A stretch of DNA of 47,336 nucleotides from an uncultured Porphyromonadaceae bacterium (lineage in GTDB: Bacteria > Bacteroidota > Bacteroidia > Bacteroidales > Barnesiellaceae_A): the NCBI GenBank assembly GCA_900542255.1, contig UQMR01000009.1, forward strand, positions 1-47,336, given 5' to 3'. Numbering within the stretch: position 1 is the first letter of the stretch; the number at the start of each line of letters is the position of its first letter. The notes under the pieces are model-generated. The model made no database searches. It was not told the origin of the DNA and saw only the letters and a program-made list of their open reading frames with translations. Both the position numbers and the translations under genes were made by a program. This document shows positions 1-47,336 of this stretch, in pieces.

Positions 1-53
1 CTGTAACCTTCTGATCCGTAGTCAGATGCTCTATTCAGTTAAGCTACGGAGCC
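1..53 (-). tRNA. tRNA-Arg (anticodon ACG), 3' end cut by window edge
   Basis: Read on the minus strand from 53 down, the sequence folds as a tRNA: acceptor strand GGCTCCG, T8-A9, a D-arm of GCTT/GAGC, and an anticodon stem TCTGA/TCAGA around the loop CTACGGA, giving anticodon ACG (arginine, CGN codons). The T-arm and 3' acceptor strand lie outside the window. A -7 box sits 12 bases upstream. Confidence 0.93.
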
Positions 54-337
54 AAATGCGGATGCAAAGGTACAATTATTTTTTTAAGTTGTATATATTT
101 GGAGGGAAAAAATCTTTCCTTTTTTATCATAAAATTTTATGGACGGGGTATAAACGATTGTTTGATAGTCTCTTGGCGAGCTATTTGAAAAATAGGGGAA
201 ATGATGTGGAACTGTGCTGATTTTATGGCTTAGCGGTATGGTGTTGTTCCCCCTATTTATACATGGAGGATATGTAGCTTTGCTAAAAGTAGACTGGATA
301 TGAAAAATATAGCTTTTTGTATTTTGATAGCTGATTT
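54..337. other. AT-rich spacer with no gene seen
   Basis: Apart from the tRNA promoter at 65-72, I see no gene. A 64-codon open frame at 26-220 overlaps the tRNA and has no recognisable product. The stretch lies downstream of the STAND gene; no strong hairpin-plus-T terminator is obvious. Confidence 0.5.
65..72 (-). promoter_or_regulatory. Promoter -7 box for tRNA-Arg(ACG)
   Basis: The minus strand reads TACCTTTG, matching the Bacteroidetes sigma-factor -7 consensus TAnnTTTG, just upstream of the tRNA 5' end. I did not find a convincing -33 box. Confidence 0.6.
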
Positions 338-3300
338 CTAATTTGTTCTTTTTAATTGGAATAAAACATTATAATAAATACCGTGCCAAACACAGACTGT
401 GGATAGAGAGGCTATGATGGTGGCGATAATAGTGTTTCTTCCAAAGCTAAAGTTGTAGATAAACCAATATGAAGCTATCCATGCAAATAATGCGATAAGA
501 GTCATAGTGAGGCTCGTGATAATACTATGTAATATATAAATTCTTTTTTTTCTTATGAATTTATGGTGTAGTTTTAGGTTTAATTTGTAAAATAGTATTA
601 AGATGCAGAATATGCATGAAATAAATACCGTGAGTACCAAAGGATGTTCTTGAAAATATAATAAGGTATTGTTATACGTGTTGATTAATCGAAGCTTTAT
701 AGTGGTGAAAAGGTCTAGCTCTCTGATTGCTTTAAAGCCGTAATGAAATTTGCTTGTTGCATATTGAGAATGATTTACCCCAAAAGCTGTATATAGTGTT
801 ATGTTTTTTTTGATAGAATCATTTAAATTGATAAAATACACGGGGTCATACCCTAATATATAAATATTTTCTGTACTTGGGGATATATGTGTACAATTTA
901 AGCCTTTTACGAATGTAGGTAATATTATGTCTTTTTTGTTATTGTATATGTATGTATGATTTCGATATTTTTCAAAATGGATAAAAGTTGCATTATTATA
1001 TTGATAGTATTTGTAATAATTCGGTTTGTTATTGGTTAATTTTTTCATATTTATGTTGGGTCGTATGCCGTATTCATTACAATGTTTGTCTGAAAATTCA
1101 CAATAATACCCTTTTGAAAGAAAAATAGTAGTGGAATCATTTTCAATGTTATTGAATGATCGTGTGATAAAGTAGCTATTTTTATATTCGGCCGATAATA
1201 ATACAGGTTTCTTGTCCTCATAAACAATGCCGTTTACTTTTTTTAATCGCGTGTTGGTACTATCGATAATATAGGTGATTTCTTTACCAATATTTAAATC
1301 TATAGCTTTGTTGATAGAAGCAGGTATTACGATGGTGTCTAATTTTTGAAGCCCTGAGAGGAGAATGTCTAAATTACCCAAGTTTTTATTTAATATGATC
1401 TTTGTTATGTCTGTGTTGTAAGAAAATATTTCTGAAGTAAGAGGTTCGAATTCATCGAAATAAGCGAAATTTCTTAATTTAGGATAGCGGGTTAAATCCA
1501 GAACTGGATCTATGGGATTGTGACTACTGATAATATATGTTGTATCTTTATTGAATAGAAGATTGTCTATCCAAAGTCCGCAATTGTAGATAGTGTCATT
1601 TTGGTAGATAGTATATGTATCATCTCGCATTTCGAATGGAAAGTAAGCTTCTCTTTTATTTTTTCGTGTGGTTGAGAGAGATTCTATTTCTTTGCGTTTT
1701 ATATTCCATAAGATTCCGTCTAACTTTACGTATTTGTCGCTGTTATGAAATGTAACACTCTCTATCTGAGTGGTCCCGTTGAGGGATTGACTGAACGATA
1801 TGCCTGTGGGTAGGTTGATATGTTTGAGTGAAGGACAGTGGTGTAGAGATAACCCTCCCGTGCAACTATCATTCTCAAAAATGATATATCGTAAATTGGG
1901 ACAAACATCTGTATGAATAATATTATAGTTATTCGTAATTGTGAGATATTCTAAGGAGGGGCAAATACCTAATAGTAATTCACCATTTCCATTCCATATA
2001 ATCTCTTTGGCTGTGTAATTGGTTAACATCGTATCGTTAGCATCTATTACAACTTTTGGGGTTGGGAATACCGGTAGTCTTGAGGGATCTTTGCCTGTAA
2101 TATCGAATGTTGTGCCCAAGATGGCAAGCAGGAAGATGATGGCGACTATGAAGATGCCGACGATTTGTAAGAAGCGGCTTTGTTTTTTCTTTTCGCGCTG
2201 TAATCGGGCTTCATATATGGCTTTGGCCAGCATGTCGTGTACCAACTCGACTTTATCGTTGTTTTCTTGCAAGATACGATATGTACCCGCCAAAAAATTG
2301 CGCCAATGGGGGCAATTGGAGTCCATGACATGGCTGTTGACCGTGTTGCGGCGACCATTTTCGTCTACTAAATTATCTTCGAGAAAGTAGCGCTCTTTTT
2401 GTGGAAGTGAAGATATAATGGTGGCGTAGAAATCGGTGAGTGGATTATTGCTCTCGGTTTCGTATATATCGTTGAGGTTAAGAATGGGTTGTTTGCTATT
2501 TCTGTCGGCTGCTTTATCGTACAATATACTGCATGAGAGAGAAAGGGCAAGGGTGTTTATGTTGCCGTCATTCCATTTTTTGACCATGGCGATGATGGCT
2601 TTGGTTATTTCGTCGCGTTGGGCAGTGTCGTGTGGTAAACAGGAGCTGCCGGGATGGATGATGATATCTTGAGCCTCCTCTTCGGTAAGTCGCGTTAGGC
2701 GGTAACGGTTTGATTTCAGTTCTGACAGATGCAAGATGTCTATGCTGTCTTCCAGCCGGTAGAGGTCGTCCTCACGAATGGAGATAACAAGACGGAAAAT
2801 GGTCTCGTTGTGGAATCCGTCGGGGAAAAGTTTGTTATCGTCAATAAGTGAATATATCTGTTCTAGCAAGAGCCAGACTTGTTCTTTGTGGTTGATAAAA
2901 TTCTCTTCGAATTGGTCTAAGACGATGACGGGAAAGACTTCTTTATCCTGTATGAAAAAACGTCTCGTGGCAAAGTATGCCCACAGGTAATCGGTAGCAT
3001 TGGGAGAGGTTTCTTGTTTGGTACGGTCATTGTGTTTTATCTCTCCGTTGAAACGTTTTATCTCTTCTTCGATGCGCTGGGTAATGTAGCCGGCATAAGC
3101 GCTTTGTTTGTTTTCTTGTGGCATTATGCCGAGCCGAACCAAGATGGGCAGGTAGTTGTTTTTGCGCAGGCGCGGGAATATGCCGGCTTGCAGCAGCGAT
3201 GTTTTGCCGATACCGGTACGCCCGTATAGAGTTACGCATAGTTGGTTTTCTATAAGGTATGTGAGTTCGCGGGTTGCTTTATCACGGCCGCAAAACAGGT

Positions 3301-3364
3301 ATTGTTTATCATTGTTGTCTTGGGGTTCTTCGTATGCCGCCAAGCCTTTCCATGGGTTATACAT
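338..3364 (-). CDS. Membrane nSTAND NTPase with leucine-rich-like periplasmic region
   Basis: A 1008-residue protein. Residues 1-390 form a STAND-type NTPase: it opens with NPWKGLAAYEE, as nSTAND1 proteins do, and has a Walker A GRTGIGKTS (48-56), a Walker B VIVLDQFEE (146-154) and a sensor-like REDDLYRLE near 198-206. A membrane helix follows a basic stretch (about 398-418). Residues 420-906 carry short repeated segments with LRR character (CPSLEYLTI, CPNLRYIIF, CPSLKHINL). Three helices close the protein (about 907-926, 946-968, 978-1000). Basic residues before helix 1, between helices 2 and 3, and at the end put the NTPase inside and the repeats outside the inner membrane. STAND proteins are signal-triggered switches; here the repeats would sense and the NTPase would signal to the TIR protein whose stop overlaps this start by one base. 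The target and trigger are unknown. Base composition is AT-rich, suggesting transfer. Confidence 0.82.
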   Translation of the reverse strand: MYNPWKGLAAYEEPQDNNDKQYLFCGRDKATRELTYLIENQLCVTLYGRTGIGKTSLLQAGIFPRLRKNNYLPILVRLGIMPQENKQSAYAGYITQRIEEEIKRFNGEIKHNDRTKQETSPNATDYLWAYFATRRFFIQDKEVFPVIVLDQFEENFINHKEQVWLLLEQIYSLIDDNKLFPDGFHNETIFRLVISIREDDLYRLEDSIDILHLSELKSNRYRLTRLTEEEAQDIIIHPGSSCLPHDTAQRDEITKAIIAMVKKWNDGNINTLALSLSCSILYDKAADRNSKQPILNLNDIYETESNNPLTDFYATIISSLPQKERYFLEDNLVDENGRRNTVNSHVMDSNCPHWRNFLAGTYRILQENNDKVELVHDMLAKAIYEARLQREKKKQSRFLQIVGIFIVAIIFLLAILGTTFDITGKDPSRLPVFPTPKVVIDANDTMLTNYTAKEIIWNGNGELLLGICPSLEYLTITNNYNIIHTDVCPNLRYIIFENDSCTGGLSLHHCPSLKHINLPTGISFSQSLNGTTQIESVTFHNSDKYVKLDGILWNIKRKEIESLSTTRKNKREAYFPFEMRDDTYTIYQNDTIYNCGLWIDNLLFNKDTTYIISSHNPIDPVLDLTRYPKLRNFAYFDEFEPLTSEIFSYNTDITKIILNKNLGNLDILLSGLQKLDTIVIPASINKAIDLNIGKEITYIIDSTNTRLKKVNGIVYEDKKPVLLSAEYKNSYFITRSFNNIENDSTTIFLSKGYYCEFSDKHCNEYGIRPNINMKKLTNNKPNYYKYYQYNNATFIHFEKYRNHTYIYNNKKDIILPTFVKGLNCTHISPSTENIYILGYDPVYFINLNDSIKKNITLYTAFGVNHSQYATSKFHYGFKAIRELDLFTTIKLRLINTYNNTLLYFQEHPLVLTVFISCIFCILILFYKLNLKLHHKFIRKKRIYILHSIITSLTMTLIALFAWIASYWFIYNFSFGRNTIIATIIASLSTVCVWHGIYYNVLFQLKRTN

Positions 3365-4659
3365 TATCTCTGGTTGTTGTATCGGGTTGTTTGTATTCTT
3401 TCTTCTATGGCGTGTAGGAGGGCTTCTTTACCTTCGGTACCCCAGTTTACGATGGTTCGTTGGAAATTGGTTGGTAGTGCATCGAGATAATGGGAAATGT
3501 CGAAGCCGGATAGGGTGACGGGGATGATACTGCAATCTTTGTTGTCCTTTACAGCTTCCCATTCGCGGTGATAGTAGCGTTGTGTTATCTGCCGGTTGTC
3601 TATGTCTTCTTTGGTTTGTTGGCTCAGAATGGGTATGAATATGCGGCATTGCTGGATGGCATCGCCGATGCGTTTGTCGTAGTTGTCGCCGCCTTTTAGT
3701 GCTTTGTTATCGAACCAGACCCGATAGCCCTTTTCTCGTATTGTACGATATATTTGGCATACGATGGGGAAGTCTTCTGATGCGTAAGAGATGAAAATAC
3801 CGCCCGGTTGGAGATGGGGTAGGTAGCTTTTGTAGACATTGTCGTCGGGATTGGATAGTTGTATGCTTATTGTTTGCAAAAACTCATGTGCATTTCCTTT
3901 GTTTTTTACATGGATAGAGCGAAGGTACTTTGCTAATTTTTTGTCGGAATCAGAGTCGCTAAGGGATATGGCGACTTCGCCTCCGAGGTTGTCGATGTTT
4001 TGCCGCAGGCAGAACCAGAAGAAGCGGAAATACCAGTCGTCGAACTTACAACCAATGGCAAGTACTTTTTTGCCGGCAATGAAGCGAATCAGTTCTGTTG
4101 GTTTGTCATTGCTCATCCACCGTGAGATGAGTTTTATCATGTCGTTTTCTGTTACGGCAAAATCGTAGTCAGATGCAGCTTTGCCGAATGCGTAAAACAA
4201 AGTTGGTGGGATGGTCCCATATTCGCTGAGAGGGAAGAATGTTTTGTCGGCGTTGTTATAGATATTTTTTACCTGTATGGTCTCATCTGGAAATGCTTCT
4301 TGCATGGCAGCCTCGATGTAGCTGTCGAAGGTTGTGGTGAGTACGACTCTGAAACATCTTGTTTTCAGTAAGGTGCGCAGATTGTCCGATACTTTGTTGA
4401 TATCCCATTGCCACGGCGTCCCATTTCCGCCTTGCAGTATATCGCGGAGTATATTTTTCCGTTCGTTATTACCTTCGGCTTCGGATAACTCATTGTCTAA
4501 TTCGCTTAGAATGTATTTATGGGAGTTGCCTTCGGCATAATCTTGTTTCAGAATGATGTCGCTACCAAGAACCAATACATAATTGCCTTCATAGATATTT
4601 GCACATAAGCTGGAAAGTAAGTTGCTGGGGGTGCCGGTATTGTTTATATCTCTGCTCAT
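3364..4659 (-). CDS. SIR2-like/TIR domain protein
   Basis: 431 residues. The N-terminal half (about 25-215) has the layout of bacterial SIR2-like domains: a glycine loop YVLVLGSD (27-34), a TTTFD at 108-112 where active relatives have TTNYD, and AIGCKFDDW (201-209), the common GYSFSDW-type motif. A TIR domain fills 286-420, starting GGIFISYASED, with VWFDNKALKGG and a REWEAV in which E366 sits where the NADase glutamate is expected. TIR domains of this kind cleave NAD or make signalling nucleotides. The SIR2 part lacks the usual catalytic Asn, and no HG pair is seen near FYAFGK, so catalysis probably rests with TIR. The TAATG overlap with the STAND gene predicts coupled translation and joint function, likely in anti-phage immunity (inference). 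Confidence 0.82.
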   Translation of the reverse strand: MSRDINNTGTPSNLLSSLCANIYEGNYVLVLGSDIILKQDYAEGNSHKYILSELDNELSEAEGNNERKNILRDILQGGNGTPWQWDINKVSDNLRTLLKTRCFRVVLTTTFDSYIEAAMQEAFPDETIQVKNIYNNADKTFFPLSEYGTIPPTLFYAFGKAASDYDFAVTENDMIKLISRWMSNDKPTELIRFIAGKKVLAIGCKFDDWYFRFFWFCLRQNIDNLGGEVAISLSDSDSDKKLAKYLRSIHVKNKGNAHEFLQTISIQLSNPDDNVYKSYLPHLQPGGIFISYASEDFPIVCQIYRTIREKGYRVWFDNKALKGGDNYDKRIGDAIQQCRIFIPILSQQTKEDIDNRQITQRYYHREWEAVKDNKDCSIIPVTLSGFDISHYLDALPTNFQRTIVNWGTEGKEALLHAIEERIQTTRYNNQR

Positions 4660-4690
4660 ATCGGGGGCTTGATTGTGGGGATTCGATAGA

Positions 4691-4698
4691 CAAAGATA
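4691..4698 (-). promoter_or_regulatory. Promoter -7 box for the SIR2-TIR/STAND unit
   Basis: The minus strand reads TATCTTTG (TAnnTTTG), about 30 bases before the ATG at 4659, implying a short leader. It is the only clear promoter for both genes. Confidence 0.55.
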
Positions 4699-4784
4699 TA
4701 TAAGATTATCGTAATGTTAAAATATGTATTAAATATTTTTGCAATTATTGTATGAATATATGTGTCGCAGTGGTTATGAATGTG

Positions 4785-7097
4785 TTACTCTAAAAATTTG
4801 GGGGCGAAGAGTTGCATGCCGAGGGTGATGCCGAAGTTCCACTGCGACTTGGGGGCGTTGCAGTAGTTGGCATAGAGGCTTACGGAGGCGAAGGGGAGGC
4901 TGTACACGATGGAGGCTTCGCCGAGGAAGTTGATGCGCTCGAAGTATTTGCCGTAGTAGGGGTTGTTGTTGTCGCCATCGTATATGGGTCGCCATGGGGC
5001 AAAGCCGTAGAACTCGGTGCGAAATTGCAGTGAGGGGGTGATTTTCCAGATGGGCAGGATGCCTGCTGCGATGTACTGGTTGGCGCGGAGCCCGGTGTTG
5101 AAAGTGTTGTGCGTGGAGGGGGTGGGCGAGAATGCGGGGGCTTGTATCATGGTGGCGGTGTAGTTCTCGCAGAAGGTGTTGTTGTTGAATGCTATCTCGC
5201 CGCGCAGACCGAGGGCGAAAGGGCTCTCGATGGGGATGTAGTAGTGTGCCGATGCGGTGGCTTGTATGTAGTTGTGCATGCGTTCGGTGGCGGCGAGGTT
5301 GTCGTTGTAGGCGGGGTTGAAGCGTTCTTGCCCGTAGATGTAGCTGACGGTTGCTTCGAATTGTCCGCCTTTGGTGGGGTACATGGGGTTGTCGAGCCAG
5401 TTGCTCTCTATGTGTGCCGAGGTTTGCAGCAGCAGGTACTGGCTTTGGTCTTTGTCTTCGGTGCCGTAGTCGATTTGGTTGCTTTGGTAGTAGCGGTTTA
5501 TCAGGTAGCCGCCGCCGACGGTGATTTCGGCTTTGGCACGGCTGAATACGGGGAGCCCTAATGAGAATTTGATGTAGTTTTCGTTGTTGGATATGAAGGT
5601 GGGTGTCTTGAAGGTGTAGAATAGCTTGGCGTTTTCGTAGTAGTTCTGCATTTGTGCTACTAATATGGTTTTCAGGTACATGGGTGTTTTGCGACCTACG
5701 TCGATGCGTGCTGATAACATGCCGGCATTGTATGATTGACCGAGGTAGAGGCCTACGTCGAGGTCCATAGAGTTCATGCTGAGGGTGCGGTAGTGTCCGC
5801 CCAGGTATATGGAGTTGTCGTTGCGGGATGAGATGAAGCCTCCTAACCCGAGTGAGAACCCGCCTTTGCTTTTGGCCGTCAGTTGCAGGTGGTATAGCCC
5901 GGTGCTGTCGTTGTAGATGGCGTGTGGCACGAGGTCGGCGATTTTCTGGGTGGATATGTTGCGTATAAATCCGCGGTGTACATCGTCGATGGATAGTATG
6001 GTGTCGCCGGAATAGAACTGGCGCATGATGTATTCTTTCTCGCTCTCTTTTACGCCGTCGACAGAGATGGTGTCGAAGCGCAGTTTGGGTGTCCGGCTCT
6101 TGAATGCGCGGCGTGATATTTCGCGGTTTTCGGGTGTGACTTCGCGTGTGATGCGGCTTTTGATGGAGTCTATCATGGCGAGGCCTTCCTCGTAGCCTTT
6201 CTCGTAGATGCTTTGTGCGTCCTGGAAGTCGAACATGGTGTAGTCTTGTACGGGGCATGTGACGACGATGCCTTTGTCGGGGTGTATGGTGTAGTTGTTT
6301 TCCTGCATGACGAAGCTGAGGAGCTGCGAGATGACGTCTTGCTGGCTGAGGGGGACTTGTGCTGTGTCGTTGCTTGCAAGTATGCTGCCTATCATGATGT
6401 CGGGGTGGAACTCTTCTTCCATGGGCTTTACGGGGAAGTTGTCGTATATGCCGCCGTCGAACATGAGTGATCCGCCGATGGTGATGGGCTTGAAGGCGAT
6501 GGGTATGCTCATGGAGGCGCGTACGGCGTCTCCTAAGTTGCCGGAGGCGAATATTTGCTCGTGCTTCTTGTCGACGTTGGTGGCGATGGCGCGGAATGGG
6601 ACGTAGAGGTTGTCGAAGTTGCCTTGGCATTGTGCTGTGTAGGAGTCGAAGATGTCCATGAAGGCGAGGTTCATGGGCAGGGGGCTGATGACGCTCTCGG
6701 GTAGGATGCGTTTGAGCAGGTTGGTGGGGTTTTGTGTGGTGTCTTGTTTGCTGCCGAGGTTGAATGTGATAATCTCGGGGGTTTTTTCGGGGAGTAGGAA
6801 GTAGCTCAGCTCTTCTTTGGGGATGATGCCGAGTGTCCAGTTGAGAAATTCCCGGGAGTTGAAGAGCTGCATCATCTCGTCGGGGGTGTAGCCCATGGCG
6901 TACAGTGCGCCGACGATGGCTCCCATGGAGGTGCCTGTGATGTAGTCGATGGGTATGTTGTTTTCTTCGAGTGCCTTGATGAGTCCTACGTGTGCTATGC
7001 CTTTGGCTCCGCCGCCGCTTAATACCAGTCCTACGGTCTGTGCCTGTAATGTGGTGCAGAGGAGGATGATGGTAAGGAGGGTATATAATTTTTTCAT
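4785..7097 (-). CDS. Patatin-like phospholipase fused to an Omp85-type beta-barrel
   Basis: 770 residues with a signal peptide (1-19, ending LQAQ). The patatin domain has the oxyanion loop GGGAKG (28-33), nucleophile elbow GTSMG with Ser57, and catalytic Asp in DGG (Asp214), so the Ser-Asp dyad is intact. From about 330 on there is a POTRA-like stretch (DTISVDGVKESEKEYI) followed by alternating aromatic/polar strands to the C-terminus, as in BamA/surface-antigen barrels. The architecture matches PlpD-type (type Vd-like) autotransporters and their Bacteroidetes relatives, which place a phospholipase at the outer membrane. The ATG follows a -7 box by about 50 bases. It is a single-gene unit; a second open frame over the same bases is a shadow. 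Confidence 0.9.
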   Translation of the reverse strand: MKKLYTLLTIILLCTTLQAQTVGLVLSGGGAKGIAHVGLIKALEENNIPIDYITGTSMGAIVGALYAMGYTPDEMMQLFNSREFLNWTLGIIPKEELSYFLLPEKTPEIITFNLGSKQDTTQNPTNLLKRILPESVISPLPMNLAFMDIFDSYTAQCQGNFDNLYVPFRAIATNVDKKHEQIFASGNLGDAVRASMSIPIAFKPITIGGSLMFDGGIYDNFPVKPMEEEFHPDIMIGSILASNDTAQVPLSQQDVISQLLSFVMQENNYTIHPDKGIVVTCPVQDYTMFDFQDAQSIYEKGYEEGLAMIDSIKSRITREVTPENREISRRAFKSRTPKLRFDTISVDGVKESEKEYIMRQFYSGDTILSIDDVHRGFIRNISTQKIADLVPHAIYNDSTGLYHLQLTAKSKGGFSLGLGGFISSRNDNSIYLGGHYRTLSMNSMDLDVGLYLGQSYNAGMLSARIDVGRKTPMYLKTILVAQMQNYYENAKLFYTFKTPTFISNNENYIKFSLGLPVFSRAKAEITVGGGYLINRYYQSNQIDYGTEDKDQSQYLLLQTSAHIESNWLDNPMYPTKGGQFEATVSYIYGQERFNPAYNDNLAATERMHNYIQATASAHYYIPIESPFALGLRGEIAFNNNTFCENYTATMIQAPAFSPTPSTHNTFNTGLRANQYIAAGILPIWKITPSLQFRTEFYGFAPWRPIYDGDNNNPYYGKYFERINFLGEASIVYSLPFASVSLYANYCNAPKSQWNFGITLGMQLFAPKFLE

Positions 7098-7144
7098 ATT
7101 GTCGGGTTGGTTGTCTCTCGGGGGACGTTGGGTTAGAGATGTTG

Positions 7145-7152
7145 CAAACGTA
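7145..7152 (-). promoter_or_regulatory. Promoter -7 box for the patatin gene
   Basis: The minus strand reads TACGTTTG, fitting TAnnTTTG. The rest of 7153-7370 between this promoter and the next one is AT-rich and holds nothing I recognise. Confidence 0.5.
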
Positions 7153-7372
7153 CAAAAAAACTGCGAAAGTAGCTATTGCGGCTATTGTAAAATGTGTGTT
7201 GCTGATGTTGGTGAGGAGGGGTGTGAGATGTATATATGTATTATATTAACATGTCAAAGTGGCAGGGTGGGTGTGTTTACACCATATTGAAAAAGTATGT
7301 TGTAAAACATATTTATAACAATTTGATTTTGTGGTTGTTGAGTATTGATGGGCCTAATTTTCAGTCCGAAAA

Positions 7373-7404
7373 TTTGTTTTTTGGCGGATATGGTATTAAC
7401 TTTG
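7373..7404 (+). promoter_or_regulatory. Promoter of the thioredoxin-fold gene
   Basis: TTTG at 7373-7376, a 20-base spacer and TAACTTTG at 7397-7404 make a near-ideal Bacteroidetes -33/-7 promoter. Transcription would begin around 7410, leaving a leader of about 125 bases. Confidence 0.65.
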
Positions 7405-7420
7405 CAGCGCAAAGAGATTG

Positions 7421-7472
7421 AGAGAGGCGTATCGAGCGAGATACGACACAGTCTCTACTGCCGAAAATCGGC
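7421..7472 (+). promoter_or_regulatory. Structured 5' leader (two hairpins)
   Basis: CGTATC (7428-7433) pairs with GATACG (7440-7445) inside AGAGA/TCTCT (7421-7425/7452-7456). A second stem GCCG/CGGC follows at 7460-7472. No known riboswitch class is recognised; its role is undetermined. Confidence 0.35.
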
Positions 7473-7537
7473 GGGGATTCGGTGTTTAAGCGTGATGCCA
7501 TGATGCCGAATTTTAGTGTAAACCTAAATACTTCGAT

Positions 7538-8026
7538 ATGAAGAAAGTTTTTTCGATTGTCGTAGTGGGGGTTGCCGTACTGTTGTTGCTCTCGGCTTTC
7601 AGTCCGCGGAAGCGAGGTTTGAAGCCGGGCAATATGGCTCCGGAGGTGGCGCTTGCCGACACGACGTTGTTGTCGGCCGGATTGCTTGACGGGCGTTACA
7701 CGCTCTTGAACTTCTGGGCCAGTTATGATGCTTCGTCGCGGATTGCCAATATTTGTTATGATGAGGCGGTGTCGGCGTTTGACAGTACGCGTGTGCGTTA
7801 TATCGCAGTCTCTTATGACCGGTGTGCCGAGTTGTTTGATGCGATAACGAAACGTGACGGCCTGAGCATGGCGAGCCAGTATTACGACAGAGCCGGTGAG
7901 CATTCGCCTTTGTATAGGCATTACCGGTTGCAGAACGGGTTTGCAAGCTATCTGATAGCTCCCGATGGGACGATAGTGGCGCAGAACCCCGACTTACCTA
8001 CCTTGGCAAAAATCCTTGGAGAATAA
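7538..8026 (+). CDS. TlpA/AhpC-like thioredoxin-fold protein lacking the CxxC motif
   Basis: 162 residues. A single hydrophobic N-terminal segment (about 4-20) serves as signal peptide or anchor, so the domain lies in the periplasm. The order of elements is that of TlpA/ResA proteins: KPGNMAPEVAL, then YTLLNFWASYDASSR, where active family members have WASWCxxCR, then IAVSYD and the late YLIAPDGTIVAQNP. Both redox cysteines are replaced, so no disulfide exchange is expected; it may bind a partner or ligand using the fold. It is monocistronic between its own promoter and a terminator at 8030. Diverged paralogues of this type occur in Bacteroidales, but I know of no assigned function. Confidence 0.78.
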   Translation: MKKVFSIVVVGVAVLLLLSAFSPRKRGLKPGNMAPEVALADTTLLSAGLLDGRYTLLNFWASYDASSRIANICYDEAVSAFDSTRVRYIAVSYDRCAELFDAITKRDGLSMASQYYDRAGEHSPLYRHYRLQNGFASYLIAPDGTIVAQNPDLPTLAKILGE

Positions 8027-8029
8027 ATG

Positions 8030-8062
8030 AAGGGCTGCTCGGCTGTGATGCCGGACAGCCTT
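8030..8062 (+). terminator. Terminator of the thioredoxin-fold gene
   Basis: A GGCTG/CAGCC stem (8033-8037 with 8055-8059, extended by A/T and G-U pairs) is followed by TTTCTTCTTT, 4 bases after the stop codon. Confidence 0.6.
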
Positions 8063-8209
8063 TCTTCTTTGGTGGTGTAGGATGTTATGTAAGGTCTCTC
8101 TAAAAAATGTTTTGCCTCACTGGTCGCTCGGCTGTGAGAGCATGGTCGCCGTGGTTTTGAAGGGCTGGTTTGTCGCTCCCTGTCGTGGGTGGTACTTGAC
8201 GGTGTGTTG

Positions 8210-8971
8210 CTAAATGTAGAGTTCGCATTCTTTTCTGATGGAGCATGCCTTTCTCAGCATTATGTTTGCGATGGAGGTCATCAGTTTGTTTACTTTTCTT
8301 GCGTTGTGGGGACATACATGGAGGCAGCGCATGCAGGAGATGCAAATTTTCTTATTCACGATTGCCGGATTTTCGGGGTCTATGGCTCCGACCGGGCATA
8401 GGGCTGCGCATATACCGCACCGGGTGCAGCTTTTGGTTATATGGGGGACTATGCCTACATTGCCCGATTTTTTGTATGGCCTGTTGCCGGGTATGGAGGG
8501 AGTTGTAAAGTTGCGGTTGTGCAATTTTTCGGCAATCCGTTCGGCAAAAGTGTGTAACTGCTTATAATCGTCCGTGTCGGGCCTGTTGGCGGCGTATCTG
8601 TTGGCGATGGAGTGTTTTGCGATGGCGGCGACAGCGGCTATCACTGAAAATCCGGCTTGTTGTGTGCAGTCGAGCAGTTCGGCCAAGGTGTCTTCGTAGG
8701 CCCGATTGCCATAAACGCAGACGATGATGGCTTTTGCTCCGTTTCCCTGTATCTGTTTGATGCGGTCGACGGCAGGGGCGGGTACTCGTCCGCCATAGGA
8801 TGGGATGGCAATTACGGCAATATCGTTGCCTGTGAGTGCAATGTCGCGGAAGTCTCTCTTGCGGTCTGTGAGGTCGATGTTTATGGAGTCTTCATTTAAT
8901 TGACGGCTTAAATACTCTGATACTTTTTTTGTTCCGCCCGTGGGGCTGAAACATATTTGGTATGTGCTCAT
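8210..8971 (-). CDS. Flavodoxin-like/2x[4Fe-4S] ferredoxin protein (EFR1 type)
   Basis: 253 residues. The N-terminal 160 residues have a flavodoxin fold: the phosphate loop SPTGGTKK (9-16) and PSYGGRVP (57-64), the second FMN-binding loop. The C-terminal part has two complete [4Fe-4S] motifs, Cys182/185/188/192 (CTRCGICAALCP) and Cys210/213/216/220 (CISCMRCLHVCP). This is the EFR1-family layout, a cytoplasmic electron carrier that may pass electrons between flavin and iron-sulfur clusters; the physiological partners are not known. The gene lies 92 bases downstream of an HxlR regulator on the same strand and may be read with it. The stretch 8063-8209 downstream shows no gene. Confidence 0.9.
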   Translation of the reverse strand: MSTYQICFSPTGGTKKVSEYLSRQLNEDSINIDLTDRKRDFRDIALTGNDIAVIAIPSYGGRVPAPAVDRIKQIQGNGAKAIIVCVYGNRAYEDTLAELLDCTQQAGFSVIAAVAAIAKHSIANRYAANRPDTDDYKQLHTFAERIAEKLHNRNFTTPSIPGNRPYKKSGNVGIVPHITKSCTRCGICAALCPVGAIDPENPAIVNKKICISCMRCLHVCPHNARKVNKLMTSIANIMLRKACSIRKECELYI

Positions 8972-9063
8972 ATCGTATATAGTTAATTTGTTGTTTTATT
9001 TGCGTGTAGTGATATTCTCTGGGGTGGTTTCTGGATGTTTTCCTGTTTGAGCGGCTCCCTTTT

Positions 9064-9456
9064 TTATTGTCGGTTGTCGTGGGGTCGGGCGTGAAGTACC
9101 CTCCGGTCTTGCATGATATCGTCCATGTTGTGCATGCTCCATTGAAGCAAGGATTCGAGAATCGGTCTAAGAGTTTTGGCTCTATCGGTAAGCGTGTATT
9201 CCACACGGGGCGGGACCTCGGGGTAGACGGTTCGTGTTATATATCGGTCTTCTTCTAATGTGCGCAAGGTCGTTGTAAGCATTCTTTGCGAGATGTCGGG
9301 CATTTGCTGTTTTAACTCCGTAAAACGCATCTTCTCCTTGTCGGACAGGTAGAGGTTATATATGACAAGCAGAGCCCATTTGTCACATATTCTTGCCAAT
9401 ATGTTTCTGACTGGACAGGTGGGAAACATGGTATCTTGTATGACGGCTCTTTTCAT
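9064..9456 (-). CDS. HxlR-family winged-helix transcriptional regulator
   Basis: 130 residues from the ATG at 9456, read MKRAVIQDTMFP. An upstream frame extension to 9522 is rejected because it would begin upstream of the -7 box at 9492-9499. The body is a typical HxlR (MarR-like DUF24) domain: FPTCPVRNILARICDKWALL, RFTELKQQMPDISQRMLT as recognition region, then TRTVYPEVPPRVEYTLTD, the wing. A cysteine precedes the first helix, the position used for thiol sensing in YodB and HypR, so redox control is possible. It probably controls the flavodoxin-ferredoxin gene downstream or the divergent hemerythrin-like gene (inference). It is a close paralogue of the gene at 12384. Confidence 0.9.
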   Translation of the reverse strand: MKRAVIQDTMFPTCPVRNILARICDKWALLVIYNLYLSDKEKMRFTELKQQMPDISQRMLTTTLRTLEEDRYITRTVYPEVPPRVEYTLTDRAKTLRPILESLLQWSMHNMDDIMQDRRVLHARPHDNRQ

Positions 9457-9491
9457 AATGTGTGGTGTATCTTTGTTATTGTAATGGTATA

Positions 9492-9499
9492 CAAAAGTA
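9492..9499 (-). promoter_or_regulatory. Promoter -7 box for the HxlR gene at 9064
   Basis: The minus strand reads TACTTTTG (TAnnTTTG), 36 bases before the chosen ATG at 9456. Confidence 0.5.
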
Positions 9500-9597
9500 A
9501 GTAATACTATTTTTATAACCAAATATATTTTTTATACCTGTTGTGGCTGATGAAAAGTTTTGTATTGATTCGTAAATGGGATGGTGTAATCTTTTTG

Positions 9598-9605
9598 TAT
9601 CTTTG
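9598..9605 (+). promoter_or_regulatory. Promoter -7 box for the hemerythrin-like/LuxR pair
   Basis: TATCTTTG, 68 bases before the ATG at 9673. The -33 region is poor, so expression may need an activator. Confidence 0.5.
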
Positions 9606-9672
9606 TGAGTTGCTTGACGGCGTCGCGCGGTTGGGCGTCGGTTTGAAAATTGATAGTTATATTTACAGGATT

Positions 9673-10377
9673 ATGGCTTTATTGCATGCAGATACTTGCC
9701 TGAGCGATGCGATTCTTCATGACACGTCGCTTATCCCTGTCATTGCACGGTTTGGCATCAGTCTGGGTATGGGAGAGAAGAGTATAGGTGCGGTATGTGC
9801 CGAGCATGGGCTCGATACCGATTTTTTCATAACCATACTCAATACGTTTATCAATGAGAATTATTTCCCCGAGAAGCGGTTGCAGTCGTTTTATGCGGGG
9901 TTGCTGGTAGATTATCTCACGAAAACGAACCTCTATTATGTGAAGTTCCAGTTGCCGAACGTGGAGCGTCACTTCGGCAAGTTGGTCGAGTGGGGAGAGG
10001 GTGAGAACAGCAATCTGGTGGCTGTCTTTAAGTTTTTTGAGGGGGTGCGCAAGGAGCTGCTGGCTCGCATAGAGTCGGACAAGCGTGTGTGGTTCCCGGT
10101 CTTGCGCGAGCGGTTGCAGCAGTATGACAAGGTGGCAGAGGTGGCGGTTGTGGCCGATTTGCCTCCTACTGATACGGTGGAGGAGAAGTTGAATGATTTG
10201 TTGAGTCTGATAGTGAGACATCTGTCGGGCGATTATGACATCAATCTGTGTCATGCCGTCATTTTTGCCTTGTGCAGCCTTCGCAATGATATAAAACAAC
10301 ATAATCGCATACGCAATCGCATATTGCGACCGGTGGCTGCTGCGTTGCAGTGTGATTCGCCTGTAATATCGGTATAG
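9673..10377 (+). CDS. Hemerythrin/RIC-like helical protein
   Basis: 234 residues from ATG 9673, preceded by ACAGGA. The frame runs back to 9541, but that part lies over the promoter. Residues 17-65 (DTSLIPVIARFGISLGMGEK.. VCAEHGLD) resemble the ScdA_N domain of RIC proteins, which repair iron-sulfur clusters after nitrosative or oxidative damage. The remainder is a helical bundle in which YYVKFQLPNVERH (88-100) and DIKQHNRIRNRILRP (206-220) match the hemerythrin-type helices. Some expected iron ligands are missing: the HH pair near residue 86 reads TNLYY, and ScdA_N cysteines are absent apart from Cys42. It may therefore sense rather than repair. The LuxR-type regulator follows after 2 bases, so both form one unit. 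Confidence 0.65.
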   Translation: MALLHADTCLSDAILHDTSLIPVIARFGISLGMGEKSIGAVCAEHGLDTDFFITILNTFINENYFPEKRLQSFYAGLLVDYLTKTNLYYVKFQLPNVERHFGKLVEWGEGENSNLVAVFKFFEGVRKELLARIESDKRVWFPVLRERLQQYDKVAEVAVVADLPPTDTVEEKLNDLLSLIVRHLSGDYDINLCHAVIFALCSLRNDIKQHNRIRNRILRPVAAALQCDSPVISV

Positions 10378-10379
10378 TC

Positions 10380-10919
10380 ATGGTTGTTGCTGTTGTTACG
10401 CCGTCGACATTGGAGGCGTTGGGGTTGCGGTATGTGCTGCATGTGTATTTCGATGCCGAGGTGGAGATTTTCGGTGCGGCGGCCGATTTGATGGAGGTGC
10501 GTCCCGAGCGTTTCGATGCTTATTTTGTTTCGCCCGATGTCTGCTTGGGGTGTATCGATTTCTTTTTGCCGCGCAAGGCGAAGGTGGTGGTGCTGTGCGG
10601 CGACCTGGCAGGGAATGCTATGTTTATGTCGCTGGATGCGGGTATGCCGGAGGGTGACCTGGTAGATGCTGTGGATGGCTGTATGGCCCGCATAGGGAAG
10701 AACGAATTGCAGGCGCGCGAGGAGCTGACGCCCCGGGAGACTGATGTGCTGCGTTGTGTCGCCCGCGGATGTATGAATAAGGAGATTGCCGATGAGTTGT
10801 GTATCAGTGTCAATACGGTGCTGACGCATCGCAAGAATATTGCAGCGAAGCTGGGTATCAAAACGGTGTCGGGTCTGAGTCTTTATGCCATGATGAATGG
10901 GTTGGTAGAACCTCGTTAG
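10380..10919 (+). CDS. LuxR/NarL-type HTH regulator
   Basis: 179 residues. The C-terminal part (about 112-175) is a clear GerE/LuxR helix-turn-helix: ELTPRETDVLRCVARGCMNKEIADEL.. SVNTVLTHRKNIAAKLGI. The first 105 residues have the size and beta-alpha pattern of a degenerate receiver (VVAVVTPST, DAYFVSPD, AKVVVLCGD) but lack the acidic phosphorylation pocket, so phosphorylation is unlikely. Start ATG lies two bases after the stop of the hemerythrin-like gene. I infer that the helical partner passes an oxygen, NO or iron signal to this DNA-binding protein. The ends of this gene and the convergent UpxY gene are 21 bases apart. Confidence 0.85.
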   Translation: MVVAVVTPSTLEALGLRYVLHVYFDAEVEIFGAAADLMEVRPERFDAYFVSPDVCLGCIDFFLPRKAKVVVLCGDLAGNAMFMSLDAGMPEGDLVDAVDGCMARIGKNELQAREELTPRETDVLRCVARGCMNKEIADELCISVNTVLTHRKNIAAKLGIKTVSGLSLYAMMNGLVEPR

Positions 10920-10940
10920 AGGGTACGGTGGCTTGCCGGT

Positions 10941-11468
10941 TTATGGGGTGTGTATCGTAAGGCTTTCGACATAGGTGGATGGGATATTTACCATGGCGCA
11001 GCCTAAGGACTCGATGCGTACGATGATTTTGTTTTCGCCGTTGAAACTGCATAGTTCCCCTTCGAGGCCTTTCAGCGGGCCTTTGACGACGGTTACGAGG
11101 TCGCCGAGCGCGAGGTTTTCGTTGACTATCTCTACGGCTTCGTCGGAGAAGTCGAGGAGGAACATGAAGGCCTCCATCTGACGGTCGGGGACTACGGCGG
11201 GGTGGTTTTCGCCTTTGAGTTTGAGGAATGTGACTACGCCTTGTGTTTGCAGAACCTGTAATTGCTGCTCTTTCGCGACGTGTACGAAGATGGTGCCTGA
11301 TATGACGGGTACTTCGATGCGTTTTTTACGGTACTTCCATTGCCGCAATACGGTCTGTATGGGCAGGTAGCAGGTTATGCCTTTGGCTTGGAGGCGTTCG
11401 CGGACTTTTTTCTCGCAGCGCGAGGCGGTGTATGCGACGAGCCATTGGGGTGTGTTGTCGTTATTCAT
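10941..11468 (-). CDS. UpxY-family (NusG-like) transcription antiterminator
   Basis: 175 residues from ATG 11468 (MNNDNTPQWLVAYT). The longer frame from 11522 would start upstream of the -7 box at 11498-11505. The N-terminal NGN domain (WLVAYTASRCEKKVRERL.. YLPIQTVLRQWKYRKKRIEVPVISGTIFVHV) and C-terminal KOW domain (LGDLVTVVKGPLKGLEGEL) are both present. UpxY proteins are the first genes of Bacteroides capsule loci and prevent early termination in their own long operon. Here no glycosyltransferase or flippase follows: the next gene is convergent. It may act in trans, or be a remnant of a lost polysaccharide locus. Confidence 0.9.
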   Translation of the reverse strand: MNNDNTPQWLVAYTASRCEKKVRERLQAKGITCYLPIQTVLRQWKYRKKRIEVPVISGTIFVHVAKEQQLQVLQTQGVVTFLKLKGENHPAVVPDRQMEAFMFLLDFSDEAVEIVNENLALGDLVTVVKGPLKGLEGELCSFNGENKIIVRIESLGCAMVNIPSTYVESLTIHTP

Positions 11469-11497
11469 AGATAATCCTATGCGTTTTGTCTTATACT

Positions 11498-11505
11498 CAA
11501 AGGTA
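11498..11505 (-). promoter_or_regulatory. Promoter -7 box for the UpxY gene
   Basis: The minus strand reads TACCTTTG (TAnnTTTG). It lies inside the rejected upstream extension and so supports the start at 11468. Confidence 0.5.
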
Positions 11506-11652
11506 TGAAATTCTTTTTGCAACAGGGTTATTTTTTACGAAGATTCTGAGAAATAATTTCAGGGGAGATTCTCACGACGTGGAGCGGCGGATGTTTGGGC
11601 GATATTGTATTTACAGGGATTGACGGTGTAGGGGGATTGTGGTATAAGGGCG

Positions 11653-11691
11653 CACCCCCGACGGTCTCTTTGAGGATGACAGACGGGGGTG
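11653..11691 (-). terminator. Inverted repeat downstream of the cupin gene
   Basis: CACCCCCG (11653-11660) pairs with CGGGGGTG (11684-11691) across a 23-base loop that itself contains a short GTC/GAC pairing. It sits 32 bases after the cupin stop and may end that transcript; no T-run follows. Confidence 0.4.
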
Positions 11692-11722
11692 TGTCGTGAA
11701 GGGTTGCCGAGGGGGCTCGGGG

Positions 11723-12172
11723 TTACCATTTGACGGGTTGGTCGAGAATGACACCGTCTGTGACATCCTCGGGCGTGAATGTGTCGCTCTTGTACTGAAT
11801 GCAAAGCATGATAAGCGGTGCCGTTCCGTTGTTGCGAACTGAGCGTTTCCCTTGGGGGGATACTCTTACGATAGTGCCTTCTGATACCGGAATTATCTTG
11901 TTGTCGACCTGAAACTCGCCGTTGCCGGAGAGGAAGATGTATAGCTCTTCGTGATTTTTATGGGTGTGTAAGAATCCGGTCTCCGTGCCCGGCATAAATG
12001 ACTGGAATGAGAATTCGGAACCGGTGGCATGAATGGCAGCTCCGCAAAATACCTTGCCGGGTATCTTTACCTCGGGACCCATGGAGAGGAGGTAATCGCT
12101 GATTTCATTGAACGGGCCTACACTGATAGCGTCGAAATTCGGTGCTGATGCAATTTCTTTAATCTGTTTCAT
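11723..12172 (-). CDS. Small cupin-domain protein
   Basis: 149 residues, no signal peptide. The cupin 1 motif is seen as GTETGFLHTHKNHEELYIFLSGNGEF (about 62-87) with two His and the Glu of the usual metal site, and cupin 2 as PVSEGTIVRVSPQGKRSVRNNG. Single-domain cupins of this kind bind metal and a small ligand; the substrate cannot be told from sequence. It is transcribed divergently from the HxlR regulator at 12384, with its own TATCTTTG box. This arrangement is usual for an HxlR protein and its target, so the regulator probably controls this gene. Confidence 0.88.
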   Translation of the reverse strand: MKQIKEIASAPNFDAISVGPFNEISDYLLSMGPEVKIPGKVFCGAAIHATGSEFSFQSFMPGTETGFLHTHKNHEELYIFLSGNGEFQVDNKIIPVSEGTIVRVSPQGKRSVRNNGTAPLIMLCIQYKSDTFTPEDVTDGVILDQPVKW

Positions 12173-12203
12173 GATGATATGTAAATGTTGTGGTTTTGCA
12201 GGG

Positions 12204-12211
12204 CAAAGATA
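12204..12211 (-). promoter_or_regulatory. Promoter -7 box for the cupin gene
   Basis: The minus strand reads TATCTTTG, 32 bases before the ATG at 12172. Confidence 0.55.
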
Positions 12212-12349
12212 TCTGTGCCTGTGCCGGTAAACAAGAGGGCACTTTTATCTCATTTAGTAACCCGGATGATACTATTCTTGGGAATTAGCATCTTGCAGGG
12301 GGGTGATATTAATATTATTTAGTATTGCGGCGAGTCTGTGTAAATTGGT

Positions 12350-12357
12350 TATCTTTG
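12350..12357 (+). promoter_or_regulatory. Promoter -7 box for the HxlR gene at 12384
   Basis: TATCTTTG with a TTG about 22 bases upstream (12325-12327). The intergenic region shared with the cupin promoter, about 210 bases, is the likely operator region. Confidence 0.55.
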
Positions 12358-12383
12358 TAAAAGAATGAAAGAGGCGATTATAT

Positions 12384-12761
12384 ATGCAGAAAGTACGGTT
12401 TGATGAATATTTGCTCCCTGCTTGTCCCATACGCCAGATATTGGCCCGAATCAGTGACAAGTGGTCTTTGTTGGTACTTTATACGATGCGCATGAGGCCC
12501 GACGCAATGCGTTTCGGCGATTTGCGGCATGCGATACCCGATATCTCGCAAAAGATGCTTGCCAATACATTGCGTACATTGGAAGAGGATGGTTATGTGA
12601 GCCGCAAGGTTTATGCCGAGGTGCCTCCCCGGGTAGAATATTCGCTGACCGAACGGGCTTTTTCGCTGATGCCTCACATAGATGCTCTTATCAAATGGTC
12701 GGAGGAGAATATGAAAGCTATACTGGACGATCGTCGCAAGCAGCCGGCCGGGGATGTATAG
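12384..12761 (+). CDS. HxlR-family winged-helix transcriptional regulator
   Basis: 125 residues: LPACPIRQILARISDKWSLL, FGDLRHAIPDISQKMLAN, RTLEEDGYVSRKVYAEVPPRVEYSLTE. It carries the same pre-helix cysteine as the paralogue at 9064 and is very similar along its whole length. It is divergent from the cupin gene and probably represses or activates it in response to a thiol-reactive or electrophilic compound (inference from family members such as YodB and HypR). Confidence 0.92.
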   Translation: MQKVRFDEYLLPACPIRQILARISDKWSLLVLYTMRMRPDAMRFGDLRHAIPDISQKMLANTLRTLEEDGYVSRKVYAEVPPRVEYSLTERAFSLMPHIDALIKWSEENMKAILDDRRKQPAGDV

Positions 12762-12864
12762 GGGAATCTTCTATGTTTTGTATTTTTTAATAAAAACTTT
12801 TTTATTCGGCTCGTAAGAAATGCGACCTTTGTATAATAACGTAAACCACATATCACTATTCACT

Positions 12865-14952
12865 ATGAAGAAAATTTTAGTATCCTTATTTTTATCTCTT
12901 TTTACGTTTATGGTAGTCGATGCAGCTGACCCGTTTAACGGCAAGTACAGTACCCCATACGGAACGATTCCGTTTGATAAAATCAAACTTTCTGATTATG
13001 AGCCTGCTTTCAAGAAGGGCATTCGCATGCAGGAGCAAGAGATTAATGCCATTGTAAACCAACGTTCTATGCCTACGTTTGAGAATACGATAGAGGCGTT
13101 GGACCGCAGCGGCAGTTATCTCTCGCGCGTGGCAAATGTTTTCTTTGCCCTGCTGAGTGCCGAGAGCAATGACGAGATGATGGCTATCTCGCAGCGGGTG
13201 CAACCGTTGCTCTCGGAGCATAGCAATAATATCTCGTTGAATGAGAAACTTTTTGAGCGTATCAAATATGTCTATGACAATCGCGACAAGCTCGACCTGA
13301 ATACCGAGCAACAGACCTTGCTCAAAGAGACGTATGACTCGTTTGCCCGCAACGGCGCCAACCTGAAAGGTGCCGACCGTGAGCGTTACCGCGAGCTGAC
13401 GGCCGAGTTGAGCAATCTTACGCTTACTTTCGGACAGAATGTGCTGCGTGCAACGAATGCCTTCTCGATGCAGCTTTCGCTTGATGATTTGGAGGGGCTG
13501 CCGCAGAGTGCCATCGATGCGGCTGCCGCGTTGGCCAAGAGCAAGGGTGTGGAAGGTTATATGGTGAATCTTTCGTATCCGAGTTACAGCGCGTTTATGA
13601 AGTATTCTACGCGTCGCGACTTGCGTGAGAAACTTTACCGTGCTTACAATGAGCGTTCTATCGGCGGCGAATTTGACAACATGCAGATTTTGGCGCGTAT
13701 TGCCGAGGTGCGTCTCGAAATAGCCAAGCTCTTTGATTGCCAAACGTATGCCGAGTATAAGTTGCAACATACGATGGCCGGTACGACCGACGGTGTATAT
13801 GAATTGCTCAACCGTTTGCTCGAAGCCTACAAGCCCGTGGCTTTGCAAGAGGTGAAGGAGCTCGAAGGTTTTGCCATAGGCAAGGAGGGCAAGGATATTG
13901 AGCTTATGCCGTGGGACTTCTCGTTCTACTCGGAGCAGCTCAAACATATCAAATATGACCTTAACGACGAGATGTTGCGCCCTTACTTTGAGTTGAACAA
14001 CGTGATAGAGGGCGTTTTCGGTCTTGCTACCCGCCTCTACGGGCTTACATTTACCGAGAACAAGAAGATACCCGTTTACCATCCCGAGGTGCAGGCTTTT
14101 GAGGTGAAAGATGCCGATGGCAAATATGTGGGTGTGATATATACCGACTTCTTCCCCCGCGACGGCAAACGCCAGGGTGCGTGGATGACCGAATTCAAAG
14201 GCCAATGGAGAGAGGAGAACGGCAAGGACAGCCGTCCGCATGTGACAATTGTGATGAACTTTACGCGTCCTACCGAGAATGCTCCTTCGCTTCTTACATA
14301 CGATGAGGTGGAGACTTTCTTGCATGAGTTTGGTCACGCTTTGCACGGCTTGCTCTCGGAGGTGACTTATCCGTCGCTTGCCGGCACGAATGTATACCGT
14401 GATTTCGTGGAGCTTCCGTCGCAATTCAACGAGAACTTCCTGACGGAGAAGAGCTTCCTCGACGGCTTTGCCAAACATTACCAGACGGGTGAGGTGATTC
14501 CCGACTCGTTGATACAGAAGATAGTGAAATCGAGCCAATATCATGCTGCCTATGCTTGTGTGCGCCAGCTTTCGTTTGGTATGCTCGATATGGCATGGCA
14601 TACCATCACGGCTCCCGTGGCCGACCCTGCTGCTTTTGAGATAGAGGCGCTTGCCTCGACGCAGGTGGTGCCTGTTGTGGAGGGCGCATTGCTGAGCCCG
14701 CAATTCAGCCATATCTTCTCGGGCGGTTATGCTGCCGGTTACTATGGTTATAAGTGGGCGGAGGTGCTCGATGCCGATGCTTTCTCGGTATTCAAGGCAC
14801 ATGGCGTATTTGACCCGGCTACGGCAGCTTCGTTCCGCGACAATATCCTCAAACGCGGTGGTACGGAGAACCCGATGGTTCTCTACAAACGTTTCCGCGG
14901 TGGCGAGCCTACCATCGAAGCGTTGATGCGTCGCGACGGTATTATCAAATAG
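12865..14952 (+). CDS. M3-family zinc metallopeptidase (Dcp-like peptidyl-dipeptidase), exported
   Basis: 695 residues from ATG 12865. The frame opens at 12820, but that codon overlaps the promoter-like GACCTTTG at 12824. A signal peptide MKKILVSLFLSLFTFMVVDA is followed by a mature start at about residue 21, so the enzyme works in the periplasm. The zinc site is HEFGH (487-491) with the third ligand Glu516 in DFVELPSQ, and the late GYAAGYYGYKWAEVLDADAF is typical of M3A enzymes. These peptidases remove dipeptides from the C-termini of oligopeptides and feed peptide use. It is a single-gene unit between its promoter and the terminator at 14978. Confidence 0.93.
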   Translation: MKKILVSLFLSLFTFMVVDAADPFNGKYSTPYGTIPFDKIKLSDYEPAFKKGIRMQEQEINAIVNQRSMPTFENTIEALDRSGSYLSRVANVFFALLSAESNDEMMAISQRVQPLLSEHSNNISLNEKLFERIKYVYDNRDKLDLNTEQQTLLKETYDSFARNGANLKGADRERYRELTAELSNLTLTFGQNVLRATNAFSMQLSLDDLEGLPQSAIDAAAALAKSKGVEGYMVNLSYPSYSAFMKYSTRRDLREKLYRAYNERSIGGEFDNMQILARIAEVRLEIAKLFDCQTYAEYKLQHTMAGTTDGVYELLNRLLEAYKPVALQEVKELEGFAIGKEGKDIELMPWDFSFYSEQLKHIKYDLNDEMLRPYFELNNVIEGVFGLATRLYGLTFTENKKIPVYHPEVQAFEVKDADGKYVGVIYTDFFPRDGKRQGAWMTEFKGQWREENGKDSRPHVTIVMNFTRPTENAPSLLTYDEVETFLHEFGHALHGLLSEVTYPSLAGTNVYRDFVELPSQFNENFLTEKSFLDGFAKHYQTGEVIPDSLIQKIVKSSQYHAAYACVRQLSFGMLDMAWHTITAPVADPAAFEIEALASTQVVPVVEGALLSPQFSHIFSGGYAAGYYGYKWAEVLDADAFSVFKAHGVFDPATAASFRDNILKRGGTENPMVLYKRFRGGEPTIEALMRRDGIIK

Positions 14953-14977
14953 TTTGTACCTCCTCTGATGTATATAG

Positions 14978-15011
14978 CAGGCGGGCACTCCTTACAAGGG
15001 GTGCCCGCCTG
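14978..15011 (+). terminator. Terminator hairpin between convergent genes
   Basis: CAGGCGGGCAC (14978-14988) pairs with GTGCCCGCCTG (15001-15011), extended inward by CCT/AGG. It lies 26 bases after the M3 peptidase stop and could serve the convergent ATPase gene as well. The T-run is weak. Confidence 0.6.
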
Positions 15012-15052
15012 TCGTTTGGTTACCATTGATATTGTGATTGCGTGTGTGTCTG

Positions 15053-16624
15053 TTATTTCAGCCCTACGGTTTCGCGCATGGCGGTGCGGATGATGCGGGC
15101 TTCGTCGTGGTTTTCCCGCAGGAGGGAGAGAATGAATTTGATGTATTTGTCTTTGTTGGCAAATCCGCACATTTGTACGACGCCGCAGTTGGGGAGCATG
15201 GCTTTTTGGTTGTAGACGCGCAGGATGCTGTTGTATCGCCGTCCGGTGACGTAGGAGCGGAATTCTTGGCACAGGTCGTAATAGAGTTTGCGGGGATTGC
15301 AGTCGCGGGTGAGATTCTTTATGTGGCTTTCGTATTCATCGATGTCGTTTGAGCGACGGTCGATGTTGCATTCGAGCTCGCGTTTGGTGCGGTGACGGGT
15401 GTGGAGGAGTGCTTGCGACTCTAACTCGGCATCGAACATGTTGATGATGTTGGTGCGAACGGTGCCGAAGACGTTGTTGTCGTTTTGTCCCATACGCCGG
15501 GCTACGGTGCGTATGACGGGTTCTATGAGCAGCAGGTTTTCTATCTCGGCGACGTCGGGGACACTGATGTTGCGTTGGCGTAACGACTCTACTTCGCGTG
15601 AGGTGCGGCGGTCGCGGTCGACGATGCCGTGTGACTCGATGTGGTGGAAACTTTTCAGGTCGGCAAAGGTACGCGTGGTTTCAATCACTTTGGTGCATCC
15701 GCCGAGGGGCTTGACGGTGTACTCGGGGTAGAGGAGGGTGTATAGTTTTATGTCGATGCTGCGATTGTCGGTGCCTTCGATGAAGAGGATGGGCTTGCGG
15801 CTGCCGAGGAGGTCTAAGTAGACCTCCTCGGGGAGTTCGCCGGGGTTTTTGATGGTCTCGTAGTCCCATGTCCGTTTCTCGGCATCGTAGGATTTTACCC
15901 AGATGCAGGTGCCTTCGTTGCGCGATGCGGCAAATTCGAGGTTGTGGGTGAGGTAGACGAAGATGCAGTCGGGCCGCATTTGCTCGATGGCATCCCACAG
16001 CGACTTCATGATGGAGCGGTGCAGGAATACCTCGGGGTCTTCGATGAGGATGATGGAGTCTTTCTCGGCGAAGAGTGTCGAGGCGATGAGGTAGAGTACT
16101 GCCTTCTCGCCGTCGCTGAGTCGCATGGTGGCGTAGTGCTTGGGGTCGTCGCCGGCCATGATGCGCAGCTCGCCGGCGATGCGGAGCATTTTGTTTTGCG
16201 GGAAGATGCTTTCCCACATGCGTTGCACGCGGTCTAGCTTGGTGGATGGCGGCGGACTTTTCTTGGCGTTTTTGTTGTTGCCGTTTCCTTTGTATGTGAG
16301 GATGTTGACAAACTCTTCGTACAGCAGCAGGTATAGCAACTTATCGAACTCGGTGTCGATGTTGCCTACCTTGTAGGTGCTTTTTTCTTGCAGTTCGTTG
16401 TATATGTCGGATATGCTGCGCCCTATGCTCTTTTCTTTCTGGGGTGCGATGAAGAGTGCTTTCAGTGCCGAAAGGCGGAAGATGTGTTTCCCTTCCCGCC
16501 GGCGGGCTATTTCGTCGCCGAAACGGCTTTTTCCGGCCCCGTTTGCTCCTATGACGGTGATGGCGTGCAGGTTGTCGGTCCACTGGGTCTGCCCGTTTTT
16601 GTGGGGTGGCAGTTCTATTTTCAT
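15053..16624 (-). CDS. ABC-type AAA ATPase with TOPRIM/DUF4435-like domain
   Basis: 523 residues, cytoplasmic. The ATPase has Walker A GANGAGKS (26-33), an ABC signature LSDGEK (169-174), Walker B IILIEDPE (191-198) and an H-loop His227 in LTHNLEF. A second domain starts at about 276: KPILFIEGTDN (Glu283), GIVDRDRR (Asp336, Asp338) and AEIENLL (Glu360/362), the acidic pattern of TOPRIM in OLD-like and DUF4435 proteins. Such proteins couple ATP-driven DNA sensing to cleavage in some defence systems (OLD, Gabija GajA), while others have unknown roles. No partner helicase or HNH gene is adjacent; it has its own promoter. I call it an OLD-like ATPase of uncertain function. Confidence 0.78.
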   Translation of the reverse strand: MKIELPPHKNGQTQWTDNLHAITVIGANGAGKSRFGDEIARRREGKHIFRLSALKALFIAPQKEKSIGRSISDIYNELQEKSTYKVGNIDTEFDKLLYLLLYEEFVNILTYKGNGNNKNAKKSPPPSTKLDRVQRMWESIFPQNKMLRIAGELRIMAGDDPKHYATMRLSDGEKAVLYLIASTLFAEKDSIILIEDPEVFLHRSIMKSLWDAIEQMRPDCIFVYLTHNLEFAASRNEGTCIWVKSYDAEKRTWDYETIKNPGELPEEVYLDLLGSRKPILFIEGTDNRSIDIKLYTLLYPEYTVKPLGGCTKVIETTRTFADLKSFHHIESHGIVDRDRRTSREVESLRQRNISVPDVAEIENLLLIEPVIRTVARRMGQNDNNVFGTVRTNIINMFDAELESQALLHTRHRTKRELECNIDRRSNDIDEYESHIKNLTRDCNPRKLYYDLCQEFRSYVTGRRYNSILRVYNQKAMLPNCGVVQMCGFANKDKYIKFILSLLRENHDEARIIRTAMRETVGLK

Positions 16625-16653
16625 GGTTGCATGGTTAAGGGGTGAGCGTTTCC

Positions 16654-16661
16654 CAAATGTA
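16654..16661 (-). promoter_or_regulatory. Promoter -7 box for the AAA-TOPRIM gene
   Basis: The minus strand reads TACATTTG, 30 bases before the ATG at 16624. Confidence 0.5.
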
Positions 16662-16764
16662 CGTTTTTTTTTAATGCGCTGTGCTGCCTCGGGGGGTATT
16701 TTTATGTATCTTTTACTAAAAGGAGCGGCGCTTTAACGTAGTGTGGGAGTTGTCTGTTTTTGCC

Positions 16765-17706
16765 TTATATAAGGGGTTGTGCCGGGGTTTCCCAGAGCTC
16801 CCCTTGCCATGCGTTGCGTTGCTTCATGCTGCGGATGATGCGTGCGGTGAGTTCGTAGTTTTTTATACCCCATCGCGGGGCTATCAGCAGGGAGGCGGGT
16901 GATTGCGAGGCGAATCGTTCTATGGCAATGTCGGGCCGGAGGCGTTGTGTGAAGTCGATGGCGAGGTCGATGTAACGCTCGATGTCGGGGATGTCGAAGT
17001 GTTCGGGGTGACTGGTGTATTCCTGCCCCATGGCAGTGCCTTTGATGAGTTGCAGTTGATGGAGCTTGATGGTGTGCAGGGGCAGTTGCGAGAGCCGTAG
17101 GGCGTGTGAGAGGATGTCGGAGCGGCTCTCGCCGGGGAGGCCTAAGATGAGGTGTGCCCCGGTGATGATGCCTGCCTCGGCGGTGCGGTGTATGGCTTGT
17201 GCGGCGGTGGCGAAGTCGTGCCCGCGGTTGATGCGTTGCAGGGTGCGGTCTAAGGTGCTTTCTACGCCGTACTCTACGGTCACAAAGGTGTGTTGTGCCA
17301 GCCGGGCGAGGTATCGGAGCAGTTCGGGCGGCATGCAGTCGGGGCGGGTTCCTATGATGATGCCTACCACGCCGGGTACCGAGAGGGCTTCTTCGTAACG
17401 TGCCGTGAGGGTGTCGAGGGAGGCATAGGTGTTGGTGTAGGCCTGGAAATAGGCGAGGTATCGCATGGTGGGGTATTTGCGCCCGAAAAAACGGATGCCT
17501 TCTTGCAGTTGCCGGCTGATGTCGTGCTCCTTGCGGCAATACTCGGGGTTGAAAGTCTGGTTGTTGCAGAAGGTGCATCCGCCATAGCCTATCTGTCCGT
17601 CGCGATTGGGACAGGTGAAGCCGGCATCGACCGAGATTTTCTGTACTTTTCCCTCGAAGTATTGCCGCAAGAAGGCGGCATAGTCGTAGTATCTTGCTTT
17701 TTCCAC
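16765..17706 (-). CDS. TIGR01212-family radical SAM protein (YhcC-like)
   Basis: 313 residues with a GTG start at 17706, ten bases after the preceding gene. The [4Fe-4S] cluster cysteines are Cys32, Cys44 and Cys47 (TCPNRDG.. GGCTFC), spaced as in the YhcC/Elp3-related family rather than the canonical CxxxCxxC. Further signature stretches are YFQAYTNTYA, IGTRPDC, VEYGVES and HLILGLPGE. The substrate of this conserved family is not established as far as I know; a tRNA or small-molecule modification has been suggested by similarity to Elp3. It is the last gene of an apparent aroC-dipeptidase-radical SAM run. Confidence 0.9.
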   Translation of the reverse strand: MEKARYYDYAAFLRQYFEGKVQKISVDAGFTCPNRDGQIGYGGCTFCNNQTFNPEYCRKEHDISRQLQEGIRFFGRKYPTMRYLAYFQAYTNTYASLDTLTARYEEALSVPGVVGIIIGTRPDCMPPELLRYLARLAQHTFVTVEYGVESTLDRTLQRINRGHDFATAAQAIHRTAEAGIITGAHLILGLPGESRSDILSHALRLSQLPLHTIKLHQLQLIKGTAMGQEYTSHPEHFDIPDIERYIDLAIDFTQRLRPDIAIERFASQSPASLLIAPRWGIKNYELTARIIRSMKQRNAWQGELWETPAQPLI

Positions 17707-17717
17707 CGGCGGGAGTG

Positions 17718-19079
17718 TTATAGGCTCATGCGGTTATAGAACTCGACGACGGCGATGATGCCTTTCTCGTACATCTCTAAGGGGAAATTTTCGTTGGGCG
17801 AATGTATGGCGTTGGATTCCAGCCCGAAGCCCATCAGTACCGATTTCAATCCCAAGACGCGCTCGAAGATGGGTATAACGCCTATGCTTCCTCCCCGGCG
17901 TACGGCCAGCGGCGGTTGCCCGAAGGCGAGCGTAAATCCGGCTTCGGCTGCTTTGTAGGCCGGTATGTCTATGGGGCATACGTAGCTCTCGCTGCCGTGC
18001 ATGGGGGTGACGGTGACGGTGACCGACTCGGGGGCTATGGAGGTGAAGTAGTCGATGAACTGCTCTGTTATGCGGTGGTAGTCTTGGTGCGGTACAAGGC
18101 GGCACGATACTTTGGCATGGGCTTTCGACGGGAGTACGGTTTTAGAGCCTTCGCCGGTGTATCCGCCCCAGATGCCGCATATATCGAAGGTGGGGCGTAT
18201 GGCTGTTCTTTCGAGGGTGCTGTATCCCTTTTCTCCGGCAAGGGCTTTCACGCCTATGGCGCGGCAGTAGGCGGCTTCGTCGTGGGGTACGGCGGCCATC
18301 ATGGCCCGTTCCTTGGGCGAAACTTCCTCTACATCGTCGTAGAAGTGGGGGATAGTGATGCGTCCGTCGGCATCGATAATGCCTGCCAGCATACGGCATA
18401 GTACGTTGATGGGGTTGGCTACGGCTCCGCCGAAGTGTCCCGAGTGGAGGTCGCGCGAGGGGCCTGTTACCTCGATTTGCCAATAGGCGAGGCCGCGCAG
18501 ACCGGTGGTGAGGGAGGGGTGCTCGCGCCCTACCATGCTGGTGTCGGATACTAAGATGACGTCGGCTTTGAGGAGCTCGGCGTGGTTGCGGCAGAACTCT
18601 TCCAGACCGGGCGAGCCTACCTCTTCGCCGCCTTCAAACAGGAACTTCACGTTGCAGTGTAGCAGACCTCGACGGAGGGCTATCTCGAAGGCTTTGACTT
18701 GTATGAAACTCTGTCCTTTGTCGTCGTCGGTGCCGCGGCCCCACAGGTGTTCGTCGCGGACTTCGGGCTCGAAGGGGTCGCTTTTCCAGAGTTCGAGCGG
18801 CTCGGCGGGCATTACGTCGTAGTGGCCGTAGACGAGGATGGTGGGCCACTCGGGATTTTGTATCTTTTCGGCATATACCACGGGGTTATATCCTGTTTCC
18901 ATCAGCTTGGCACGGTCGGCTCCGGCATCGCGGAGTAGCTTGCACCACCGGCGGGCGCAGGCATACATGTCGCCTTTGTGCTCGGGCTTTGCGCTGATGG
19001 AGGGTATGCGCAGCAATGAGTAGAGTTCGTCGCGGAAGCGTTCGCGGTTTTTGTTGATGTAATCGAGTGTTTCTTGCAT
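17718..19079 (-). CDS. M20-family metallodipeptidase
   Basis: 453 residues, no signal peptide, the usual length for M20 dipeptidases of the CNDP/PepV-like group. The metal site is seen as YGHYDVMPAEP (His86, Asp88), GRGTDDDKGQ with the bridging Asp, and EGGEEVGSPG with the catalytic Glu pair; the dimerisation domain starts at about GLRGLAYWQIEVTG and ends with the late SPNENFP motif. The enzyme hydrolyses dipeptides in the cytoplasm using two zinc or manganese ions; specificity is not predictable. It starts five bases after the aroC stop, so both are probably on one mRNA. Confidence 0.93.
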   Translation of the reverse strand: MQETLDYINKNRERFRDELYSLLRIPSISAKPEHKGDMYACARRWCKLLRDAGADRAKLMETGYNPVVYAEKIQNPEWPTILVYGHYDVMPAEPLELWKSDPFEPEVRDEHLWGRGTDDDKGQSFIQVKAFEIALRRGLLHCNVKFLFEGGEEVGSPGLEEFCRNHAELLKADVILVSDTSMVGREHPSLTTGLRGLAYWQIEVTGPSRDLHSGHFGGAVANPINVLCRMLAGIIDADGRITIPHFYDDVEEVSPKERAMMAAVPHDEAAYCRAIGVKALAGEKGYSTLERTAIRPTFDICGIWGGYTGEGSKTVLPSKAHAKVSCRLVPHQDYHRITEQFIDYFTSIAPESVTVTVTPMHGSESYVCPIDIPAYKAAEAGFTLAFGQPPLAVRRGGSIGVIPIFERVLGLKSVLMGFGLESNAIHSPNENFPLEMYEKGIIAVVEFYNRMSL

Positions 19080-19084
19080 AGCGA

Positions 19085-20173
19085 TTATAGGTTTGGGGTT
19101 ACACTTTTTCGGCTGTTGTGTTGCAGGTAGTGGTCGAGCAGGACAATGGCTGCCATGGCCTCGACAACCGGGACGGCGCGGGGTACGATGCAGGGGTCGT
19201 GTCGGCCGTGGGGGGTGTAGGTTGCCGGCTGGCCGTCGTCGGTGATGCTTTGGGTGGGTCTCGGGAGTGTGGGGGTGGGCTTGAAAGCGACTCGGAAGTA
19301 GATATCTTCGCCGTTGGAGATGCCGCCTTGTATGCCGCCCGAGTGGTTGGTGAGTGTGGCTGTGCGACCCTCTTGCGAGATAAAAGAGTCGTTGGCTTGC
19401 GAGCCGCGCATGGCTGCGGCGGCAAAGCCTGCACCGTACTCAAATCCCTTGGCGGCGTTGATGCCGAGCATGGCTTTACCCAAATCGGCATGGAGCTTGT
19501 CGAATATCGGTTCGCCCCAGCCGGCCGGTACGCCCCGGATGATGCAGGCGACGATGCCGCCAATGCTGTCGCCCTCGGCCTTTACGGCCTCGATGACCTC
19601 TTCCATGGTGCGGGCCGTAGGCGGGTGCGGGCAACGCACGGCGTTGTCGTCGATGTGCGAAAGGTCGTATTGGCGGTAGTCGCCGGGGAGGGCGACTGTG
19701 CCTATCTGTGAGGTGTAGGCGGTTACCGTGACGCCCATGCCGTGCAGTACTTGCAGGGCGATGGCTCCGGCTACGCAGCGCACGGCTGTTTCGCGTGCCG
19801 AGGCACGGCCTCCGCCGCGGTGGTCGCGTATGCCGTATTTGGCCGTGTAGGTGTAGTCGGCATGCGATGGGCGGTATAGGTGTCGCAGGTCGTTGTAGTC
19901 TTGGCTGCGGCTGTCGCCGTTGTGTATGATGAACCCGATGGGGGTGCCGGTGCTTTCTCCCTCGAAGATGCCGGAGAGAAACTCTACCCGGTCGGTTTCG
20001 CGGCGTTGTGTGGTAATATCGGATTGCCCCGGACGACGGCGGCTCATGAAGTGTTGTATCTGCCCGATGTCGAGCCGGATGCCGGCGGGCAGCCCGTCTA
20101 TGACGCCGCCTATGGCGGTGCCGTGTGACTCGCCAAAGGAGGTGAGCCTGTATAGTGTTCCTATCGTGTTCAT
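19085..20173 (-). CDS. aroC: Chorismate synthase
   Basis: 362 residues. Chorismate synthase removes phosphate from EPSP using reduced FMN, the last step of the common aromatic pathway. Signatures are clear: [19 protein letters not shown] at the N-terminus, [31 protein letters not shown], and the late [19 protein letters not shown]. It is full length. It heads the operon with the M20 dipeptidase and the radical SAM gene; a TATCTTTA -7-like box lies at 20196-20203. It is transcribed divergently from the OmpA-like gene. Confidence 0.98.
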
Positions 20174-20195
20174 GTCGTAACGATTAACAGGGTGA

Positions 20196-20203
20196 TAAAG
20201 ATA
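20196..20203 (-). promoter_or_regulatory. Probable -7 box for aroC
   Basis: The minus strand reads TATCTTTA, one base off TAnnTTTG, 23 bases before the aroC ATG. Confidence 0.35.
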
Positions 20204-20233
20204 GCTCTTTTCTGCAAAAAAAGGAATATGTTG

Positions 20234-20263
20234 TTGCTGATTTATCTAAAAGCTGTACATTTG
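20234..20263 (+). promoter_or_regulatory. Promoter of the OmpA-like lipoprotein gene
   Basis: TTG at 20234-20236, a 19-base spacer and TACATTTG at 20256-20263 fit the Bacteroidetes promoter well. Confidence 0.6.
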
Positions 20264-20309
20264 TGTATGTGAAGGTGCCTGCGGGCACAGTATGTAAAAT
20301 AAAAACAAT

Positions 20310-20993
20310 ATGGTTATGAAATCGATGAAATTTGTGTGTATAATGATGGCTGCAAGCCTTTTGTTTGCGGGCTGCAATATGTCGAACCTGGGTAAGGGTG
20401 CTTTGATAGGCGGCGGCTCGGGTGCTGCCGTGGGTGCCGGTATAGGTGCATTGATAGGCAAGGGCAAGGGCGCGGCGATAGGTGCTGCCATAGGTACCGT
20501 GGTGGGTACGACCGCGGGTAGCCTTATCGGGAAGAAGATGGATGATGCCGCAGCCCAGGCCAAGGAGATAGAGGGTGCTAATGTGGAGCAGGTGACCGAT
20601 GCCAATGGATTGAAGGCTGTGAAGGTGAGCTTCGACTCGGGGATTCTTTTTGCGTTTAACTCGGCGGAGCTGAATGCGCAGTCGAGAAATTCGTTGAGCG
20701 AGTTTTCGCGCATCCTTATGGAGAATCCCGAGATGGATGTGGATATCTACGGGCATACCGATAAGGTGGGTACCTATGAGGCGAATATGAAGGTGTCGCA
20801 GCAGCGTGCCGAGGCGGTGGCTTCCTATCTGCGCCAATGCGGTGTGAATAACAGCCAGATGGCCAAGGTGCAGGGTGTAGGCTACAACCAGTATGACGAG
20901 TCGCTGAGTGCGGCCGATAACCGCCGGGTGGATATATATCTGTATGCCAGTGAGGATATGATAAAGGCTGCCGAGAATGGTACGTTGAAGTAG
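20310..20993 (+). CDS. OmpA-family lipoprotein with glycine zipper
   Basis: 227 residues from ATG 20310; a second in-frame ATG lies two codons on. The signal peptide ends in the lipobox LFAGC (Cys22), giving an outer-membrane lipoprotein. Residues 28-76 are a run of GxxxG units (glycine zipper, YMGG/Omp_2-like) that may insert in the membrane. The C-terminal half is an OmpA peptidoglycan-binding domain: the DIYGHTDKVGTYEANMKVS region, SQQRAEAVASYL and NRRVDIYL, with the Asp and Arg that bind diaminopimelate. The role is envelope anchoring, similar to E. coli YiaD. It is monocistronic. Confidence 0.93.
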   Translation: MVMKSMKFVCIMMAASLLFAGCNMSNLGKGALIGGGSGAAVGAGIGALIGKGKGAAIGAAIGTVVGTTAGSLIGKKMDDAAAQAKEIEGANVEQVTDANGLKAVKVSFDSGILFAFNSAELNAQSRNSLSEFSRILMENPEMDVDIYGHTDKVGTYEANMKVSQQRAEAVASYLRQCGVNNSQMAKVQGVGYNQYDESLSAADNRRVDIYLYASEDMIKAAENGTLK

Positions 20994-21013
20994 TTGCGGC
21001 GTCTTGTAACATC

Positions 21014-21066
21014 GAAAAAAAACAGCGCGGGGCTGCCATGCGAATCAATCGCATGGCAGCCCCGCG
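21014..21066 (-). terminator. Strong terminator, 18-bp perfect stem
   Basis: An 18-base stem at 21026-21043 pairs without mismatch with 21049-21066 around the loop ATCAA. On the minus strand it is followed by eight T (21015-21022), so it ends the ung/C_GCAxxG transcript; it also stands 33 bases after the OmpA-like gene and can block read-through from that side. Confidence 0.85.
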
Positions 21067-21078
21067 TGCGATATCTCC

Positions 21079-21594
21079 TTATGCCTCGGAGGCGGTGTCG
21101 GGGGCTTGTTGTGCCGCCTCTTGTTTTGCGTAATACTCGTTGAGGTATTCTCCGGTAAGTCGTGCCGCCAAAGCGATGCAGTCGGCGCAGGGGCGACGCC
21201 GGTAGTAGGCAGGGGTGCGTTCTTCGGGCACGGGCGGGTCGCTTTTTTGTGTCAGCCCTAAGAGTTCGCGGCAGACGATGCTGCCGCATTCGTGGCGGAA
21301 TCTCTCGGCGAGCTGTTGCACGCCGCTGTATATCTCGGCCCTTACCTGGCGGTCGGTGGTCGATTGGCCCCAGTGGGTGGAGCCGCTGATGATAAACATG
21401 CCTGTGACGGCTCCGCAGACTTCGCGCAATCGTCCCATGCCTCCGCCCAAGGGTTCTACTATGGCGGCAAATTTTTCGGGGTCGATGTCGGTGATGTCGG
21501 TGTATGCCATGATAACGGCTTGTGTGCAGTTGTAGCCGCTGAGGAATGCCGTGCGTGCGCGTTCGGCGCGTTCTTCTATATCGAATTTCTTCAT
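21079..21594 (-). CDS. C_GCAxxG_C_C family protein
   Basis: 171 residues from ATG 21594 (MKKFDIEERAERARTAF). The frame stays open far upstream inside ung, but nothing there is conserved. It has the family hallmarks: GYNCTQAV, GGGMGRLREVCGAVTG, a later ECGSIVCRELLG and PCADCI. The conserved cysteines suggest binding of a metal or redox cofactor (the family is related to split-Soret cytochromes), and no precise function is established. It follows ung by 17 bases and ends 12 bases before the strong terminator, so the two form an operon. Confidence 0.9.
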   Translation of the reverse strand: MKKFDIEERAERARTAFLSGYNCTQAVIMAYTDITDIDPEKFAAIVEPLGGGMGRLREVCGAVTGMFIISGSTHWGQSTTDRQVRAEIYSGVQQLAERFRHECGSIVCRELLGLTQKSDPPVPEERTPAYYRRRPCADCIALAARLTGEYLNEYYAKQEAAQQAPDTASEA

Positions 21595-21611
21595 ATTGTT
21601 GTTTTTGCAGG

Positions 21612-22274
21612 TTACCAGTCTATGGGTTCTATTCCGTGTACTGTGAGGTATTGGTTGGCTTGGCTGAAATGATGGTTGCCGAAGAATCCCCGGTGTGCCG
21701 AGAGGGGGGAGGGGTGTGGCGATTGCAGGACTAAATGGCGGGTGCGGTCGATGAATGCCCCTTTGCGTTGGGCGTATGCTCCCCAAAGGATGAATACGAT
21801 GTGCTCGCGCTCTTCGGCCAGGTGGTGTATGACGGCGTCGGTAAACGCTTCCCATCCCCGGTTCTGGTGTGAGCCGGCCTGATGTGCCCGTACGGTGAGT
21901 GTTGCGTTGAGCAGCAATACGCCTTGTCGTGCCCATCGCAGCAGGTTGCCGTTGGACGGGACTGGCTTGCCTAAGTCGCTCTCAATCTCTTTGAAGATGT
22001 TCTGCAACGATGGGGGGAATTGTACTCCTTCGTTGACCGAGAAGCAGAGTCCGTGGGCTTGTCCCGGTTCGTGATAGGGGTCCTGGCCTAAAATAACGAC
22101 CTTGACGTTGTCGAACGGGCATGCGTCGAATGCGGCAAACATTTGTTTTCCGGGTGGATAGACCGTGTGTGTGGCGTATTCGTTGCGCACAAAGCGTACC
22201 AACTCGTCGAAGTAGGGTTTGTCGAATTCGGTTTGCAGATGTTTTTTCCAGCTCTCTTCTATGCGTACATTCAT
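21612..22274 (-). CDS. ung: Uracil-DNA glycosylase
   Basis: 220 residues, the usual family-1 length. It removes uracil from DNA, starting base-excision repair. The water-activating loop GQDPYH (63-68, Asp65), the uracil-binding GLCFSV, ILWGAYAQ and the DNA-intercalating HPSPLSAHRGFFG with its catalytic His are all present. The promoter region is shared with the divergent tRNA-Arg(CCG). It heads the two-gene unit with the C_GCAxxG_C_C protein. Confidence 0.97.
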   Translation of the reverse strand: MNVRIEESWKKHLQTEFDKPYFDELVRFVRNEYATHTVYPPGKQMFAAFDACPFDNVKVVILGQDPYHEPGQAHGLCFSVNEGVQFPPSLQNIFKEIESDLGKPVPSNGNLLRWARQGVLLLNATLTVRAHQAGSHQNRGWEAFTDAVIHHLAEEREHIVFILWGAYAQRKGAFIDRTRHLVLQSPHPSPLSAHRGFFGNHHFSQANQYLTVHGIEPIDW

Positions 22275-22303
22275 ACGGTGACGATATTTCGTGTTTCAAA
22301 TTC

Positions 22304-22334
22304 TTGCAAAGCTACAAAAGATTTACTACTTTTG
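22304..22334 (+). promoter_or_regulatory. Promoter of tRNA-Arg(CCG)
   Basis: TTG at 22304-22306, a 20-base spacer and TACTTTTG at 22327-22334; the tRNA starts about 31 bases further on. Confidence 0.6.
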
Positions 22335-22365
22335 CCACGCTTTTCGGTGAAAAGCACCGGAGAAT

Positions 22366-22437
22366 GCACTCATAGTTCAATGGATAGAATTTCGGATTCC
22401 GGTTCCGACGATTGGGGTTCGACTCCCCATGAGTGTA
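22366..22437 (+). tRNA. tRNA-Arg (anticodon CCG)
   Basis: A complete cloverleaf: acceptor GCACTCA/TGAGTGT, D-arm GTTC/GAAT, anticodon stem TCGGA/TCCGA with loop TTCCGGT (anticodon CCG), T-arm TGGGG-TTCGACT-CCCCA, discriminator A. CCA is not encoded. The codon read is CGG. Confidence 0.95.
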
Positions 22438-22522
22438 CGACGAAGCGGTACGTGTGAGCGTGTCGCTTTTTTGTTTTTTGTGTGGTGGGTATAATGGGGT
22501 GGGGCTTATCCCGGAATGTGAT

Positions 22523-22563
22523 ACGGGGCTGTGCCGGAATGTCGTGTTCCGATACAGCCCCGT
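22523..22563. terminator. Hairpin between tRNA-Arg and the pectate lyase gene
   Basis: ACGGGGCTGT (22523-22532) pairs with ACAGCCCCGT (22554-22563), with an inner CGGAA/TTCCG stem. It may end the pectate lyase transcript on the minus strand, or that of the tRNA. No clear T-run is adjacent. Confidence 0.5.
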
Positions 22564-22606
22564 AGGGTTTATGCCTGTTTTTACAGGGGGTTGCCGATAG
22601 ATGCCA

Positions 22607-24319
22607 TCAGTAGCCCATGAGCTTGCGGGTGGTGCTGCCTTGGGCGGTGATTACTTGCAGGATGGCAGGGGTGTCGAGGTTGAACGTGAGGCTCTCTTTG
22701 CCGGTGGTGGCCGAGAGCAGGGCTCCTGTCATGCTGTACAGGTAGGCGGTTGCTGTGCCGTCGAACCCGGCCACGTGGTAGCGGTTGCCGCTGCGTGAGA
22801 TGCGCAGGGGGATGTCGCGTGTGGCGTCGACCGATGCTTTTACGTAGGTGGGGTAGATTTCATTGATGCTCTCGCCGTCGCTTTGGCAGGCGCGTACGAT
22901 GTGGTCGACAAGGCTGTGCAGATAGACTTCGAGGGCGGTGTATCCGGTGCCGTCGTGCCACAGTTGGTTGGCATCGGAGTCGTCATTGGGGTCGAGCCCG
23001 TTGGCCTCTTCCCATACGTCGGGTATGCCGTCGCCGTCGCTGTCGGTCTCGGGTGTGCCGGATGTGAGGACAGGCCAGCCGCCGACGTCGGATGTGGCGT
23101 CGATGATGCCTTTCAGGCCGCTCTTGGAGCCTTCGTAGGTGTAGCTTCCGTTGCGTATTTCATCGGCGATGCGGGTGTCTTGCGAGTCGCGCCGGTAGGA
23201 TGCTCCGGCGTATGCCAGTACCTTCTCGTAGGCTACTTGTGCCGTGTGGGTGGTGACGGTGCCGGCATCGTATTCGACATCGGAGCGTATGCCTTGCGCC
23301 GGCAGCTCGGCGTTGCGTGTGTCGGGGTGTATGCCGTTCCAGTTGTCGGCATTGGTGGCGGCGATGGCTTCGGCGGCTTCTTGTACGTTTTCGTAGGGTG
23401 CCGAGCCGTCGACATAGTTGCCGGCTACGTAGAATGTGCCCCATACGCCTTTCATCTGTTGGTTGGTGCCGTCGTCGGCATTGGGGGCGAAGATGCGTGC
23501 CGCTATGGAGCGTTTGGTGGCGGGACCGGGTTTGTAGTAGTTGTTTATGAAGTTGTAGCTGCCGCCCTCTCCGGCGTAGGCGCTGTTGGTTTGTCCCCAG
23601 TTATAGAGGACGTTGTTGCGGAAATCGACTTTCTCCAAATCGGCCTGGTTGCTGTAACGGCTGCCGCACATGCGCGGGTTGCGGCTGTCGTGGTGGGCAA
23701 GGATGTTGTGGTGGAACGATGCGTTCTTGCCGCCCCAGATGCCGCCGTATCCGTGCGAGCCTTTTATGTGGATGCTCTCTTTGAGGCTTTCGGCGATGAA
23801 GCACCATTGGAGGGTGAAGTTGGTATTGTCGTAGAATGAGGCGCACTCGTCGGTGCTGAAACTCATGGAGCAGTGGTCTATGATGATGTTTTTGTGGTTC
23901 TGGCCTTCCATGGAGTCTTTTTCCTCGCCTGTGAGTTCACCCATACGGCAGCGTATGAAGCGGATGATTACGTTGTCGGCGTTGATTTTGAGTTGGTGGT
24001 TTTTGAGGCATATTCCGTCTCCGGGGGCTGTTTGGCCGGCGATGGTGATGTTGGGCGACTTTATTTCGAGGTCGCTTTTGAGTTCTATTGTGCCTGATAC
24101 GTCGAAGACGATGGTGCGGGCTCCTGTTTTGAGCACGGCGTATCGCAGGGTGCCGCGACCGCCGTCGTCGGCAAGGCTCGTTACGTGATATACTGTTCCG
24201 CCTCGTCCGCCTGTGGTGGTGTAGCGGGCGTGGCCTTCGGCTCCGGGGAATGCCGGGGTTTGTGCCTGGATGAGGGGCGATAGGGCAGCCGCGAATAAAA
24301 TGGCAATAATCTTTTTCAT
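22607..24319 (-). CDS. Secreted PL1-family pectate lyase with C-terminal sorting-like domain
   Basis: 570 residues from ATG 24319. A signal peptide (1-20, ending IQAQ) is followed by the parallel beta-helix start TPAFPGAEGHARYTTTGGRG. Family features include ITIAGQTAPGDGICLKNH, IIIDHCSMSFSTDECASFY, SHGYGGIWGGKNASFHHN and NNYYKPGPAT. The late DSDGDGIPDVWEEANGLDPN is a calcium-binding thrombospondin-type-3 repeat, and the last 75 residues look like a beta-sandwich of the Por-secretion type, though a T9SS role is not certain in this group. PL1 enzymes cut polygalacturonate by beta-elimination. It lies downstream of the hexuronate transporter, and is similar throughout its core to the lyase at 27317. 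Confidence 0.92.
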   Translation of the reverse strand: MKKIIAILFAAALSPLIQAQTPAFPGAEGHARYTTTGGRGGTVYHVTSLADDGGRGTLRYAVLKTGARTIVFDVSGTIELKSDLEIKSPNITIAGQTAPGDGICLKNHQLKINADNVIIRFIRCRMGELTGEEKDSMEGQNHKNIIIDHCSMSFSTDECASFYDNTNFTLQWCFIAESLKESIHIKGSHGYGGIWGGKNASFHHNILAHHDSRNPRMCGSRYSNQADLEKVDFRNNVLYNWGQTNSAYAGEGGSYNFINNYYKPGPATKRSIAARIFAPNADDGTNQQMKGVWGTFYVAGNYVDGSAPYENVQEAAEAIAATNADNWNGIHPDTRNAELPAQGIRSDVEYDAGTVTTHTAQVAYEKVLAYAGASYRRDSQDTRIADEIRNGSYTYEGSKSGLKGIIDATSDVGGWPVLTSGTPETDSDGDGIPDVWEEANGLDPNDDSDANQLWHDGTGYTALEVYLHSLVDHIVRACQSDGESINEIYPTYVKASVDATRDIPLRISRSGNRYHVAGFDGTATAYLYSMTGALLSATTGKESLTFNLDTPAILQVITAQGSTTRKLMGY

Positions 24320-24338
24320 ACGGTTTGTTTGCAAAGAA

Positions 24339-24360
24339 GCGGCACGGCTTGTTGTGCCGC
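24339..24360 (-). terminator. Hairpin between the transporter and the pectate lyase genes
   Basis: GCGGCAC (24339-24345) pairs with GTGCCGC (24354-24360); on the minus strand it is followed by TTCTTT. It probably weakens or partly ends read-through from the transporter gene. Confidence 0.5.
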
Positions 24361-24392
24361 ACCGCTTGCTCTATTGTGTAATAGAATGGTTA

Positions 24393-25835
24393 TTATTTTA
24401 CGATGATGGGTTTGTACTTGGGCACGAGGGCCTTCATGATGCTCCATGCGAACAGATAGGCAACGGCGCAGATGCAGAAGACAATCATGTATGCTCCGGG
24501 CTTGCCTTCCATGCCTAAGAACGAGAAAGCAGAACCCATCTTCTCGGCGTAGGTGAAGAGTTCGCCTGCTCCTAAGTTGATGAGCAGCGAGCCTATACCG
24601 CCGGCCATGGCTCCTATACCTGTAATGGTGGCAATGGTAGACTTGGGGAACATGTCGCCGATGGTGGAGAAGAGGTTGGCGCTCCATGCCTGGTGTCCGG
24701 CTCCGGCCAATCCGATGATGATGGCGGGGAACCATGCCGATGTTGCTCCCAGCGGTTGTGCAAAGAGTGCGAAGAGGGGGAAGAAGGCGAAGATGAGCAT
24801 GGCTCGCATGCGGCCTGCATAGGGCTCCATTCCTTTTTTCTCAACAAACAGCTTGGGCAGGTAACCGCCGTAGATAGAGAGGATGGTGACGATGAGATAG
24901 AGCACGAAGATGAGTGCCATTCCCATGGATGATGATGACTCGTAGCCGAATTGGTCGGAGAAGTATGCGGGTGCCCAGAAGAGGTAGAACCACCATACGC
25001 CGTCGGTGAAGAATTTACCTACTACGAAAGACCATGTCTGTTTGTATTTGAAGCATTGCAGGAAAGGTATCGTTTTTTCTGTTTTTGCGACGGTGCCATT
25101 CTCTGTCTCTTTGTCGTCTTGGTTTATGTAGGTGAGCTCGTTGGTGTTGACATATTTAGAGCGTTCGGGGCTGTCATAGAGGTATGCCCAGAAGAACATC
25201 CATACAAAACCTATTGCACCGATGATGATGAATGACATTTCCCAGCCGAAATGTTTGGCAAGGATAGGTATGGTGAGCGGGGCTGCCAATGCGCCTACCG
25301 AGGCTCCCGAGTTGAAAATAGAGGTGGCAAAGGCGCGGTCTTTTTTGGGGAAGTACTCGGCTGTCACCTTGATGGCTGCGGGGAAGTTTCCGGCTTCGCC
25401 CAATGCGAGTATGGCGCGGCATACGAGAAAGAGCCATACGCTCAGTGTCGCAATGGCTACTGCCATGGCGCTGCCGGCTTCTACGGCGCGTAATGCTGCG
25501 ACAGAGTCGAGGCCCTCGACTTTCATGGTTACCCAGCCGCAACCGGCATGGAGACATGCGCCTAACGACCAGATGAATATTGCCCAGATGTAGCCTTTCT
25601 TTATGCCCATCCAGTCGACAAACTTACCGGCAAAGAGGCAAGCTACGGCATAGAAAATAGAGAAGAAACCGGTAATCATACCGTAGTCGGCATCATTCCA
25701 GTGAAACTCGGGGGCAATAAAGTCTTTCCATGTGAGTGACAGTACCTGCCTGTCTAAGTAATTGACCGTGGTGGCAAAAAAGAGCATCATGCACATAATC
25801 CACCTGAAATTGGTCATTTTTTGTCCATTAGTCAT
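24393..25835 (-). CDS. exuT: MFS hexuronate transporter (ExuT-like)
   Basis: 480 residues with about 12 membrane helices in two halves. The opening FRWIMCMMLFFATTVNYLDRQVLS is the anion:cation symporter signature shared with ExuT, GudP and GarP, and LGEAGNFPAAIKVTAEYFPKKDRAFATSIFNSGASVGAL is the characteristic central stretch. It would bring galacturonate, glucuronate or the keturonates released by the pectin enzymes through the inner membrane. The gene lies before the PL1 lyase on the same strand and diverges from the GH105 gene, so the two arms are likely induced together. No local regulator is seen. ExuT is assigned by similarity; the exact hexuronate is unknown. Confidence 0.9.
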   Translation of the reverse strand: MTNGQKMTNFRWIMCMMLFFATTVNYLDRQVLSLTWKDFIAPEFHWNDADYGMITGFFSIFYAVACLFAGKFVDWMGIKKGYIWAIFIWSLGACLHAGCGWVTMKVEGLDSVAALRAVEAGSAMAVAIATLSVWLFLVCRAILALGEAGNFPAAIKVTAEYFPKKDRAFATSIFNSGASVGALAAPLTIPILAKHFGWEMSFIIIGAIGFVWMFFWAYLYDSPERSKYVNTNELTYINQDDKETENGTVAKTEKTIPFLQCFKYKQTWSFVVGKFFTDGVWWFYLFWAPAYFSDQFGYESSSSMGMALIFVLYLIVTILSIYGGYLPKLFVEKKGMEPYAGRMRAMLIFAFFPLFALFAQPLGATSAWFPAIIIGLAGAGHQAWSANLFSTIGDMFPKSTIATITGIGAMAGGIGSLLINLGAGELFTYAEKMGSAFSFLGMEGKPGAYMIVFCICAVAYLFAWSIMKALVPKYKPIIVK

Positions 25836-25889
25836 GATAGAAGATTTAATATAGTTGATTTGTTTTTATTCCTTTTTTCTTAGGCACGG

Positions 25890-25920
25890 CAAAAATAATA
25901 ACTATAATTTAATTATACAA
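25890..25920 (-). promoter_or_regulatory. Promoter of the transporter/PL1 arm
   Basis: The minus strand has TTG (25918-25920), a 20-base spacer and TATTTTTG (25890-25897), 55 bases before the transporter ATG. Confidence 0.55.
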
Positions 25921-25963
25921 GTAAAAAGAGGAGTGGGGATTGTGTTTTTCTGACTAATTTGTA

Positions 25964-25971
25964 TACTTTTG
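25964..25971 (+). promoter_or_regulatory. Promoter -7 box of the GH105/PL1/CE8 arm
   Basis: TACTTTTG, leaving a leader of about 75 bases before the GH105 ATG. Only about 65 bases separate the two divergent -7 boxes, so a shared regulator site here is likely. Confidence 0.55.
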
Positions 25972-26051
25972 CATGCGCATTTGTTCCTATTGGGGAAACT
26001 GATGCTTCGTTGCAACGCGAGAGAACTTAAATTATTAATACCATTTTTTCT

Positions 26052-27269
26052 ATGAGACAACTATCACAAATCGCTGTTTCTTTTCTGACAGCATCTTTGT
26101 TTTTATCGTGTCCTGTGGCTCTTACGGCGCAGACCGACGCCTCGGAATCGTGGGCTGTGCGTATGGTGGAGAGTGAGATGGCTCGCAACCCGGAGGCATG
26201 GCAGCTTGATTTTCAGCCCAAACTGAAATGGGATTATTGTCATGGCTTGGAGCTGAGGGCTTTCCTCTATGTAGCCGAGAAGTATGACCGCACCGATATT
26301 CGTGACTATGCTATCTCGTATGCCGATACGATGGTGAATGCCGACGGGACGATAAAGAAGTATAAGCTGACCGACTACTCGCTCGACCGCATCAACTCGG
26401 GCAAGTACCTGTTTGACGTTTATGACCTTACGGGTGAGGAGCGTTACAAGAAGGCGCTCGACTTGTTGCGCAGCCAGTTTGAGAACCAGCCGCGCAATGA
26501 AGACGGCGGCTTCTGGCACAAGAAGGTATATCCGCACCAGGTGTGGCTCGACGGCATCTATATGGGTTCGCCTTTCTTGGCAGAGTATGCGAGCCGTTAC
26601 GAAAGCGACCCGTTGCGCTCGGCCGACTATGCCGAGGTGATACGCCAGATTGTGATGGCTGCCCACCATACGTATGACTACGAGTCGCGCCTCTATAAGC
26701 ATGCTTGCGACGTGAGCCGCCAGATGTTCTGGTGTGACCCTGTGACCGGACAGTCGAAACATTGCTGGGGCCGTGCATTGGGCTGGTATGCTATGGCTAT
26801 TGTGGATAACCTCGAATTTATTCCCGCCGATTTTGAGGGCCGGAAGCAGGTGGTGGATATTTTACTCCATATTGCAGCCCAGCTCGAACGTTATGCCGAC
26901 CCGGAGACGGGTTTGTGGTACCAGGTGATGGACCGCAGCGGCGAGCCCGGCAACTACCTCGAATCGTCGGCTTCGTGCATGTTTGCCTATGCTTTGTATA
27001 AAGGGGTGCGCCTCGGGGTGCTTCCCGAGAAGTATATAGCTGTTGCCGATAAGGCTTGGCAGGGTATTCTCGACCGTTTTATCAAGGTGGACGAGAAGGG
27101 CCAGGTGCATATCACCGAGGTTTGTGCCGTGGCCGGACTGGGCGGTAAGGAGAAGCGCCCGGGCGACTATGACTATTATATTCACGAGAAAAAGCGTGAC
27201 AATGACGCAAAGGCCGTGGGCCCCTTTATTCTGACGGCTCTCGAAGTGGAGCGTTTGCAGGGAAAATGA
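26052..27269 (+). CDS. GH105 unsaturated (rhamno)galacturonyl hydrolase, exported
   Basis: 405 residues with a signal peptide (about 1-26, ending LTAQ). The fold is an (alpha/alpha)6 barrel, as shown by KWDYCHGLELRAFLYV, QVWLDGIYMGSPFLAEYA, HCWGRALGWYAMAIVDNLEF and the C-terminal KRDNDAKAVGPFILTALEVE, all typical of GH105 (YteR/YesR type). The family hydrates the delta-4,5 double bond left on oligosaccharides by pectin or rhamnogalacturonan lyases, releasing a keturonate that could then enter through the ExuT-like transporter. It is first in a run with the PL1 lyase (48 bases downstream) and the pectin methylesterase. Confidence 0.93.
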   Translation: MRQLSQIAVSFLTASLFLSCPVALTAQTDASESWAVRMVESEMARNPEAWQLDFQPKLKWDYCHGLELRAFLYVAEKYDRTDIRDYAISYADTMVNADGTIKKYKLTDYSLDRINSGKYLFDVYDLTGEERYKKALDLLRSQFENQPRNEDGGFWHKKVYPHQVWLDGIYMGSPFLAEYASRYESDPLRSADYAEVIRQIVMAAHHTYDYESRLYKHACDVSRQMFWCDPVTGQSKHCWGRALGWYAMAIVDNLEFIPADFEGRKQVVDILLHIAAQLERYADPETGLWYQVMDRSGEPGNYLESSASCMFAYALYKGVRLGVLPEKYIAVADKAWQGILDRFIKVDEKGQVHITEVCAVAGLGGKEKRPGDYDYYIHEKKRDNDAKAVGPFILTALEVERLQGK

Positions 27270-27316
27270 CGGCCCGATTCTTATTATATCAATAGTATAT
27301 GTTTAATTCTATCATT

Positions 27317-28762
27317 ATGAAAAGGAACTTTATAATTCTGTTTTGTGCCCTGTTTGCGTTTGCCGGCGCATGGGCGCAGGAGACACCTTCGTCGCAAGTG
27401 CCCGCTTTCCCCGGAGCCGAAGGTTATGGCAAATATACCGTAGGCGGCCGTGGCGGCAAAGTATATGTAGTGACAACACTCGAAGACTATGATAAAGGCG
27501 AGACGCCGATAGAGGGTTCGTTTCGTCGTGCCGTAGAAAAACGGGGCGCACGTACCATCGTTTTTGCCGTAGCCGGCAATATCATGCTGAAACGAATGCT
27601 CGATATTACCAAAGACAGTATTACGATTGCCGGGCAGACGGCTCCGGCTCCCGGTATATGTATAGGCGGACATCCTGTGCGCATCAAAGCGAGCCAGGTT
27701 ATAATCAGGTATGTGCGTTTCCGCATGAGCGACATCAACAAGGATGAGAATGATGCCTTGTCGAGTACGGCTTCTACGGAAAAGGGAATTTTCAACAATA
27801 TCATCGTGGACCACTGCTCTATCAGTTGGAGTACCGATGAGTGTGCTTCGTTTTACGGCAATGAGAACCTTACGTTCCAGTGGAATATCGTATCGGAGAG
27901 CCTGCGTCAAAGTGTCCACGTGAAAGGCTCGCACGGATACGGCGGTATATGGGGCGGTAAGGGGGCTTCTTACCATCACAATCTGCTGGCGCACCACGAC
28001 AGCCGCAATCCCCGCTTCGACCACCCGGGTGTAACCGATATTTCGGGTGTGATAGACTTCCGTAACAATGTGATTTATAATTGGGGCGCCAACAGCTCGT
28101 ATGGCGGTCAATGTCGCTCTATCAATATTGTCAATAACTACTACAAGCCGGGCCCTGCCACGACGAAGAGCAAACGGAACCGTATTTTTGCACCGGAGAT
28201 GCGTATCAATGATAAGGTGTATGGCTATGGCGAGTATTATGTAGACGGCAACTTTATGGTGGGCGATAAGAAGTGTACCCAAAACAACTGGGCGCGCGGT
28301 GTGCAACTGAGCAAAAAGACCGACGACCCGCTGGTGTTCAGCTACGATACGATACGCCTTAAAGAGCAGTTGCCTTATGCCGACCTGCCCTACACATCGG
28401 CCGAGGATGCTTATGAGCAAGTGCTTCTCAATGCCGGCGCCTCGCTCTATCGCGACCCCATAGATACACGTATCGTGGAGGAGGTGCGTGAGGGTAAGGC
28501 TACGTATGGTAACAAGGGCCTTATAGATACGCAAGAGCAGGTGGGCGGTTTCCCCGACCTGACGCAAACCGGTGTGTCGCCTGTGGATAGCGATGGCGAT
28601 GGCATGCCCGACGAGTGGGAGACGGCCAACGGCTTGAATCCGAACAAGAAGAATGATGCCAACAAATATACGCTCTCGAAGGAGTATACCAACATAGAGA
28701 TGTATATCAACTCGCTCGTTCCGGCCGAGGCGATGCAGATTGTACCTGCTAAAAAAAAATAA
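27317..28762 (+). CDS. Secreted PL1-family pectate lyase, 5' part of a PL1-CE8 fusion frame
   Basis: 481 residues as read, from ATG 27317, with a signal peptide ending AWAQ. The core is the PL1 beta-helix: VPAFPGAEGYGKYTVGGRGG, ITIAGQTAPAPGICIGGH, IIVDHCSISWSTDECASFYG, GYGGIWGGKGASYHHN, NNYYKPGPATTKS, with a calcium-type DSDGDGMPDEWE near the end. The frame stops at TAA 28760-28762 directly after a run of nine A (PAKKK-stop). The next open frame, one base back, continues at once with the conserved start of a pectin methylesterase. With one base slipped there, the product would be a PL1-CE8 enzyme of about 770 residues. Alone it is a complete lyase, and is similar to the one at 22607. Confidence 0.92.
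   Translation: MKRNFIILFCALFAFAGAWAQETPSSQVPAFPGAEGYGKYTVGGRGGKVYVVTTLEDYDKGETPIEGSFRRAVEKRGARTIVFAVAGNIMLKRMLDITKDSITIAGQTAPAPGICIGGHPVRIKASQVIIRYVRFRMSDINKDENDALSSTASTEKGIFNNIIVDHCSISWSTDECASFYGNENLTFQWNIVSESLRQSVHVKGSHGYGGIWGGKGASYHHNLLAHHDSRNPRFDHPGVTDISGVIDFRNNVIYNWGANSSYGGQCRSINIVNNYYKPGPATTKSKRNRIFAPEMRINDKVYGYGEYYVDGNFMVGDKKCTQNNWARGVQLSKKTDDPLVFSYDTIRLKEQLPYADLPYTSAEDAYEQVLLNAGASLYRDPIDTRIVEEVREGKATYGNKGLIDTQEQVGGFPDLTQTGVSPVDSDGDGMPDEWETANGLNPNKKNDANKYTLSKEYTNIEMYINSLVPAEAMQIVPAKKK
28751..28759 (+). repeat. Run of nine A at the PL1/CE8 junction
   Basis: Nine A followed by T. In the PL1 frame it reads AAA AAA AAA TAA; a -1 slip, or a tenth A, gives AAA AAA AAA ATA ATT and opens the methylesterase frame. 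Runs of this length are known sites of ribosomal -1 slippage, polymerase slippage and sequencing error. Confidence 0.8.
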
Positions 28763-29628
28763 TTACCATTGCCCCCGACGGTAGGGGCGACTATACAACG
28801 TTTTACGATGCCTTTGAGCATATACGTGCCTTTATGGATTATACGGTAACGGTGCGTGTGCTCAAAGGCATTTATCGTGAAAAGGTGCTTGTGCCGGCGT
28901 GGCTTACTCATGTGGAGATTGTGGGTGAAGACCCTGACAGTACCGTTATTACGTGGGACGATTATGCGGCCAAAGACAATATGACGACTTTCCGCACCTA
29001 CACGATGCGGATAGACGGTAACGACATCACGCTGCGCAACCTGACAATTGCCAATACGGCGGGACGGGTAGGACAGGCCGTGGCGTTGCATACCGAGGGC
29101 GACCGCATACGTATCGTAGGGTGTCGCCTGCTGGGTAACCAAGATACTTTTTATACCGGGGGCGAGGGGCGGCGGCTCTATGTGGAGGATTGTTATATAG
29201 AGGGTACGACCGACTATATTTTCGGTGCTGCCACGGTGTGGTTTGAGCGTTGCACGCTGCACAGCTTGTCGAATTCGTATATCACGGCGGCTTCTACCCC
29301 GGCTTCCATCCCTTATGGTTATGTCTTCAACCGCTGTACGCTGACGGCAGCCCAAGGGGTGACGAAGGTCTATCTGGGACGGCCGTGGCGACCGTATGCC
29401 TCGACTTTCTTTTTGCATTGTACGATGGGACGGCATATCCGCCCCCAGGGCTGGCATAACTGGCGTAACCCGGCTAACGAAAAGACGGCCCGGTATGGAG
29501 AGTATGCTACGGTGGGGTGTGATACCGATGGCCGTGTGAAGTGGGCACGGCAACTTTCGCCGGCCGAAGCCACGCAAATGACACCTTCGGCGATATTTGC
29601 CTATGGGGTGTCGTGGGTGATAGAATAG
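28753..29628 (+). CDS. CE8 pectin methylesterase, lacks its own usual start
   Basis: The frame is open from the stop at 28750-28752. The family start IITIAPDGRGDYTTFYDAF is encoded at 28759-28815, before any ATG, GTG or TTG; the first ATG is 28834, inside the domain. After it come all active-site elements of the beta-helix esterase: GNQDTFYTG (Gln, Asp), GTTDYIFGAATVWFE (second Asp) and VYLGRPWRPYAS (Arg, Trp). The enzyme removes methyl groups from pectin so that lyases can cut it. Having no start codon before the conserved domain, and no signal peptide, it makes sense only as the C-terminal half of a fusion with the lyase. If translated from 28834 it would stay in the cytoplasm and lack its first strand. 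Confidence 0.85.
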   Translation, partial: KKIITIAPDGRGDYTTFYDAFEHIRAFMDYTVTVRVLKGIYREKVLVPAWLTHVEIVGEDPDSTVITWDDYAAKDNMTTFRTYTMRIDGNDITLRNLTIANTAGRVGQAVALHTEGDRIRIVGCRLLGNQDTFYTGGEGRRLYVEDCYIEGTTDYIFGAATVWFERCTLHSLSNSYITAASTPASIPYGYVFNRCTLTAAQGVTKVYLGRPWRPYASTFFLHCTMGRHIRPQGWHNWRNPANEKTARYGEYATVGCDTDGRVKWARQLSPAEATQMTPSAIFAYGVSWVIE

Positions 29629-29682
29629 AGGTGTAGCGGATAGCGGCTGCACACGAAGGCCGGCAGATGGCGCAAAAACAAT

Positions 29683-29726
29683 GCGAGGCTGTGACAAGAT
29701 GTGGAATCTGTTGCAGCCTCGCTTTT
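29683..29726. terminator. Bidirectional terminator after the methylesterase
   Basis: GCGAGGCTG (29683-29691) pairs with CAGCCTCGC (29714-29722), followed by TTTT on the plus strand. On the minus strand it is followed by ATTGTTTTT, so it can end both the pectinase transcript and the convergent MBL transcript. Confidence 0.75.
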
Positions 29727-29757
29727 ACGATGGTAATGCTGTGGGTTTCGCTTTTTG

Positions 29758-30396
29758 TTACAGGAAGGGGTTGTGGCGCAGCTCGTCGCCGATGGTGGTC
29801 TCGGGACCGTGGCCGGGATATACTACGGTCTCGGGCGGCAGGGAGCATATTCCCTTGTGCAGTGACTCGATGAGTTGCTCGTAATTGCCTCCGATAAAGT
29901 CGGTGCGGCCTATGCTGCCGCAGAAGAGGGAGTCGCCGCTGCATACGAATCCCGACTCGGGTGCATAGAAGGCGATGCCGCCGGGCGAGTGTCCCGCAGC
30001 TCCTATGACTTGCAGCGGTTCGTCGCCGATATAGAGGGTGTCGCCGTCGGCAAGGTATCGGGTGATGGGGAGGATGTCGGCGGGTGGCGGTGTGCCGAAG
30101 GCAATGGCTTGTTGTTGCATCATGTCTAACAACGGCTTTTCGGCGGCATTGGCCTCGACCCCGACGTGGTATGTGCGTGCTACGAAGGGTGCGCCGTAGT
30201 AGTGGTCTATGTGCAGGTGTGTGAGCAGCAGATGCTTTACCGACAGACGATTGTCGGCGATGAAGCGGGAGAGTCTCTCTTGCTCGTCATCGGAGAGGCA
30301 GCCGGGGTCGATGATGGCGCATTGCAGGCTCTTTTTGTCCCATAGCACGTAGGTGAGTTCTTGAAACGGGTTGCATGTAAACCGTGTTATTTCCAT
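29758..30396 (-). CDS. MBL-fold metallohydrolase (glyoxalase II-like)
   Basis: 212 residues from ATG 30396 (MEITRFTCNPFQELTYVL); the frame is open further back within rsmG, without conserved sequence. The metal site is complete: THLHIDH (HxHxDH), AAGHSPGG, FVCSGDSLFCGSIGRTD with the bridging Asp, and VVYPGHGPET with the last His. It is closest in style to the short GloB-like hydrolases (YcbL group) that split thioesters such as S-lactoylglutathione, though in a bacterium that may lack glutathione the substrate is open. It follows rsmG by 17 bases and probably shares its mRNA. Confidence 0.92.
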   Translation of the reverse strand: MEITRFTCNPFQELTYVLWDKKSLQCAIIDPGCLSDDEQERLSRFIADNRLSVKHLLLTHLHIDHYYGAPFVARTYHVGVEANAAEKPLLDMMQQQAIAFGTPPPADILPITRYLADGDTLYIGDEPLQVIGAAGHSPGGIAFYAPESGFVCSGDSLFCGSIGRTDFIGGNYEQLIESLHKGICSLPPETVVYPGHGPETTIGDELRHNPFL

Positions 30397-30413
30397 CTTG
30401 TCGTTGTGTGGGG

Positions 30414-31037
30414 TTATATCTGTACGTAGACTACTTTCTTGGTCGCGAAGAAGGGCTCGGTGAAGTATTTTTTCAGCTCTACTTCTATACCTCGTTTTTG
30501 CAGGCGATGCATTTCGTGTTGCAGGTCGCCTCCTTTCAGGTATAGCAAGCCGTTGGGCAGGGCATTGTGGTGGTTGTCCGATATGTTTTTCCGTACCAGT
30601 TTGATGATGTCTTGCAGGGGCATCACGCCGCGGCTTACGGCAAAGTCGCACTTCATTTTCTCCTCTTCGATGCTGCACTGGCGCAAGGTGACGTTATCGA
30701 GCCCTATCGCTTTTGCAATTTCGGTGGCAACCATGATTTTTTTCCCGGTGCGGTCTATCAGATGAAAATGGCATTGCGGGAACATGATGGCGAGCGGTAT
30801 GCCGGGAAATCCGCCTCCCGTACCGACGTCGATGATGGATGTGCCGTCGGCAAAGTTCAGGGCGCATGTTATGCCCAGGGAGTGGAGTATATGGTGCTCG
30901 TAGAGGTTGTCTATGTCTTTGCGTGAGATGATGTTTATCTTGGCGTTCCACTCGGGATAGAGTGTGCCCAGAGCTGTGTATTGTTGTTTTTGCAGCTCGG
31001 TGAGGTGTGGAAAGTATTTTTCTATGAGTTCTATCAT
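30414..31037 (-). CDS. rsmG: 16S rRNA (guanine-527 N7) methyltransferase RsmG
   Basis: 207 residues, standard length. RsmG methylates G527 of 16S rRNA using SAM. Seen are the N-terminal YPEWNAKINIISRKDIDNLYEHHILHSLGI, the SAM-binding DVGTGGGFPGIPLAIMFP and the later DFAVSRGVMPL. The ATG overlaps the stop of the DUF3298 lipoprotein gene by four bases (ATGA), so translation is likely coupled; the MBL hydrolase follows. Confidence 0.96.
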   Translation of the reverse strand: MIELIEKYFPHLTELQKQQYTALGTLYPEWNAKINIISRKDIDNLYEHHILHSLGITCALNFADGTSIIDVGTGGGFPGIPLAIMFPQCHFHLIDRTGKKIMVATEIAKAIGLDNVTLRQCSIEEEKMKCDFAVSRGVMPLQDIIKLVRKNISDNHHNALPNGLLYLKGGDLQHEMHRLQKRGIEVELKKYFTEPFFATKKVVYVQI

Positions 31038-31885
31038 TTTGTTTGGATGTTAAGCATGCAGGATATGGGACTGTTCTCGGGGATGTAATAGCTTATGTCG
31101 CTGTATGACAGTGTGATGGATGTTTCGCCCAAGGCGTAGCAACCTATCTCGTAGGGGTTGTATACCCAAGTGACTCCCTTGTCGTTGATGTAGAAGTTTT
31201 CGGTGGCGGTGATGTTCTCGGGGTCGAAGTAGCCTACATCTATCAGCGCTTTGCTGTTTTTAAGGTCGAGGTTTTTTACGAGGGTGTTTATGAGCATTTG
31301 GTGTACGCTGTCGGTGTATTCGGGGGCTATGATGTCGCAAAGTGTTATGCGGCTCATCGTGGGTAGGTATATTACGTAGTAGAAGCTGTTGTTTATTCCG
31401 TGTGCCCCGCCCTCGTATGAGTAGCTGCTGGAATTGTAGGAGAGGAAGTTGCCGTTGTTGTAGACAGGCATTATCTGTGTGAGGGAGGTGAATGTAATCT
31501 CGGAGGTGAGCTCTATTTCGTTGCATAGTGTTGTGAGTCCCTCTTTCATTTCGTTCAGCGTGCTCTGTGCGGCGCTGTCGGCGGCCTCTTTCAAGGAGGT
31601 GTATCGGCTGTATTCTGGGCCGAATATTTGGGAGGCCAGCAGTGAGTTGAGCCGGGCAAGGTCGCTTTCCGATTGGTATGCTATGGGATAATCCAGAGAT
31701 AGCTTCACTTCGCATTTCTTCTTGGGGTCATCGGGGAGTTGATAGGAGAGTTCTATGAGTGTACGGTCGGTACGCACGCTGTCGGTTGCCATATTGTCTC
31801 CTTCGTTGGAGCCCTTTTTAGAGGAGCATGCAACGATTGTTGCACAGAGACAGAGTCCTGTAATAAGTAGTGCAGAATGTTTCAT
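31034..31885 (-). CDS. DUF3298-domain lipoprotein
   Basis: 283 residues. The signal peptide ends in a lipobox-type sequence (TIVAC, Cys20) followed by SSKKGS, so it is a lipoprotein. The middle region (SYSYEGGAHGINNSFYYVIYLP) carries the GGAHG motif of the DUF3298/DUF4163 module, which is found in RsiV-like anti-sigma factors and in many Bacteroidetes lipoproteins. In RsiV that module binds lysozyme; no such binding can be inferred here. No cytoplasmic anti-sigma domain is present. It heads the run with rsmG and the MBL hydrolase. Confidence 0.85.
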   Translation of the reverse strand: MKHSALLITGLCLCATIVACSSKKGSNEGDNMATDSVRTDRTLIELSYQLPDDPKKKCEVKLSLDYPIAYQSESDLARLNSLLASQIFGPEYSRYTSLKEAADSAAQSTLNEMKEGLTTLCNEIELTSEITFTSLTQIMPVYNNGNFLSYNSSSYSYEGGAHGINNSFYYVIYLPTMSRITLCDIIAPEYTDSVHQMLINTLVKNLDLKNSKALIDVGYFDPENITATENFYINDKGVTWVYNPYEIGCYALGETSITLSYSDISYYIPENSPISCMLNIQTK

Positions 31886-31954
31886 AGTGGAGGGTTTATG
31901 AATAGATGTTTTTGTCGCGTTGTCGTTTCTGTATGATGGCGGATGTGTGACGGC

Positions 31955-33073
31955 TTACATGTTGTCGAATCCGGTGAATGGTACGCCCATGCGTTCTGCC
32001 CAGTCGGGGTACTCTTTCAGTACTTTCAGTGGTTGGCGGCCATACCATCCGTATCCGATGCGCCGCTCGTATTCGACGTCGGCCATGCGCCATACTTTCT
32101 CGCCCGAGCGGCGGCAGAAGAAGGGTTGGTTGGTTTCCAGGTCGTAGTAGCGTGCCCATATCGGGCGGCGGCTCGACGGGTCTTCTATGACAACCCTGTC
32201 GTAGATGTTTCGGCCTGTGACGGAGTCGGTGCCGATAACGACTTTTTCTACCTTGATGCCTTCGATGCGGTTGTTCCATAACCATTTTACGCCGCAGGTG
32301 ATGGCCTCTTTCACTTCCTGTCTCGGGTTGTCGATGCTCATGAGCATCAGTAATATTTGGCTGCTCTCGGGTGCGCTCAGGCCGGGTAGTTCGTACGACC
32401 GGGCTTTGACCGGTTTGTAGGTTTCATTGTCGTGTTGTTGTGCCCATATTGTTTTTACACCGTTTTGCGTGACCTGGCATCGCAGGATGACGTCGATGCC
32501 TTTGTGGTAGGCTGCTGCGATGCGGTTGATGCAGTCGCGACTCAGCCATTTGAAGAGCGGGTCGCCTTGCACGACGTCGCACAGGAATTGCATGACGTTG
32601 GTGGTCACATCGTCGTTGAAGGTGATGGCATCGGCGTCCCATCCGCGCCATCCTCCGTTCTCTTTCTGGGTGTCGAGGATATAGTCGATGCCCCGCTCGG
32701 CCGACCGGCGGTATTTCTCGTTGCCGGTTCGGGCATATACATCGGCAAGGTAGGTGACCTGGGGTATGATGTTGCGGTTGTCTATGGTGCTTCGCCGATG
32801 CTTGGGTGCGAGGGCGGCAATGACGGAGTCGGGGTTGAGTTTCGACAGGTAGTCGATGTTTTTCATCCAGCCTCCGTCTTCGTTTTGGTATGCTACCATG
32901 TTGTCGGCAATCTCGATGAAATCGTTCTCGCTCCAACGGGGATAGCTTCCTTCGGGATGTTTCATTTGCCAATGATTGATGCCGTCCTGGAAGTATTTGA
33001 GCGAGGGCGGTTCTTGTCCGTATGATGTCGTAAGGAGTGCTATACTCCATATTGTCAGTAATATGCGTTTCAT
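31955..33073 (-). CDS. PL10-family pectate lyase, exported
   Basis: 372 residues from ATG 33073 (MKRILLTIWSIALLTTSYGQ, a signal peptide). The fold is an (alpha/alpha)3 barrel; family elements include WSENDFIEIADNMVAYQNEDGGWMKNIDY, the repeated QKENGGWRGWDADAITFNDDVT with acidic residues that bind calcium, and WARYYDLETNQPFFCRRSGEKVW with the catalytic Arg region. PL10 enzymes cut polygalacturonate by beta-elimination, as the two PL1 enzymes do, but with an unrelated fold. It stands alone with its own promoter, 2.3 kb from the CE8 gene, and belongs functionally to the pectin set. Confidence 0.92.
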   Translation of the reverse strand: MKRILLTIWSIALLTTSYGQEPPSLKYFQDGINHWQMKHPEGSYPRWSENDFIEIADNMVAYQNEDGGWMKNIDYLSKLNPDSVIAALAPKHRRSTIDNRNIIPQVTYLADVYARTGNEKYRRSAERGIDYILDTQKENGGWRGWDADAITFNDDVTTNVMQFLCDVVQGDPLFKWLSRDCINRIAAAYHKGIDVILRCQVTQNGVKTIWAQQHDNETYKPVKARSYELPGLSAPESSQILLMLMSIDNPRQEVKEAITCGVKWLWNNRIEGIKVEKVVIGTDSVTGRNIYDRVVIEDPSSRRPIWARYYDLETNQPFFCRRSGEKVWRMADVEYERRIGYGWYGRQPLKVLKEYPDWAERMGVPFTGFDNM

Positions 33074-33096
33074 CTGACGAGCGATTTTATATGCCT

Positions 33097-33128
33097 CAAA
33101 AATATTTATAATACGGCGAAAAAGCAAA
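33097..33128 (-). promoter_or_regulatory. Promoter of the PL10 gene
   Basis: The minus strand has TTTG (33125-33128), a 20-base spacer and TATTTTTG (33097-33104). This is an almost ideal match, placed 24 bases before the ATG. Confidence 0.65.
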
Positions 33129-33198
33129 TTTGTGTTGTCAGAAAATTTCTTGTAATTTTATGGCTCGATATATAATTTGTTTTATTGTATTATTTGTT

Positions 33199-34740
33199 AT
33201 GATGACGACGGTCATTCTATATATTGTCGTGTCGCTGGCGGCAGGAGTGTGTGCCGGTGTGTTGCTTATGTGGCTGTTGCAGAGGCGTGCAGAGCGGGAG
33301 AGCCTGCGTACGGAGCTTGACTTGCAGGCCGAACGGAACCGTTGCGGAGAGTTGCAGGCCGAATTGCAGGAGCAAAAGGGTGTGGCAGAGGGGTTGCAGG
33401 CCGAGGTGCGCTTGCTGGCTGCCGAGAAATCGCGCCTTGAAGCTGAGGGGCGGTCGCTTGCCGAGCGGTATGAAGAGAAAACGGGATTGTGCAGGCAGTA
33501 TGCCGAAGATATGGCGGCCTTGCGGCGCGAGACCGATGCGGCCAATGCCGGCCGTATACGGCTGGATGCCGATTACAGGGCTTTGCAGGAAAAACTGGAA
33601 ACGCAGAGGGTCGAGATAGAGAAGCTGCATGAGCAGACGTTGGCGCAGTTTAAGGTGATGGCGTCGAATATCATGGAGGAGAAGTCGAAGGCTTTCAAGG
33701 AGCTGAACGGCGAGAGCCTGAAAACGATACTCGACCCGCTGAACCGCGATATAGAGAGTTTCAGGAAACAGGTGTCGCAATGTTATGATACGGAGAGTAA
33801 GGAGCGCTCTTCGTTGCAGGAGCAGATACGCCAGCTGACGATGCAAAACGAGGCTATGCGGCGTGAGGCCGACAAGCTGACGTCGGCTCTGAGGGGCGGA
33901 AGCAAGGTGCAGGGTGACTGGGGCGAAATGATTTTGCTCAATATCCTGCGGCAGTCGGGATTGCGTGAAGGGGCCGACTTTGAGGTGCAAAAGACGGTGG
34001 ATGCGCAGGGCGACAACAGCCGTCCCGATGCCGTGTTGCACTTCCCGAACCAGGGCGATATGATTATAGACTCGAAGGTGTCGTTTACGGCATACGACAA
34101 CTACATGAATGCCTCGACCGATGAGCAGCGGCGGCGATATGCCCGGCAGCATTTGGAGTCGGTCTATGGGCACATCGCCGAGTTGTCGCGCAAGGATTAT
34201 CCGGCCCGTAACAACCGCTCGCCGGAGTTTGTCATCATGTTTATCCCGATAGAGTCGATGTTTATGCTTGCTCTCGATGAGGCGCGCGCCCAAGGCAAAA
34301 ACCTCTGGCACGATGCCTATGTGAAGCATGTCATTATCATGACTCCCACCAATCTTGTACTGGCAGTGCGCATGTTGCAGGATATGTGGCGGCAGCAGCG
34401 TCTCGAAGCCAACATACGTGCCATCAAGGAGCGTGCCGAGAAGATTTATACGCAGTTTATCAACTTTGCCGTCGATATAGATGCCGTACGTGCCAATCTC
34501 GACAAGGCGCTGGCTTCGTGCGATAGTGCGCGCCGGAGGCTTACCTCGGGGAATAATAATCTTATCGGGCAGTTTGAGCGGATGCGCCACCTGGGGCTTG
34601 AACCTAAGCTGCCGGGAAATACCTCGACACAGAAAACATGGAATCAGCTGCGTGAGGAGGCTTTGGGTGCCGATGCTCTGCCTGCCGCCGAGGAGGATGC
34701 CGCGCTTGAAGGTGATTCTGAGCCAATTCCCGATTTGTAA
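33199..34740 (+). CDS. rmuC: DNA recombination protein RmuC
   Basis: 513 residues from ATG 33199. The frame is open from 33130, with another ATG at 33160; I prefer 33199 because the RmuC membrane anchor (TTVILYIVVSLAAGVCAGVLLMWLL) then begins at once, but the start is uncertain by about 20 codons. A long coiled coil follows (to about residue 225), then the conserved RmuC domain: GSKVQGDWGEMILLNIL, RPDAVLHFPNQGDMIIDSKVSF, FVIMFIPIESMFMLAL, and IIMTPTNLVLAVRMLQDMWRQQR. RmuC limits inversions at short repeats and has a nuclease-like core. It is monocistronic and diverges from PL10. Confidence 0.93.
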   Translation: MMTTVILYIVVSLAAGVCAGVLLMWLLQRRAERESLRTELDLQAERNRCGELQAELQEQKGVAEGLQAEVRLLAAEKSRLEAEGRSLAERYEEKTGLCRQYAEDMAALRRETDAANAGRIRLDADYRALQEKLETQRVEIEKLHEQTLAQFKVMASNIMEEKSKAFKELNGESLKTILDPLNRDIESFRKQVSQCYDTESKERSSLQEQIRQLTMQNEAMRREADKLTSALRGGSKVQGDWGEMILLNILRQSGLREGADFEVQKTVDAQGDNSRPDAVLHFPNQGDMIIDSKVSFTAYDNYMNASTDEQRRRYARQHLESVYGHIAELSRKDYPARNNRSPEFVIMFIPIESMFMLALDEARAQGKNLWHDAYVKHVIIMTPTNLVLAVRMLQDMWRQQRLEANIRAIKERAEKIYTQFINFAVDIDAVRANLDKALASCDSARRRLTSGNNNLIGQFERMRHLGLEPKLPGNTSTQKTWNQLREEALGADALPAAEEDAALEGDSEPIPDL

Positions 34741-34754
34741 ATAGGGCAAAAACA

Positions 34755-34784
34755 GGGGCATACGGCTAACAAATGGTGTGCCCC
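34755..34784 (+). terminator. Possible terminator after rmuC
   Basis: GGGGCA (34755-34760) pairs with TGCCCC (34779-34784), 15 bases after the rmuC stop; a T-rich stretch follows after a short gap. Confidence 0.4.
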
Positions 34785-34896
34785 GAGCGTTTATTATTTG
34801 TCGTGCCAAGGGTGCGATGGCTTGCTCCTTGAAAAATATTTTACAAATAAGTGAAAAATATTGCTGTTTTTGTTAGGATGGTACAGTATGAATGCC

Positions 34897-34904
34897 TACC
34901 TTTG
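34897..34904 (+). promoter_or_regulatory. Promoter -7 box for mgsA
   Basis: TACCTTTG, 25 bases before the mgsA ATG; a TTTTTG at 34867-34872 may be the -33 element with a rather long spacer. Confidence 0.5.
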
Positions 34905-34928
34905 TGGCGGTATTAATTGAGATAGGAA

Positions 34929-35426
34929 ATGAAAAAGGTTCTTACTATTGCGCTTGTCGCCCACGACCGCCGGAAGGCTGAGATGGTGGAGTGGGTAGAG
35001 CATAATGCGGAATTATTATCGCACCATCACTTGGTTTGTACCGGTACGACCGGGAAACTGGTCAAGGAGGCTTTCCAACGTAAAGGAATAGCTGCCGATG
35101 TTGTGTGTATGAATTCGGGACCTATGGGCGGTGATGCCGAGATAGCTGCCATGGTGGTACGCCACCAGATAGACTTGGCTATATTTCTTATCGATGACCT
35201 GAACCCGCAACCTCATGAGGCGGATATACAGATGTTGCTACGTCAGTGTCGTATACACAATATACCCATTGCTTGCAACCGTTACAGTGCCGACCTCATG
35301 GTTACCAGCTCTTTGTGGGACGAGGAAGGCTATGTACCCACGCAACCGAAGTATGTGCAGTTTTTGCGCGATGAGAATATGCTGGGTATAGGGCTTGAAG
35401 AGCCGAATGAGTCTGCCGATAAATAA
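34929..35426 (+). CDS. mgsA: Methylglyoxal synthase
   Basis: 165 residues. It converts dihydroxyacetone phosphate to methylglyoxal and phosphate, a bypass that relieves sugar-phosphate stress. The family signatures are complete: IALVAHDRRK, TGTTGKL, NSGPMGGDAEIA with the catalytic Asp, and FLIDDLNPQPHEADIQ, followed by NIPIACNRYSADL. A bypass enzyme fits an organism that lives on bursts of polysaccharide-derived sugar. It is monocistronic, between its own -7 box and a strong terminator. Confidence 0.97.
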   Translation: MKKVLTIALVAHDRRKAEMVEWVEHNAELLSHHHLVCTGTTGKLVKEAFQRKGIAADVVCMNSGPMGGDAEIAAMVVRHQIDLAIFLIDDLNPQPHEADIQMLLRQCRIHNIPIACNRYSADLMVTSSLWDEEGYVPTQPKYVQFLRDENMLGIGLEEPNESADK

Positions 35427-35500
35427 GACAACGATATAAATTCTTTCAGGATGAAAGAATGACAGCATAGTTTTTGTGATAGTTATAATAGAAGATTGGA

Positions 35501-35540
35501 GGCTGCGTATCCTTGTGAAAGAATGCGCAGCCATTTTTTT
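35501..35540 (+). terminator. Terminator of mgsA
   Basis: GGCTGCG (35501-35507) pairs with CGCAGCC (35526-35532) and is followed by ATTTTTTT: a clear intrinsic terminator, 75 bases after the stop. Confidence 0.85.
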
Positions 35541-35750
35541 GTAGGATTAAGTATGAGGGTGTGGTTGCCAGGTGCTGATGTGTTCGAAAAGCACAAGAAA
35601 AAGGGTTTACCCTGTTGTGAAACGAAAGGATAGGAGCCTCATGTTTGTGGTGTAAGGAATATGATAAGAGAAAGCATTCTCCCATTATATAGCAAGCCTC
35701 ATACTTGTATGTAATGACATGAGGCGGTGTTGTCGGTAGATTGTTTGTAG
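35541..35750. other. Spacer with a hairpin at the end of the peptide locus
   Basis: No gene is seen. GCCTCAT (35696-35702) pairs with ATGAGGC (35719-35725), 26 bases beyond the stop of the MauE-thioredoxin gene, and may end that minus-strand transcript. Another copy of GCCTCAT lies near 35637. Confidence 0.4.
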
Positions 35751-36665
35751 TTACTGTGTGAGGGAAGAACTTTTGTATTTTAATTCTTCGAGTAATGTAT
35801 AAGGAGAAATCAATGTTCCTATTATTACTTCTTTGATGGTATCATTGTCTATATAGAATGATGTTGGCATGGCAGATATGAAATCTATACTGTCCCGATG
35901 GATTTCAGTTGCTTTTATTTGAGGGAAATAGTTTGTAAATCTATTTCGACTTGTTGTATATTCTTTTGAGGATGGGGACACAAGGACGTATGCGGCAGTT
36001 GTATCGACAATCGTACTGGAAGAGAATGCTTCTAAATGTGCTAATGAATTCCAACAGTGGGGGCAGTCGTAAGAGAAGAAAAAAATAAGTTGTTTCTTTT
36101 TATTTTGTATTGTGTAGTTTCCCAGAGGGGATTTTTTTATGGCGACGTTTACCAGCGGATGTTTATTTGTGTTGAATGCATACGGACGATATGTCATGCC
36201 TGCTATAAATAATGATGGCAATAGAACGGTTGCAAATATAATACGTTTCCATAAAGGGAATGATATAGTATGGTGTTCGGTAAGGAAGATAACAGATGCC
36301 ATGCAGATGAGAATTGCATTGCGTATATAAGTAAGTGTCGGTGATGTATCAGCGAAGTCGAATTGACCAAAACAGCCACATTCCGAGATATTGTTATTGT
36401 ATTGGGCGTAAGCGAATGTGAAGCTAAAAATTATCAGCAAAAGAATTGTAGCAAGACTTGTCCATTTACGCATTACTCCTAATACAAGGAGGGTACCTAA
36501 AACAATTTCTGCTATGACAATAGCAGGCGCAAGGTAATGTAAGGTGGGGAATCCGTATTGAATTATGAGATATTGAAATGCAGCAATGTTATAGAGTTTT
36601 CCTATACCCGAAATGATGAATACGATGCCTAAGATGCTCCCCAAAATATTTCGCATGTGATACAT
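35751..36665 (-). CDS. MauE/DoxX-like membrane protein fused to a thioredoxin domain with CPHC
   Basis: 304 residues. The first 160 residues hold about five helices of the MauE/DoxX type (about 7-28, 43-64, 70-87, 113-131, 140-158) with Cys96 and Cys98 in ECGCFG on a loop. The rest is a thioredoxin-fold domain on the outer side: IFFFSYDCPHCWNSL with CPHC at 201-204, the DsbA-type active site, and MPTSF (Pro267) as cis-proline loop. MauE supports disulfide formation in methylamine dehydrogenase, so a fusion with a DsbA-like domain suggests a self-contained membrane disulfide system in which the loop cysteines relay electrons. It is the last gene of the locus, directly after the six-cysteine peptide, which I take as its likely substrate (inference). 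AT-rich composition. Confidence 0.82.
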   Translation of the reverse strand: MYHMRNILGSILGIVFIISGIGKLYNIAAFQYLIIQYGFPTLHYLAPAIVIAEIVLGTLLVLGVMRKWTSLATILLLIIFSFTFAYAQYNNNISECGCFGQFDFADTSPTLTYIRNAILICMASVIFLTEHHTISFPLWKRIIFATVLLPSLFIAGMTYRPYAFNTNKHPLVNVAIKKSPLGNYTIQNKKKQLIFFFSYDCPHCWNSLAHLEAFSSSTIVDTTAAYVLVSPSSKEYTTSRNRFTNYFPQIKATEIHRDSIDFISAMPTSFYIDNDTIKEVIIGTLISPYTLLEELKYKSSSLTQ

Positions 36666-36686
36666 AATAATAGAGATTTATTATAA

Positions 36687-36719
36687 AGAAGTGCTCCCCT
36701 TGAAGAGGAAAGCACTTCT
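36687..36719 (-). terminator. Hairpin between the peptide gene and the MauE-thioredoxin gene
   Basis: AGAAGTGCT (36687-36695) pairs with AGCACTTCT (36711-36719). It lies 14 bases after the peptide stop. It can act as a partial terminator or a 3' stabiliser, making more peptide than enzyme mRNA, as seen in many peptide operons. Confidence 0.55.
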
Positions 36720-36732
36720 ATGCACATTCATT

Positions 36733-36996
36733 TCATTTGCAGAAACACGCATATGTGTCGCTTCCTGTACAGAAATCACTGTAACCACGTTCTTTACAAG
36801 TGTTATAACAGTCAGATGAGTTCCCAACATATGTGTACCCTAATGCGCCGCATGTACCACCTTGTACTCCGGCCCTTATTAAAGATTGAGTTTCGGAAGA
36901 TGTACTTGATTTGGAACTTCCGGCTGCTAATAAGATGAATGCTGTTAAGATAATAGCTTGAGAAAATCCGATTAACAAAATTTTTTTCTTTTCCAT
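36733..36996 (-). CDS. Six-cysteine secreted peptide precursor, defensin-like (CS-alpha-beta) spacing
   Basis: 87 residues from ATG 36996. A signal peptide or anchor (MEKKKILLIGFSQAIILTAF and on) is followed by a Ser/Thr-rich propeptide and SLIRAGVQGG, which also looks like a double-glycine cleavage site. The last 40 residues start TCGALGYTYVG and have six cysteines at 2, 16, 20, 29, 37 and 39: C-x13-C-x3-C-x8-C-x7-C-x1-C. This is the CS-alpha-beta pattern of invertebrate and plant defensins, with CYNTCKERGYSDFC similar to the CxxxCxxRG helix of insect defensins. Charge is near neutral to slightly acidic. I infer a disulfide-stabilised secreted peptide; antibacterial, signalling or structural roles are all possible. 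A NVEALA-like or other Bacteroidales peptide family is the alternative. It overlaps the end of the membrane protein frame upstream. Confidence 0.7.
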   Translation of the reverse strand: MEKKKILLIGFSQAIILTAFILLAAGSSKSSTSSETQSLIRAGVQGGTCGALGYTYVGNSSDCYNTCKERGYSDFCTGSDTYACFCK

Positions 36997-37371
36997 AATA
37001 TTACAATTATAAATACTAACAGATAAAATATAATGTCGTATATATCGTATGTGCCCGGTACGATGGATTGCTTGTAAAATCTCCATGATGAAAGGCAAGG
37101 CTACAGAACACCACCAAAGAATGCGGGTCGGCATAATGCTGTGATGATAGAATTGTATTTGCAATAACAAAAGAGATAGATACCACAGGGCATCGGGCAG
37201 ACTGTATATGAAAACATAAAACAATATGTTGTTTCCATACTTAGGTTGGAATGATAAATGTCCTAAACCTATTAAATCTATTGCCCATATGTTGCTTCGG
37301 CATGTTATGTATATTAGTATACCAATGCCTAGGGATATAGCTGCAATTAATAAGTCTTTATTAGGTGACAT
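36733..37371 (-). CDS. Membrane protein frame running into the peptide, with an apparent frameshift
   Basis: As read, a single 212-codon frame joins a membrane protein (1-125) to the peptide (126-212). I think this is not the native layout. Residues 1-103 have several hydrophobic helices and the stretch YSLPDALWYLSLLL followed by EILQ, which I recall from a family of small Bacteroidetes membrane proteins whose next part reads about PGTFDxxDxxFY. That part exists here one base over, from about 37059 to 36972: VPGTYDIYDIIFYLLVFIIV, ending LWKRKKFC-stop. So a one-base shift at about 37055-37070 breaks the gene. In the restored version it would end at 36972 and overlap the peptide start by 25 bases. 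The function is unknown; immunity or export help are guesses. Its start overlaps the previous stop by one base (TAATG). Confidence 0.6.
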   Translation of the reverse strand: MSPNKDLLIAAISLGIGILIYITCRSNIWAIDLIGLGHLSFQPKYGNNILFYVFIYSLPDALWYLSLLLLQIQFYHHSIMPTRILWWCSVALPFIMEILQAIHRTGHIRYIRHYILSVSIYNCNIMEKKKILLIGFSQAIILTAFILLAAGSSKSSTSSETQSLIRAGVQGGTCGALGYTYVGNSSDCYNTCKERGYSDFCTGSDTYACFCK

Positions 37372-37793
37372 TAATTACATGCAGGTCCAGATACAGTGAT
37401 TGAGGTGTTTATTATGTCTCTGGAATATGATATGGGTATTGTGAATGTAATCTCTTTTGAAGAATATTCGTCTATTCTTTCGGTTACGTTGCTATCGAAT
37501 ATGACGTATTCTTGTGCTTGGTTTGATGTCCTTGCCGTTTTTGCAGAGTTTCTTGTTCTCACATTTCTTGTCGGTGCAAAAGAAAGAGTGATTTTTACAT
37601 GTAATGAAACCAAGGGAACAGAGCTTCCGTTAGAGATTATGAAACTTGATATGTCTCCGGCTTGTGCTGTCGTAGGCGGATTGAAAGTTACTTCTACATA
37701 ACCTCCGTTTTTTGTAGAACGGCTCGTATTTTCTGCGTAGGATTGTGTCGTGAAGCAGAACAAAGCTAATAATATAAGATATATTTTTGCCAT
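37371..37793 (-). CDS. Small secreted protein, probable beta-sandwich, function unknown
   Basis: 140 residues from ATG 37793; the frame is open two codons earlier from a GTG, which I reject. A signal peptide ends at about TQSYA. The mature part alternates polar and hydrophobic residues as in an Ig-like or fimbrial beta-sandwich (GGYVEVTFNPPTTAQAGD, PLVSLHVKITLSF, KEITFTIPIS, TSITVSG) and ends in Cys-Asn with a single cysteine. I do not recognise the family. The stop overlaps the next start by one base, so it is made together with the membrane protein and, through it, the peptide; it could be a carrier, a chaperone or a surface partner. Confidence 0.65.
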   Translation of the reverse strand: MAKIYLILLALFCFTTQSYAENTSRSTKNGGYVEVTFNPPTTAQAGDISSFIISNGSSVPLVSLHVKITLSFAPTRNVRTRNSAKTARTSNQAQEYVIFDSNVTERIDEYSSKEITFTIPISYSRDIINTSITVSGPACN

Positions 37794-37834
37794 AATCACC
37801 GTGTTGTTTGTATTGTTGGATTTTATTGTTTTTG

Positions 37835-37868
37835 GAACTGTGACTAAAATTGCATTTAGTCACAGTTC
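37835..37868. repeat. Perfect 14-bp palindromic hairpin upstream of the peptide operon
   Basis: A 14-base stem at 37835-37848 (GAACTGTGACTAAA) pairs perfectly with 37855-37868 around a six-base loop. It lies 42 bases before the ATG at 37793. No T-run follows on the minus strand, so an operator or mRNA leader element fits better than a terminator. A second, distant inverted pair AAGTAGTATGA/TCATACTACTT lies at 37872-37882 and 37957-37967. Confidence 0.6.
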
Positions 37869-38011
37869 TATAAGTAGTATGAGAGTGTTTCTGTTGTGCG
37901 GATAGTATGTGGATAGATTCGATATAAAATCTTGGGCAACATTCCAGATGTACTCATCATACTACTTTGTAGGTAAATAAGATACTGTTTGGTATCGGAA
38001 TATAAGAGCGA

Positions 38012-38326
38012 TTAATCGAAGTAGAATCTACCATCGGCAACATATCTGTATGCACCTCTTTTATCATCGGTATTTCCGTAGTACGGGTTGTCGCGTACGG
38101 GATAGGTTTCATTATCTACGGTGAGGGTATTGGATTCTTTATCGTATGTAGCAGAAACATGTCTTACTATGAACATTTTACCTCTTTTCTTTATTTCATA
38201 AACAGTGACGTCTCTACTATATGCCGATACCGAAATTTCACTATTGATACTGAATGAACTGGCATATAAATATGGTGTTATAGCAGATAGTGTACACAGA
38301 ACTATGCAATAAATTGTTTTTTTCAT
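38012..38326 (-). CDS. Small secreted protein, function unknown
   Basis: 104 residues with a signal peptide ending at about YLYASS. The mature part is about 80 residues, rich in Tyr and charged residues, with beta-like stretches (ISVSAYSRDVTVYEIKKRG, MFIVRHVSATYD, NTLTVDNETYPV) and an aromatic end (AYRYVADGRFYFD). It has no cysteine in the mature part. I do not recognise it. Position, size and composition are like the 98-residue gene upstream (36 bases away), so the two are probably cotranscribed; a spacer of 218 bases with the 14-bp hairpin separates them from the peptide genes. Confidence 0.6.
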   Translation of the reverse strand: MKKTIYCIVLCTLSAITPYLYASSFSINSEISVSAYSRDVTVYEIKKRGKMFIVRHVSATYDKESNTLTVDNETYPVRDNPYYGNTDDKRGAYRYVADGRFYFD

Positions 38327-38362
38327 TTTTGTAATATTTATGAATGGTGTGTAATTATGTTT

Positions 38363-38659
38363 TTAATCGCATTTTTGAAGCATGCGTGCTCCCAATTTTA
38401 AGTAAGTTATGCCGTTTTGCTCGTACCATTTACCTTTGTGTATTACTCCGTTTTCATCGGAGAAAGTAAAGGTTCCGTCTTTTTCTTCTGAGACAATCGA
38501 GAATGAGCCGGCACTATAGAGGCCGATATATAAAGTGATTCGTTGCCCAGACACTATTACATACGATTCATCTTCTGCGCAATATTTTCCAGACGGTATT
38601 GCCCAAATGAATATTTGGAAAGAAAAGAGGAGTGTAAGAACGATAATAAATTTCTTCAT
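38363..38659 (-). CDS. Small secreted protein with two cysteines, function unknown
   Basis: 98 residues from ATG 38659 (MKKFIIVLTLLFSFQIFIWA, signal peptide). The mature part starts IPSGKYCAEDESYVIVSG and runs as short beta-strand pairs (ITLYIGLYSAGSFSIVSEE, GTFTFSDENGVIHKGKWYEQ) with KCD at the end; its two cysteines may form one disulfide. It looks like a small lipocalin- or META-like beta domain, without a firm match. It is first in the minus-strand run after the long palindrome. A longer frame to 38740 lies over leader sequence and is rejected. Confidence 0.6.
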   Translation of the reverse strand: MKKFIIVLTLLFSFQIFIWAIPSGKYCAEDESYVIVSGQRITLYIGLYSAGSFSIVSEEKDGTFTFSDENGVIHKGKWYEQNGITYLKLGARMLQKCD

Positions 38660-38764
38660 GGTCGTATTATTAATAAATTTACTATTAGTTGTGTTTTTTT
38701 GAATATAGAGGAGTGCCTTGTCATGAGCATACGCACACAAAAAAGCGCGGCACTTTTAGTTATA

Positions 38765-38891
38765 TTTCTCTGACATGGTGTTTGGCGTAACCCGAGAAGT
38801 AGATATAACAAAAAGCCCACGCTATGCGCAGGCATTTTAATTGTATATCTTTACTTCTCTTTGTTAAGTCGCCAAACTTTAGTCAGAGAAA
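38765..38891 (-). repeat. 127-nt nested palindrome with terminator-like core
   Basis: Arms pair in order: TTTCTCTGAC with GTCAGAGAAA at the ends (38765-38774/38882-38891), GTTTGGCG with CGCCAAAC (38780-38787/38870-38877), GAGAAGTA-GATATA with TATATC-TACTTCTC (38794-38807/38844-38859, one or two bases bulged), and the core GCCCACGC with GCGCAGGC (38815-38822/38826-38833). On the minus strand the core pairs fully with two G-U pairs and is followed by CTTTTTG, as in an intrinsic terminator. No coding frame lies in it. It may be a regulatory leader or a MITE-like element; no flanking target duplication is evident. Confidence 0.75.
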
Positions 38892-38984
38892 GACTCAATT
38901 AAAACGCTTTTCCAATATGTCTTATAGTGTGCGTACTATTATACGCTATTTATTCATAGGCAAAAATATTTAAAATTCATACAG

Positions 38985-38992
38985 CAAAGATA
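38985..38992 (-). promoter_or_regulatory. Promoter -7 box upstream of the palindrome
   Basis: The minus strand reads TATCTTTG. Transcription from here would carry the palindrome in a leader of about 320 bases before the 98-residue gene. The rest of 38660-39062 holds no gene; a small AAAG..CTTTTTT hairpin lies near 38734-38755. Confidence 0.5.
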
Positions 38993-39062
38993 TATAAATA
39001 ATGTCGTGTACAAGAATTGATGAGATAAAAATATTATAAAATTCTTTCGTTTTCTTGATTTT

Positions 39063-39617
39063 TTACCTCAATTTCCTTTTTACGGTGGCGGGGTTGCCGG
39101 CGGCGAGCGTGTCGTCGGGGATGTCGCGTGTAACTACACTGCCGGCGGCTATGATGCAGCGGTTGCCTATGGTGACGCCGGGGCACAGGATGACGCCGCC
39201 TCCGAGCCAGCAGTCGTCGCCGATTGTCACGTGGTAGCCGGTTTCGACGGGCTGGCGCCGTTGCATGTAGTCTAAGGGGTGGTTGATGGTGTATATTTGG
39301 CAGTTGGGTCCTATCTTGCAATGGTTGCCTATGGTGATGCCGCCGCCGTCGAGTATGGTGGCTCCGTAGTTGATGAATGTGTCGCTGCCGATGGTTATCA
39401 TGTGGCCGTGGTCGCAGTAGAAGGGGGGCGCGATGTCGGTGGTGGGGGGTATGCCGGGGATGAGTGCCTCTAATGTGCGGCGGTGTGCCTCGGTGTCGTA
39501 CATGGGGGTGCGGTTGAAGGCTTCGTTTTTTATCATGCACTCTATGTGGCTCTGTTGGGGTTCGGGGGCAGAGAAGTCGTAGAGCATGCCTTGTTTCATC
39601 TTTTCGAGCTCGTTCAT
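39063..39617 (-). CDS. Sugar O-acetyltransferase (maltose/galactoside acetyltransferase family)
   Basis: 184 residues from ATG 39617 (MNELEKMKQGMLYDFSAPE). The N-terminal mac domain (KMKQGMLYDFSAPEPQ) is followed by a left-handed beta-helix made of hexapeptide repeats, with IGSDTFINYGATILDGGGITIGNHCKIGPNCQIYT, the catalytic-loop region NHPLDYMQRRQPVETG, and DDCWLGGGVILCPGVTIG. It transfers acetyl from acetyl-CoA to a sugar hydroxyl, a detoxifying role in E. coli Maa and LacA; the acceptor here is not known. It follows guaA on the same strand, but a terminator at 39671-39704 separates them. Confidence 0.95.
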   Translation of the reverse strand: MNELEKMKQGMLYDFSAPEPQQSHIECMIKNEAFNRTPMYDTEAHRRTLEALIPGIPPTTDIAPPFYCDHGHMITIGSDTFINYGATILDGGGITIGNHCKIGPNCQIYTINHPLDYMQRRQPVETGYHVTIGDDCWLGGGVILCPGVTIGNRCIIAAGSVVTRDIPDDTLAAGNPATVKRKLR

Positions 39618-39670
39618 GTCGTTTGGGTGCAGGGGGTTGTAGGGTTGTTTTTGTGTGAGGGGAATGTAAA

Positions 39671-39704
39671 CGGCGGTTGAAGGATGTGTTGTCCCCAACC
39701 GCCG
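39671..39704 (-). terminator. Terminator of guaA
   Basis: CGGCGGTTG (39671-39679) pairs with CAACCGCCG (39696-39704); on the minus strand TTTACATT follows. It lies 52 bases after the guaA stop. Confidence 0.6.
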
Positions 39705-39755
39705 ATGGTGAGCAGTCTCTCTCTTATGCTCGTTTTTGTTGTATGTCGCGGGTGG

Positions 39756-41282
<1,527 letters not shown>

Positions 41283-41305
41283 TGTGTATATATTTGGTGT
41301 TAGTG

Positions 41306-43573
41306 TTATGCTGTTTTTTGTCGTCTTTTCTTGGAGGTGGTTTGTGGGGGTTGTTGTCCGTATGCCATGCGTCGTACTTCGGCTATTGCCGAGGGTTCGC
41401 CGGCTATCCAGATTACGTCATCGGCAGCGAGGGTGGTGCTTCCGTCGGGGTGCAGGAAGGTGTCTTTGTCGCGCTCGATGCCTACCAGCAGGCAGTGGTA
41501 CCGGTCGCGCAGGTGCAGGTTGCGGATGGTTTGTCCTCTCCACGCCGACTGCTCGCTGATGGAGACGTATGCGTATTTCACCTCTTGTGAGGAGGTTACG
41601 ACGTTCTTTATTTCGCCGGACTCGGCGATGGGCAGGAAGTCGTGTATCTGTTCGGCTGTGCCTATTACGCCTATGGTGTCGCCGGGAAAGAGCCTGACGT
41701 CGCCTCCGGGGATGTTTATGCGCCGTGCTCCGCGTGATATGCTTACGATGTTGACGCCGTATTTGTTGCGTATGTCGGATTCCATCAGTTTTACGCCGGC
41801 CAAGGGGCTGGTCTCTTGTAGCTTCATGGTAGCTATTTGCAGGTTGTGTATGAGGCCGTGGCCTTTGCGGCTGAGCTCGCGCTGGTTGAGGTTGTTGTAG
41901 AAGTTCTCTTCTAATTTGCCGAACTGTTTTTGTATCGTTTTGGAGAAGAGTAGCATGCTTATTGCAAAGATGGCGAGCCCGATGAACATGCCTATGTATG
42001 AATAGACTGTCAGCAGGAATCCTATGACTAACGCGATGGCGGTGAGGTAGCGCAGCACGAAGAGCAGTACCAGCGGTACTTGGTTGACGCCTTTTTCTAT
42101 GCGCAGCGTGCGTATTATCTGGGTGTTGATTTTTCTCATGGACATGGCCCATAGGAAGGGTGCCATGGTTGTTAATGTGATGATGGTTCCTATGAGGGTG
42201 CCTATGTGCCCGGGTATGAGGTCGGCCATGAGGGGGAAGAGCCACAGGTGTGCGGCTATCATGATGGCGATGCAGAGGATGCCGTATATGAGGATGTTGC
42301 CGATGTAATTGGCTGCAACGACTTTCCACCAGGCTTTGCTCTCTTGTATCTCGGTTTTGCTGGCTGCGTAGTTGTCGAGCAGTTCCTTGATTCGTGACGG
42401 GATGATGGGTTCTATCTTTTCGGCAAACGGCTTGGCGAGTTTTATCATGTATGGGGTGGTGAATGTCGTTACCACGGATACGGCTACGACGATGGGGTAT
42501 AGGAACTTGTCCATTACGCCTAACGAGATGCCGAGTGATGCGATGATAAACGAGAACTCACCGATTTGTGAGAGGCTGAATCCGGCCCGGATGGCTGTCT
42601 GTCGCGGTTGTCCCGAGATGAGCATGCCTATTGTTGCCAGGGTGGATTGTCCTATTACCACGACCAGCGACAGGATGATGATGGGGAGGGCGTATTGTAC
42701 CAGTGCGTCGATGTTGACCAACATGCCTACGGAGATGAAGAATACGGCTCCGAAGAGGTCTTTGATGGGTTGCACTACTTTCTCGATGCGTTCTACTTCT
42801 ACCGTGCTGGATAGGATGGAGCCCATGACGAATGCTCCTAATGCGGCTGAGAATCCGGCATACGATGCGATTACTACCATGCCGAGGCATAGGCCCATGG
42901 CGACGATGAGGAGGGTCTCTTCGTTGAGGTAGTTTTTTATTTTGCGGATGAATGTGGGCAGCAGGTAGGTGCCTACAACGAACCACAGCACGAGGAAGAA
43001 TATCAGCTTGGCGATGCTGCCTATGAGGGCCGAGCCTTCTACGCGACCGGCTGCTACCGACGAGAGTATCACCATGAGTACGACGGCCATGAGGTCTTGT
43101 ACGATGAGTACTCCGAATACGGTTTGTGTAAAGGGTGCCTGCTGCATGCCCAGGTCGTTGAATGCCTTGATGATAATCATGGTGGATGACATGGATAGCA
43201 TGGCGCCGAGGAAGATACTGTCGAAGATGGTGAAGTGGAGCAGCTGCCCGGCCATGTAGCCTATGGCTATCATGCCTATGGCTATGGTCAGGGTGGTGGT
43301 GAAGGCTGTGCCGCCTACGTGAAGCAGTTTCTTGAAGTTGAACTCTAAACCGACGGTGAAGAGTAGTACGATGATTCCTATCTGCGCCCATACGTCTATG
43401 TCGGCGGTATCGGCTATGGAGGGGAGGTAGTGGAAGTTGGGGCTTGCCAGGAAGCCTGCCACGATGTATCCCAGTACAACGGGTTGCCGCAGTTTCTTGA
43501 AGAGCAGTGTTACGATGCCTGCCAGGACAAGAATCAGCGCGAGGTCTTTTATGAGGGGTTGCAGTTCGTTCAT
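41306..43573 (-). CDS. CPA2-family cation:proton antiporter with C-terminal TrkA_C domains
   Basis: 755 residues. About 12 membrane helices fill the first 390 ([61 protein letters not shown] region, [11 protein letters not shown]), as in KefB/RosB-like Na+ or K+/H+ exchangers. A further set of helices and a linker follow at about 410-570. The cytoplasmic end has two RCK_C/TrkA_C-type parts (about 570-660 and 665-745) with [20 protein letters not shown] and [22 protein letters not shown], which bind a nucleotide or ion in the family. There is no full RCK_N domain with GxGxxG. Ion specificity cannot be told. It is 7 bases after the MgtC-like gene. Confidence 0.92.
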
Positions 43574-43580
43574 TGTTTTG

Positions 43581-44303
43581 TCAACTTATTTCGTTTTGCA
43601 ACGATATGTTTGTTGTGGGGTGTATTGTGCTCAGCCGTGTGAGGATTTGGGCGATGTCGCTGTTGCCTCGCACTTGTACTATGAAGTCTATTGTGGTGGT
43701 CGTCTCGGCATAGTCGTAGTTGATGTACCACTCGTGGAGCCGTATGTTGTTTTCCCGGAAGAATGTGCTATACTCGTCGATGGAGGATAGGATAATGGGG
43801 AGTTTCAGGCGTATGATATTGCTTTCCCACTCGAATTTGAAACGGTGCTCGTAGTAGTCGAGGGTGACGAGGGTGAGCAATATGAGTATCATGGCTATAA
43901 TGGCTATGGCGTATAGCCCTATGCCTACGGCGAGTCCTATGCCTGCGGCTACCCATATACCGGCTGCTGTGGTGAGGCCCCGTATGGATGATTTCGTTTT
44001 GATGATGGCTCCTGCGCCGAGGAAGCCGATGCCGCTGATGACTTGTGCCGCCACGCGTGCGGGGTCGCTGTTGGTGGCGGTGGTGAAGAGTTGCGGTATG
44101 GCTGCCGATACGAGCATGGCGAGGGTTGCGCCCATGGAGATGAGGGCAAAGGTGCGTGAGCCGGCAATCTGTCCTTTGCGTTTTCGCTCGAAGCCGATGG
44201 CTCCACCCAGCAGGGCGCTCAGCAGTAGTTTGAAGAATGCCGATGCTGTGGTTACCTCGTTGCTGCACAGTACTTGGGTGTAGTAGCTGTATAGTGCATC
44301 CAT
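43581..44303 (-). CDS. MgtC/SapB-family membrane protein
   Basis: 240 residues. The N-terminal half has the MgtC pattern: LLLSALLGGAIGFERKRKGQIAGSRTFALISMGATLAML, RVAAQVISGIGFLGAGAIIKTKSSIRGLTTAAGIWVAAGIGLAVG, with about five helices. The C-terminal 90 residues form a soluble ACT-like domain. MgtC of Salmonella inhibits ATP synthase in low magnesium, while many relatives have other or unknown roles. The gene sits between the DUF4293 and CPA2 genes with short gaps, pointing to joint control in ion homeostasis. Confidence 0.95.
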   Translation of the reverse strand: MDALYSYYTQVLCSNEVTTASAFFKLLLSALLGGAIGFERKRKGQIAGSRTFALISMGATLAMLVSAAIPQLFTTATNSDPARVAAQVISGIGFLGAGAIIKTKSSIRGLTTAAGIWVAAGIGLAVGIGLYAIAIIAMILILLTLVTLDYYEHRFKFEWESNIIRLKLPIILSSIDEYSTFFRENNIRLHEWYINYDYAETTTTIDFIVQVRGNSDIAQILTRLSTIHPTTNISLQNEIS

Positions 44304-44337
44304 GCTTGCGGTGTGGTTTGTATCTTGTTATGCGGTA

Positions 44338-44817
44338 TCAGTTCTTGCGGCTCCACATGCGCTCGCTGTCTTTGACCATGCGCTCGTCTTTTTGTATGCC
44401 CGATATGGCAAGTGAGTTGACGATGATGGCGCACACGGGGAATATGACGTAGGTTGTGGTGGCGAACGCGGTGGGGTGCAGGTCGGTGTAGGTGAAGTAG
44501 CCGTATAGTATCATCACGATGTAGAGGGTGATGTATAGCAGCAGGTTGATGCGGCATACAAGTACTTGCAGCTTGCGGTTCTTGAACAGGAAGATGGTTA
44601 TGAGCGACAGCAGGGCTGTCAGCAGCGAGAGGATGGCCAGTGTGTAGTTTTGGGTGGAGACGGTGATGGCATTTTCTGATGCGATGGTTTCGAGCCCTGT
44701 CGTTGTGAGCCGGTAGTCGGCATCGGGGGTTGATAGCGTCATGTAGGGCGCGAATGCGAATATGGCCATGAAGATGGCTGCGATGAGGAGGTGCAGTGAT
44801 TGTATTCTTTGTATCAT
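44338..44817 (-). CDS. DUF4293-family four-helix membrane protein
   Basis: 159 residues with four predicted helices (about 10-28, 59-80, 87-107, 118-138). The start MIQRIQSLHLLIAAIF and the end with a short charged tail (KDERMVKDSERMWSRKN) are the mark of DUF4293, a family nearly confined to Bacteroidetes and without known function. It follows the pseudouridine synthase gene by 20 bases and precedes mgtC by 34. Confidence 0.93.
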   Translation of the reverse strand: MIQRIQSLHLLIAAIFMAIFAFAPYMTLSTPDADYRLTTTGLETIASENAITVSTQNYTLAILSLLTALLSLITIFLFKNRKLQVLVCRINLLLYITLYIVMILYGYFTYTDLHPTAFATTTYVIFPVCAIIVNSLAISGIQKDERMVKDSERMWSRKN

Positions 44818-44837
44818 GTCGGTTGTGTTTGGAAGTT

Positions 44838-45743
44838 TTACTTGACTATCTGTTCGAATCGCGGGGGGATTGCCGACTCGAAGAAGAGTTGTTGTTTTGT
44901 GATGGGGTGTATGAACCGGATTGTCGCGGCGTGTAGTGCCACTCGTCCCAGGGGGTTGCAGGTGGAGCCGTACTTGCGGTCGCCTATGATGGGGTGCCCG
45001 GTGTCGTGCATGTGTACGCGTATCTGGTTCTTACGCCCGGTTTCGAGTTGTATCTCTACCATGGAGAAGCGTGTGTTGCTCGCTATGGTTTTGTAGTGTG
45101 TGATGGCGAGTTGCCCGTCGGCGGCATTGGGGGTCGAATACATTTGCATGGCGGCGTTTTCTTTCAGATAAGAACGTATTTGACCTTGCGCGGGTTCTAT
45201 GGTTCCTTGTACGATGGCGATATATTTTCGTTCCTGCACGGTTTTGTCCCAGTTGCGCTGCATGGTTTCTTGTATGCCTTGCCGCTTGGCGAAAATCATT
45301 ACGCCCGAGGTGTCGCGGTCCAGACGGTGCACGATGAATATGTGGGCCTCGGGGTCGTCGCGTTTCACGTAGTCGCTGACGATGCGGTATGCTGTTTCGG
45401 TTTTTTGGTTTTGGGTGGCTATGGAGAGGAGCCCGTAGCCTTTCTCTATGACGATGAGGTACTCGTCTTCATAGATGATGCGCAGCCGCTTGTGCTGGAA
45501 GAGGCGGTATCCCCGGGTGAAGTTGATGGTCACTTGGTCGCCTTTGTGCAGGGGTATGTTGAATTTTGTGGTGGCTATTCCGTTGACGGCTACTTGGCGG
45601 TGTGATAGGTATGACTTGACGGTGGTGCGCGACTTGTCGCTCATTGTGGCGATGAGGAAATCGAGCAGGAGCGCCGGCTCTTTTACCGTGTAGGTGTGTT
45701 CTTTTCCGGGGCGGCGCGGGGGTCTTTTCTTGATTGGTGTCAT
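44838..45743 (-). CDS. RluA-family pseudouridine synthase
   Basis: 301 residues from ATG 45743; the upstream frame extension is rejected because it begins upstream of the -7 box at 45795-45802. An S4 RNA-binding domain (about 24-75) precedes the catalytic core with HRLDRDTSG (Asp142 as the nucleophile), VIEKGYGLLS, and GRKNQIRVHMHDTGHPIIGDRKYG. Such enzymes convert specific uridines in rRNA or tRNA to pseudouridine; the target position is not evident. A basic N-terminal tail (MTPIKKRPPRRPGK) is present. It heads the run through guaA. Confidence 0.95.
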   Translation of the reverse strand: MTPIKKRPPRRPGKEHTYTVKEPALLLDFLIATMSDKSRTTVKSYLSHRQVAVNGIATTKFNIPLHKGDQVTINFTRGYRLFQHKRLRIIYEDEYLIVIEKGYGLLSIATQNQKTETAYRIVSDYVKRDDPEAHIFIVHRLDRDTSGVMIFAKRQGIQETMQRNWDKTVQERKYIAIVQGTIEPAQGQIRSYLKENAAMQMYSTPNAADGQLAITHYKTIASNTRFSMVEIQLETGRKNQIRVHMHDTGHPIIGDRKYGSTCNPLGRVALHAATIRFIHPITKQQLFFESAIPPRFEQIVK

Positions 45744-45794
45744 GAGATTGTTGTTTCGTCTGTTGCTTGTCGCCGTGTGGCGAGCAATTCTCTG

Positions 45795-45802
45795 CAAAGA
45801 TA
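45795..45802 (-). promoter_or_regulatory. Promoter -7 box of the RluA-guaA run
   Basis: The minus strand reads TATCTTTG, 52 bases before the chosen ATG at 45743. Confidence 0.55.
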
Positions 45803-45907
45803 CGGTTTTATCGCTCAATTAGGAAAAGGTTGCTCTATTTTCTCGCAGGTGTGGCGGGTGTTTTGCGGGTTGCTGTGCGAAGTTTGGGTGAGGGGTGGGT
45901 GTGTAAT

Positions 45908-45943
45908 AAAAATCTCCTTGCCGGGTGGGCAAGGAGATTTTTT
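45908..45943 (-). terminator. Terminator of the fimbrillin-like gene
   Basis: AAAAATCTCCTTGCC (45908-45922) pairs with GGCAAGGAGATTTTT (45928-45942) around a five-base loop. It lies 24 bases past the stop, with T-runs on both sides. Confidence 0.85.
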
Positions 45944-45966
45944 GTTGTGCTTTTGTGAGGGTGGCG

Positions 45967-47336
45967 TTATTCGTTGATGATTACGCCGCTTTCGTTTGTT
46001 TCGCAAGTGCCATAGTATTGACTGGCCGGTGTGTAGTCGATGGGGGCTCCGGTGGCATCGTTGATGAACTCGACGTGTGTGGCGGGCTGGCATGAGGTGA
46101 TGATGATGTTGTTGGCTCCTGTGGTGCCGTTGCCTGTACCACCGTTGTTGATTAATCCGATGAATCCCGATGTGGTCTTATAGCTTGATGCGCTTCTCAC
46201 TCTGAGGTAGATGTCTTCGGTGCGGCAGTCGGTGAATCCGACGTAGCGGCTGCCAACTACTTGACCTACTAATCCGCCGGCCTGGTAGCCTGTGATATGT
46301 ATGTCTTCGGCCGAACAGTTCGTGAGCTTGGTATTGCCGCCGCCTACGCCAATCCAACCAATCAAACCGCCGATGTTTTGGGTCGTTTTGTTATTGGATG
46401 CCTTGATGTAGACGTGTTTGGCATGTACGTTCTCGAAGATGGCGGTGGTGCTCCAATTTTGTCCCGTGTAGCCGATGCAGCCGGCAAAGTAGGCGTATTC
46501 CTGGCTGTGGTCTACGGGATTTCCGTCGACGTCGGTATCTACCATATCGCAGGCGCGGCCGTTGATGGTGATATTCTCGAAGGTGAGGTTGCGCATGGTA
46601 CCTTGGAACTTGCCCCATACTCCTTGGTAGGCGTTGGCAATGAAGAATATGTTGTAGATATAGTATTTGGCTCCGTATGTGCCGTCGAGCGTGAAGTTGC
46701 GCAATGTGTGACCCTGACCTTCTACTGTGAAGGATGGCTCGCCGTTGCTGGGATAGATGGGCTTCCAATTCATGCCGCCCATATCGATGTCGTTTTCGAT
46801 GATGAATGTAGTACCGCTTGCGATATTGTCGATATTGTCGGGCAGCCAAGCAAATTCGTCGCGTGTTTTTATGCGGTAGGTTTTTGTGGCAGCGTCATAC
46901 TCGGGTTCTGTGGGGGTAAGTATGTTGGGGTCCCACCACTCTTCGCCTACGACAAAGTCGTTGACGAAACCTTCGTCAATTTCTATATTTATGGTTCCAC
47001 CGGTAGTGAGCATGTTACCTATGACGGTGGTGAGCCAGTTGCGTTGTATAGGTACGTTGGTGTTGAGGTCGCGTACTATCAATGAGTTGGTGCCATCGAG
47101 GAAATCTATTTTGAAATGGATGGGTTGCTGCTCGTCGTTGCACAGGAGGTAGTCTACGATAACGGTGCGGTTGGCATCGGTTTTGTCGTACCCGGTCTTG
47201 TAATATTTTTCTTCTTTGCTGGGACGGATGGTTGTGGCGAGTTCTATGCCGGTGGCATCTATCGCGCTGCCGGCTGTGTTGCCGTCGGCGGCAAGGGCTT
47301 CGCCCGTAACGGCGTTGATGCCCTCGAAGCGGGTGC
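45967..47336 (-). CDS. Fimbrillin-like surface protein with GLUG-type repeats, 5' part outside window
   Basis: The frame is open through the window edge; 456 codons are visible. The N-terminal visible part (codons 47083-47336) reads as fimbrillin-like repeats of beta-strands, and NVPIQRNWLTTVIGNMLTTGG is the C-terminal mark of the Mfa/FimA-type (fimbrillin-like) domain of Bacteroidales. A linker and a second domain follow: YRIKTRDEFAWLPDNID, a start typical of GLUG-type repeats, then a beta-helix with GGLIGWIG, AGGLVGQVVGS and GFIGLINNGG. It should be exported and displayed on the surface as adhesin or pilus-tip protein; the signal peptide or lipobox is not in view. The gene ends before a strong terminator. 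Confidence 0.82.
   Translation of the reverse strand, partial: TRFEGINAVTGEALAADGNTAGSAIDATGIELATTIRPSKEEKYYKTGYDKTDANRTVIVDYLLCNDEQQPIHFKIDFLDGTNSLIVRDLNTNVPIQRNWLTTVIGNMLTTGGTINIEIDEGFVNDFVVGEEWWDPNILTPTEPEYDAATKTYRIKTRDEFAWLPDNIDNIASGTTFIIENDIDMGGMNWKPIYPSNGEPSFTVEGQGHTLRNFTLDGTYGAKYYIYNIFFIANAYQGVWGKFQGTMRNLTFENITINGRACDMVDTDVDGNPVDHSQEYAYFAGCIGYTGQNWSTTAIFENVHAKHVYIKASNNKTTQNIGGLIGWIGVGGGNTKLTNCSAEDIHITGYQAGGLVGQVVGSRYVGFTDCRTEDIYLRVRSASSYKTTSGFIGLINNGGTGNGTTGANNIIITSCQPATHVEFINDATGAPIDYTPASQYYGTCETNESGVIINE

Follow-up and report, generated by a model that had tools for sequence, protein, structure and literature searches.

An 87-residue precursor with six cysteines (P0001; aligned relatives 25–89% identical) is encoded on the minus strand at positions 36733–36996 (ATG at 36996 to TGA) of the window, i.e., the whole stretch of 47,336 nucleotides of Bacteroidales DNA that was analysed. 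Its cysteines follow the C..CxxxC..C..CxC order of cis-defensins, as do those of P0003, P0004, and P0073. This raises the question of whether a true defensin is encoded here, or a protein of other descent and function with the same layout.

The precursor and its family

The observation behind the original prediction was confirmed as a whole: frame, cysteine spacing and GG letters were all found in the sequence. The cysteines of P0001 are residues 49, 63, 67, 76, 84, and 86, and the spacing C-x13-C-x3-C-x8-C-x7-C-x1-C was exact in the translation. Residues 1–28 (36913–36996, minus strand) form an N-terminal hydrophobic segment that ends in LLAAGSS and was modelled by AF2 as a helix (residues 2–26); by eye, this start resembles those of other proteins encoded behind VanZ-like genes (see below). 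The six cysteines are located in a predicted beta-alpha-beta-beta domain with the CS-alpha-beta pattern (residues 49–87; 36736–36852, minus strand). These residues include two K, one R, three D, and one E, in agreement with the near-neutral charge claimed for the peptide (net charge −1); this charge, like the lipobox assignments below, is a matter of residue counts and letter patterns. The GG that had been read as a processing site before the first cysteine is present as letters at residues 46–47, but the site itself was not supported. GG was found in 19 of the 74 rows of the family alignment, neither P0073 nor P0006 being among these, and only P0001, P0003, and P0004 had it among the seven rows with cysteines at the six positions. 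A conserved GG before the mature part, as expected of a double-glycine leader, is not a feature of the family.

A CS-alpha-beta-type search pattern devised for this analysis occurred once in the six frames of the window, compared to 0.03 occurrences per copy in 60 second-order Markov copies; a looser pattern also occurred once (0.13 per Markov copy). Since such a cysteine pattern would arise by chance now and then genome-wide, homology was regarded as the real proof. A search with P0001 alone gave the near-copies P0003 (89% identity) and P0004 (86%), as well as P0002, and the distant relatives P0073, P0006, and P0005 showed 29–44% identity. P0002 (92 aa) is a database cluster in which the window peptide is extended by five residues (WNECA), as would result from reading TGA as Trp; this extension is probably a gene-caller artefact. 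The standard genetic code is used by Bacteroidales and was adopted here. TGA served as stop for the peptide gene and one other among 15 frames, and the lack of internal TGA in these 15 frames is a circular observation, as the frames had been cut at TGA.

Searches of genomes located the cysteine-free P0005 in G112 and, in G073, a relative that has four of the six. Profile searches yielded 15 and then 79 proteins (79 among 7986 scored candidates), and one further member was obtained from G197; a Muribaculaceae bacterium and a Bacteroides sp. are among the sources named for members. The alignment of 74 rows consists of 81 proteins minus eight near-duplicate, fragmentary, extended or divergent ones (P0002, P0030, P0034, P0036, P0059, P0079, P0080, and P0081), plus L022m; a 70-row alignment (A4) and a 57-row alignment (A5) are hand-chosen subsets. 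Within the order, P0001 alone matched 14 of 393 genomes at E up to 0.05, from which L005 and L006 were taken as members. Nine of these loci were rejected on translation and L008 from its ORF list, and the matches of L015 and L016, within frames of more than 800 aa, were not among the members taken. The 70-row profile matched six of 295 genomes of the order: the members in G112, G073, and G197, a leader only in G212, and L024 and L025. In the families of G112, G197, and G073, two of nine, one of two and one of two genomes were matched, with no new members, and none of nine genomes in the family of G001 contained a relative. Three of 395 genomes matched in a class sample (E 3.5e-5 to 6.3e-5) were discounted as partial matches within frames of 407–1362 aa. 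A phylum sample (none of 395 genomes, 5-row profile) was run without a positive control and is uninformative. The genome samples overlap between searches.

A strong match to NVEALA or another known family would have spoken against the defensin-like reading; no such match was found for P0001 in Pfam or NCBIfam at E up to 1. Matches were weak for 70 members in Pfam (best E 0.0014) and for 15 members in NCBIfam (best E 0.011), and the best E-values for P0001 alone were 0.14 in PHROGs and 0.08 in PADLOC. The YxzE-like putative bacteriocin family PF25184 matched P0001 with 18.7 bits (cut-off 40; E 0.0038) over residues 9–80, a span that covers the leader too, and it matched three members out of 70 with E-values of 0.05 or lower (0.0014 at best). 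A SPOR domain was rejected, being matched by one of 70 members only (E 0.048). A lipobox-like cysteine start was seen in P0078, P0077, and L022m, and an LTTSC motif by eye in P0006. Most of the family is free of cysteines, and P0001 represents a single cysteine-rich branch of it.

Paired cysteines and predicted fold

Among the 74 rows, 67 had none of the six cysteines, two had C2 and C5, one had C2, C3, C5, and C6, and four had all six (P0001, P0003, P0004, and P0073). Cysteines occurred together at C2/C5 in seven rows, at C3/C6 in five and at C1/C4 in four, with no discordant row for any pair, also after removal of four near-copies (70 rows). P0078 contains exactly C2 and C5 within the domain and its sister P0077 neither, and in each of the contrasts P0078/P0077, P0006/P0073, and L022m/P0006 the two rows are exactly one pair apart at the six columns. 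By subtraction, P0078 points to C2–C5, the additional cysteines of P0006 to C3–C6, and those of P0073 and P0001 to C1–C4. The paired columns thus agree with the C2–C5 and C3–C6 pairing of the original prediction and suggest a connectivity of C1–C4, C2–C5, and C3–C6, which is the CS-alpha-beta pattern.

Where cysteine is missing at the six positions, the residues are mostly small or hydrophobic, as would be expected for a small core: Ala at C1, C2, and C3 (56, 65, and 63 of the 74 rows), Ile, Leu or Val at C4 (57), Val at C5 (63) and Ala or Gly at C6 (69). No cysteine at all was present in the domain of 60 rows. Exceptions were a third cysteine at position 72 in L022m, one at 75 in P0067 and P0069, and one at 56 in P0057 and P0066. 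P0031, P0037, and P0040 contain cysteines at positions 64 (helix) and 75 (strand) in P0001 numbering, perhaps another independently gained disulfide.

AF2 predicted for P0001 a strand (residues 55–59), a helix (63–69) and two further strands (75–77 and 83–86), with a pLDDT of 80–88 in blocks of ten residues; the model places C2 and C3 in the helix and C5 and C6 in the final strand. The model of the cysteine-free P0005, based on 57 rows without a domain cysteine, showed the same order of elements (pLDDT 87–94). As most relatives have no cysteines, the domain is predicted to fold without them. Defensins and scorpion toxins lead the fold searches with the P0001 model, but with weak scores: the best 15 Foldseek matches were all of these two kinds, and the 30 matches listed by VIA had titles of defensins, scorpion toxins or cystine-dense peptides.

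These findings bear on a reading in which P0001 resembles defensins only superficially, its domain being a generic beta-alpha-beta-beta unit with collected cysteines that form other disulfides or none. Such a reading would account for the weakness of all scores, for the matches of the cysteine-free model to RRM, YebC, and FMRP fragments as well, and for the single cysteines at columns 56 and 75 and the third one in L022m. It is hard to reconcile with three pairs that show no discordant row, with three contrasts that are each one pair apart, and with leading structural neighbours of the six-cysteine model that are CS-alpha-beta proteins, and we regard it as very unlikely.

A tree was constructed with IQ-TREE from 82 columns, leaving out the six cysteine positions. 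It is unrooted and poorly resolved, with 24 of 71 inner branches open and the bootstrap not settled. The presence of any of the six cysteines required at least three changes on this tree, and the six-cysteine rows two. P0078 and the cysteine-free P0077 fell inside a large, mostly cysteine-free group (98/94), and the remaining cysteine-bearing rows into a 15-row group of which nine rows are cysteine-free; P0006 and L022m are on long branches and their placement is unsure. Because the tree has no root, it does not distinguish gain from loss of cysteines. The row numbers, together with a predicted fold that needs no cysteines, suggest that the ancestor was cysteine-free.

Comparison with known defensins

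P0001 resembles a defensin in its cysteine pattern, its probable disulfides and its predicted fold. Membership in the defensin family was not supported. The GXC gamma-core glycine before C4 is absent (DFC in P0001, DYC in P0003 and P0004, SYC in P0073). A spacing of C-X5-12-C-X3-C-X9-10-C-X4-5-C-X-C is quoted for C6 defensins including actifensin in the part of PMC6989792 consulted, and three of the five gaps of P0001 (13, 3, 8, 7, and 1) are outside that range. All profile scores were below cut-offs: P0003 matched actinodefensin NF038042 with 16.3 of 65 bits (E 0.011), P0073 matched Gamma-thionin PF00304 with 13.6 of 25.1 bits, Defensin_2 PF01097 with 10.1 of 20.4 bits and Toxin_3 weakly, and P0001 itself matched none of NF038042, PF00304, and PF01097 at E up to 1. 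Since it fails on gamma-core, quoted spacing and cut-offs, P0001 was not filed as a defensin family member.

In a search of PDB sequences with a profile of five cysteine-rich members, all ten matches at E up to 10 were defensins, counting drosomycin as one. The 15-row family profile gave no defensin among seven matches, which counts against reading the entire family as defensins. The best defensin matches by sequence, also among the best by fold, were the insect defensins heliomicin and ARD1 (PDB 1i2u, 1ozz, 1p00), with E-values that are not significant. They share with P0001 the CxxxC and C..CxC motifs, a CK[ER]RGY-like end of the helix and a gap of 7 residues between C4 and C5. At C4, heliomicin reads GHC and P0001 DFC, and unlike heliomicin and ARD1, P0001 has a hydrophobic N-terminal segment and operon partners.

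Among bacterial peptides, actifensin and actinodefensin are alike in being six-cysteine CS-alpha-beta peptides and in the weak profile match of P0003. The operons of actifensin in Actinomyces are described as containing an ABC transporter and the genes afnB–I, with GXC in all homologues (PMC6989792, as far as consulted), whereas P0001 is accompanied by VanZ-like and MauE-thioredoxin genes, lacks GXC and has gaps (13, 8, and 7) out of range. In the sections of PMC11561630 consulted, 74 bacterial cis-defensins of five classes are described from Proteobacteria, Acidobacteria, and Actinobacteria, with GXC in all sequences and N-terminal tails in classes II to IV; one class II peptide was assayed and had no antimicrobial activity. 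P0001 has the CS-alpha-beta core in common with them and an N-terminal tail in common with classes II to IV, and no cysteine-free relatives of those peptides are described in the text examined. The string Bacteroid is absent from the main text of that paper. The same three phyla are represented in the parts of PMC11561630, PMC6989792, and PMC8819291 consulted, and a survey by Dash and colleagues is cited in the first of these for such peptides in many bacterial phyla. At title and abstract level, the literature gave no defensin from Bacteroidota, though the survey by Dash and colleagues may hold one, and no cysteine-free family with a defensin fold.

Descent from a true cis-defensin of another lineage, with relatives that lost their cysteines pair by pair, would explain why ARD1 and heliomicin are the best PDB sequence matches and why Gamma-thionin, Defensin_2, and Toxin_3 (P0073) and actinodefensin (P0003) are weakly matched. 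We consider this descent distinctly improbable: no defensin profile was matched significantly, GXC is missing, 67 of the 74 members have none of the six cysteines, and the rows that carry cysteines are not grouped together, albeit on an unrooted and poorly resolved tree. A bolder reading, for and against which we see about equal weight, is an independent invention of the CS-alpha-beta architecture in Bacteroidota: a cysteine-free domain would have gained the pairs C2–C5, C3–C6, and C1–C4 in this order, cysteines would have been gained at least twice, and living intermediates would survive. The relatives with six, four, two and zero cysteines suggest that a defensin-type fold could arise one disulfide at a time.

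In the field, it is not settled if the cis-defensins found in animals, plants, fungi and bacteria go back to one origin or to several. A prokaryotic origin of cis-defensins has been argued (PMC11561630, consulted in part). The present family makes the order of disulfides, the stability contributed by each of them and the emergence of the fold without descent from a defensin accessible to testing.

Neighbouring genes and proposed role

A free-standing defensin gene is not supported: P0001 belongs to a branch of a mostly cysteine-free family, and a VanZ-like gene adjoins the peptide gene in the window and in G112. In the window this small membrane-protein gene (36972–37371, minus strand; end read by hand) overlaps the start of P0001 with its end and changes frame. 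The VanZ-like label is our assumption from the motifs SLPDALWY, LPDxLWY, and GTxD, as no profile names the protein; the likeness to VanZ/DUF2809-type membrane proteins lies in the LPDxLWY and GTxD motifs, as judged by eye, and in the position of the gene, upstream of the peptide gene and overlapping it. The sole match of the corresponding L005 protein was DUF2809 (E 0.014, below cut-off), and the L023 protein had none. The frame of P0001 stays open upstream into the membrane-protein frame, giving an ORF of 212 aa. A fused product was rejected, as the relatives have two overlapping genes and the C-terminus of the VanZ-like protein is in another frame. The matches between the window and relatives of the VanZ-like protein are split over two frames, 37368–37063 and then 37061–36984, and therefore the fused ORF is not a likely product. 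The relatives in L005 (1677–2093) and L023 (1103–1525) are in a single reading frame. The switch near 37062 is either a mutation or a sequencing error.

A VanZ-like gene precedes P0001, P0005, and the G212 protein. When the order was searched with a profile built from three VanZ-like proteins, 14 of 295 genomes gave a match. Frames were listed for 13 of the 14 loci, one being left out, and at seven of the 13 an overlapping gene was seen by eye whose product begins like P0001, with a hydrophobic segment and then a short run of Ala/Gly/Ser. One of these seven is the relative in G112, and the other six have by eye different C-terminal parts: a CxxCxGxG end (L031), a 467-residue protein (L033), a similar pair (L034 and L037) and two more. 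Among the remaining loci, L036 is doubtful and five have no overlapping gene with such a start. Behind the VanZ-like genes of L023 (1495–1794) and L031, a similar leader carries a CxxCxGxG-type end and no defensin-like domain. That leader and VanZ-like protein are constant while the C-terminal domain is exchangeable argues for a role in leader handling, not in immunity.

Downstream, 67 bases 3′ of the six-cysteine gene, starts a gene (35751–36665, minus strand) whose product combines a MauE-type membrane domain (ECGCFG) with a C-terminal thioredoxin-like part (CPHC), both motifs being read by eye. PF07291 was matched at 7.5e-24 and Thioredoxin_2 below cut-off (E 0.17), and the protein is predicted to be a thiol oxidoreductase. 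No relative of it was found by exact-word scan of the genome contigs, nor in PDB at E up to 1. The four-cysteine gene is followed by a thioredoxin-fold gene (PF13098, 27.5 bits, cut-off 27). With tblastn, neither enzyme had a relative on the 12 kb around the cysteine-free P0005 or on the 5-kb contig of the cysteine-bearing L022m, on which the VanZ-like gene was also not found. Four loci do not suffice for a statistical assessment of a link between enzyme and cysteines, and L022m speaks against a strict one. Between the peptide and MauE genes, a 14-bp hairpin with a 5-base loop is followed by a T-rich stretch (36687–36719, minus strand; −20.5 kcal/mol, z −3.8), possibly an attenuator yielding more peptide than enzyme.

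Directly upstream of the VanZ-like gene, a small protein with a signal-like start is encoded (37371–37799, minus strand; unmatched in Pfam and NCBIfam at E up to 1), and two more follow at 38012–38326 (minus strand; unmatched in Pfam, with a single NCBIfam match well below cut-off) and 38363–38740 (minus strand; one Pfam match below cut-off, no NCBIfam match). By eye, small proteins with such starts also adjoin the relatives L022, L006, and L023. All genes assigned to the islet, i.e., the three small proteins, VanZ-like, peptide and MauE-thioredoxin genes, face one way. The islet (35544–39053) has a G+C content of 34–38%, compared to 46–58% around it. The nearest relative found by exact-word scan of genome contigs, the uncultured Barnesiella sp. 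MAG L001 (antiporter 93% and GuaA 98.8% identical), has about 0.2 kb of other sequence at the syntenic place, without the peptide locus; the antiporter scan gave three loci, L002 and L003 being more distant than L001. Low G+C and the empty place in L001 indicate that the islet was gained or differentially lost. No tRNA or Rfam match was found at the islet, and no exact direct repeat at both of its ends among the repeats listed. An origin from plasmid or phage was rejected: window 35700–38800 and P0021 were unmatched in plasmids and P0001 in phages. No match of P0001, P0073, P0042, and P0021 was found in viral_contigs.

The main rival to our reading is a secreted, defensin-like bacteriocin, cut before residue 48 into a peptide of 39–40 residues that kills neighbours, with the VanZ-like protein as immunity protein and the MauE-thioredoxin protein as oxidase. 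The CS-alpha-beta pattern shared with actifensin, an AT-rich islet absent from a relative, an overlapping small membrane gene, a hairpin that may yield more peptide than enzyme and the weak YxzE match are what one might expect of it. The net charge of −1 and a GG limited to 19 of 74 rows are not, lipobox-like starts would keep some relatives membrane-bound, a VanZ-like partner that stays constant while the cargo changes is unlike an immunity gene, and the YxzE score of 18.7 is far from its cut-off of 40. We consider the bacteriocin unlikely.

The explanation we favour, with a confidence that is evenly divided, is an exported and probably envelope-tethered mini-domain, locked by disulfides, that has a VanZ-like partner, is oxidized by the MauE-thioredoxin protein and acts by binding or inhibition outside the cytoplasm. 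The islet would be transcribed, and the hairpin after the peptide gene may attenuate transcription. The N-terminal hydrophobic segment would take the protein via the Sec route and either hold the domain at the membrane or release it from there; the overlap and the exchange of cargo suggest that the VanZ-like protein is a dedicated membrane partner acting on the leader. The MauE-thioredoxin protein, from its position, could make or repair the disulfides C49–C76, C63–C84, and C67–C86, which would lock the domain into the CS-alpha-beta architecture. The locked domain would then be a module for binding or inhibition, most likely with a partner that is on the envelope or outside of it. CS-alpha-beta-type proteins are thereby placed in Bacteroidota, probably membrane-tethered beside a VanZ-like protein, which is not the setting of a free antimicrobial. 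Of the original interpretation, the CS-alpha-beta layout, the pairing, the predicted fold and the near-neutral charge are supported; the GG processing site is not, and neither are membership in the defensin family and a free-standing defensin gene.

Elsewhere in the window, a protein encoded at 15053–16624 (minus strand) matched PADLOC AriAB (5.4e-111), presumably a PARIS-type defence. A defence locus is perhaps also found at 338–4659 (minus strand), where a 431-aa protein has a C-terminal TIR-like part (PADLOC PDC-S66 1.9e-10, Aga_TIR models 2.2e-9), next to a 1008-aa protein that was judged by eye to be NTPase-like and has no PADLOC match. Labels such as MgtC and methylglyoxal synthase are assumptions made by eye. 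The region 22607–33127 contains frames that by eye resemble polysaccharide lyases, an esterase and a glycosidase, and is perhaps a pectin utilisation region.
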